35,909 bases of DNA from a virus, in IMG/VR virus record IMGVR_UViG_3300031251_000400, positions 1-35,909 of that record; one strand, given 5' to 3'. Position 1 is the first letter of the stretch; every line of letters begins with the position of its first letter. Below, in pieces: positions 1 through 35,909 of this stretch. The notes beneath the pieces were generated by a model. That model was given only the letters and a program-made list of their open reading frames with translations. It was not told the origin of the DNA and did no database searches. The position numbers and the translations under genes are program-made.

Positions 1-7
1 ATAACAA

Positions 8-856
8 ATGAACGATAAGATATTAACTTATCTTAAAGTGTTAAATAGGATTTCAAACATTTCAGTAGAATACGCTATTTTAGAACCGTGCAACTCTGCG
101 GCTGGTGATATTAAATATAATCTTCATATAGTATTTACTCCAAAAATACCTCTCTTGCTACAATCTTATGTCAGTGGAATGTCATTAGATGTAATAAACG
201 AGACAGTAATTTCAGGAACAGAGGCTCATTCGTTTTTAGTTGGGCACTATTTAGAAGATAAGGCTTATGATACAACGGAATTAGACGGAACTTTACTATC
301 CAACATTAATACAGTGGTCATTAGTAATATAGCAAGGTTTTGTAATTTTAAGTTTGCGTCATCCACAGATCCATTTTTATCTATGTTTTTAGAAGAAAAA
401 AATATCATGCTAAAAACAAAGGATTTTGACGATTTCTTCTTTTCCAAAAAAGAAGAGTACAAACCATCTAAATATCATGTAGTAAAGTGTGTGTTGGAAG
501 CTATACACGAAATACAAGTTAAAAGTAAGGATTACCATTATTATAGTAGTTCAGCGCAGATGTCTATATTATACCAAAATTTATACAACACAATGCGGTT
601 ATACTTTATAGCGTTACAATATTTAAAAACAGATGAATTACTATCTACTTTGGAGGATAACTACGAAATCATACTTTCTACATTCAAACAAGCGTCTAAA
701 CCATGGGATTATGTGCAAGATTGTGCTAAAACGTTAAGTTATATTTTATCTCAACAACCTATTACTAATTCTATTGAACCAAAAGAAGCATTAAAAAAAC
801 AAGCACTCAATTTTCTTCACTACAAAATATGTGAAGAATCATCACCAACCATCTAA
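8..856 (+). CDS. hypothetical protein, 282 aa
   Basis: I do not recognise this protein. The first half looks beta-rich, and residues about 190-260 are helical and rich in aromatics and leucine (for example 'YFIALQYL'). There is no signal peptide or membrane segment. The start lies 7 nt from the window edge, so its ribosome-binding site and upstream neighbour cannot be judged. The next gene begins 16 nt after its stop, so the two are probably co-transcribed. Codon use is AT-rich, unlike the C-ending codons of the next gene. Confidence 0.8.
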   Translation: MNDKILTYLKVLNRISNISVEYAILEPCNSAAGDIKYNLHIVFTPKIPLLLQSYVSGMSLDVINETVISGTEAHSFLVGHYLEDKAYDTTELDGTLLSNINTVVISNIARFCNFKFASSTDPFLSMFLEEKNIMLKTKDFDDFFFSKKEEYKPSKYHVVKCVLEAIHEIQVKSKDYHYYSSSAQMSILYQNLYNTMRLYFIALQYLKTDELLSTLEDNYEIILSTFKQASKPWDYVQDCAKTLSYILSQQPITNSIEPKEALKKQALNFLHYKICEESSPTI

Positions 857-872
857 ATTAAAGGAGACTCTA

Positions 873-1466
873 ATGAGTCGTAACTGCATCGTCGTTTGTA
901 ATTTGGCCAATCTCACTGGTACTATGAACCACGGGATTAAATCAAATGAAGGAACTTATGGCAAGCTTCGTGTAGATTATCAGGATTTGCTCAATTATCT
1001 TGTTGGAGAAGACCGCACTTTGCTCAAAGCATACGTAGTGTCTCAACAGGACATTTCAAACAATACAGCCAAATCGTTGGATCAGCTTCAAAGTAATCAG
1101 AAGTTCGTTCAGCGTCTTACGAAGTTCGGATGGACTCCTCTTCGTGTTTCGTATAACAGGGAATCAGAGGATATGACGCCAGTTCTTGATGCTATTTGGC
1201 ATAACGTAGCTTCTTCGTTACAGGATTCGGAAGGCAACCTTACTGTCAACCCTGCGCTTACTGACATCATTTTCGTGAATGGTTCAGCCGCTTGGTATGA
1301 AGTTATTGCCGGGTTCTTCACGCAAGGATTTTCCGTTGAAGTTGCGTATCCTAAAATCGCTACGAGTAAGCTATTAATGGCTAACTTCGCATTTTTTGAC
1401 ATTACTCCTTTTCTTATGTCAAACAATGCTAAAGTGTTAGAACGAATGAACAACAAGGAAAAATAA
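873..1466 (+). CDS. NYN/LabA-like domain protein, apparently without catalytic acids
   Basis: The start is ATG 873, preceded by AAGGAG; an in-frame ATG at 831 lies inside the previous gene and lacks such a site. The 197-aa product follows the layout of NYN (PIN-like) domains. An N-terminal strand ends in N-L-A-N-L, then comes 'VDYQDLLNYLVGEDRTLLKAY', a long helix and strand with 'LTKFGWTPLRVSY', then 'TDIIFVNGSAAWYEVI', 'GFSVEVAYP' and a final 'LLMANFAFFDI'. In active NYN nucleases the first strand ends D-G-x-N and the later loop reads S-G-D-x-D-F. Here those aspartates appear as N and as S/A, so the fold may be kept without nuclease activity. Codon use is optimised and less AT-rich than the neighbours, suggesting strong expression. 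The NYN call rests on remembered family pattern only. Confidence 0.55.
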   Translation: MSRNCIVVCNLANLTGTMNHGIKSNEGTYGKLRVDYQDLLNYLVGEDRTLLKAYVVSQQDISNNTAKSLDQLQSNQKFVQRLTKFGWTPLRVSYNRESEDMTPVLDAIWHNVASSLQDSEGNLTVNPALTDIIFVNGSAAWYEVIAGFFTQGFSVEVAYPKIATSKLLMANFAFFDITPFLMSNNAKVLERMNNKEK

Positions 1467-3878
1467 ATGGGTAATTTTAAATTGGATTATCGCGTCCTTT
1501 TAGAAGATGAAATTATGCTTCTTTTTGGACGCGATGTAGTTAAAAGATTAAAAACACCTGCATTAAAGGTTAAATCTGTAGAAAACTATTTCGAATTATT
1601 TCAAGAACTACACGCTGGTTCTGAAATTATTTTAGATGATTTTCTTACAGTAGAAACTCCATTAAAAGTTTATATTTACTGTGATATTCCAGCAGGTTCT
1701 AAATGTTTGGATGAACGCAGTAGATCAAACACAATATACAATACTCCTATAGTTTATTCAAGTTATTGTGTTAATAGTTTATTTATGCCAGCGTTATCTA
1801 AAATATCCTCTATTTTTTATGAGAATGTTGGAGGTAATACTGCTTGTGATATGTATTCTGCAGCTAATTTTAAGTATTCGTCACTTCTTGAAACAATTCA
1901 TTCAGGAATGTTTCTAAATATATATAAGGGCAGAGTTATTAGCGCAAGTTCCTATAGAACTTTGCATAATTTAGCTTTAGCCGTTAATTCTTATATGCTC
2001 AGGAATAACAGTTTAGCCCAAGCGACTCCTGATGAAGCGACTGATGTATATAATAATCTTTCTTTTAATGTTCCTACTGAAGTTGTTAAAAAATATGTGG
2101 AGGAACCTCTTAAAGTACCTACTGATTTAATAAATTCTACAAATGAATACCTCTCTACTTATAGACTTAATATGTCAAGTTTAAGTAATTCGTTTGATTG
2201 GACACAAGATAATGCAAGTATAACAGTAAGCGCTGACTACGTTAATTTAAACGGATTTGCTCACATAAATAACACAGCATATGTGTTATTTGGAAATGGA
2301 AATCAATCTCCATTAAATACCAATGGAAATGGAACATCTAATTTTAGTAACGCAATTGACGAAGCTTTACGTAGTACAATGAATACATCGGCGTTATTTT
2401 CGTTAGCGCAATCTTCAAGAAGTTATGGATCTGGTGGTAATTCTTTTGTTTTCTTAAATGAAAATAATTTAGATACTACTAAACTTACCAGAGCTTGTGG
2501 AGTTCAGGAATATGTAGAAATTAACAAAGAGTTTGTGGATTCTCTTAAGCAAATATATGCTGATGGAAATACACAAGACATTGAGAAGTTTAGAAAAGCA
2601 GAGTTCGCTCTTAAACGCGAATCTGTAGTATCGGATACAGAAGTTATTAATAACAGATATATTCCTTTGAAAAATAAGGATAAAAAGCTGTTAGTTCTAA
2701 CAAAAACATCATTAGCAAAACAAGCGGCGAGAAAAATGGCCATTACAAGGAAAATTACCGCCGCTGTTATGCCTGTAATAGATATGGCTGTCAGATTGTT
2801 TATGCTACGTGATTTTGAACTTGGATTTACAGATACAAAATACGGATTTCCAGTTCAGAGTAGATTTATTTTCAATCACAGCCATCAAGACACTGGTAAT
2901 AAATACTTCACAGATAATCCAACATTACTTACTTCCTTTGATAAACAAAAAGAAGCTTCTGTCAAACTTATCCAAACAAAAGCTGATGCGATAGCCTCAA
3001 CAGTAATATCTTCGTTGTACACTGATGTTAACTACGAAGGTACTCCTTTTTGGGATATCCTGAATAATATATCATCTTCTATTGGGTATTACAGAGGCAA
3101 TTTTTCATCATTTACTCTACAAAAACAAGAAAACATGGTATTTGCTTTTACCCTGTTAGATTTATCAAATACGTTTGCAAGAACAGGAAAATATTGTATA
3201 GGAGCATCTGACTATTTCTCACCTTCTTCTGGTTTGATAAACATAGTCAATTTAACAACTACTGTATACAAACGTAGTCATACAGCTTCTTTTAGACCAG
3301 AATTAGCTTACTTAAAATACCAAGGTTACGGAGATAACGCAACAGGTAAACACCTACATTATTTGTACTCTAACAACTTTATTGGCACTGACCAACAACA
3401 GGCTGATGAAATTGAAAGACTGAGAAACGAAGATTACATTCATATTTGTAATTACTTTACAAATGCTACCAGTGCTTTTTCTTTTCAACAGGATGCTTTG
3501 GATACATTTGTTACATTAAAAAAATGTAAAACTCTAACAGATTACTACACTTGGTTTAAAGTAATTCATCCAACACTTAAAAGTATTAATAAGGATGTTT
3601 TAGAGAAAGACGAATATGCTGTTTATCATGGCGTAGATTTCTTTCTTGAAACATGTGATAAAATTTTTGAAAGTCTTGTTAAATTGGAAGAGCCATTTAT
3701 TCCAAAAGAAGAAGTAAAAAAGAGGGGAAGAAAAGCAAAGACAACTGCTGCTACTGTTGCTGTTACGGTAGATGAAGAAGTTTCGGCAGAGCCTATTAAC
3801 ATAACAGTAACTTACGTAGGAGAAACAAATGAGCAAGGCGACGAAAAACTTGACGAGCAATCCCAAGTTCATTGTTAG
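1467..3878 (+). CDS. large hypothetical protein, 803 aa, with basic C-terminal patch
   Basis: The ATG directly follows the stop of the NYN-like gene. No domain is recognised over most of the length. The middle (residues about 265-335) is rich in Asn, Gly and Ser. Residues about 745-760 contain 'EEVKKRGRKAK', resembling an AT-hook-like basic patch, followed by a Thr/Val/Ala-rich linker and an acidic tail. This hints at nucleic-acid binding at the tail, but that is inference. The last 50 nt overlap the next gene in another frame. Codon use is AT-rich. It could be a virion or a replication-associated protein; nothing in the sequence decides this. Confidence 0.8.
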   Translation: MGNFKLDYRVLLEDEIMLLFGRDVVKRLKTPALKVKSVENYFELFQELHAGSEIILDDFLTVETPLKVYIYCDIPAGSKCLDERSRSNTIYNTPIVYSSYCVNSLFMPALSKISSIFYENVGGNTACDMYSAANFKYSSLLETIHSGMFLNIYKGRVISASSYRTLHNLALAVNSYMLRNNSLAQATPDEATDVYNNLSFNVPTEVVKKYVEEPLKVPTDLINSTNEYLSTYRLNMSSLSNSFDWTQDNASITVSADYVNLNGFAHINNTAYVLFGNGNQSPLNTNGNGTSNFSNAIDEALRSTMNTSALFSLAQSSRSYGSGGNSFVFLNENNLDTTKLTRACGVQEYVEINKEFVDSLKQIYADGNTQDIEKFRKAEFALKRESVVSDTEVINNRYIPLKNKDKKLLVLTKTSLAKQAARKMAITRKITAAVMPVIDMAVRLFMLRDFELGFTDTKYGFPVQSRFIFNHSHQDTGNKYFTDNPTLLTSFDKQKEASVKLIQTKADAIASTVISSLYTDVNYEGTPFWDILNNISSSIGYYRGNFSSFTLQKQENMVFAFTLLDLSNTFARTGKYCIGASDYFSPSSGLINIVNLTTTVYKRSHTASFRPELAYLKYQGYGDNATGKHLHYLYSNNFIGTDQQQADEIERLRNEDYIHICNYFTNATSAFSFQQDALDTFVTLKKCKTLTDYYTWFKVIHPTLKSINKDVLEKDEYAVYHGVDFFLETCDKIFESLVKLEEPFIPKEEVKKRGRKAKTTAATVAVTVDEEVSAEPINITVTYVGETNEQGDEKLDEQSQVHC

Positions 3879-4464
3879 ATATACGTTGGGCCTATTCTTG
3901 CTGTCTGACTGGCTTTACAATACTCTCGTTACTGGTGACGAGGGTATCGCAGATTTCAGCAAGATTTCAACAGAGGTCTTCAATGATAAGATGTTTTACG
4001 TTGGAGCGTACAAACAGGTATCCAGTCTTGTAGCGGATATCAACGATGACAAAATCATTGAAGAAATGATGGAGTCGAAAACTCTTCTTCTAAACAAAGT
4101 CAAGTTGAAGGAAATGCTTAAACTTGACGATACGAAGATGGGTGAACTGGCTGAGCAAGGTGTAGCAGTTTATGATATGCTGCTCACCAAAAAGCTGGCA
4201 GAAAACATTATTTTCGATGAAGACGTGATTCCGACAAACTATACCTGTATCGACGGTTCTGATAAAACTGCCACGGAAGTTTCAGTTCCTCTTTCGTTGG
4301 TATTTTCAGTTAACATTGATACACTTGATAAGATTTCTAATTTGCTGGATATGACCAACACAACTGCTGTGGCTGATACTATTGCCGAGTTGAAGTTGGA
4401 CGAAAAAATGTCTTGTTTCAAGAGCACTTTCCAGTATCTCGAACTGCTCGAAGCAAAGCATTAA
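3829..4464 (+). CDS. hypothetical protein, 211 aa, codon-optimised
   Basis: The ATG is preceded by TAGGAG within the end of the 803-aa gene, which it overlaps by 50 nt. The protein is mostly helical and acidic. A hydrophobic stretch at residues about 17-28 ('YTLGLFLLSDWLY') looks like a buried helix rather than a membrane anchor. No known domain is recognised. Its many C-ending and GAG/AAG codons contrast sharply with the AT-rich gene it overlaps, so it is probably expressed at a high level. Confidence 0.82.
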   Translation: MSKATKNLTSNPKFIVRYTLGLFLLSDWLYNTLVTGDEGIADFSKISTEVFNDKMFYVGAYKQVSSLVADINDDKIIEEMMESKTLLLNKVKLKEMLKLDDTKMGELAEQGVAVYDMLLTKKLAENIIFDEDVIPTNYTCIDGSDKTATEVSVPLSLVFSVNIDTLDKISNLLDMTNTTAVADTIAELKLDEKMSCFKSTFQYLELLEAKH

Positions 4465-4467
4465 TTT

Positions 4468-4689
4468 ATGGATACAGTTGTGTTCTGCTTTGGATTGACA
4501 ATAGGGTTCGCTACTGGACTTATTCCATTCTTTTTTTATTGGTTAAGTCATAGGAAACCAACTGTTCCAGTTCCTCATGACTGTGATCATGGATATCATG
4601 CTTATGGTAACTGGATTGCGGATAGTTATAAGTTGTTTCAGTATCGTCAATGTAAAATTTGCGGTTTTACAAAAGAAAAACTTATTTAA
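4468..4689 (+). CDS. small membrane-anchored Cys/His motif protein, 73 aa
   Basis: Residues 4-26 form one strongly hydrophobic segment, followed by 'SHRK', which fits a single membrane span with the tail in the cytoplasm. The tail carries a Cys plus several His residues ('HDCDHGYHAYG'), a Trp, then 'RQCKICG'. This C...CxxC spacing resembles a short zinc-ribbon tail. Only 3 nt separate it from the previous stop. Function unknown. Confidence 0.7.
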   Translation: MDTVVFCFGLTIGFATGLIPFFFYWLSHRKPTVPVPHDCDHGYHAYGNWIADSYKLFQYRQCKICGFTKEKLI

Positions 4690-4779
4690 TAGTAAGATTT
4701 ATTATTAATACTTTAACATTAATAACTTTTCTCTCTTTTAACCTTTTTTTAACTAACACAATTTTCGGAGTAATACCTA
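4690..4779 (+). promoter_or_regulatory. intergenic leader with AT-rich inverted repeat before the AAA+ gene
   Basis: These 90 nt form one of the longest gene-free stretches in the window. They hold a perfect 8-bp inverted repeat, TTATTAAT (4702-4709) and ATTAATAA (4718-4725), around an 8-nt centre. A pyrimidine-rich tract follows at about 4727-4750, then CGGAG at 4765-4769 before ATG 4780. I see no convincing -35/-10 pair. The repeat could be an operator or a phage promoter element for the strongly codon-biased gene downstream. Confidence 0.35.
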
Positions 4780-6066
4780 ATGGCTACTAAGAACGAAAAG
4801 CTCAGCAAAGAATTCTTCTCCAACGCTTCCAAAATGACCATCGCACAGTACGAACAGTTTTTGAAGAACGTTGTGCTGAATACTGATCCTCGCAATTTTC
4901 CTCCCATTATCGTGTGGGGCGCTCCTGGTGTTGCGAAGTCTGTAGTTACTGAATCTGTTTTCAACGACAGTGAACGTAAGCTGAAGACTGTCATTCTTTC
5001 GCAGATTGGCCCTCTGGATACTAACGGGCTTCCTCACATTGAAAAAGATGAGGATAAGAAAGATGTCACTCGTATGTCTCCCACTGATATGTTTGGTCGT
5101 GGAAAGCATCATCTTTTCTTGGACGAACTGAACAACTGCGCTCCGTCTACTCTTGCTGCTGTTCAGAATCTTCTTTCGTCCAAGGCTATTGGTGGCGATG
5201 ATTACCACGATGTTCATATTATCGCTGCTTGTAACCCGCCCAGCACTAACAGCTTGGCCAACGATTTGAACTTCCCCACTATTTCGCGTTGTATTAACAT
5301 TGTCATCGATTATTCTCTCGATGACTTCCTGAATTACGCGATGATGTGCGGAACTATTCACCCGGCTATTTCTGCTTTCCACAAGAAGACTTCTGGCCGA
5401 TTCCTCCAGTCCAAGTGGAGCATTTATCCTGGTTCTGCGTATGAAGTTGCTGAACCCATGCCTAACGAACCTTTCCCGTGCCCTCGTTCTTGGACTCTCG
5501 CTTCCTATGCCATTACTGCATTGAGTGGTGCCAAGGTCAACAACATCGTGGATTATGCGATGTTGAAGCCTCTCATTGAAGGTGCTGTTGGTATTCAGGC
5601 GGCTGAACAGTTCGCTACTACCTATGCCTACATGAACCGCATTCCTGATATTGAGAAGATTTTCGCTGGAACTGAAACCGCGAAGAAGGGTAAGCTGGAA
5701 GACAACATTGCTGTACAGTTCTTGACCATGATGAGCTGTATCAATCATTGTATCGCCCAGGTTACTACCGCTTCTTCAAAGAACATCACTTCTCGCATTG
5801 ACGGGCCTGATTCTCCTGCGTACAAGCTCATCGCAGGTATTCATTATTGCGTTCGTTATATGGGAGAAGCTACGGCTCCTGAGTTTGCTACCATGACTCT
5901 TCAGAGTATTTCCCGTGCCATGCGTGAATCCAAGCTTTCTCATGATTTTATGAATAAGCTTCTTTCTGGTGTGGATAAGACCAAGGGACTGACTCGCGAA
6001 GATATCATCAAGTACGCGCGTACCACAGCGGGGAACCAGTCGGATATCCAGGCAAGTATCGGTTAA
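4780..6066 (+). CDS. MoxR/CobS-like AAA+ ATPase
   Basis: This 428-aa protein has a Walker A motif at residues 47-54 (G-A-P-G-V-A-K-S, the MoxR style), Walker B at 112-116 (L-F-L-D-E, D115 and E116) and a sensor-1 Asn in 'IIAACNPPS' (about 152). MoxR ATPases work with VWA-domain partners to remodel proteins or insert metals, and phages carry related CobS/CobT-like pairs. The likely partner is the gene at 8527-9897, which shares the same optimised codon use. The pair is separated here by the first IPxG run. A strong terminator follows directly, so this gene probably ends a well-expressed transcript. The substrate is unknown. Confidence 0.9.
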   Translation: MATKNEKLSKEFFSNASKMTIAQYEQFLKNVVLNTDPRNFPPIIVWGAPGVAKSVVTESVFNDSERKLKTVILSQIGPLDTNGLPHIEKDEDKKDVTRMSPTDMFGRGKHHLFLDELNNCAPSTLAAVQNLLSSKAIGGDDYHDVHIIAACNPPSTNSLANDLNFPTISRCINIVIDYSLDDFLNYAMMCGTIHPAISAFHKKTSGRFLQSKWSIYPGSAYEVAEPMPNEPFPCPRSWTLASYAITALSGAKVNNIVDYAMLKPLIEGAVGIQAAEQFATTYAYMNRIPDIEKIFAGTETAKKGKLEDNIAVQFLTMMSCINHCIAQVTTASSKNITSRIDGPDSPAYKLIAGIHYCVRYMGEATAPEFATMTLQSISRAMRESKLSHDFMNKLLSGVDKTKGLTREDIIKYARTTAGNQSDIQASIG

Positions 6067-6085
6067 TTAGTAAACTACAATAACT

Positions 6086-6123
6086 ATGGTACGGATAGCC
6101 TAAAACTATCCGTACCATTTTTT
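6086..6123 (+). terminator. intrinsic terminator after the AAA+ ATPase gene
   Basis: GGTACGGATAG (6088-6098) pairs perfectly with CTATCCGTACC (6106-6116), extended by two A/T pairs, around the loop CCTAAAA. Six T follow at 6118-6123. This is a textbook intrinsic terminator, and the first run of small paralogs starts only 20 nt later. Confidence 0.93.
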
Positions 6124-6124
6124 A

Positions 6125-6136
6125 ATAGAAAGAAGG
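6125..6136 (+). promoter_or_regulatory. conserved ATAGAAAGAAGG element (copy 1)
   Basis: This 12-nt sequence sits directly after a terminator T-run and 6 nt before ATG 6143. Identical copies occur at 9951-9962 and 18396-18407 in the same position. AGAAGG can act as the Shine-Dalgarno site. The identity over 12 nt suggests that terminator plus leader is a shared module. Confidence 0.7.
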
Positions 6137-6142
6137 CTATTT

Positions 6143-6460
6143 ATGTTTTACACTTTACTTCATATAACTGAAGGCACAATAATTCCTAATTGTGGTTGGA
6201 AGTTATCAAAAACTCAATGGAAAAAATATTTTAAAAATACGAATGTCATAGTATGGAGTTTAGAACTTAATATTTATTGGAATGAATCGTTAAAATTTGC
6301 TAATAAACAAACCAAATATCATAAAGATTATATTATTTTAAATAGAAAAGAGTTATCTATTGTAAAAGTAATAGAAGATGGCGGTTTGACTACTGAACAA
6401 TACAAATTACATCTAAAACATGCCAAAGAAGAATTAGATTTTTTCAAAAGGCTAAAATAA
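6143..6460 (+). CDS. divergent IPxG family protein, 105 aa
   Basis: The N-terminus 'FYTLLHITEGT' matches the family opening with T for P. The C-terminus ('FFKRLK', preceded by a helix) lacks the FEIVEV ending, so membership rests on the N-terminus and on its place at the head of the run. It is lysine- and tryptophan-rich. The start follows the conserved AGAAGG element by 6 nt. Confidence 0.65.
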   Translation: MFYTLLHITEGTIIPNCGWKLSKTQWKKYFKNTNVIVWSLELNIYWNESLKFANKQTKYHKDYIILNRKELSIVKVIEDGGLTTEQYKLHLKHAKEELDFFKRLK

Positions 6461-6610
6461 ATGTATCGAATTTTATATATAACACACGGAAGATACCTTG
6501 GTGATAAGTATGAAGCAAAAGAAAGAGCACAATGGTATATAGATTTTATAGTAGGATGTTCAGAGTACTATCAATCAGATTTTGAAATTGTGGAGATAAT
6601 TAATGTATAA
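6461..6610 (+). CDS. minimal IPxG family protein, 49 aa
   Basis: The ATG immediately follows the previous stop. The protein starts MYRILYITHGRYLG, has a short helix ('EAKERAQWYIDFIV') and ends 'DFEIVEIINV'. At 49 residues it is the shortest intact member and so approximates the minimal fold: paired strands, a helix and a closing strand. Its last 8 nt overlap the next start (ATGTATAA). Confidence 0.8.
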   Translation: MYRILYITHGRYLGDKYEAKERAQWYIDFIVGCSEYYQSDFEIVEIINV

Positions 6611-6812
6611 GATACTTCATATACCAAGTGGACAATATCTGTATAATGGTTATGGCAAAATCATGTTATTTGCTACCGTTATATGGGCAGAAGATGAAAT
6701 AGATAATGTTTCCGATTGTTTAGTAGCATTAGCCTGGAATAAATATAATAGAAATATAGGTTGGCCGGTAAGTAAGGATGAGTTTGAGATACTGGAGGCT
6801 GACGATGTATAA
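6603..6812 (+). CDS. IPxG family protein, 69 aa
   Basis: The protein opens MYKILHIPSGQYLYNG and ends 'FEILEADDV'. The middle holds the helix-like 'SDCLVALAWNKYNRN'. The start is fixed by the 8-nt overlap with the preceding gene. The GGAG of the codons for L-E near its end is the likely ribosome-binding site of the next gene. Confidence 0.85.
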   Translation: MYKILHIPSGQYLYNGYGKIMLFATVIWAEDEIDNVSDCLVALAWNKYNRNIGWPVSKDEFEILEADDV

Positions 6813-7086
6813 AATACTTCATATTTTAACTGGCGAGTTTGTTTGGACTATTTATGGAAGTGGCCTAATATATTTAGGAGAACCAGTATTTAATAAGTAT
6901 TCTGTATGCTGTTATGCCACCAGAAATCAAGCAGAAAAATTAATAAAAAATGCTTGCTCTGATATGTATTTAACGTATATACCTCAAGAAATCACACATC
7001 AAGATATTTATTCTTTTCAACGAAAAAAGTTAATAACAGATTGTGTAGAAAGTGAGTTTGAAATAGTAGAGGTTCCTGATGTATAA
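6805..7086 (+). CDS. IPxG family protein, 93 aa
   Basis: The start is ATG 6805 (MYKILHILTGEFVW), not the upstream in-frame ATG at 6778, because GGAGG lies just before 6805 and the 8-nt overlap is kept. 'TRNQAEKLIKNAC' is a clear amphipathic helix, and the end is 'FEIVEVPDV'. The closing codons GTAGAGGTT supply the site for the next gene. Confidence 0.86.
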   Translation: MYKILHILTGEFVWTIYGSGLIYLGEPVFNKYSVCCYATRNQAEKLIKNACSDMYLTYIPQEITHQDIYSFQRKKLITDCVESEFEIVEVPDV

Positions 7087-7357
7087 AATACTTCATATAC
7101 CAAGTGGAAGTTATCTTAATATGATTTATTTTTGTAATAGACCAGAAAGTAATATGTTTTCAATTGGAAATACAACAAACCCTTCAGAAGAATGGTCTTG
7201 TAAGGAGTTAACTTACGAAAATAAATATGATGCTTTTGATTTTACAGTGAGATTACTAACTAAAAATAGTTACTTTGAATTATACAGTAATTTTACAGGG
7301 AATAAAATAGTCAGAGAGAAGTTTTACGATGTAGAATATGAAATAGTTGAGGTATAA
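7079..7357 (+). CDS. IPxG family protein, 92 aa
   Basis: It opens MYKILHIPSGSYLN and ends 'YEIVEV', with Tyr for the usual Phe. The helix segment is 'NKYDAFDFTVRLL'. It shares the ATGTATAA overlap with its upstream neighbour. Downstream the spacing changes: the stop TAA is separated from the next ATG by one base. Confidence 0.86.
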   Translation: MYKILHIPSGSYLNMIYFCNRPESNMFSIGNTTNPSEEWSCKELTYENKYDAFDFTVRLLTKNSYFELYSNFTGNKIVREKFYDVEYEIVEV

Positions 7358-7358
7358 T

Positions 7359-7580
7359 ATGAGATATTATATTCTTCATATTCCTTCTGGCAGTTATGTA
7401 TACAATGATGTTAGAAAAGAAGATTGGTGGTTTGCTCATAAAAAAATAGCAGATCAACTTGTAAGAGAAGATTGTCCAGTTAATATATACGGATATATTA
7501 AATGGTTTAGAAAAAGTAATCCACAAATAGATTGGGATAATTTACAACTTTATGAACTTGAAGTAGTAGAAAAGGAATAA
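7359..7580 (+). CDS. IPxG family protein, 73 aa
   Basis: The start is ATG 7359 (MRYYILHIPSGSYVY), with GAGG in the end of the previous gene as the ribosome-binding site; an in-frame ATG at 7347 lacks this spacing. The helix is 'AHKKIADQLVRED' and the ending is 'YELEVVEKE', a variant of the family C-terminus. Confidence 0.83.
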   Translation: MRYYILHIPSGSYVYNDVRKEDWWFAHKKIADQLVREDCPVNIYGYIKWFRKSNPQIDWDNLQLYELEVVEKE

Positions 7581-7581
7581 T

Positions 7582-7884
7582 ATGAGCGAACCAAGGCTTG
7601 TTACTGTAAAAACTTATGATGGTGATTCAGAATTTAACCAATCATTAGATGATTTTATTAAAAAAATTCAAGAAAATATCCCAGAACAGTTTAAGAAAGA
7701 AGCTAAAATTACTATTGACGGTAGTGAAAGTGTTTATGTACGTGTAGAGTACAAAAGATATGAAACTTGTGAAGAAATAACAGCAAGAGAATTACAAGAA
7801 AAACAATATGCTGAACATACTAAAAAATATGAAATGAAACAACTAAAAGGGTTAATAGAGAAATACGGTATTCCAAAAGAATAG
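7582..7884 (+). CDS. hypothetical acidic/charged protein, 100 aa
   Basis: It shows neither the family opening nor the family ending. Residues 20-45 and 70-98 look helical and highly charged, ending 'LKGLIEKYGIPKE'. It lies one base after the previous stop with AAGGA upstream. It may be a passenger gene carried in the run. No known domain is recognised. Confidence 0.65.
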   Translation: MSEPRLVTVKTYDGDSEFNQSLDDFIKKIQENIPEQFKKEAKITIDGSESVYVRVEYKRYETCEEITARELQEKQYAEHTKKYEMKQLKGLIEKYGIPKE

Positions 7885-7892
7885 GAATAATA

Positions 7893-8255
7893 ATGACTAC
7901 GTTTGAATGTAACCATTGTAAAAATACGTGGAGTAAAGGTGTCACAAGAGACATGAAATATGTTACTTCATGTAAAAAATGTAAACATAAACAAGTATAT
8001 AATTTATTAGAAATAACTTCTTGTAGATATTTACAGGTAAGTGATTCAAATAGTGTATATTCGTATAACTTTAAAACAAGAACAAAAGCCTATTTAACTC
8101 TAATCTATGCTATTAATAGATATAACGATGATTTACAAGAAGATAACTTTTTTGCTTGTAATGAGGGGCAGGAATTTTCACAAGGACAACCATTAACATA
8201 CAGTCAATTTGAAATTGTAAAGACACATATATTAACTGAAAAAGAGCTTGGGTAA
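7893..8255 (+). CDS. zinc ribbon fused to an IPxG family domain, 120 aa
   Basis: Residues 5-32 hold C-x2-C ('CNHC') and C-x2-C ('CKKC') about 19 residues apart, a zinc-ribbon pattern. The rest matches the family: 'YNLLEITSCRYLQV', the helix 'KTRTKAYLTLIYAINRYN' and the ending 'FEIVKT'. The second part is closest to the next gene (shared FKTxTKAY and SQGQPLT). The fusion suggests delivery of the small domain to nucleic acid or to a protein partner, which is inference. Confidence 0.78.
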   Translation: MTTFECNHCKNTWSKGVTRDMKYVTSCKKCKHKQVYNLLEITSCRYLQVSDSNSVYSYNFKTRTKAYLTLIYAINRYNDDLQEDNFFACNEGQEFSQGQPLTYSQFEIVKTHILTEKELG

Positions 8256-8506
8256 TGAATAATAAAAAAGTTTGGAATGCTTTACATATCCCAACGTGTA
8301 ACTACTGTTATTTATTAGTTAACGGCGATTATTTAGATCAATGTGATTTTAAAACCAAGACAAAGGCATATTGGAAATTAATTAATGTCATTAATGCCTA
8401 TAATGAACAGTTGGGCTGTAATCAAGAAGAAGATTTCTTTTCGCAAGGGCAACCATTAACATTTAAAGAGTTTGACATTGTAAAAACAAATCCAATTAGT
8501 CTTTAA
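8255..8506 (+). CDS. IPxG family protein, 83 aa
   Basis: It opens 'WNALHIPTCNYCYL', with C for the family Gly, has the helix 'KTKTKAYWKLINVINAYN' and ends 'FDIVKTNPISL'. It is the stand-alone sister of the zinc-ribbon fusion just upstream, whose stop it overlaps by one base (TAATG). It is the last member of run 1. Confidence 0.83.
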   Translation: MNNKKVWNALHIPTCNYCYLLVNGDYLDQCDFKTKTKAYWKLINVINAYNEQLGCNQEEDFFSQGQPLTFKEFDIVKTNPISL

Positions 8507-8526
8507 CAACCAACACAGGAGCAAAC

Positions 8527-9897
8527 ATGAGTGCGAAAGTAACCGAAGATATCAAAGCGTTTTATGAAGATTTGCTGACCAATCAGTGGGACAAGATTGA
8601 CCCACCAGCAATGAACCTCCCCGCATTGCGTCAGTTTATTATCAAAACAATTCCGTTCTACGCCAGCGCTTTGTCGCTTGTGGATATCGAAATCTGTAAT
8701 GATGATAAGACGAAGGAATGGCCCTCGTTCGGATTCACTAACGGCTACAAGATTTATATTTCACCAAAATTGTACGAAATTCATCGTATGGTCACAGAGA
8801 AGTCAGGCAAGCCATGGTTTTCTACTCCTGAACTTGGTATCACTTTCACCATTCTTCATGAAATTGGCCATCTGGTGTTTGACAGTTTTGGTCGTATTCA
8901 GCATCGTGATCCAAAACTATGGAATATCGCAACGGACGCACAGATCAATCAGTTCTGCGCCAGGATCATGAAAGAAAGTGGTGTATTCCGTACTGATGCT
9001 GCGTATACCAAGTTCATGGAAGTTCTCCAAAAGAACTTTATTTTTGATCCTGGTAAGTATTCTAAACTTTCCGCAGAAGGTACCTACGATGATATGTATA
9101 AGGTAGGTATGCGTGGGAGTGACCATAACGGCTGGTCTTTGAACGGAGACATGGTTGGTGATGGTTCAGGTAAAGAAGCTGATGGGAAGCCTCTGACAGC
9201 CGAAGAACAGATGGCAAGAGATATTATTAAATCTGAACTTAAGGATTATTCCACGAAGAATGGCAGTAAACTTCCTGGTCAGGGAAGCAGTTATGGTCGT
9301 GATTTTGAGATGCTGCTTGAACCTCCTAAAGTAAACCTTCGTCAGGTTTTAAAGCACATTACCGACAGAGAAAACACCGAAGATTTTGGGTATTCTCGTC
9401 GTGGTTCTCGTATGGATCACATGATGCCGCAGAATATTCGTCTTCCTTCTGTGATTGACGCTGCTCCCAACTTGATTAGAAAGTTCATGGTAGTTCTTGA
9501 TTGTTCTGGTTCTATGAGTTCAGACCAGTTGAACGATTACCTGAACATCATCCGAGAAGTTGTGGCAAAACATACCAAAAATCCTGTGTGGCTCATTCTT
9601 CATACGGATCAGGTGTGTTTCTCCGATGATATTAGTTCTTATCAGGACGTGCCAAAGAACATCACTGGTGGAACCGCATTTCAGCCAGTTCTCAATGAAA
9701 TCGCAAGGCTTAAAAAGGAAAAGAATATCGTTCCTTCTGTGGTTATGTGGGGAACTGACTTGTACGGTGAGTTGAGTGACGGTGACTATTGCGTCAAAAA
9801 CTTCCCATTCTACAAGAAGCTTCACTGGATTATTTCTGGTAGCAATCTGGAAGCACCCATCGGAACCTGCTGGTTTATAGACGAAATCGGTGTGTAA
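8527..9897 (+). CDS. VWA-domain protein with HExxH metallopeptidase-like region
   Basis: CAGGAG precedes the start. The 456-aa protein has H111-E-I-G-H115 in 'TILHEIGHLVFD', typical of zinc metallopeptidase-like domains found upstream of VWA domains. Its VWA MIDAS is D325-x-S327-x-S329 ('LDCSGSM'), with the supporting Thr near 383 and Asp 411 ('GTDLYGE'). Such proteins pair with MoxR/CobS ATPases, here 4780-6066, and may bind substrate through the metal site. The codon use matches the ATPase gene. Proteolytic activity is not proven by the motif. A terminator follows directly. Confidence 0.88.
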   Translation: MSAKVTEDIKAFYEDLLTNQWDKIDPPAMNLPALRQFIIKTIPFYASALSLVDIEICNDDKTKEWPSFGFTNGYKIYISPKLYEIHRMVTEKSGKPWFSTPELGITFTILHEIGHLVFDSFGRIQHRDPKLWNIATDAQINQFCARIMKESGVFRTDAAYTKFMEVLQKNFIFDPGKYSKLSAEGTYDDMYKVGMRGSDHNGWSLNGDMVGDGSGKEADGKPLTAEEQMARDIIKSELKDYSTKNGSKLPGQGSSYGRDFEMLLEPPKVNLRQVLKHITDRENTEDFGYSRRGSRMDHMMPQNIRLPSVIDAAPNLIRKFMVVLDCSGSMSSDQLNDYLNIIREVVAKHTKNPVWLILHTDQVCFSDDISSYQDVPKNITGGTAFQPVLNEIARLKKEKNIVPSVVMWGTDLYGELSDGDYCVKNFPFYKKLHWIISGSNLEAPIGTCWFIDEIGV

Positions 9898-9915
9898 GTA
9901 AGAGTTAACAACAAC

Positions 9916-9950
9916 ATGAAGGAGGTTAGAAATAGCCTCCTTCATTTTTT
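9916..9950 (+). terminator. intrinsic terminator after the VWA gene
   Basis: ATGAAGGAGG (9916-9925) pairs with CCTCCTTCAT (9936-9945) around a 10-nt loop and is followed by a run of T to 9950. Confidence 0.92.
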
Positions 9951-9962
9951 ATAGAAAGAAGG
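9951..9962 (+). promoter_or_regulatory. conserved ATAGAAAGAAGG element (copy 2)
   Basis: Identical to the elements at 6125 and 18396, again directly after the terminator T-run. ATG 9971 lies 8 nt further on. Confidence 0.7.
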
Positions 9963-9970
9963 CAATCGTA

Positions 9971-10195
9971 ATGACTAATTTCAAATATAAATTACTGTAT
10001 ATTCCAAATGGCACCTTCTTTAAAAGTGCTATATCAGGGAAAGATTATCTATTTTCTAATAAAACATCTAAACAAAAGATAGTAAACTTTCTCAATAATA
10101 TACAATATGATACTGGCAATGGTATTTTGAGTATAAATGGGTTTCCTCTTGGACATAAGTTTAGTATCGAAGAGTTTGAGGTAATAGATGACTAA
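9971..10195 (+). CDS. IPxG family protein, 74 aa
   Basis: Opens 'KYKLLYIPNGTFFK' after three extra residues, has the helix 'TSKQKIVNFLNNI' and ends 'HKFSIEEFEVIDD'. It heads run 2 behind the AGAAGG element. Its stop overlaps the next start in ATGACTAA. Confidence 0.85.
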   Translation: MTNFKYKLLYIPNGTFFKSAISGKDYLFSNKTSKQKIVNFLNNIQYDTGNGILSINGFPLGHKFSIEEFEVIDD

Positions 10196-10430
10196 ACTTC
10201 TTTATATTCCATCAGGAACTTACATTATGTTTAATAGTATTATGCGTACTGACAGAACTGAAATTGTAGAAGACTCTTATTGGCATAATAATCACCGTGA
10301 TAATGCCGCTTACATTATTTATAAACTTGTTCATTCAAATGCGGATAGATACGCTTCATTAAGAAAAGCAAGCGATATTCCTCTTAATGTTAAATTACAG
10401 GTAGAAGAGTTCGAGATTATAGATGTATAA
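10188..10430 (+). CDS. IPxG family protein, 80 aa
   Basis: Opens MTKLLYIPSGTYIMF and ends 'EEFEIIDV'. The middle has 'RTEIVEDSYW', similar to the 'RTEIYEETYAY' of the member at 11523, and a long helix 'NAAYIIYKLVHSN'. The downstream overlap switches to ATGTATAA, the junction type more usual in runs 1 and 4. Confidence 0.85.
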   Translation: MTKLLYIPSGTYIMFNSIMRTDRTEIVEDSYWHNNHRDNAAYIIYKLVHSNADRYASLRKASDIPLNVKLQVEEFEIIDV

Positions 10431-10593
10431 ACTTCTATGGATACCAGGAGGTTTTTACGTTTATTGGGCTAGTAATAGAGAAGTCATGATATTTCATTCT
10501 TATGAAGCTGCTAAAAAAGAATTGGAGCTTTATGTACAAAAAGATAAACAACTTGAATATGAAATTATTGAAATAGAGGATAAAAGTGTATAA
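10423..10593 (+). CDS. short IPxG family protein, 56 aa
   Basis: Opens MYKLLWIPGGFYVYW, then the helix 'SYEAAKKELELYVQ', and ends 'YEIIEIEDKSV'. It is compact, like the 49-aa member in run 1. The stop overlaps a GTG start of the next gene (GTGTATAA). Confidence 0.8.
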   Translation: MYKLLWIPGGFYVYWASNREVMIFHSYEAAKKELELYVQKDKQLEYEIIEIEDKSV

Positions 10594-10789
10594 AACACTG
10601 TATATACCTGATGGAATCTTTATGTGGTATACTTGTCCTACATTACAAGAAGCAGAAGATAATATAGACTGTATAATTAAAGAGAATTGCCACTTTAACT
10701 GGATAAAAAATAATAAAAACCCAATCAGAAGTGAATTTGAGGTTATATATGTGGATACAACCAATCAAAATGATACCGGAGAAGAATAA
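10586..10789 (+). CDS. IPxG family protein with GTG start and C-terminal extension, 67 aa
   Basis: GTG 10586 keeps the 8-nt overlap geometry (GTGTATAA) and gives MYKTLYIPDGIFMWY. After the family ending 'FEVIYV' the frame runs on for 11 residues ('DTTNQNDTGEE') because the expected stop is lost; the extension lies over the next gene. Confidence 0.8.
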   Translation: MYKTLYIPDGIFMWYTCPTLQEAEDNIDCIIKENCHFNWIKNNKNPIRSEFEVIYVDTTNQNDTGEE

Positions 10790-11036
10790 ACCACAAGTTA
10801 AAGTTTTGTATATACCTAATGGTGAATATATAACTATGTATTGGTGGTTTGATTTTGCTGTCGGTCATTTTTATGTAGAAAGGTATAGAGAAAAGAAACT
10901 TACCAAACTTGTAAATACGTTAAATAACTTTTTACGATATGAAGGTACAGTAAAGTATATTAGTCGTGTAAATCTTCCAATAGATCATAATTTTAGTATT
11001 GAAGAGTTCGAATTGGTATATATTCCAGGAGACTGA
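10749..11036 (+). CDS. IPxG family protein with N-terminal extension, 95 aa
   Basis: ATG 10749 sits at the normal distance from GAGGT, but the family opening ('KVLYIPNGEYI') comes only at residue 19. The N-terminal 18 residues look like junction insertion debris. An in-frame ATG at 10770 is the alternative start. The ending is 'HNFSIEEFELVYIPGD'. The stop TGA is one base before the next ATG. Confidence 0.75.
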   Translation: MWIQPIKMIPEKNKPQVKVLYIPNGEYITMYWWFDFAVGHFYVERYREKKLTKLVNTLNNFLRYEGTVKYISRVNLPIDHNFSIEEFELVYIPGD

Positions 11037-11037
11037 T

Positions 11038-11298
11038 ATGACTAAAATCTTATATATTCCAGAAGGAACTTATATTACTTTTATGCTCGGTGGTAATAGA
11101 TACAGTAGATTAACAACTATTATTGAAGAAGCCGGTAATGGGTACGCTGGATTAAGACAAGTAATAAACAATCCAAATAGTAATGATATAGAGTATATTA
11201 ATGTATTACTTAATACTGATCCATGCTGTGAGTTTAGAAGTAGGAACAAATTACCAGCTAAACTTTATTATGAAATGTTTGAGGTAATATATGACTAA
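11038..11298 (+). CDS. IPxG family protein, 86 aa
   Basis: The ATG is preceded by AGGAG. It opens MTKILYIPEGTYITF and ends 'YEMFEVIYD'. The middle contains 'RLTTIIEEAGNGY' and a long Asn-rich insert. The start restores the standard arrangement after the derailed junction upstream. Confidence 0.85.
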   Translation: MTKILYIPEGTYITFMLGGNRYSRLTTIIEEAGNGYAGLRQVINNPNSNDIEYINVLLNTDPCCEFRSRNKLPAKLYYEMFEVIYD

Positions 11299-11530
11299 AA
11301 TACTGTATATACCTAATGGAGAATATATAAGATTTTTTAACGGTAGTTTTACAACTACTTTTTCTAAATTAGAAAATTTGCTTGAAAATGAATTAGCAAA
11401 TCATGAATTTGAAACAATTTTAAAATATCTAAATGACCAAGAAGATGTTTGTGAAGAATGGTATGAAGAAAATAACATTGAACATCTTCATATATTTTTA
11501 GCATCAGAGATTGAGGTTATATATGACTAA
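11291..11530 (+). CDS. IPxG family protein, 79 aa
   Basis: Opens MTKILYIPNGEYIRFF and ends 'ASEIEVIYD', with Ile for the usual Phe. It is strongly acidic, and the helices 'SKLENLLENELANHEFETILKYL' fill most of the middle. Standard ATGACTAA overlaps flank both sides. Confidence 0.85.
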   Translation: MTKILYIPNGEYIRFFNGSFTTTFSKLENLLENELANHEFETILKYLNDQEDVCEEWYEENNIEHLHIFLASEIEVIYD

Positions 11531-11759
11531 AATACTGTATATACCTCTTGGAGTATACTTGGAGTTACCTACCAAGGATCAGTGTTCACGTACAGAAATA
11601 TATGAAGAAACCTATGCGTATGCTAATAAGTTACCTACACCAGAAGACTGTATAGAATATATGTGTAGAGATTATAATATGTCGTGGTTAATTTATAGAT
11701 ATAATTTACCGGAAGGTTTTACACCAATAAAAGAAGAGTTTGAGATTATATATGACTAA
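11523..11759 (+). CDS. IPxG family protein, 78 aa
   Basis: The start at ATG 11523 is set by the overlap. It opens MTKILYIPLGVYLEL, with 'RTEIYEETYAYANKL' and 'LIYRYNLPEGF' in the middle, and ends 'EEFEIIYD'. The middle is related to the members at 10188 and 11752. Confidence 0.86.
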   Translation: MTKILYIPLGVYLELPTKDQCSRTEIYEETYAYANKLPTPEDCIEYMCRDYNMSWLIYRYNLPEGFTPIKEEFEIIYD

Positions 11760-11997
11760 AATACTACATATACCCTCTGGAACATACTGCTCTTTTATAT
11801 CATCCACAGAATACGATCACAAACACGGCAAACCATGTTATGGACAAGTAACAGTTTTTGAAGATTCACATGCCTATTCTTTTCACAAGTTAACACCAAA
11901 ACAGGCAATACAAATTACGCTTGATGGTACCAGAAATTGGGTATATGGGTGTGATGGCGCTCAATTAGAAAATGAATTTGAGATTATATATGACTAA
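11752..11997 (+). CDS. IPxG family protein, 81 aa
   Basis: Opens MTKILHIPSGTYCSF and ends 'NEFEIIYD'. The middle 'VTVFEDSHAYSFHKLTPKQAIQ' resembles that of the member at 11523 in order and spacing, which suggests these adjacent genes are duplicates that have since diverged. Confidence 0.86.
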   Translation: MTKILHIPSGTYCSFISSTEYDHKHGKPCYGQVTVFEDSHAYSFHKLTPKQAIQITLDGTRNWVYGCDGAQLENEFEIIYD

Positions 11998-12187
11998 ACT
12001 TCTTTATATACCAAATGGAGTGTATGTAACGGCAAATATTAATGGCACTAATGGGGAAGCTGAAAGACTATTACAGGTTTTAATAAAAGTAAGTCCAGAA
12101 GATATTAATGAACTTTGGCTACGAAAATTCAATCTGCCGGAAAATCATAAATTTAGTGAAGAAGAATTTGAAATTGTAGAAGATTAA
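11990..12187 (+). CDS. IPxG family protein, last of run 2, 65 aa
   Basis: Opens MTKLLYIPNGVYVTA and ends 'HKFSEEEFEIVED'. As the last member it keeps the protein ending, but it is spelled GAAATTGTAGAAGAT, without the GAGG that serves as ribosome-binding site in members followed by another copy. Confidence 0.85.
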   Translation: MTKLLYIPNGVYVTANINGTNGEAERLLQVLIKVSPEDINELWLRKFNLPENHKFSEEEFEIVED

Positions 12188-12200
12188 TATATAGCTAAAC

Positions 12201-12240
12201 TTACTCCTACTACTGCCGATATTAAGTAGGTGTAAAGGAG
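12201..12240 (+). promoter_or_regulatory. hairpin next to the ribosome-binding site of the 12247 gene
   Basis: TTACTCCTACT (12201-12211) pairs with AGTAGGTGTAA (12225-12235) with one mismatch and a 13-nt loop. AGGAG (12236-12240) abuts it. No T-run follows, so a role in translation control or RNA stability is more likely than termination. Confidence 0.5.
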
Positions 12241-12246
12241 CACTAT

Positions 12247-12714
12247 ATGAGCACTAAAATTATTCAATACGACAAGGTTTCAAGACTATCACAGGAGGAT
12301 TTAAAGGATGTATCAAAACTCAACGTAGTTTTTGATGAAAATAATCCACTAACAGTAATGGCTACTGTTCTTGTTAAGTTTGATGAAAAAACTAACAACT
12401 ATTTCTTTGAGAAATCAGAAGTATATGACAGCTTAAAGGAACTTTCAACGGTAGTAATGAAGGAATTGCTTACGCTTTATGCGAAACGTAGCATAATTGA
12501 CAGTGATAAAGATTACTTCAAGCGTGATGATCCAAGACTACACGCCTTCCTCAGCAAATTAAGCTACCCCGGTGTTCAAGCAGTTTGTGAGAACATGGAA
12601 GAATTTGCTGAGCAGTTCAAAACTGGCCACGTGTCTCTGCGTCTACCAAAAACAAATGTAGGCGAATCAACCCGTATGTATAAAAACCAAAAAGTTGTGC
12701 CACATAAGGCATAA
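12247..12714 (+). CDS. hypothetical protein, 155 aa
   Basis: AAGGAG precedes the start by 6 nt. The N-terminal part is strand-rich ('KLNVVFDENNPLTVMATVLVKFDE'-like beta pattern over residues 24-50), the middle is helical, and the tail is basic ('RMYKNQKVVPHKA'). No domain is recognised. It is followed 24 nt later by a gene with its own AGGAG, and the pair is bracketed by hairpins and by IPxG runs. Confidence 0.8.
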   Translation: MSTKIIQYDKVSRLSQEDLKDVSKLNVVFDENNPLTVMATVLVKFDEKTNNYFFEKSEVYDSLKELSTVVMKELLTLYAKRSIIDSDKDYFKRDDPRLHAFLSKLSYPGVQAVCENMEEFAEQFKTGHVSLRLPKTNVGESTRMYKNQKVVPHKA

Positions 12715-12738
12715 TTTAACCAACTAATAGGAGAAATC

Positions 12739-13557
12739 ATGGAACTCACCGAAGTTCTTACCATCAAGGACGTTAGAACTGATGTTGCCAAGATTATGGA
12801 TTATCTTGACACATGTTTTTTCACAGATTCTACCATTACTCTTATGAACGATGAGTATATTAAAAAGTCTGTAATGGAACGTTTGAGTCAGATTGTTATG
12901 TTTGGTGAAGGTCTGGCAACTCTTAATCATGACCCAAAAGAGTTGAGTAAGGCTATGCTTCGTTCATCGTTGAATGACAAGGATATCAATTTTATTCTTG
13001 GTGCTTCTTTGAAGATTTCTGATGTGTCTGTTGTTATTAAAGATGAAAAAGACATGACAGACAAGGAAAAGGCTGACGAAGAAACTCCTGAAAATGTTGA
13101 TAAAATGGTCAAAAGCAAGATGGAAAGTATGGGTTCTCTTGAAAATCTTATTGGTATCATTAGGGATTCTCTTGGAACGTCTCGCATTCTTCCAGAGTCG
13201 TCAGAGATTGCCATTTATGAGGCAATGAACGCAAACATCGAACCTGAAAATGCTCGTAAAGATATGTTGAGAATTGAACGTCCAATTGAGTTTAACCTTA
13301 ATTATCTTGATTTGTCAAAAGTTAAGAATACACAGATTTTCGATTTTCTCAATTCATTGATGGCGTCTGACTCTAATAGTTCTCTTGCTATTGAGTTTCC
13401 TATGGATGCTTTGCTGGATGATATTAAAACATTCTATACGGTTGATCTTCCAGCTATTGCGGAAGCTGCTGTAACGTTTGCGAGAACTTCAACAAAAAAC
13501 TCGTTTTCGTTTACAAAAGAACCGGACGCATTTGAAACATTATTTAATACTCTGTAA
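12739..13557 (+). CDS. hypothetical protein, 272 aa
   Basis: TAGGAG precedes the start. Residues about 105-135 form a highly charged Lys/Glu segment that may be a linker or coiled coil. The C-terminal part is predicted helical, ending 'DAFETLFNTL'. Codon use is moderately optimised. No domain is recognised. It probably forms an operon with the 155-aa gene upstream. Confidence 0.82.
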   Translation: MELTEVLTIKDVRTDVAKIMDYLDTCFFTDSTITLMNDEYIKKSVMERLSQIVMFGEGLATLNHDPKELSKAMLRSSLNDKDINFILGASLKISDVSVVIKDEKDMTDKEKADEETPENVDKMVKSKMESMGSLENLIGIIRDSLGTSRILPESSEIAIYEAMNANIEPENARKDMLRIERPIEFNLNYLDLSKVKNTQIFDFLNSLMASDSNSSLAIEFPMDALLDDIKTFYTVDLPAIAEAAVTFARTSTKNSFSFTKEPDAFETLFNTL

Positions 13558-13582
13558 AATATACTGGGCATAATTTACCTAC

Positions 13583-13619
13583 ACTACTGGGAATGTTAAA
13601 AAAGGACATTCCCAGTAGT
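13583..13619 (+). repeat. perfect 14-bp inverted repeat without T-run
   Basis: ACTACTGGGAATGT (13583-13596) and ACATTCCCAGTAGT (13606-13619) pair perfectly around TAAAAAAGG. No T-run follows, so it is not a classical terminator. It lies between the 272-aa gene and run 3 and may be an RNA-processing or stability hairpin, or an operator. The CCTAC-CTACTG sequence resembles the hairpin at 12201. Confidence 0.75.
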
Positions 13620-13643
13620 AGTGTATTCGATTGGAGAAATACT

Positions 13644-13871
13644 ATGACTAAATTACTGTATATACCAAATGGTTCTTTTATAACTTTTTCATCTGACCGG
13701 GTTGGTGGTTACACAGAAGAAGCTGAAAAGTCTGATTTAATTGATGCTTGTAACAATTCTATTGAGCAGTTAATAGACAGAATAATCAATGGTTCTACTA
13801 ATCAGTTGTTTAAGAGAAATAATTTACCAGATATAGTAGTAATAGATGAGTTTGAGGTAATATATGACTAA
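13644..13871 (+). CDS. IPxG family protein, 75 aa
   Basis: The start is ATG 13644 with TTGGAGA upstream; an ATG at 13593 lies in the hairpin and is rejected. Opens MTKLLYIPNGSFITF, middle 'GYTEEAEKSDLIDACNNSIEQLI', then 'KRNNLPDIV' and the ending 'DEFEVIYD'. Confidence 0.85.
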   Translation: MTKLLYIPNGSFITFSSDRVGGYTEEAEKSDLIDACNNSIEQLIDRIINGSTNQLFKRNNLPDIVVIDEFEVIYD

Positions 13872-14088
13872 ATTACTGTATATACCAAACGGACAGTTTT
13901 TATATTTTGACAATTATAATAATCATTATAATACAGATATTTCAAAATATGAGCCACAATATACCACAGAACTTTTGATACATTGGGTAATTTGTAATTG
14001 TAGTGACAGAACTGACTGGTTGGAAAGAAACGGTATAGAAGATGGTCATAGATTTTTAGAAAGTGAATTTGAGGTAATATATGACTAA
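13864..14088 (+). CDS. IPxG family protein, 74 aa
   Basis: Opens MTKLLYIPNGQFLYF and ends 'RFLESEFEVIYD'. The middle is rich in Asn and Tyr, followed by 'DWLERNGIEDGH', the counterpart of the LxRxNLPxxH motif of its relatives. ATGACTAA overlaps lie at both ends. Confidence 0.86.
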   Translation: MTKLLYIPNGQFLYFDNYNNHYNTDISKYEPQYTTELLIHWVICNCSDRTDWLERNGIEDGHRFLESEFEVIYD

Positions 14089-14344
14089 AATACTTTATAT
14101 ACCTAATGGTGAATTCATTACTTTTGAAGATAAAAATAACCATATTAGGTATACTGCTAATATAGAAAATATAAGCCTCATAGCTTATGACTATTTAGAT
14201 AGATTAAATACTTTAAGTCCAATTACTGTTAACGATATTCTATACTATATAACAGATAGAAGAGAACTTAAAAGTCAATTTAGCAAAAGAAATAAGTTCG
14301 CTACGATAGTATCGTTATCTGAATTAGAGGTAATATATGACTAA
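14081..14344 (+). CDS. IPxG family protein, 87 aa
   Basis: Opens MTKILYIPNGEFITF and ends 'SELEVIYD', with Leu for the usual Phe. Helical 'ISLIAYDYLDRLNTL' and 'KSQFSKRNKF' occupy the middle. Confidence 0.85.
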   Translation: MTKILYIPNGEFITFEDKNNHIRYTANIENISLIAYDYLDRLNTLSPITVNDILYYITDRRELKSQFSKRNKFATIVSLSELEVIYD

Positions 14345-14573
14345 AATACTTTATATACCAAATGGAGAATACTTAAAGTTTTTTTCTGACTGTTATATTA
14401 CTGATATATCTAAAGTAAACTGGTATAAAGGTAGATCTCCCGAAGAAATATTAAAAGATATTATAAATGACTTAAATGGAAGTGGTAATAAGTACAATGA
14501 GTGGAGAATTCTCAATAATATAGGTAATAGTATAGTAACTAAAAGTGAATTTGAGATTATATATGATAATTAG
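14337..14573 (+). CDS. IPxG family protein, 78 aa
   Basis: Opens MTKILYIPNGEYLKFF and ends 'SEFEIIYDN'. The usual stop in ATGACTAA is changed to ATGATAATTAG, adding one Asn and making the overlap with the next gene 11 nt. The middle helix is 'SPEEILKDIINDLNG'. Confidence 0.85.
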   Translation: MTKILYIPNGEYLKFFSDCYITDISKVNWYKGRSPEEILKDIINDLNGSGNKYNEWRILNNIGNSIVTKSEFEIIYDN

Positions 14574-14805
14574 ACTATTACATATACCAACTGGACAATT
14601 TATACAGTTACGAGAAAACATGGGTAGTAGCAATTGGACTACTAATATGTCCGCTGTAATGTTAAGTAGACTGGACCTAAATGACATTGATAAAATTATT
14701 GACTATATGTTAAAAGGTAATTTTAGAGACGATTATTTAAAAAGACATGAATTACCACCAAATTATGAATTCCATAGAGAAGAGTTTGAGGTTATATATG
14801 ACTAA
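14563..14805 (+). CDS. IPxG family protein, 80 aa
   Basis: The start is ATG 14563 (MIIRLLHIPTGQFIQL). The middle contains 'LNDIDKIIDYMLKGNFRDDYLKRHELPPNY', ending 'REEFEVIYD'. The N-terminus differs from its neighbours because of the altered 11-nt junction. Confidence 0.84.
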   Translation: MIIRLLHIPTGQFIQLRENMGSSNWTTNMSAVMLSRLDLNDIDKIIDYMLKGNFRDDYLKRHELPPNYEFHREEFEVIYD

Positions 14806-15043
14806 AATACTATATATTCCAAGCGGAGAATACATAGTTTTTCTTGGGTTTGGGCGAAGTCACCGTTCTGATACTACCACGTATGAAGAATCTGAATATA
14901 GCAAGAAATGCGGTAATAGGTATATGCCAATTGATTTCATTTTAAACCAATGTATAAACAATACGTTTGGACTTAACATACAAGAAGAATTTGATAGAAA
15001 AGTAATCTACCAGAAAGAATGTTTTGAGATTATATATGACTGA
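14798..15043 (+). CDS. IPxG family protein, last of run 3, 81 aa
   Basis: Opens MTKILYIPSGEYIVFLG, middle 'TTTYEESEYSKK', ending 'ECFEIIYD'. The stop is TGA in ATGACTGA, which overlaps the start of an unrelated gene. The family junction has thus been reused to couple translation to a core gene. Confidence 0.85.
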   Translation: MTKILYIPSGEYIVFLGFGRSHRSDTTTYEESEYSKKCGNRYMPIDFILNQCINNTFGLNIQEEFDRKVIYQKECFEIIYD

Positions 15044-15410
15044 CATTGAATTAGACGACATTAGCAAACTTATTTTGGTATATCTTATTAATTATAAACG
15101 AAATATTGCCCCAGTAGATAAAATTGCCCTTACTGGATTTGATAAACTTAAACAAAAATTAGAAACCAAAGGATTAGAAAAATTATCAAAAGATGAACGT
15201 AAGGAGTATAACGCAGCAAGATTTCAAGTATATACATTATCAAGAAGAGTTGCCGAAGCAAAGCCCATTCCAAAATCAGTTGAAGATATATCAAAAGCTG
15301 TAAAAACTGATGATATTTCTGACATTACTTCTCGTTTATCCTATTTAAGCAAATTAAGTATGATAGAAGAAAGTAATAGTGGTTATGTAATTGCTGAAAG
15401 ATATAGATAG
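15036..15410 (+). CDS. hypothetical helical protein, 124 aa
   Basis: The start ATG 15036 overlaps the last run-3 member by 8 nt. The protein is helical and charged. Residues about 85-124 ('SDITSRLSYLSKLSMIEE...GYVIAERYR') look like a winged-helix wing region, so it may bind DNA, but this is a weak call. It overlaps the next gene if that gene starts at TTG 15391. Confidence 0.7.
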   Translation: MTDIELDDISKLILVYLINYKRNIAPVDKIALTGFDKLKQKLETKGLEKLSKDERKEYNAARFQVYTLSRRVAEAKPIPKSVEDISKAVKTDDISDITSRLSYLSKLSMIEESNSGYVIAERYR

Positions 15411-15900
15411 TATAAAATCAAAAGAAATAGACGCCTTATTGTTAGAGCATAAAAGCTTCTTAAACTTAATGGGCGATGTAGCAAGTTGTTGTATTTCAGA
15501 ATCTGGATGGGCAAGAGCAAGGTCATACTTATCACCATCTACAAAGTTTGATGTCTCTGAACCTTGTATGATGGTTCCTAATTTATTTGTAAATGTTGAA
15601 ATAAAACTACATAATGTAATAATATATAAAGAAAGACGGTTAATAAAACTATATGTTGAATACTTGTTCCCTGACTATGAAGCCGCTGGATGTTTCGAGT
15701 TTTTAATTAGAGGGGCTTCGTTAAATCTTAAACAAGTAATAGATACTCCAAGCGTTAACCACGAAATGATACGCGGAGTTGACGATCCAAATAAAGTTTT
15801 TGGAACAATTTCAATTTCTATTCAAGAAAATCTAACGACCACCGATAATATATATATGAGGGTAAGAGATACACTTAAAGCCCTTGAAATTAATATATAA
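15391..15900 (+). CDS. hypothetical protein, 169 aa, probable TTG start
   Basis: No domain is recognised. The protein is strand-rich after residue 60 ('VNVEIKLHNVIIYKERRLIKLYVEYLF'-type alternation over residues about 69-97) and ends 'RDTLKALEINI'. The longest frame starts at TTG 15391 inside the previous gene with only a weak ribosome-binding site; ATG 15469 is the next alternative. Several neighbours also use TTG. Confidence 0.65.
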   Translation: MLKDIDSIKSKEIDALLLEHKSFLNLMGDVASCCISESGWARARSYLSPSTKFDVSEPCMMVPNLFVNVEIKLHNVIIYKERRLIKLYVEYLFPDYEAAGCFEFLIRGASLNLKQVIDTPSVNHEMIRGVDDPNKVFGTISISIQENLTTTDNIYMRVRDTLKALEINI

Positions 15901-15922
15901 ACGTTATCAGGAGGTCATTAAA

Positions 15923-16195
15923 TTGACAAAGAAAGAACTAGCAAATAGTATAGCAGCAGTAAACGATGTATCGCAAGCAAAAGCTACTGAAATGATTGAC
16001 GCAGTATTTGAAACTATGCGACTGGCTCTTGACAATGGTGAAGAGATTACAATTCGTGGATTTGGATCATTTAAGCCAGTAACAAGTGCTGCTCGTTCTG
16101 GACGCAATCTCCGCACCAAGGAACGTGTTACTATTCCGCCCAAGGTTCGTGTAAAATTCAAGTCGTATATGGAAGAAAAGGAAGTGGCTGAATAA
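15923..16195 (+). CDS. HU/IHF-family DNA-bending protein, TTG start
   Basis: From TTG 15923 the product is 90 aa, the usual HU length, and a strong AGGAGGT lies at 15909-15915; the in-frame ATG at 15884 lacks one. It opens 'TKKELANSIAAV', carries 'IRGFGSF' and 'AARSGRN', and the beta-arm region leads into 'IPPKVRVKFK', all typical of HU. HU dimers bind and bend DNA, so roles in replication or genome packing are likely. Its stop overlaps the protease start (TAATG). Confidence 0.92.
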   Translation: MTKKELANSIAAVNDVSQAKATEMIDAVFETMRLALDNGEEITIRGFGSFKPVTSAARSGRNLRTKERVTIPPKVRVKFKSYMEEKEVAE

Positions 16196-16887
16196 TGCCT
16201 ATTATTCCACGAAATAGCCCTTCGCTGGAAGAAGAAATTGAGTTTATCTCTTCCGGGTGTGACAAAGATCAAGACAAGACTGCCTTGGTAACAGAAGAAG
16301 CTCTAAAACGTCGTCAAATCCATATTCTTGGCGAGATTACTGATGTTAGTTTTGAACAAATTAAAAATCTTTATGATGAATTAGTTGAACAAGACGCGGA
16401 TAAGCCAATTCATTTTATTCTCGGTTCACCAGGAGGACACGCTTCAAGTATGCTTGGCGTGATGAACTTGATTTTATTGAGTAGCACTCCGTGTTATACG
16501 TATCTATTAAGCGAGACTTGCTCCGCCGGGGCCTGGATATATTTGTGTGGTAAAAAGAGATTTGCCCCTAAAACTAACTTGGTTAGTTTTATGTTACATC
16601 CAATAGCGTGGGGTAATGACCCAGAATCACTTGGTAATCATAATTCATACAATAAATATGTAGAAAAATTAAGCGGCAAGTTGATTGAGTTTACAGCTAA
16701 ACAAACTAAAATACCGCTACGCAAGCTAAAAAAGTTAGCTACAACTGAAACTCAATTCTTTCTTGGGGAAGAACTTTTCGAACAAGGAATTGCCACAGAT
16801 GAATTAACAACCTCATCTTTTTGGTTAGAACCTAAAGAATTAAAGATCGACAAAGAACCTAAACCTACAAAACTTTTAACAGAATAA
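16195..16887 (+). CDS. ClpP-fold serine protease-like protein
   Basis: This 230-aa protein has the ClpP layout: 'FILGSPGGHASSM' at residues 74-86 (oxyanion-hole glycines), nucleophile Ser110 in 'ETCSAGAW' and His135 in 'FMLHPI'. The Ser-His spacing of 25 residues equals that of ClpP. At the usual catalytic Asp position (TERD in ClpP) the sequence reads 'TETQ', so the acid is replaced by Gln or supplied elsewhere. Phages use ClpP-fold proteins as head proteases or as regulators. No head genes are nearby, so its role is open. Confidence 0.85.
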   Translation: MPIIPRNSPSLEEEIEFISSGCDKDQDKTALVTEEALKRRQIHILGEITDVSFEQIKNLYDELVEQDADKPIHFILGSPGGHASSMLGVMNLILLSSTPCYTYLLSETCSAGAWIYLCGKKRFAPKTNLVSFMLHPIAWGNDPESLGNHNSYNKYVEKLSGKLIEFTAKQTKIPLRKLKKLATTETQFFLGEELFEQGIATDELTTSSFWLEPKELKIDKEPKPTKLLTE

Positions 16888-16904
16888 TATAAATAGGATT
16901 TAAC

Positions 16905-17129
16905 ATGTCAGCACAGATCACTCCCTCTATTGGCAAGGATATTATTTACATTTGTCAGAATTGTCAGAATAGGGAAAAGGAGTTTTCGCTTCCGAGTAGA
17001 AATTATAAGTATTGCTCAAAGTGTGGCTGTATTTCAGTAAAGGCCACACTCGCTGACTCTTATAATTATATCAATACTCCAACCGTAGTAGAAACCGTTA
17101 TTGAAGAGGGCGACGAAATTGACGAGTAA
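16905..17129 (+). CDS. small zinc-ribbon protein, 74 aa
   Basis: Residues 17-42 hold C-x2-C ('CQNC') and C-x2-C ('CSKCGC'), a zinc-ribbon pattern, followed by an acidic tail ('VIEEGDEIDE'). It starts 18 nt after the protease stop with TAGGA upstream. Its last 11 nt overlap the next gene. It may bind nucleic acid or act as a transcription adaptor. Confidence 0.8.
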   Translation: MSAQITPSIGKDIIYICQNCQNREKEFSLPSRNYKYCSKCGCISVKATLADSYNYINTPTVVETVIEEGDEIDE

Positions 17130-17670
17130 TATTTCTGAAAAGCTTCTAAAAGAAAAGCTCTCTTCATGGACGGCATCTACAAAAGTCCAAGAAACACTTG
17201 GCCTGTCATCTATGGATGAAGCTTCTTTTAAGAAGGAGCTAACTGACCTTGAAAGTAAAGGTCTTATCGAACGAACTGGCGCTAAAAAAGGCTTAAAGTT
17301 CAAACATAACACTGGTAAACAAGAACCAGTTGAAGATGGTGAAGTTATTAAGCTGTCTGCGAAAATTAAGAAAGAAAAGAAACCTAAAAAGGAAAAGAAA
17401 GTAAAGATTGACGTTGAAGATATCCCATGTGAAGTAACAAACATGGATAGGCATGAATACACTGATGAAGTGAACAATGTGCCTCTCAATAAAATCCTAA
17501 CTTTCTTAACTAAAAGTCCTGGTGATCATAGTTTTTCTCTTTCTATTAAACGAACTAATAAGGGTCTTTGTGTAAAAACTTATCGTGATATTTTTTTAAT
17601 GTCCGAAGTTCTTTATACCAAAGAAAGCTTTATTACACTATTGAAAGCATCAGGTATTTCAATTGACTAA
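17119..17670 (+). CDS. winged-helix-like protein, 183 aa, TTG start
   Basis: TTG 17119 is preceded by GAAGAGG at good spacing; TTG 17101 is the alternative. Residues about 18-55 read like a winged-helix DNA-binding fold ('STKVQETLGLSSMDEASFKK' then 'LESKGLIERTGAKKG'). Residues 72-105 are extremely lysine-rich. The C-terminal part is a separate mixed domain. It may be a transcription regulator. Its stop overlaps the next start as TTGACTAA. Confidence 0.7.
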   Translation: MTSNISEKLLKEKLSSWTASTKVQETLGLSSMDEASFKKELTDLESKGLIERTGAKKGLKFKHNTGKQEPVEDGEVIKLSAKIKKEKKPKKEKKVKIDVEDIPCEVTNMDRHEYTDEVNNVPLNKILTFLTKSPGDHSFSLSIKRTNKGLCVKTYRDIFLMSEVLYTKESFITLLKASGISID

Positions 17671-18343
17671 TACTGTTCAATTACCAGAGTCTTTCACAGA
17701 AGTTGAAACTAATTTGGTTTCTAATTTACAAAAAATAATGACAGAATTAAAGTATACTCCAACTTCTTTGGCTATAAAATTGTCTGGAATGGGTTCCGGA
17801 ATTATTATATCCACTGAAATTACACAATGGCTCGAAGGAACTGTTTTCCCAGATACTTATTGGCTATTCAAATTGTCGAAACTGCTAAATACATCTGTGG
17901 ATTCTCTTTTAAGTTCTAATTTTACAGCCAAAGTAATTAATAAACCAATTTTGTATTCCTCCGGGGATGAAAAATTACTACTCGCCAATCTACAAATATC
18001 GAAGGAGAATTCAATGGCAACCAAGAACACTATCGTATCAGTTTCAAAGACTTCCATGAAGAAGATGAAGGAAACCGTTACCGCTCGTACTGCCAGCAAG
18101 ACCTACAACGTTCTTCTGGCTAATAAGATTTACAGCTCTGAAATGACCTTGGTTGAAATTGCTAAGCATGTTGGAGCTTCTACACGAAGTATTAGGGACT
18201 ACGCTTTTTACGGTACTTCGGTTCCAGCAAACATCGCTAACAATTTCGTAACTCTTTTCCATACAAGTTACCATAATCTTGGTCTTCATTACAATGCTGA
18301 TACTGACCGTTATACTCATATGACAGTCACAATTAAGGCATAA
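17663..18343 (+). CDS. two-part HTH protein, 226 aa, TTG start, with internal start at 18014
   Basis: TTG 17663 has CAGGT upstream and shares an 8-nt TTGACTAA overlap with the previous gene. Residues about 17-80 resemble a Xre/Cro-type HTH ('SLAIKLSG...ITQWLEGTVFPDTYWLFKLSKLLNTSVDSLL'). From residue 118 a second part begins, with another HTH-like stretch ('MTLVEIAKHVGASTRSIRDYA'). Codon use switches abruptly from AT-rich to optimised at this point, where an internal AAGGAG and ATG occur in the same frame. Confidence 0.8.
   Translation: MTNTVQLPESFTEVETNLVSNLQKIMTELKYTPTSLAIKLSGMGSGIIISTEITQWLEGTVFPDTYWLFKLSKLLNTSVDSLLSSNFTAKVINKPILYSSGDEKLLLANLQISKENSMATKNTIVSVSKTSMKKMKETVTARTASKTYNVLLANKIYSSEMTLVEIAKHVGASTRSIRDYAFYGTSVPANIANNFVTLFHTSYHNLGLHYNADTDRYTHMTVTIKA
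18014..18343 (+). CDS. HTH-like protein, 109 aa, from an internal in-frame start
   Basis: AAGGAGA at 18001-18008 lies 5 nt before ATG 18014, the strongest ribosome-binding site in this gene. The product (starting MATKNTIVSV) has a basic N-terminal third and the HTH-like segment 'LVEIAKHVGASTRSIRDYAF'. Its optimised codons suggest that this is the main product, with the 226-aa form made at lower level by readthrough from the upstream frame. Confidence 0.72.
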   Translation: MATKNTIVSVSKTSMKKMKETVTARTASKTYNVLLANKIYSSEMTLVEIAKHVGASTRSIRDYAFYGTSVPANIANNFVTLFHTSYHNLGLHYNADTDRYTHMTVTIKA

Positions 18344-18360
18344 TTAAGCCTAATTAACAT

Positions 18361-18395
18361 AGGGGAGAAGCCTAAAAAGCTTCTCCTCTTTTTTT
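18361..18395 (+). terminator. intrinsic terminator after the HTH gene
   Basis: AGGGGAGAAGC (18361-18371) pairs with GCTTCTCCTCT (18379-18389), with one G-T wobble, around CTAAAAA; a run of seven T ends at 18395. The loop resembles that of the terminator at 6086. Confidence 0.92.
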
Positions 18396-18407
18396 ATAGA
18401 AAGAAGG
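18396..18407 (+). promoter_or_regulatory. conserved ATAGAAAGAAGG element (copy 3)
   Basis: Third identical 12-nt copy directly after a terminator T-run; ATG 18413 lies 5 nt further on. Confidence 0.7.
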
Positions 18408-18412
18408 GAAGT

Positions 18413-18634
18413 ATGAGATACCAGTTACTTCATATACCAACAGGAACCTATGTTTCAAGTATATATGTGAATGGCAAAGATGTATGGACTGTTTGGGGAG
18501 AAAGTATCGTAAAAGAAACTCCAAAAATATTCGGTTCTTTAAAAGAAATAAAAGCATATTTTAGAAATGAAAAAATAAAACATCAACGTAAACTAAATAG
18601 ATGTGAATTTGAACCAGTGAGGATTTCTACATGA
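18413..18634 (+). CDS. IPxG family protein, 73 aa
   Basis: Opens MRYQLLHIPTGTYVSS and ends 'CEFEPVRIST', a variant of the FEIVEV ending. The helix is 'SLKEIKAYFRNEKIK'. It heads run 4a. GAGGA near its end serves the next start, with which it overlaps by ATGA. Confidence 0.84.
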   Translation: MRYQLLHIPTGTYVSSIYVNGKDVWTVWGESIVKETPKIFGSLKEIKAYFRNEKIKHQRKLNRCEFEPVRIST

Positions 18635-18975
18635 GTAAATATAAAATACTTCATTTATTATCAGGTGAATATTTTATTACAGACGAACTTAAAGATAACG
18701 TTACATTAGATAAGTTTAAAAAAGAGTTTGAAATTGTAATGGAAAATTACTTAACCACTCCTATATTTAATGAGGATGGTAACTGTTTAGATTCAGAAAA
18801 AGAAGCTATATGTCATAAACTTGTCGGTGAAACATTATATAATGATCCTGAATATGTGGATGAGTGGTATTATTCGTTTATTGATTTCTTAATACAAAAC
18901 GTGACGGAAGATGATGATAAAAGATACGAAACGTTACTAATTGCTGAATTTGAAATTATAGAGGTTGAAGTATGA
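18631..18975 (+). CDS. IPxG family protein, 114 aa
   Basis: Opens MSKYKILHLLSGEYF and ends 'EFEIIEVEV'. It has a long acidic insert, with 'FKKEFEIVMENYL' near residue 30 looking like a second copy of the ending motif inside the protein. It overlaps both neighbours by 4 nt. Confidence 0.84.
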   Translation: MSKYKILHLLSGEYFITDELKDNVTLDKFKKEFEIVMENYLTTPIFNEDGNCLDSEKEAICHKLVGETLYNDPEYVDEWYYSFIDFLIQNVTEDDDKRYETLLIAEFEIIEVEV

Positions 18976-19226
18976 TTAAATATAAAATACTTCATATACC
19001 AACTGGACTATATTTACACACCGTTGTAGAACTTGATGGTAGTTATTATAGATATTTATCAGATTATCCGGCTAACTACCCTAAACAAACATTAGATAAA
19101 ATTTTTCCAAAAGGTTATACATTTGCTGTCAGAGAGAATAGAGTTAACCGCGATATATTTGGTAATAGTGATATACTAACAGCTATGAATTATGTTGAGT
19201 TTGAAATCATAGAGGTTAAAGTATGA
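18972..19226 (+). CDS. IPxG family protein, 84 aa
   Basis: Opens 'KYKILHIPTGLYLHT' and ends 'VEFEIIEVKV'. The middle is tyrosine-rich with little clear helix. GAGGTT in its last codons is placed correctly for ATG 19223. Confidence 0.86.
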   Translation: MIKYKILHIPTGLYLHTVVELDGSYYRYLSDYPANYPKQTLDKIFPKGYTFAVRENRVNRDIFGNSDILTAMNYVEFEIIEVKV

Positions 19227-19525
19227 ACGATAAACACTATAAACTACTTCATATACCAACAGGAACTTACGTAAGATACCGAGCGATGTATAGGATTTTA
19301 CATATACCTACTGGATTATATGTTTCTGGTATTCAAAATATTGATAATAAATCTTGTTTATATTATTTAAACAACGAGGACACTTCTAAATGGTCTAAAT
19401 ATCAGATAGAAGATAGTTTTATAAATTGCTATAAGGTTAAATACATAGATATTACAGTTAATATGAGAGAAATAACAGAAGCGTGGAAATCTGAATTTGA
19501 ACTAATAGAGATTACAAATGAATAA
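19223..19525 (+). CDS. IPxG family protein with doubled N-terminal motif, 100 aa
   Basis: The first 35 residues contain the family opening twice: 'YKLLHIPTGTYV' and, after 'RYRA', 'MYRILHIPTGLYV'. The second copy begins at an in-frame ATG (19286). This looks like a fusion of a truncated copy to a complete one by unequal recombination. The ending is 'SEFELIEITNE'. The next gene overlaps by ATGAATAA. Confidence 0.86.
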   Translation: MNDKHYKLLHIPTGTYVRYRAMYRILHIPTGLYVSGIQNIDNKSCLYYLNNEDTSKWSKYQIEDSFINCYKVKYIDITVNMREITEAWKSEFELIEITNE

Positions 19526-19772
19526 ATATGCCATTCTTCATATACCTACTGGAAAATATGTGTATAGAAGTTGCGTAATATCCATGGATAGCTGGGATTT
19601 AACACCAGCATATTTTTTAACAGATAGAATAGCAACATTTAATGGGTATATTTGGAGTATATTTAGATATTTAAGCGTTAGAAAAGAAAATAAAGTATAT
19701 ATAGATACCGGATTTAAAGATATTAAGATTGAAACATCTAAAAATGAATTTTTACTAATAAAGGTTAAATAA
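19518..19772 (+). CDS. IPxG family protein, 84 aa
   Basis: Opens 'KYAILHIPTGKYVYR' and ends 'NEFLLIKVK', a weakened form of the family ending. The middle is aromatic-rich. The start is fixed by the 8-nt ATGAATAA overlap and the stop by a 1-nt overlap with the next gene. Confidence 0.84.
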   Translation: MNKYAILHIPTGKYVYRSCVISMDSWDLTPAYFLTDRIATFNGYIWSIFRYLSVRKENKVYIDTGFKDIKIETSKNEFLLIKVK

Positions 19773-20086
19773 TGTCAAAATATAAAATTATACTACATGA
19801 TGAAACATTACGTGGACATAAACAAACACACAAAAAGAGTGGTATGTATTATTATTGGCATGGCTGGAAAAACTATGGAGAAGAAGAAGCCGAGTTTCAT
19901 TCTACTTATTCAGCTAAATGTTTCTTATTAAGTCATTCTTCATTTCCAAAATTTGCCACTTATTTAGTTTCTCAACCAACTGAAAGTATATTAGATAAAA
20001 TGATAGCAAAAGGAAATTATACTTTTAAAGGATTTGAGAGTAATTTACTTTGTGAATTTGTGATAGTGGAGGTTCCTGATGTATAG
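19772..20086 (+). CDS. divergent IPxG family protein, 104 aa
   Basis: The opening 'SKYKIILHDETLRGHK' keeps only the first strand of the motif, and IPxG itself is lost. The ending 'CEFVIVEVPDV' and the ATGTATAG junction are typical. The middle has a Tyr/Trp/His-rich stretch and 'STYSAKCFLLSHSSF'. Membership rests on position and C-terminus. Confidence 0.68.
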   Translation: MSKYKIILHDETLRGHKQTHKKSGMYYYWHGWKNYGEEEAEFHSTYSAKCFLLSHSSFPKFATYLVSQPTESILDKMIAKGNYTFKGFESNLLCEFVIVEVPDV

Positions 20087-20291
20087 ATTATTGTATATAC
20101 CAACAGGAGAATATGTTTGGTTTTATAGGTATGCTTATCGTAATTTTGATTGTTCTACTGTATACGTCAATAAACCTGGATATAAAATAGAGAGTAATAA
20201 AGAAGAAATAGAAGAATTATTGAATTTTATACCACGTAATTTTTGTAATGAAACTTATGAATTTGAAATAGTGGAGTATAGTCATGTATAA
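20079..20291 (+). CDS. IPxG family protein, 70 aa
   Basis: Opens MYRLLYIPTGEYVWFYR, has the short helix 'NKEEIEELLNFI' and ends 'YEFEIVEYSHV'. It overlaps both neighbours by 8 nt. Confidence 0.86.
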   Translation: MYRLLYIPTGEYVWFYRYAYRNFDCSTVYVNKPGYKIESNKEEIEELLNFIPRNFCNETYEFEIVEYSHV

Positions 20292-20562
20292 AAAGTATTC
20301 ATTATTATATATACCAGAGAGTGTGTATGTTTATTTTGTTATTGAAAACAATAAAATAAGCGGATTTTATGGATGGTATGACCCACGCGTTAAAAACTTA
20401 AGGCTTACTGGAACTAAAAGAGAAATGAACATATTATTAGAGTATATACTAAACTATTATGAAAAAAATCCAGAATGTGACGCAGAATTGATTATATCTA
20501 ATGAAACTTTTGAAATTGTCGAAAGGGGAGTAAATGACTGTATTGAGAATAGTTTGTGTTAG
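20284..20562 (+). CDS. IPxG family protein with C-terminal extension, 92 aa
   Basis: Opens 'KYSLLYIPESVYVYF', with Glu-Ser for the usual Ser-Gly, has the helix 'TKREMNILLEYILNYY' and reaches the family ending 'FEIVE'. It then continues for 12 residues ('RGVNDCIENSLC') over the start of the phosphoesterase gene. AGGGGAG in this tail serves that gene. Confidence 0.82.
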   Translation: MYKKYSLLYIPESVYVYFVIENNKISGFYGWYDPRVKNLRLTGTKREMNILLEYILNYYEKNPECDAELIISNETFEIVERGVNDCIENSLC

Positions 20563-21223
20563 TGATACCCATTGTCAATTAGATAAAATTAAAATGCCTG
20601 ATGGAGATATTTTACTCCATTCTGGTGATTTTACTATGAATGGTAATTTACACGAAGTTTCAAAAGAAATTGGTATCTTTGGTAAGTTTCCTCATACTTA
20701 TAAAATTTGTTGTGTTGGAAATCATGATTTCTTTTTTGAAAGGTATCCAAAAGAAGCTAAACAATTATGTGTAGATAACGGAGTAATTTATTTAGAAAGT
20801 GAGTCTATTATTATAGAAGGTATTAAGTTCTACGGTTCTTCTTATTCCAAGTGGTTTTATGATTGGGCATTTAACCTCAAAAAAGATGGCTCTAATACAA
20901 AGGAACATTGGGCTAAAATACCACTTGATACTAATGTTTTAATTACACATGGCCCAGCTTACGGTATATTAGACAGAGTATTACGCGGTGAAAATGTTGG
21001 ATGTCCTGAAATTAGACAAAAGATTGAGTTTGATTTACCTGAATTATTGTTATTTCAATTTGGACATATACATCTAAATGGTGGAAAAACAGAGGTAGTA
21101 AATAATGTGTGGTGTGCTAATGCCTCTATTTGCGATGAACGGTATGCTACTACAAATAAACCAATTTTGTTTGATTTAAATACTGAAACTAAAAGTATTA
21201 TTCAGGTGTTTGAAGATGACTAA
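20534..21223 (+). CDS. calcineurin-like metallophosphoesterase, 229 aa
   Basis: All metal-binding motifs are present in order: D11-x-H13 ('SDTH'), G31-D32, G62-N-H-D65, H139 ('ITHGP') and G177-H-I-H180. The layout resembles compact MPPED-like phosphoesterases that hydrolyse phosphodiester or nucleotide bonds with two metal ions. AGGGGAG precedes the ATG. It overlaps an IPxG gene at each end, by 29 nt upstream and 8 nt downstream (ATGACTAA), so it is translated within the run. The substrate is unknown; RNA ends, nucleotides or signalling nucleotides are possible. Confidence 0.92.
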   Translation: MTVLRIVCVSDTHCQLDKIKMPDGDILLHSGDFTMNGNLHEVSKEIGIFGKFPHTYKICCVGNHDFFFERYPKEAKQLCVDNGVIYLESESIIIEGIKFYGSSYSKWFYDWAFNLKKDGSNTKEHWAKIPLDTNVLITHGPAYGILDRVLRGENVGCPEIRQKIEFDLPELLLFQFGHIHLNGGKTEVVNNVWCANASICDERYATTNKPILFDLNTETKSIIQVFEDD

Positions 21224-21479
21224 CAAAAAGTATACTATACGATGTGCTGAAACTGGTGACTATATTTATACTTGTCAAGGAGATAAGCGTTACTCACCGT
21301 TCACGCCAGAAGAACTATGCGGTAATATGATTGGTAGATTACCTATTAAGTTTACTAATGTAAATGAAGCTACTAATTTTTTATTTCATACTACTTGGCC
21401 AGTCATAATAAATGGAGTAGGATATAGTATTTCTGAATATCATTATTTATTTGAAATAGTTGAGATTGAAGATGACTAA
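21216..21479 (+). CDS. divergent IPxG family protein, 87 aa
   Basis: The start is ATG 21216, in the ATGACTAA overlap with the phosphoesterase gene (not ATG 21210). The opening 'KKYTIRCAETGDYIYT' has AET for IPS, then 'FTPEELCGN', the helix 'NEATNFLFHT' and the ending 'YLFEIVEIEDD'. It links run 2-type junctions to the LFEIVEV subtype. Confidence 0.8.
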   Translation: MTNKKYTIRCAETGDYIYTCQGDKRYSPFTPEELCGNMIGRLPIKFTNVNEATNFLFHTTWPVIINGVGYSISEYHYLFEIVEIEDD

Positions 21480-21801
21480 ACCAAAAAAGAAAAAGTATGT
21501 TATTCTCCATATAGAGACAGGAACTTATATATATAGTAGTACCTGTCAAATAGTATATGATTATTTTTATCCAAATATAGCCGGTTATCATTGGTTATTA
21601 ACAGTAAGTCTTCGAGTATTGGCAGATGTTGGTATAGATAGACGCGATTTTACACTAAAAAAAGATGCTATATATTTTAAAGATAAAGTATCAGCTATTA
21701 CTTTTTTACGTGATGTTTATATACCTACACTAAATGAAAGCTGGTTTGGTAATTCAGAAAGAAAATTTAATAGAAACGAATTTGAAATTATTGAGGTATA
21801 A
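21472..21801 (+). CDS. IPxG family protein, 109 aa
   Basis: The start is ATG 21472. After a basic 'KPKKKK' leader it reads 'YVILHIETGTYIYS'. The middle is long and aromatic with 'DKVSAITFLRDVYI' as helix, and the ending is 'NEFEIIEV'. The lysine leader is not seen in other members. Confidence 0.84.
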   Translation: MTKPKKKKYVILHIETGTYIYSSTCQIVYDYFYPNIAGYHWLLTVSLRVLADVGIDRRDFTLKKDAIYFKDKVSAITFLRDVYIPTLNESWFGNSERKFNRNEFEIIEV

Positions 21802-21804
21802 TAT

Positions 21805-22053
21805 ATGTATAGGATACTTCTTATAGAGACTGGCGAATGGTTATATACAACAGAAGTGTGTCCAATGTTGTTGTATTCTTTCGAAGAAATACCACGACAT
21901 CCATTACAAAGTTTTTGTATTGCCGGGTTTGATGTTATTGAAGATATAGTTAGACTTTTTCAACAAGGAAATACACAAGAGGTATGGATACAAGGAACAA
22001 ATACTAAACTATCCATGGATACTTTACATTTATTTGAAATTATTGAGGTATAG
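21805..22053 (+). CDS. IPxG family protein, 82 aa
   Basis: Opens MYRILLIETGEWLYT, then 'YSFEEIPRH', a helix 'VIEDIVRLFQQG' and the ending 'HLFEIIEV'. GAGGTA of the preceding gene lies at good distance before the ATG. Confidence 0.86.
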   Translation: MYRILLIETGEWLYTTEVCPMLLYSFEEIPRHPLQSFCIAGFDVIEDIVRLFQQGNTQEVWIQGTNTKLSMDTLHLFEIIEV

Positions 22054-22056
22054 TAT

Positions 22057-22308
22057 ATGTATAGAATACTTCACATAGAAAGCGGAGAGTATTTATACTA
22101 TATGGAGCCTAACTTTAATTATCAATTATTTTCTTTTGAAGAAATAATAAAATATGAGGAAACCGTGTTTAAAATAGCTGAATTTTCATCAAAAGAAAAA
22201 ATACTTAACATATTTTATAATTCAGACTGTCATGCCGTGTATATCTGCGGAGAAAATACAGCGCTAACCTCTGATATTTTACCATTATTTGAAATAGTTG
22301 AGGTATAG
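22057..22308 (+). CDS. IPxG family protein, 83 aa
   Basis: Opens MYRILHIESGEYLYYM, with 'FSFEEIIKYE' and the helix 'SKEKILNIFYNS', ending 'PLFEIVEV'. It aligns well with the previous gene over its whole length ('VWIQGTNTKL' against 'VYICGENTAL'), so this pair is a tandem duplicate. Confidence 0.87.
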   Translation: MYRILHIESGEYLYYMEPNFNYQLFSFEEIIKYEETVFKIAEFSSKEKILNIFYNSDCHAVYICGENTALTSDILPLFEIVEV

Positions 22309-22311
22309 AGT

Positions 22312-22548
22312 ATGTTTAGAATACTTCACATACCAAGCGGAGAGTATTTATATAAAGATTGTCATGGCAATTTATTTTTATTTTCAGAAGAATTTGAACG
22401 CTATTTTCCGTGTTCAGTAGTTGAATACCATAATATAGGGAAAGCTTCAAATATTTTTAATGGAAATAGAGTAATTAACAGAGGACGTACAGAACAAATA
22501 CGATTAGGAAAAGAAAATAATAAATTGTTCTGTATTGTGGAGGTTTAA
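22312..22548 (+). CDS. IPxG family protein, 78 aa
   Basis: Opens MFRILHIPSGEYLYKD, with 'LFSEEFERYF' and the ending 'KLFCIVEV', where Cys replaces the usual Glu. GTGGAGGTTTAA provides the site for the directly following ATG. Confidence 0.86.
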   Translation: MFRILHIPSGEYLYKDCHGNLFLFSEEFERYFPCSVVEYHNIGKASNIFNGNRVINRGRTEQIRLGKENNKLFCIVEV

Positions 22549-22794
22549 ATGTACAGAATACTTATTATTGAAACAGGAGAATACGCTTTAAGAAGTCATG
22601 TTGGTGGTTCATTGTTTTCACCAGAGGAAGTTGTGGCATCGTCAGATAAAAATAGCTTTGTACCAGCAGAATGGTCCTCGAAAAAAGAAGTTGAATACAT
22701 ATTTCATGACGAATATGATTTCAATGTTGGTATAAACGGTAAGCTTATATTTCTAAAAAATAATAGAGAATTGTTTGAAATAGTAGAAGTTTAA
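22549..22794 (+). CDS. IPxG family protein, 81 aa
   Basis: Opens MYRILIIETGEYALRS, with 'LFSPEEVVASSDKNSF', the helix 'SKKEVEYIFHD' and the ending 'ELFEIVEV'. The last Glu codon is GAA rather than GAG, so no good ribosome-binding site is offered to the next, divergent gene. Confidence 0.86.
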   Translation: MYRILIIETGEYALRSHVGGSLFSPEEVVASSDKNSFVPAEWSSKKEVEYIFHDEYDFNVGINGKLIFLKNNRELFEIVEV

Positions 22795-22795
22795 A

Positions 22796-23056
22796 ATGTA
22801 TACAGGTAACGTAGTCAGACATAAACAAGGTACCTTCTTTGTTCTTATAATAACATCTGGGCGCATATTACACTGGCCATATGCTGCTAAATCTGAAAAT
22901 CCTATGTATAAAACCAGACAGGATGCTGAATACATAGCAAAAGAGTATGTAAAATTTGCCAATAGTACTTCTATAAGAAAGTTTGGTAAAAAAGCTCATT
23001 TACGATACATTGAAGAGTTTGAAATCTGTGATATAACTGAAACTCGGTTAAACTAA
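22796..23056 (+). CDS. divergent IPxG-related protein, 86 aa
   Basis: It lacks the usual opening ('MYTGNVVRHKQGTFFVLII'). It has 'TRQDAEYIAKEYV', like the 'TRNQAEKLI' helix of the 6805 gene, and 'EEFEICDITETRLN' near its end. It is probably a decayed or strongly diverged member closing run 4b. Confidence 0.6.
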   Translation: MYTGNVVRHKQGTFFVLIITSGRILHWPYAAKSENPMYKTRQDAEYIAKEYVKFANSTSIRKFGKKAHLRYIEEFEICDITETRLN

Positions 23057-23101
23057 CACGTAAATAAGCCGATATTAACAATTAGAGTACGAATTAAGTA
23101 T

Positions 23102-23797
23102 ATGAAGAAAACAGAGATAGTAGAATTACACAATTATGCCACCGTAAAAGGTGGAAAATGTTTATTGACAAATTATACAGGTAATAAGCAAATATTACTT
23201 TGGGAATGTAAACATAGACACCAATGGAATGCCAAATGGAACGATATAAAAATGGGACATTGGTGTCCTTATTGCGCTAGAAATAGTAAACCAAGTTTGA
23301 AAGAACTGCAAATCTTTGCTGCTAATAAAAATGGAAAGTTGATATCAACTGAATATAAAAATTGTATGACTAAACTTTGCTGGGAATGTGAAAAAAAACA
23401 TCAATGGAACGCTATCTGGAACCATATAACATCATCAGATAGTTGGTGTCCAGAATGTACAAGATTTAAAACTGAAAAGTTATGTAAAGAATTATTGGAA
23501 CAAAAATTAAATGTAAAATTAACTAAAACAAGATTTAAATATAATAATAAACACTATGAATGGGATGGATATGATAAAGAAGCGCAAGTAGCTTTTGAAT
23601 ATCAGGGTTATCAACATTACATCTATCCTAATTTTTTTCATAAAACAAAACAAATTTTTTTAGAACAACAACAAAAAGATAAAGATAAAATACAGTATGC
23701 CAAAGAAAATAACATTAAACTTATAATAATTCCATATACAGAAAAGAACAATCTTTCTGAATATATAGAAAGGTTGTATGAAGGCTCAATTAGTTAA
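23102..23797 (+). CDS. double zinc-finger, PD-(D/E)XK-like nuclease (homing-endonuclease type)
   Basis: Two repeats of the form W-x-C-x4-H-x-W-x-A-x-W...WCP-x-C span residues about 33-60 and 92-120; each resembles the treble-clef finger found in phage and giant-virus nucleases. The C-terminal part has 'YEWDGYDKEAQVAFEYQG' followed by 'QHY' and 'ENNIKLIIIPY', which fits a Vsr/PD-(D/E)XK nuclease core. It sits directly upstream of the UvsW-like gene, overlapping it by 20 nt, as free-standing homing endonucleases often do. Specificity and activity are unknown. Confidence 0.78.
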   Translation: MKKTEIVELHNYATVKGGKCLLTNYTGNKQILLWECKHRHQWNAKWNDIKMGHWCPYCARNSKPSLKELQIFAANKNGKLISTEYKNCMTKLCWECEKKHQWNAIWNHITSSDSWCPECTRFKTEKLCKELLEQKLNVKLTKTRFKYNNKHYEWDGYDKEAQVAFEYQGYQHYIYPNFFHKTKQIFLEQQQKDKDKIQYAKENNIKLIIIPYTEKNNLSEYIERLYEGSIS

Positions 23798-25256
23798 TAA
23801 TACTACAGTAGAAATAGAGTTTGATAATGAAAAGCAACGTGAAATTCTGGCGAAACAATTATCATATAAAATACCAGGATATCAGCATACGGTAGCTTAT
23901 AAAACTGGAAAATGGAAAGAGGGAACAAAGTGTTATCTTACAGCTAAAAATAGACTTAAAATAGGACTTTTTAAATCGTTATTTCCAAATCACTCACTAG
24001 TATTTGACAAGACTTTTACACCTATTACATTTGAGGATATTCCATTATATCAAACTAATCCATCGTTTGAGCGCAGAAACTACCAGCTTAATGCTATAAA
24101 TACTATATTACAAAATAAAATAATGATTGTAAAAGCAACAATGGGCGCTGGAAAAACACTTATTTCGGCGGCAACTTTGAGTTATCATCTATCATTAACC
24201 AAATCAAATAAGGCATTGTTCATAACATATGACAAAAACATATTAACACAAACTGTAAAAAATTTTACAAAGTATGGATTTAAAGTATCGCAGTTTGGTG
24301 ATGGTGTTAAAGATTTGTCTGGTGATGTAGTAGTTTCAACTATACAATCTCTAAATAATATTTTAAAACCGAAGGAGGTTTTGAAGAATGTGTCATTTGT
24401 AATACTTGACGAAGTTCATCATGGAAAGTCTAAAACATCCAGAAAAATTATAAGTAAAATCCCAAACGCTGATTATTTCATTGGACTTACAGCTACTCCG
24501 CATGAAAAACGAGATATAGATAACGCTGATTTAACTTCGATAGTTGGACCAGTATTATTTGAGTATGGATTTACCGAAGCTACAAAGGACGAGCGTATAG
24601 CCCCTGTAAAGGCGTTCTTTCTTGATTTACCAACTGATTATGACTTAAAGGAAGAAATCTTTGGACGTAAAAACTATAAACTGATATGGGATAAAGGTGT
24701 TCAAGAAAACACAGGACGAAATGAAACAATAGCCAAGATATTAAGCTATTGTATTGAACTACTTGACACTCCTAATCTTGTACTTGTGGACAGAATAGAG
24801 CACGGACTTGAACTCTGTAACGCCATGAAAAAAGAACCAGCTGTAAAATATATGACGATGTATGGGGCCGATGACATTGTTATGCGTGATGCTAAGAAAA
24901 AAGCACTTATGACGGAAAATATAAACACTTTAATTTCTACCGTGATTTCCGAGGGAATTGATTTTGCTATAAGTCCTGTATTTGCTATAAATGCGTCTGG
25001 TAGAAAGTCATTTATTAAACTCATTCAATTTCTTGGACGAATAACAAGACCTAACGAAAAGTTTAAATCTTTTCGCTGCTATGTCGATATTATAGATAGG
25101 ACTCATCCGTTCCTTCTTTACCACTCTAACGAACGAATAAAAACATGCGAAGAGTTTGGAATAGAAGTAGAAATATGTAAGTCAGTAAAAGAATTATTGG
25201 TTGAGATTATTAAATATTATAAACAATGTACAAAAGAGAAAAATGAACCACAATAA
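23778..25256 (+). CDS. UvsW/SSL2-like SF2 DNA helicase, 492 aa
   Basis: Motif I A-T-M-G-A-G-K-T at residues 120-127, motif II D-E-V-H at 211-214, motif III T-A-T at 238-240, motif V near 'STVISEGIDF' (388-397) and motif VI 'QFLGRITRP' at 417-425 are all present. An N-terminal domain of about 95 residues precedes the helicase core, as in T4 UvsW, which drives branch migration and replication restart. GAAAGG lies before ATG 23778. It is flanked by nuclease genes on both sides, and the GIY-YIG gene overlaps its last 14 nt. Confidence 0.9.
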   Translation: MKAQLVNNTTVEIEFDNEKQREILAKQLSYKIPGYQHTVAYKTGKWKEGTKCYLTAKNRLKIGLFKSLFPNHSLVFDKTFTPITFEDIPLYQTNPSFERRNYQLNAINTILQNKIMIVKATMGAGKTLISAATLSYHLSLTKSNKALFITYDKNILTQTVKNFTKYGFKVSQFGDGVKDLSGDVVVSTIQSLNNILKPKEVLKNVSFVILDEVHHGKSKTSRKIISKIPNADYFIGLTATPHEKRDIDNADLTSIVGPVLFEYGFTEATKDERIAPVKAFFLDLPTDYDLKEEIFGRKNYKLIWDKGVQENTGRNETIAKILSYCIELLDTPNLVLVDRIEHGLELCNAMKKEPAVKYMTMYGADDIVMRDAKKKALMTENINTLISTVISEGIDFAISPVFAINASGRKSFIKLIQFLGRITRPNEKFKSFRCYVDIIDRTHPFLLYHSNERIKTCEEFGIEVEICKSVKELLVEIIKYYKQCTKEKNEPQ

Positions 25257-25992
25257 TTCTGGAATATACAAAATAACAAACATAATAAACAACCATTGCT
25301 ATATAGGTTCTGCTGTAAATATACAAAAACGGTGGACATGTCATTTATCAAAATTAAACAAAAATGAGCATCATTCACAGCATTTACAAAGTGCTTGGAA
25401 TAAATATACAAAAGATAAGTTTAAGTTTGAGGTTTTGTTTTATTGCGATAAGAAAGATTTAATTTTTTATGAACAAAGAACAATAGACACATACAAACCA
25501 GAGTATAACATATGTTTAACGGCAGGTTCTACATTAGGATTTCATCATTCAGTTGAAACTAAACAAAAAGTATCTATGGCACACAAAAATAAAAAAGATA
25601 GCAAGGAAACAAAGTTAAAAAAATCTATTGCGAGAATTGGAAATAAAAATCCTAATTTTGGTAAGAAAATGTCAGAAACTCTTAAACAAAAATTAGCTAT
25701 CTTAAATAAAAATAGAATAATAACGGAAGAAACAAGAGGAAAGCTGCAAAAAGCAAGCAAAGGTAATTCGTATGCTCTAGGAAATATTCTATCAGATGAA
25801 ACAAAGGGTAAAATGTCTGATAGCAGAAAAGGAGAAACTAATGGGAGAGCAACCATAACATGGGAAATAGTCGATTCCATGAGAGAACTGTATAACACAT
25901 CAGATATATCTAAACTAAAAATATCAAAACTATATGGTGTATCTTACGATATAGTCATTAATGTATTAAACAATAAAACTTGGATAAAATAA
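25243..25992 (+). CDS. GIY-YIG homing endonuclease, 249 aa
   Basis: The start is ATG 25243; upstream in-frame ATGs lie in the helicase gene. G7-I-Y and Y20-I-G, Arg30 and Glu77 ('FYEQRTID') mark the GIY-YIG core. Residues about 98-205 hold repeated Ser/Lys-rich NUMOD3-like units ('HHSVETKQKVS', 'GKKMSETLKQKL', 'LSDETKGKMS'). The C-terminus has an HTH-like 'ISKLKISKLYGVSYDIVINVL'. This is the build of free-standing I-TevI/Seg-type enzymes, which cut DNA to spread themselves. It lies between two helicase genes. Confidence 0.93.
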   Translation: MNHNNSGIYKITNIINNHCYIGSAVNIQKRWTCHLSKLNKNEHHSQHLQSAWNKYTKDKFKFEVLFYCDKKDLIFYEQRTIDTYKPEYNICLTAGSTLGFHHSVETKQKVSMAHKNKKDSKETKLKKSIARIGNKNPNFGKKMSETLKQKLAILNKNRIITEETRGKLQKASKGNSYALGNILSDETKGKMSDSRKGETNGRATITWEIVDSMRELYNTSDISKLKISKLYGVSYDIVINVLNNKTWIK

Positions 25993-25995
25993 ACT

Positions 25996-27360
25996 ATGTT
26001 AGAGTCTTCTACAATTCCGTTTAATGCTCAATTTCAAAGTGGCCTACTTCATTTGCTTACTGTAGATTATGAATTTCTTCGTAATGTATCTGATGAGTTT
26101 ACTTCAAATATATTAGATGCTGGTGAAAGTCATATAAAATTAGCTAAATTGATTTTGTATGTTTATAAAAAAACTAAAAGGCCATTAAGTATAGAGATTC
26201 TAAAAAATACTATCTTACAAGGACAAAAAAATAAAGTATATTCAGATGGTGACGCTTTTGGAATGATATCAGTTATAGATTCCGGTAAATCACTATCTAA
26301 ATCTGACTATGAATATATAAAAGAAAAAGTATATGAGTTTATAAAAAAACAAAATATGGTACTGGCTTTTTCTAAATCTATTTCGTATTTTGATAATGGT
26401 GATTTTGACACTGTATATTCACTAATTGGCGACGCATACAAAAAATCATTTGGTAAAGAAAACAGTATTGGTATGAATTATGTCACGGAATTAGTCTGTG
26501 ATAGATATTTAGAAAGTCCACGAAAGGGTTTATGGTCAACGGGATGGCCTACTCTTGATGGATACCTTGGTGGTGGATTAGCAAAAAAAGAATGCGCCAC
26601 TATTCTTTCACCGACAGGACGAGGTAAAACTGCTGTATTATGTAATTTAGCAGTTGAGGCAGCTAAGCAGAAAATGAGGACGTTGTTTATTACGTTGGAA
26701 ATGTCTGAATTACAGATTGCCCAGCGATTTGACAGTATCATTTCAGGATTTTCATCAAAAGAATTGGTAACTATGGGTGACGCCAAGGTTACGCTACAAC
26801 GAAAAATTGACAATTCTTTAAAGGGATGTTTACCTATTATTAAAGGGTTTGATAGAGGAACATTAAGTCTTGGTGGATTAGAGACTTACCTTGAAAAATA
26901 TAGCATGGAGTTTGGGACGCCGGAAGTTTTAGTGTTAGACTGGCTTGGTTGTTTGAAAATGCCTGGAGGATTTGAGAAAAAACATGAAGCATTAGCAGAA
27001 GTCGGGGATGCTCTTGTTAATTTAAGTAGACAGTTTGATTGTTCTTTACTAACTGCCCATCAGACAAATAGAAGTGCGGTAGGATCAGATATTTATGGAT
27101 ATGATAGTATTTCTGAAAGTTTTGCTAGTATTTTTGGTTTTGATGTAGTACTGGGACTTGGGAGTTCGAACCAAGCGCAAGATGCTGGGAAAAGAACATT
27201 AACTATTCTTAAATCGCGTGTTGGCCCTGATAGTGTATACATAAATCTTCAAGGAGATAGACCTGACCAGTCATTAACTTTTAAATTTACAGAAGCGATA
27301 CCAGAAGAAGAAGAGTCAGAACTACTACGGTCAGAAACAAAGAAAAATAAGTCTAAATAA
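25996..27360 (+). CDS. DnaB-type replicative helicase, 454 aa
   Basis: An N-terminal helical domain (residues about 1-150) is followed by a RecA-fold ATPase: Walker A S205-P-T-G-R-G-K-T212, 'LFITLEMSELQIAQR' (typical DnaB motif 1a), Walker B 'VLVLD' at 311-315 and 'LLTAHQTNRSA' (motif 3). This fits a DnaB or T4 gp41-like hexameric helicase that unwinds DNA at the fork. The ATG is 3 nt after the GIY-YIG stop, with only a weak ribosome-binding site, perhaps because the endonuclease gene displaced the original one. Confidence 0.9.
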   Translation: MLESSTIPFNAQFQSGLLHLLTVDYEFLRNVSDEFTSNILDAGESHIKLAKLILYVYKKTKRPLSIEILKNTILQGQKNKVYSDGDAFGMISVIDSGKSLSKSDYEYIKEKVYEFIKKQNMVLAFSKSISYFDNGDFDTVYSLIGDAYKKSFGKENSIGMNYVTELVCDRYLESPRKGLWSTGWPTLDGYLGGGLAKKECATILSPTGRGKTAVLCNLAVEAAKQKMRTLFITLEMSELQIAQRFDSIISGFSSKELVTMGDAKVTLQRKIDNSLKGCLPIIKGFDRGTLSLGGLETYLEKYSMEFGTPEVLVLDWLGCLKMPGGFEKKHEALAEVGDALVNLSRQFDCSLLTAHQTNRSAVGSDIYGYDSISESFASIFGFDVVLGLGSSNQAQDAGKRTLTILKSRVGPDSVYINLQGDRPDQSLTFKFTEAIPEEEESELLRSETKKNKSK

Positions 27361-27361
27361 T

Positions 27362-27517
27362 ATGAAACCTGCCCTTAATGTATTACAAGAACATGCTGTT
27401 TCAAAAAATGGCAAATTGTTATCAGATAATTATATTAATAACACCACAAAAATGGAGTGGCAATGTGAAAAAGGGCATATATGGTCGGCACATTGGAATA
27501 GCAAACAAAGCAAATAA
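27362..27517 (+). pseudogene. truncated zinc-finger nuclease remnant, 51 aa
   Basis: The reading frame aligns with the second finger of the 23102 gene: 'KPALNVLQEHAVSKNGKLLS' against 'KPSLKELQIFAANKNGKLIS', then 'WQCEKGHIWSAHWN' against 'WECEKKHQWNAIWN'. It stops just after this point, before the WCPxC half of the finger, and has no nuclease domain. It is probably the stump of a homing endonuclease that once stood behind the DnaB-type gene. A small expressed peptide cannot be ruled out. Confidence 0.82.
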
Positions 27518-27518
27518 C

Positions 27519-27540
27519 AAAGTCCCTTCGGGGATTTTTT
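27519..27540 (+). terminator. UUCG-loop intrinsic terminator
   Basis: AAAGTCCC (27519-27526), the loop TTCG and GGGATTTT form a hairpin with a C(UUCG)G tetraloop followed by T to 27540. It closes the helicase block; TAGGAG and run 5a follow. Confidence 0.9.
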
Positions 27541-27559
27541 ATTATAGGAGCATATTTGT

Positions 27560-27934
27560 ATGCCTTATTATTCTATCTTACATATACCTACTGGAAACTT
27601 TGTATATATTGAAATATTTATAAATGATAGAACTATTCAGTTTAAAATAATAGAACAAGCAGATACTGATCAAACAAGAATTGAAGTTGGTGTAATTAAC
27701 TATTTTTTATCAAAAGAATACGCAGATAAGTTTCATAAGGATAGAACAAATAGATCGGCATTTCAAATAATATCTACTGATTTTAACTTGTTATCTGGTA
27801 TCTTAAACAATGACCATATTTATAAACATCTATATATGGATATTTACGATGTGGCTAATTTTGATAAATATAATAAACAAGTACAAAAAGAAGAGTTTGA
27901 AATAATGGAGATTAACTATGAAGAAACAGTATAA
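27560..27934 (+). CDS. IPxG family protein, 124 aa
   Basis: TAGGAG precedes ATG 27560. Opens 'YYSILHIPTGNFVYI' and reaches 'EEFEIMEI' before a 6-residue tail 'NYEETV' that overlaps the next gene by 17 nt. The long middle contains 'FLSKEYADKFHKD', matched by 'FLAEEYMIGEG' in the next gene. Confidence 0.85.
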   Translation: MPYYSILHIPTGNFVYIEIFINDRTIQFKIIEQADTDQTRIEVGVINYFLSKEYADKFHKDRTNRSAFQIISTDFNLLSGILNNDHIYKHLYMDIYDVANFDKYNKQVQKEEFEIMEINYEETV

Positions 27935-28262
27935 AATACTTCATATACCATCTGGAAACTTTATTTGGATACGTCATGATAGTGGTGATGTAAGTAAGTT
28001 TCTAAAAACTTGGTTTATTACAGTTCCACACAAACAAGCAGAAGAGGTAGCTGGATTTTTCTTGGCAGAGGAATATATGATAGGAGAGGGAGTTACTAAT
28101 AGTGCTGAAAGGAAAGTTGTTATTTCTACTAATAAAAATGTTCTAAAAAAATTAGTAAATGATAAAACTTTTAGATGTAATATAGGCATAGATATATCAG
28201 GATGTAATGACTATACATTAGATGTTGGGATACATGAGTTTGAAGTAGTGGAGGTTAACTGA
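27918..28262 (+). CDS. IPxG family protein, 114 aa
   Basis: Opens 'QYKILHIPSGNFIWI', with 'AEEVAGFFLAEEY' as helix and 'NVLKKLVNDKTFRCNIGIDI', and ends 'HEFEVVEVN'. Central segments align with both the preceding and the following gene ('LLSGILNNDHIYKHLYMDI', 'LQALITSFNFRFDIAMDL'), marking a three-gene duplication. Confidence 0.86.
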   Translation: MKKQYKILHIPSGNFIWIRHDSGDVSKFLKTWFITVPHKQAEEVAGFFLAEEYMIGEGVTNSAERKVVISTNKNVLKKLVNDKTFRCNIGIDISGCNDYTLDVGIHEFEVVEVN

Positions 28263-28679
28263 ATGGCTTATAAATATGGTATTTGTCATATTCCTACTGG
28301 TAATATGATAGGAGTATGTTATGATAAAACAAGCGGCAGATCAAGAGGACACAGTTTATCTTGTTGGTTAGCACAGAAGCAAAAATATCTTGATAAATAT
28401 TGTTGTATTATAAATGAAGATTTAGATACTGGTATTCTTGGATTTTTTATTACAGATATGATGACAGCAGAAAATGGATTTGTCGAATTAAAAACATTTA
28501 CATATACAAACAAACATACTTTACAAGCTTTGATAACCAGTTTTAATTTTAGATTTGATATTGCTATGGATTTATGGAACATTACTTATAGACATGATTT
28601 ATGGTATAAGCTTAAAGAAAAAAATAGTAAAAATCTAATTCCAATTCCATCAGAGTTTGAAATCGTAAGGATAAAATAA
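28263..28679 (+). CDS. IPxG family protein, 138 aa
   Basis: It is the longest member. Opens 'YKYGICHIPTGNMIGV' and ends 'SEFEIVRIK'. The middle repeats the plan of the two upstream genes with 'GILGFFITDMM' and 'TLQALITSFNFRFDIAMDL'. The stop overlaps the next ATG by one base (TAATG). Confidence 0.84.
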   Translation: MAYKYGICHIPTGNMIGVCYDKTSGRSRGHSLSCWLAQKQKYLDKYCCIINEDLDTGILGFFITDMMTAENGFVELKTFTYTNKHTLQALITSFNFRFDIAMDLWNITYRHDLWYKLKEKNSKNLIPIPSEFEIVRIK

Positions 28680-28972
28680 TGAAAGAATTGTTATATATTC
28701 CAAGTGGTAAATATTTTAGGTTTTTTCCAGAAGATGCTAATAACACAGATAAGTATCCTCTTGGTGAAATTTGTTGGCCCATAGAACTAATGGTTGGTAG
28801 AGTTACTGCTTCTCGGACATATGAAAAAATTATATCCACAATAGTAAATTACAGTAAACTAAACCCAGATAATGATTTTATATTTAACAGAGCATTATAC
28901 AAAAATGCTGAAATAGACTTTAAAACAATAGATACACTTACAGAAGCGGAGTTTGAGTTAGTGGAGGTATAA
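28679..28972 (+). CDS. IPxG family protein, 97 aa
   Basis: Opens MKELLYIPSGKYFRFF and ends 'AEFELVEV'. The long middle has 'RTYEKIISTIVNYSKL' as helix. GTGGAGGTATAA leads directly into the next ATG without overlap. Confidence 0.86.
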   Translation: MKELLYIPSGKYFRFFPEDANNTDKYPLGEICWPIELMVGRVTASRTYEKIISTIVNYSKLNPDNDFIFNRALYKNAEIDFKTIDTLTEAEFELVEV

Positions 28973-29227
28973 ATGAAAATACTACATATACCATCTGGAC
29001 AGTATATAAAAGTATTTACCGAAGAAAATCAAATAACTGAAATTATAGAAAATGCTAGTAAAGCATCGACTTTTTTGATTAACAATTCAGTAGAAGAATT
29101 AGCATGGAAAATTATTAGCTATCTTTCGTACGACTATATGTATACAGAAGTTAGAAGAATTAATAATTTTGAACAGGATTGGAAGTTTGAAAATAGCGAG
29201 TTTCAACTAATAGAGACAGAGGAATAA
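28973..29227 (+). CDS. IPxG family protein, 84 aa
   Basis: Opens MKILHIPSGQYIKVF, with 'EIIENASKASTFLINNSVEELAWKIISYL' in the middle (related to the plan of run 2), and ends 'SEFQLIETEE'. AGAGGA near the end serves the unrelated gene downstream. Confidence 0.86.
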   Translation: MKILHIPSGQYIKVFTEENQITEIIENASKASTFLINNSVEELAWKIISYLSYDYMYTEVRRINNFEQDWKFENSEFQLIETEE

Positions 29228-29231
29228 CATA

Positions 29232-29546
29232 ATGTCGCACGAACTAATGTCAGTTAGTTATACTGAACTTGATAATGGCAGACCAGCTATTTGTCTATGT
29301 TCTGATTTTATTATTCCAATTACCAATAAAGGATTACCAAAAAGTTTCATTGGATTTTACGATAAAGAATTAAAGTTCAATCTTAATAATCTATCTAACA
29401 GTCTCATTAAATTTAAGACTGTCGAAGAAGATGAAGAGATACTTGAAATCTATTATAAGAATATGTTTATTGGGTATATTTCTATATATGATATGTACAA
29501 TGTATTTATTCAATGTTATAATGCTCTGTTAAATATAGAGGATTAG
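29232..29546 (+). CDS. hypothetical protein, 104 aa
   Basis: It has neither the IPxG opening nor the ending. It is strand-rich in the first half ('RPAICLCSDFIIPITNKG') and has a helical end 'VFIQCYNALLNIED'. AGAGGAAT precedes the start. It is another passenger gene between paralog runs. No domain is recognised. Confidence 0.7.
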   Translation: MSHELMSVSYTELDNGRPAICLCSDFIIPITNKGLPKSFIGFYDKELKFNLNNLSNSLIKFKTVEEDEEILEIYYKNMFIGYISIYDMYNVFIQCYNALLNIED

Positions 29547-29548
29547 CT

Positions 29549-29788
29549 ATGATTAAACAAAAGCGATACAAACTTCTTCTTATAGATGAAGGTTGTTATG
29601 TATGTGAAACTGACAGATCTATTACACCATTACTTTTTTACCAGGAAGATATAGACAGGTATTTTACATATGATGCCAATAACAGTATGTCTGAAAGATA
29701 TCATGTTATAATTAATGGAAATACATACTTTTGTATAAAAGACAGAGCTTCTTTTGAAATACAAGAGGCGGAGGTTTCTGATGAGTAA
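29549..29788 (+). CDS. IPxG family protein, 79 aa
   Basis: Opens 'RYKLLLIDEGCYVCE', with DE for the usual PS, and ends 'SFEIQEAEVSDE'. Its GGCGGAGGTTTCTG just before ATGAGTAA is the first of the MSK-type junctions of this run. Confidence 0.83.
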   Translation: MIKQKRYKLLLIDEGCYVCETDRSITPLLFYQEDIDRYFTYDANNSMSERYHVIINGNTYFCIKDRASFEIQEAEVSDE

Positions 29789-29978
29789 ATATAGAGTATT
29801 GTTCATAGAGAAAGGAAGATACTTAAACGAAGGATTTAAGATACTTGAAAGAGATAACTTGGAAGATTTGTTAGAAAGATTAAAAAATAGATATGGTGTT
29901 AAAAGACAGTGCGCCAAGTCTTTTTATTATGAAGAATATCCATATTTATTTGAGATAGTTGAGGTTCCTGATGAGTAA
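29781..29978 (+). CDS. IPxG family protein, 65 aa
   Basis: The start is ATG 29781 (MSKYRVLFIEKGRYLNEG). A compact middle with 'NLEDLLERLKNRYG' as helix precedes the ending 'YLFEIVEVPDE'. It closely matches the member at 30504 in length and plan. Confidence 0.86.
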   Translation: MSKYRVLFIEKGRYLNEGFKILERDNLEDLLERLKNRYGVKRQCAKSFYYEEYPYLFEIVEVPDE

Positions 29979-30255
29979 ATATAGAATACTTTGTGTAGAA
30001 ACTGGTGATTACTTATATAGCAGAGAAGGAGGGTCGCGATTTCCTTTCTTGTATTCAGTTACAGAGTTAGCCGATGCTGATTTTCTTATATATAAAGTAT
30101 TTGAAACGTCTTCCAAATACGAGGCTACTATGTATTTCAACAATAACGCAACACAATGTAATACAATACGCATTCCAAATGGTAATAAGCATGAGGTTAT
30201 CTTAATTAAAAATAACCTCAGTATATTTGAAATTGTGGAGATTTCAGATGAGTAA
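29971..30255 (+). CDS. IPxG family protein, 94 aa
   Basis: Opens MSKYRILCVETGDYLYS, then 'TELADADFLIYKVFETSSKYEATMYF', 'NTIRIP' and the ending 'SIFEIVEISDE'. It is clearly the sister of the 31375 gene ('ELEHADFTVYNIYEVQSKERAEIF', 'NTIRIP'). Confidence 0.88.
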   Translation: MSKYRILCVETGDYLYSREGGSRFPFLYSVTELADADFLIYKVFETSSKYEATMYFNNNATQCNTIRIPNGNKHEVILIKNNLSIFEIVEISDE

Positions 30256-30511
30256 ATACAGGATACTTATAATTGAGACTGGTGAATTTTTGCTTGAACG
30301 AAAAAATATGGGATCTTTATATTCTCCATACGAGATAGGCTTTTATGGAATTGACAAAGAAAGCTGTAAAATATACGAAACAAATGATATTAAAATAGCT
30401 TATAAACGGGTAGAGCATGGCGACCAACAATATAGATTATTTTCAGATAAAAAAATAGATAGACTGCAATTCCCAGAAATCTTTGAGATAGTTGGGGTTC
30501 CTGATGAGTAA
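30248..30511 (+). CDS. IPxG family protein, 87 aa
   Basis: The start is ATG 30248 (MSKYRILIIETGEFLLER). The middle has 'LYSPYEIGFYGIDKESCKIYETNDIKIAYKRVEHG', keeping the plan S-x-x-E-I, strand, helix. The ending 'EIFEIVGVPDE' has Gly for the usual Glu, yet GGGGTT still gives a fair ribosome-binding site. Confidence 0.86.
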   Translation: MSKYRILIIETGEFLLERKNMGSLYSPYEIGFYGIDKESCKIYETNDIKIAYKRVEHGDQQYRLFSDKKIDRLQFPEIFEIVGVPDE

Positions 30512-30689
30512 ATATAAATTATTGTTCATAGAAGATGGCGAATATATAAAAACAAGATATACTACAAAAGAACATTTAGAAGAACTCTTTTCAAAAGATA
30601 ATGGATGGTGTTTTTGGAAAAATAATGAGCTTATAATGTTCAAAGAAAATAGAATAAGGTTCGAAATAGTAGAGGTTCCTGATGAGTAA
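30504..30689 (+). CDS. short IPxG family protein, 61 aa
   Basis: Opens MSKYKLLFIEDGEYIKT, with the helix 'TKEHLEELFSKD', then 'NGWCFWKNNELIMFKENRIR' and the ending 'FEIVEVPDE'. It is the best template for the broken copy at 30935. Confidence 0.86.
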   Translation: MSKYKLLFIEDGEYIKTRYTTKEHLEELFSKDNGWCFWKNNELIMFKENRIRFEIVEVPDE

Positions 30690-30942
30690 ATATAGAATAC
30701 TTTATATAGAATTTGGAGAATTTTTACATACAGATATAGATAAAGAACAAATATATTCAGAATTAGAGATTGTAAATGCTTCCGATAAATCAGACTTTCC
30801 TATATATGAAGATAGTAAAGAAAATATTTTGATAAGATTTGAAGAACATGGTATAAGAAACTCCATACGTAGCATTTACGGTTGGATATGTGTTGGAAAA
30901 AATCCTGAACTTTTTGAACTTGTAGAGGTTCCGGATGTATAA
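30682..30942 (+). CDS. IPxG family protein, 86 aa
   Basis: Opens MSKYRILYIEFGEFLHT, with 'IYSELEIVNASDKSDFPIYEDSKENILIRFEEHG' and the ending 'ELFELVEVPDV'. Its stop lies in an ATGTATAA overlap, the only one of that type in this run, at the start of the broken copy. Confidence 0.87.
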   Translation: MSKYRILYIEFGEFLHTDIDKEQIYSELEIVNASDKSDFPIYEDSKENILIRFEEHGIRNSIRSIYGWICVGKNPELFELVEVPDV

Positions 30943-31132
30943 ATTATTGTACATCGAAGAAGGAATATATGTAGATTATAAAAAATATAGAAGTGAATTA
31001 GAAAAATATTTTGATGAAGATAGTCCGGCTAAATGAGTGTTTAATTACTATGATTATAATAACGAAATTGTCAGTATTGTTCTCAAAGAAAACAAAGAAA
31101 AATTTGAAATAATAGAGGTTCCTGATGAGTAA
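30935..31132 (+). pseudogene. IPxG family gene interrupted by an in-frame TGA
   Basis: From ATG 30935 the frame reads MYKLLYIEEGIYVDY and is stopped by TGA at 31034-31036. Beyond it the same frame continues with 'VFNYYDYNNEIVSIVLKENKEKFEIIEVPDE' features and ends at 31132 in a perfect junction. In the relatives a Trp fits at or near this position ('NGWCFW' in the 30504 gene), so TGG to TGA is the likely change. Other genes here end in TGA, so recoding is unlikely. A 33-aa fragment may still be made. Confidence 0.88.
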
Positions 31133-31382
31133 ATGGGGCATAGTATTTATTGAGAGTGGTGATTTTCTTTATAGCATGAATGGAATTGCTCCGTATTCCT
31201 GTTATGAATTAGAAAATGTAGATAAAGAAAAAATTGAAATAAAAATTAGACTATTTGATAGTAGTAAAGACGCTTTAGACTACTTGCGTTGTGGTTATCT
31301 AATAAGTTGTGGAAACGGTTACGCAGACTTTCGCACTGAAAATCTCGCTGCGTTTGAGATAATAAAGGTTTCATATGAGTAA
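31125..31382 (+). CDS. IPxG family protein, 85 aa
   Basis: Opens MSKWGIVFIESGDFLYS, with 'YSCYELENVDKEKIEIKIRLFDSSKDALDYLRCG' and the ending 'AAFEIIKVSYE'. Translation must restart here because the upstream copy is broken; the intact GAGGTT in the dead gene still offers a site. Confidence 0.86.
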   Translation: MSKWGIVFIESGDFLYSMNGIAPYSCYELENVDKEKIEIKIRLFDSSKDALDYLRCGYLISCGNGYADFRTENLAAFEIIKVSYE

Positions 31383-31653
31383 CTACAGGATATTATGTAT
31401 AGAAACTGGGGAATATTTATACAGCAGATATGGTTTAGATGAGTTCGCAAGCCTATTTTCTAAATTAGAGCTGGAACATGCTGATTTTACTGTGTATAAT
31501 ATCTATGAAGTTCAGTCAAAAGAACGTGCTGAAATATTTTTAGCAAGAAATATTAGAAACGAAAATACTATACGCATTCCGTTTAATGACTCGTATACTG
31601 TAATACATATGAAAGATAACCTTGCTATATTTGAAGTTGTAGAGGTTCCTTAA
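31375..31653 (+). CDS. IPxG family protein, 92 aa
   Basis: Opens MSNYRILCIETGEYLYS and ends 'AIFEVVEVP'. The plan 'LFSKLELEHADFTVYNIYEVQSKERAEIFLARN' is the clearest example of strand then helix in the family. The stop overlaps the next ATG by one base (TAATG). Confidence 0.88.
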   Translation: MSNYRILCIETGEYLYSRYGLDEFASLFSKLELEHADFTVYNIYEVQSKERAEIFLARNIRNENTIRIPFNDSYTVIHMKDNLAIFEVVEVP

Positions 31654-31904
31654 TGTATAGAGTACTTATAATTGAGACTGGTGAATATTTATATGAAAGC
31701 TTACATGGCAGTTTTCTTTATACAGGTTGGGAAGTTAAGTGCAGTAGAAACGAGTTTAAAATATTTGAAAGACCACATGTTAGTATGATACAAAAAGTAA
31801 TAAACGAAATGCGTCATGAATATTTGTTTTTAGGAAATGGAATTAGACTTAATATGACACAAAATCCAATATTATTTGAGATAATAGAGGTCCCTGATGA
31901 GTAA
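31653..31904 (+). CDS. IPxG family protein, 83 aa
   Basis: Opens MYRVLIIETGEYLYES, with 'FKIFERPHVSMIQKVINEMRHEY' and the ending 'ILFEIIEVPDE'. It has an MYR start within a run of MSK starts and resembles run 4b members. Confidence 0.87.
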   Translation: MYRVLIIETGEYLYESLHGSFLYTGWEVKCSRNEFKIFERPHVSMIQKVINEMRHEYLFLGNGIRLNMTQNPILFEIIEVPDE

Positions 31905-32154
31905 ATACAGGATATTATGTATAGAAAATGGGACGTATTTATATATTACCAACAGACATAGTAATAAACAAACCTTTCCTTTTTCTGAATATGATAAACA
32001 TATAAGTTATTTCTATGGTGATATATTAGAAACTACATCACGCATAGATTGTGAGAGTATATTAAACTGTGCTTATTTAATATATTTAGATAGTAACACA
32101 CCAATTTACTTAAAATATCATCAAGAACTATTTGAAATCATAGAGGTAAAATAA
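31897..32154 (+). CDS. IPxG family protein, last of run 5b, 85 aa
   Basis: Opens MSKYRILCIENGTYLYI, with 'TFPFSEYDKHISYFYGDILETTSRIDCESILNCA' and the ending 'ELFEIIEVK'. GAGGTA at its end sits about 10 nt before the ligase start and can serve it. Confidence 0.86.
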   Translation: MSKYRILCIENGTYLYITNRHSNKQTFPFSEYDKHISYFYGDILETTSRIDCESILNCAYLIYLDSNTPIYLKYHQELFEIIEVK

Positions 32155-32156
32155 AA

Positions 32157-33077
32157 ATGAGTAAAATTACAAGACCCATGTTAGCTGCCACGTTAAGTCC
32201 AGAAGATACTGACAACATTAAATATCCAGTATATGGCACACCGAAACTTGACGGTATTCGCTGCTTGTTTTTGGATAAATTAGTGAAAAGTAGGAAACTG
32301 AAAAAGATACCTAACACATACATCCGCAACGAGTTAGAAAAGAGTTTGTGTTTGGCTTCGAAAAACTCTGAAATTTTTTCCGGAGAGTTCGATGGCGAGA
32401 TTGTGTCAAGTAAAGATTTCAATTTTCAGGAATCTACACACAATATTATGTCATTTGATGGTCAGCCAGAGTTTATCTATTATATCTTTGATGTAATTGA
32501 AGACGATTTGACAGTTTCTTATGAAAAACGTATGGAACTATTAGAAAGCATAACGTTTAACGATCCGCGTATTGTTAAACTGCTTCCTAAAAAACTTAAT
32601 AATAAACAAGAACTACTAGATTTTGAAGAAGAATGTTTGAATAAGGGATTTGAAGGTATTATTATTAGGTCTGATAGTGGGCCGTATAAACTCGGTAGAA
32701 GCACAAATAAAGAAGGCTATCTATTGAAATTAAAGAGGTTTAGTGATAGCGAAGCCAGAATTACAGGTTTTGAAGAGCTTATGGAGAACACCGCTGCTTC
32801 AACTATAAACGCTTTGGGGCTTAAAGAAAAGACCTCAAAGAAAGATGACATGGTTGGTAAGGGAACATTAGGAACTATTGTAGCAGTTGATATATATACA
32901 GGTGTAGAACTTCGTGTTGGCTCTGGGTTGAACGACGAAATGAGAAGAGAAATCTGGGATAACCAAGCTAAATATCTGAACTCTATTTTCAAATATAAGT
33001 ATTTTGCTGTTGGTGTTAAAGATAAGCCAAGGCATCCAGTATGGCTTGGACTTCGCGCAGATGACGATATGGACTAA
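32157..33077 (+). CDS. ATP-dependent DNA ligase, 306 aa
   Basis: Nucleotidyltransferase motifs are in order: K30-L-D-G-I-R35 (K30 is the adenylated lysine), 'GEFDGEI' at 76-82, 'FEGIIIR' at 165-171 and 'LLKLKR' at 189-194. An OB-fold region follows ('GTIVAVDIYTGVELRVGSGLNDEMR'). The size fits compact phage ligases that seal nicks during replication and repair. It begins 2 nt after the last run-5b gene, from which it probably takes its ribosome-binding site. Confidence 0.94.
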   Translation: MSKITRPMLAATLSPEDTDNIKYPVYGTPKLDGIRCLFLDKLVKSRKLKKIPNTYIRNELEKSLCLASKNSEIFSGEFDGEIVSSKDFNFQESTHNIMSFDGQPEFIYYIFDVIEDDLTVSYEKRMELLESITFNDPRIVKLLPKKLNNKQELLDFEEECLNKGFEGIIIRSDSGPYKLGRSTNKEGYLLKLKRFSDSEARITGFEELMENTAASTINALGLKEKTSKKDDMVGKGTLGTIVAVDIYTGVELRVGSGLNDEMRREIWDNQAKYLNSIFKYKYFAVGVKDKPRHPVWLGLRADDDMD

Positions 33078-33121
33078 TTTTAATATATATTAATACGATA
33101 CTATATATCAGGAGTAAAAAT

Positions 33122-33472
33122 ATGGCAAGAATTCCGTTTATGAAAGATCAATCAGAAGTAGTGTTTAAGCCACAGACAGCATTTAATAAGGCACAAGCAG
33201 CAAAATATTCAAATCAACCTCTAATTAATACTACCGCTACAAAAGCCTATGCTAATTCAGAGTGTGCTTCTGATGACCCTGTTAGCGATTTTCTCCCAAG
33301 AGAAGTATATAAACCGTATCTCGAACGCCTTGTAAGATACATGAGTGAGGATGATGCCCGCAAGGTTATAACTACTGTATTTGCTGAACTTTCAAAAGAA
33401 AATCCAAACATTAAACTTTCAGAAGTAATTGAAGCAAGCATTATTCAGTTTACCGTAGATAAGGTTGTTTAA
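33122..33472 (+). CDS. hypothetical protein, 116 aa
   Basis: CAGGAG precedes the start in a 44-nt gap that also holds the palindrome TTAATATATATTAA (33080-33093). The N-terminal third is polar and probably disordered; the C-terminal half is helical ('YLERLVRYMSEDDARKVITTVFAEL', 'LSEVIEASIIQFTV'). No domain is recognised. It lies between ligase and polymerase, so a replication accessory role is possible. Confidence 0.75.
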   Translation: MARIPFMKDQSEVVFKPQTAFNKAQAAKYSNQPLINTTATKAYANSECASDDPVSDFLPREVYKPYLERLVRYMSEDDARKVITTVFAELSKENPNIKLSEVIEASIIQFTVDKVV

Positions 33473-33475
33473 TAC

Positions 33476-33775
33476 ATGATTGCTTATAAGCTTTTTAGAT
33501 TGCTCAAAAATGGTGATATTGCCCCATTATTTATTAACAAAAAATTAAGATTGAAACGTAATGTATGGTATCAGGCTGAATTACACGAAACAAAAGGATT
33601 TGCTCCACGTAAAGGCTGGCACACAACCGCCCAACCAAAAGCTCCTCATTTATCTATGACTGGTAGGATTTGGGTTAAGGTTGAAATTGAGGATTATGTG
33701 GAAATTAATAGACCCATTGCCCAAGGCGGTAAATGGTATATAGCTAACCGTATGAAAGTTTTAGATGAAAACTAA
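33476..33775 (+). CDS. conserved-type phage hypothetical protein, 99 aa
   Basis: The sequence pattern 'APLFINKKLRLKRNVWYQAE', 'GFAPRKGWHTT', 'KAPHL', 'GRIWVKVEIEDY' and 'GGKWYIANRMKVL' resembles a small protein I have seen in many phage and bacterial genomes without known function. It starts 3 nt after the previous stop and overlaps the polymerase start by 11 nt. Confidence 0.75.
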   Translation: MIAYKLFRLLKNGDIAPLFINKKLRLKRNVWYQAELHETKGFAPRKGWHTTAQPKAPHLSMTGRIWVKVEIEDYVEINRPIAQGGKWYIANRMKVLDEN

Positions 33776-35588
33776 CACAGTAAATGTTGCTATCTTGGTT
33801 CATGGGCAACCTGAATTACGAGATAGTAAACCATTAAGACTATTAAACGAGTTTGTCCCGAACCCGCCAAGTTGTAGTTTAGAAACCAAAATGTTTATTT
33901 CTTCTGAACTAACGGAAGAGATAAGTAATGAAATATATGAGTTTAATCCGGATATTATTTTTCATTACGGACTTGAACTTGGCGGATTTTTTCCAGAGAT
34001 AGGCGATACAGTTAACATTAAAGATAAAGTAATACCGATTGTAATAGATAATCATAGTGTAAATGAGTTATTTTACACTGATAAGTATATGTATGGTGAG
34101 CACTTTGATGTATTAAAAAAGAAAATTGCCGAAATTGATTTGGTTAAAAGTAGACCGCAAAAATTGTATACTGCTACTACCGAAGAAGACCTAATATATC
34201 TTCGAGACAGATGTATGAAAGAACCATGTGGATTTGATACTGAAACCAATTTTCTTAATCCGTTCATCAAAGACCCAGCACCAAAATTACTCTGCTATTC
34301 CTTGGCTTGGTTATCTGACGAAGATGAGGCATGGTGTATTCCTGCTTCTGACGCGTTAATTGCTTCTGGAAAGTGTACATTTACAAAAGAAACATTATTC
34401 AAGTATTCAGAAGAGATATTCTTTAATTCAACACAGCCAATGTTCATTCACAATGCTGCGTATGATCTGTTAGTTTTACACGAATTGTTCGATGGTAGAC
34501 AGCCAAAGAACTTTATGGCTGATACTATGATTTTACTTAACTTGTTTCATCATGCTAATAAATCTGCGGCTCTTAAAGAAAATACACATCTTATTAATTT
34601 GCCAGCGTATAAAGATCCTATTAAAGATTGGCTTGAAGAACAAACTAAAATCTTTTCAAAGAAAAAGAAAGAAGCAAAAGGGAAGGCAGCAAAAGAAGCA
34701 TTAGGTAATAAGACATACGGTTATGAAGATGTTCCGTTGGAAATAATTTCTCCTTATAGTTCAATGGATGCTCTTGCTGTTGTAAGACTTATCAATTTCT
34801 TAAAAAAGAATATGGCTAAATCTTTATGGAACTTCTATTATAAGGTTCCACATAAGGTTATTCTTACAGCGAATGAATTGGCATGTGAAGGTTATATATT
34901 ATCAAGAGATAGATTTTTAGCTTCTAAACTTGAATACGAGAAGCAAATTGTAGAAACACATAAAGATGGATTGAAACTAATTGATAAGTATATTGATGAT
35001 AAAGATACGTTTAATATAGTATCATCAAAGCAATTAGGAGATATTCTTTTTAATGAAAATAAACTTAATCTTCCAATTTTTCATAGAACTCCAAAGAAAG
35101 CACCAAGCACAGACCAAAAAGCTCTTGATGATTTGATTTTATTTCATCCGTTTATCTTTAAGTTATCAAAACTTAAAAAGTTATTAAAGTTATATTCTAC
35201 ATATTCTTATCGTGGGTATGTTGGCACGTTAAACGAGGGTTCAAGACAATATAAATGTGTTGGACATTGGACACTTAACTCGCAATATAGACAAACTAAC
35301 AGAACAGCGAGATTAGGTAGTACTAATTTCACAAATCATAATGGACAAAAGAAAAAAGGCGGGCCTATTTTAACACTACCAGCACAAGGAAGTATGGTTA
35401 AACAATACTTTTGTCCTAATGTTGTTTCACAAGCAGAAAACATTTTATATGATAAGATTGTAGCAAAGTTATCGGAAACAGACCGGCAAAAAGTAAATAA
35501 TGCGTTAGTTTTTGACGTGTCATTACAGATAAAGCCAGCCAAAGCATCTAAAAAGACTGGGGATGACGAGGATGACGATTCAGTTTAG
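33765..35588 (+). CDS. family A DNA polymerase, 3'-5' exonuclease and N-terminal polymerase part
   Basis: After an N-terminal domain of about 145 residues, a DEDDy exonuclease is complete: D158 and E160 ('FDTETN'), D234 ('IHNAAYDLLVL'), and Y331 with D335 ('YSSMDALAVV'). The polymerase part begins with thumb-like helices and 'QTNRTARLGSTNF', the T-x-R-L-S region of family A, then 'VKQYFCP'. The palm motifs A (DxSQxE), B (Kx6-7YG) and C (HDE) are absent. The frame diverges after 'YFCP' and ends in an acidic tail 'GDDEDDDSV'. The catalytic palm must be encoded further downstream, outside the window, or be lost. Confidence 0.88.
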   Translation: MKTNTVNVAILVHGQPELRDSKPLRLLNEFVPNPPSCSLETKMFISSELTEEISNEIYEFNPDIIFHYGLELGGFFPEIGDTVNIKDKVIPIVIDNHSVNELFYTDKYMYGEHFDVLKKKIAEIDLVKSRPQKLYTATTEEDLIYLRDRCMKEPCGFDTETNFLNPFIKDPAPKLLCYSLAWLSDEDEAWCIPASDALIASGKCTFTKETLFKYSEEIFFNSTQPMFIHNAAYDLLVLHELFDGRQPKNFMADTMILLNLFHHANKSAALKENTHLINLPAYKDPIKDWLEEQTKIFSKKKKEAKGKAAKEALGNKTYGYEDVPLEIISPYSSMDALAVVRLINFLKKNMAKSLWNFYYKVPHKVILTANELACEGYILSRDRFLASKLEYEKQIVETHKDGLKLIDKYIDDKDTFNIVSSKQLGDILFNENKLNLPIFHRTPKKAPSTDQKALDDLILFHPFIFKLSKLKKLLKLYSTYSYRGYVGTLNEGSRQYKCVGHWTLNSQYRQTNRTARLGSTNFTNHNGQKKKGGPILTLPAQGSMVKQYFCPNVVSQAENILYDKIVAKLSETDRQKVNNALVFDVSLQIKPAKASKKTGDDEDDDSV

Positions 35589-35909
35589 TAAACCAAGCAA
35601 GTATTCTAACTTATCATACACGTTTAACGCATATTCATTTACTCCTGATAAAGGATTTTTGAATTATGCATTATTGAAGCATAATGTTCAGGTAGCAGCC
35701 ATTCTTTCAAATAAGGAAGAGCTGTTATCTGAATATAAACATGCCATGATTATGTTAGCATATAAACAAGTAAAAAGTAAGGCAGGTAGAAGTAAGAAAC
35801 GAATAGATAATTTGTTATACAGAGATAACATAGAACAAGATATAAAAACATATATACAAACATCAGAGTTTAACGATTATGATGAAACTAAAATACTATT
35901 ATTAAACGA
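35572..35909 (+). CDS. hypothetical protein, runs off the window
   Basis: The frame opens at ATG 35572 (or the in-frame ATG 35563) inside the polymerase end and stays open to the edge. It reads 'IQFSKPSKYSNLSYTFNAYSF' features, then charged helices ('KSKAGRSKKRIDNLLYRD'). It shows no family A polymerase motif in the visible 112 codons, so it may be a gene inserted between the two polymerase halves, or a new domain leading into the second half. Confidence 0.65.
   Translation, partial: MTIQFSKPSKYSNLSYTFNAYSFTPDKGFLNYALLKHNVQVAAILSNKEELLSEYKHAMIMLAYKQVKSKAGRSKKRIDNLLYRDNIEQDIKTYIQTSEFNDYDETKILLLN

Follow-up and report, generated by a model that had tools for sequence, protein, structure and literature searches.

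A phage MoxR-VWA gene pair probably pushed apart by an expanding family of small proteins

Why should two genes that are normally neighbours be separated by a run of small paralogous genes? The window analysed here, 35,909 nucleotides of virus record IMGVR_UViG_3300031251_000400, carries a MoxR-type ATPase gene and a gene for a metallopeptidase-like VWA protein. The two are linked on the same strand with MoxR first, but lie 2460 nt apart and are therefore not adjacent. A first-pass annotation of the sequence placed eight copies of one family and one other gene between them. Profile searches confirm this count (eight copies at E<1e-3, with the gene at 7582-7884 as the other). The features are listed in the table.

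Both proteins belong to known phage families. The MoxR protein matches AAA_5 in Pfam (E=2e-7) and phrog_1297 ('ATPase', E=5e-48) in PHROGs, the latter over residues 16-385, which is most of the protein. Residues K53, D115, E116, N152, R170, P235 and R236 are invariant in 10/10 aligned sequences and correspond to Walker A, Walker B, the sensor asparagine, the arginine finger and the sensor-2 PR. Judged from the profile match and these motifs, the gene is a phage MoxR ATPase gene.

Its partner matches PF13203 (DUF2201_N, putative metallopeptidase, E=2e-7) and PF09967 (VWA-like, E=3e-6) in Pfam as well as phrog_1314 (E=5e-42) in PHROGs. The MIDAS is complete (D325, S327, S329, T383 and D411 are invariant in both VWA alignments) and residues 316-456 show a VWA fold, matching integrin I domains in structure comparison (Z about 11). 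The AlphaFold model of the protein is only moderate (mean pLDDT 64), so no fold is proposed on its basis for the metallopeptidase half. With a DUF2201_N domain carrying HExxH and a VWA domain with a complete MIDAS, the predicted product is a phage metallopeptidase-vWA protein. Contrary to the earlier view that an HExxH motif is out of the ordinary for a VWA protein of a phage, it is invariant in the aligned phage homologues (10/10 and 37/37) and present in 80 of 82 VWA sequences counted, the two exceptions being fragments of 115 and 70 aa. This architecture is already in print (PMC7824862). MIDAS conservation was taken from alignments A3 and A6 because the count obtained with a D.S.S regular expression (74/82) is imprecise: in four cases or more (DYSWS, DYSFS twice and DFSFS) the first match may lie at another site, and the proteins that the expression does not match are truncated genes. 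Among 27 genome-contig matches to the HEIGH motif no relative of the VWA gene was found, and only two matched the MoxR profile, both marginally.

Features of the window discussed in the text (all coordinates are those of the window)
Feature	Position	Strand	Basis or detail
MoxR-type AAA+ ATPase, N4 gp24 type	4780..6066	+	428 aa; ORF and profile matches
MoxR Walker A codons, GAPGVAKS, residues 47-54	4918..4941	+	G50, K53 invariant 10/10 (alignment A2)
MoxR Walker B codons, LFLDE, residues 112-116	5113..5127	+	D115, E116 invariant 10/10 (alignment A2)
Terminator-like hairpin and U-run after MoxR	6086..6118	+	13-bp stem, z -4.8
Leader ATAGAAAGAAGGC, Shine-Dalgarno-like, before run 1	6125..6137	+	exact 13-mer
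Run 1 paralog copy 1	6143..6460	+	family profile
Run 1 paralog copy 2, 49 aa	6461..6610	+	family profile
Run 1 paralog copy 3	6603..6812	+	family profile
Run 1 paralog copy 4	6805..7086	+	family profile; structural model with mean pLDDT 82
Run 1 paralog copy 5	7079..7357	+	family profile
Run 1 paralog copy 6	7359..7580	+	family profile
Lone unrelated gene within run 1, 100 aa	7582..7884	+	ORF; Pfam, PHROGs and family profile searched
Run 1 paralog copy 7, CxxC/CxxC N-terminus	7893..8255	+	family profile
Run 1 paralog copy 8	8255..8506	+	family profile
Metallopeptidase-like (DUF2201_N) and VWA protein, N4 gp25 type	8527..9897	+	456 aa; ORF and profile matches
VWA-gene HEIGH codons, residues 111-115	8857..8871	+	H111, E112, H115 invariant 10/10 and 37/37
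VWA-gene MIDAS codons, DCSGS, residues 325-329	9499..9513	+	alignment
Terminator-like hairpin and U-run after VWA	9916..9945	+	13-bp stem, z -4.8
Leader ATAGAAAGAAGGC, second copy, before run 2	9951..9963	+	exact 13-mer
Run 2, 10 paralog copies	9971..12187	+	family profile
Run 3, 6 paralog copies	13593..15043	+	family profile
Run 4, 7 paralog copies at E<1e-3	18413..20562	+	family profile
Run 5, 7 paralog copies	21210..23056	+	family profile
Run 6, 16 paralog copies and one unrelated gene	27560..32154	+	family profile

The first-pass annotation had also described a terminator and the same leader after each gene, together with a shared codon style. All three are found. A hairpin with a U-run lies 3' of both genes (for each, 0/200 shuffles fold equally well), and the 13-mer leader is exact at 6125 and 9951, with a further copy, carrying one mismatch, at 18396 ahead of another paralog run. 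Synonymous-codon usage correlates at 0.81 between MoxR and VWA compared with 0.17 and 0.39 between these genes and the paralog family, and GC3 is 0.49 and 0.44 against 0.20 in the family. Since three more block genes (855-1466, 3829-4464 and 12739-13557; correlations 0.56-0.76) have the same style, it marks the block and not the pair only. The terminator after MoxR does not point to a split operon: a terminator-like hairpin occurs 3' of MoxR in 20/63 non-redundant loci, mostly with the pair adjacent. The background is 0.031 per equal length elsewhere, 2/62 upstream of MoxR and 7/51 after VWA. In view of this comparison, an origin of the hairpin in the insertion of the run was given up. The closest relative (3300029986_000716) has an equivalent post-MoxR hairpin with paired changes; no terminator lies immediately 3' of its VWA gene, where two inserted genes come first.

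Are the two genes normally adjacent, as had been supposed? Immediate adjacency is the usual arrangement, though it does not define the pair. In a set of 80 distant viral-contig loci, which were selected with a single sequence pattern and by highest score and are thus not a random sample, VWA lies downstream of MoxR in 71; in the remaining nine, no more than 145 nt of contig follow MoxR. The gap is at most 181 nt in 70/71 and 911 nt in one. Among isolated phages it is at most 150 nt in five of eight, and 528, 1656 and 2886 nt in LIT1, CRP-7 and PA5oct, respectively. Two nearer genomes are collinear with the window. The closest relative (MoxR 79% and VWA 74% identical) has the same gene order and its own divergent run of 14 family copies in the MoxR-VWA slot. 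The outgroup 3300045970_000109 (MoxR 51% and VWA 53% identical), a contig fragment and the only outgroup contig this near, has 975 nt with three small unrelated genes between MoxR and VWA, and homologues of 12247 and 12739 directly behind VWA. It contains no run. No family copy was found in 88 loci of more distant phages (L005-L092).

Five further arrays of the family accompany run 1, giving 54 family copies in six slots between conserved genes of the 35.9-kb fragment (profile E<1e-3); in run 4, ORF 19772-20086 is a marginal member, detected in one of two profile searches only (E 1.2e-4). The array event is therefore not specific to the MoxR-VWA pair. Members are about 80 aa long and typically about 40% identical to the nearest paralog. 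In near-identical strains, 16/16 base changes in family genes are non-synonymous. The relative holds arrays in the same slots and copies keep their slot: for 24/54 the best match lies in the relative's same slot (permutation mean 9.2 and maximum 21 in 5000 permutations), including 6/8 copies of run 1. In the relative, the CxxC/CxxC N-terminus of run 1 copy 7 has a gene of its own. The outgroup carries about two to five dispersed copies (E 1.3e-5, 8e-4, others weaker) and the family is thus older than the split between window and outgroup.

Searches of Pfam (38 then 79 members), PHROGs (38), NCBIfam (79), PADLOC (4) and PDB sequence profiles gave no convincing E-value, and no database family was hit by as many as three members. 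With tblastn, three single copies gave one weak partial match (E 0.2), none and none against 50,697 phage records, and when viral contigs were scanned with motifs for more relatives, whether of the family or of the VWA gene, only the species already reported came up. The predicted structure of copy 6805-7086 (mean pLDDT 82, pTM 0.72) retrieved nothing at E<=0.001 with Foldseek from either the viral or the PDB library; the top viral matches (E about 0.06) include a named but uncharacterised phage protein. A weak VIA row (1mk0) and a similar strand order suggested a GIY-YIG origin. Structural comparison with I-TevI is weak (Z 2.2, rmsd 3.0, 55 aligned) and profile comparison rejected the idea (hhalign probability 0.5-0.8%). 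A literature search turned up no account of a comparable paralog family.

We consider that a known N4 gp24/gp25-type pair was probably pushed apart by an expanding family of about 80 aa, which fills this and five other slots (probability about 0.75). Of the earlier proposal of an insertion into an old operon, insertion into an older block remains the best reading, because MoxR and VWA usually lie side by side and neither the outgroup nor any of the 88 loci carries the run. The direction of change would be insertion and tandem duplication and not loss in the outgroup. The opposite course, in which the arrays are ancestral and were lost from the outgroup and distant phages so that the pair became adjacent secondarily, agrees with the few dispersed copies in the outgroup but appears improbable: it requires several independent losses, the family is missing from all distant phages examined, and the outgroup retains no remnants between VWA and the homologues of 12247 and 12739. 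Assembly artefact is a natural concern with similar tandem copies, which misassemble easily, and two copies in the relative are indeed identical. It can nevertheless be practically dismissed given the low identity between paralogs and the agreement between contigs: 3300028666_000375 shows 0 differences over 18.4 kb (its match begins at 17469, the MoxR-VWA slot of this species being covered by the window alone) and, for the relative, three additional contigs are 99.76-99.96% identical to the first.

A more serious alternative, possible although we favour it less, is that the slot is a hot spot for gain of small genes and the family one of many occupants. LIT1 has one gene between MoxR and VWA, PA5oct has four, CRP-7 seven and the outgroup three. 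As the two genes do not strictly adjoin in the outgroup either, small genes may have been present in the slot from the start. This is partly compatible with expansion of the family, but the slot alone does not suffice, because five more slots of this genome hold the same family. The split might instead be functional, with run-1 proteins acting as clients, adaptors or regulators of MoxR-VWA and placed for co-expression with VWA. Retention of the run in its slot in both species, the slot-wise matching of its copies and the 20 nt separating it from VWA, in which a scan found no hairpin, would fit such a role. The same family beside unrelated genes (helicase, DnaB, metallophosphoesterase, ligase) in the five other slots makes it unlikely, marginally more so than ancestral arrays.

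If family expansion is correct, the small-protein family would have multiplied in this lineage and come to occupy the MoxR-VWA slot. By analogy with their families, the MoxR hexamer would use ATP to remodel client proteins presented by the VWA partner through its metal site, the HExxH domain might clip them, and this would most likely occur during virion assembly. MoxR transcription would run to its own terminator and VWA would come at the end of the transcript that carries run 1, and would therefore be made at a lower level than MoxR. Since VWA would be expressed with run 1, the physical split need not break the function of the pair. The recurrent hairpin between the genes of this widespread pair likewise predicts more MoxR than VWA. 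We suggest, as a rather doubtful possibility, that the family serves as a rapidly evolving arsenal, for instance in host interaction or counter-defence, which grew from few to over 50 copies, settled as arrays between core genes and uses these genes, the chaperone pair among them, as expression platforms. The history of the arrays can be dated and tested by means of the collinear relative and the low-copy outgroup.

The chaperone pair itself is known, but its separation is best read as part of a phage core block into which an expanding family without known relative has moved, one slot after another. A MoxR AAA+/metallopeptidase-vWA pair has been described in group 2.2 jumbo phages, with a proposed role in virion assembly (Iyer et al. 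2021, PMC7824862), and N4 gp24 and gp25 are N4-like core genes on middle transcripts (PMC4193335). As far as these accounts and PMC7650795 describe the pair, the window shares phrog_1297 and phrog_1314, order and strand, with HExxH and MIDAS intact, and differs in the eight-copy run and one gene that intervene and in belonging to an unclassified AT-rich phage. RavA-ViaA, CoxD-CoxE and the ternary conflict systems, as outlined in PMC7159879, also couple a MoxR AAA+ protein to a metal-site VWA partner; the partner here has an N-terminal DUF2201_N domain. In this fragment no VMAP, iSTAND, FtsH or beta-propeller third component was found by Pfam among the neighbours scanned, and six proteins gave no match in PADLOC. 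The expansion recalls Bacillus phage G, for which about 35 copies of a zinc ribbon are reported as a lineage-specific expansion (PMC7824862): one small protein family has been greatly expanded within one phage lineage. Compared with that description, the family here is another one, with its 54 copies in a 35.9-kb fragment arrayed at slots shared with a relative.

Between its MoxR and VWA genes the window (a 35.9-kb virus record) carries eight copies of one small-protein family together with one other gene; the first-pass annotation was therefore correct that a run of paralogs separates the pair. Its premise that the two genes are normally adjacent is also borne out by the gap counts. Viral contigs were pattern-scanned with a ten-sequence MoxR alignment and 80 loci were retained. 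A VWA gene lies downstream on the same strand in 71 of these, with a gap of -32 to 181 nt in 70 and 911 nt in one; in the remaining nine, the contig ends at most 145 nt away. For isolated phages the gap is 150 nt or less in five of eight examined, and other genes are occasionally inserted (one in LIT1, four in PA5oct, seven in CRP-7).

The closest relative, 3300029986_000716 (MoxR 79%, VWA 74% identical), has single-copy genes collinear with those of the window (48-79% identity) and a 14-copy run of its own in the MoxR-VWA slot. With a family profile built from both genomes, 54 window copies were identified, distributed over six slots as 8, 10, 6, 7, 7 and 16; every copy is on the + strand, and most overlap their neighbours by a few bases. 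The same six slots hold arrays in the relative. The best match there occupies the same slot for 24 of the 54 window copies (permutation mean 9.2, maximum 21; 5000 permutations), and for 35 of 54 (mean 11.4, maximum 24) if slots 2 and 3, which are similar, are merged.

The outgroup, 3300045970_000109 (52.2 kb; MoxR 51%, VWA 53%), was found by a HEIGH motif scan. Its MoxR gene is followed by three small unrelated genes (975 nt) and then by VWA; directly behind VWA lie homologues of window genes 12247, 12739 and 15391, then HU. Two family copies (E 1.3e-5, 8e-4) occur in it, plus up to three weaker matches, all of them outside the MoxR-VWA slot; no copy was found in 88 loci from more distant phages. 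Given this low copy number, the lack of copies in that slot and the 88 loci, the simplest account is that the family was low-copy at first, expanded and was inserted into the slots, which supports the earlier proposal of an insertion into an older gene block. Codon usage is correlated between MoxR and VWA (0.81) and is shared with three further genes (see table); the outgroup has homologues of these genes, arranged in the same order. This sharing supports the assignment of both genes to a putative old block, and stronger expression is a possible cause of its codon style. Paralog codon usage resembles the remainder of the AT-rich genome.

Features of the window, its closest relative (L003, L120) and the outgroup (L137); coordinates without a prefix are those of the window
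Feature	Location	Remarks
MoxR-type AAA+ ATPase	4780-6066	Matches phrog_1297 (ATPase)
VWA protein	8527-9897	N-terminal putative metallopeptidase domain PF13203, C-terminal VWA domain PF09967; matches phrog_1314
Genes with MoxR/VWA-like codon usage	855-1466, 3829-4464, 12739-13557	
Five more family arrays	9971-32154	Between core genes; slots shared with relative
Paralog with CxxC/CxxC N-terminus	7893-8255	Suggests a fusion: in relative, the N-terminus has a gene of its own (L003 4962-5204)
Adjacent family copies	L003 10370-10594, 10587-10811	Encode identical proteins; recent tandem duplication
Two adjoining zinc-finger-rich genes	L003 7488-9461	Between VWA and run 2; absent from window; endonuclease-like by eye
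Treble-clef (DUF4379) genes	23102-23797; L120 1769-2659; L121 8856-9929, 13219-14112; L003 15208-15898 (equivalent region)	Resemble mobile endonucleases; positions differ between the two phage species
HU-like DNA-binding protein gene, then a ClpP-like protease gene	15884-16887	
99-aa gene	33476-33775; L137 3800-4111	67% identical, more conserved than MoxR; between MoxR and VWA in outgroup, elsewhere in window
Family A DNA polymerase	33765-35909	Seems split: ORF matches the exonuclease, but of the polymerase-domain profile only positions 21-93 of 381, then a new ORF starts; relative similar (L120 2660-5120)

A 13-bp hairpin with a U-run lies 3' of both MoxR and VWA, and an identical 13-nt leader follows each gene; by eye, this layout also precedes run 4. 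The U-run after MoxR and the start codon of the first run-1 gene are only about 20 nt apart, so a promoter there is unlikely and read-through of the hairpin into the run would be the simplest explanation. A corresponding hairpin stands downstream of MoxR in the relative, and its two stem arms carry matched changes. The terminator had been taken as a sign of a split operon, a reading that does not hold: terminator-like hairpins occur within 200 nt 3' of MoxR in 20 of 63 non-redundant loci, compared with a background of 0.031 per stretch of that length elsewhere in these loci. As this background takes in gene bodies, the flanks are fairer controls (2/62 upstream of MoxR, 7/51 after VWA). Because these controls are exceeded, the hairpin, judged from sequence, recurs with the pair and is no mark of its separation. 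It may result in more MoxR than VWA being made.

The paralogs are 49-138 aa long (median 83) and mostly acidic (negative net charge in 43 of 54); they are conserved at the N-terminus (ILxIPxGxY) and at the C-terminus (EFEII) and variable in between. None of the libraries searched gave a convincing match. Four near-identical contigs of the relative differ by 16 single-base changes within the listed family genes, every one of them non-synonymous (one creates a stop; some neighbouring changes fall in one codon), compared with two of three in the listed core genes, whose combined length is similar; two more changes lie outside both lists, in the region of a borderline family copy. With about three synonymous changes expected among the 16 from site counts, relaxed or diversifying selection is suggested, but no more.

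In alignments of ten phage homologues, the ATPase motif, HExxH and MIDAS residues are all invariant. A further set, of 37 VWA proteins, likewise shows no variation in HExxH, DxSGS, the GGT threonine or the TD aspartate; HExxH is thus not, as had been thought, unusual in a phage VWA protein. The predicted structure of the VWA half matches integrin I domains (Z about 11). In PHROGs and many public phage records the phrog_1314 family carries the label 'HNH endonuclease'; its domains are actually DUF2201_N and VWA.

The pair is already known, and the arrays are the new part. Members of phrog_1297 and phrog_1314 are annotated in one phage record as N4 gp24-like and gp25-like proteins. A comparative study (PMC4193335) places gp24 and gp25 among the core genes of N4-like phages; it describes both as middle transcripts in N4 and notes structural genes close to them in other N4-like phages. 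In Iyer et al. 2021 (PMC7824862), the MoxR/metallopeptidase-vWA pair is reported in jumbo phages and proposed to be a virion-assembly chaperone with proteolytic processing; by analogy, the window pair would act in the same way.
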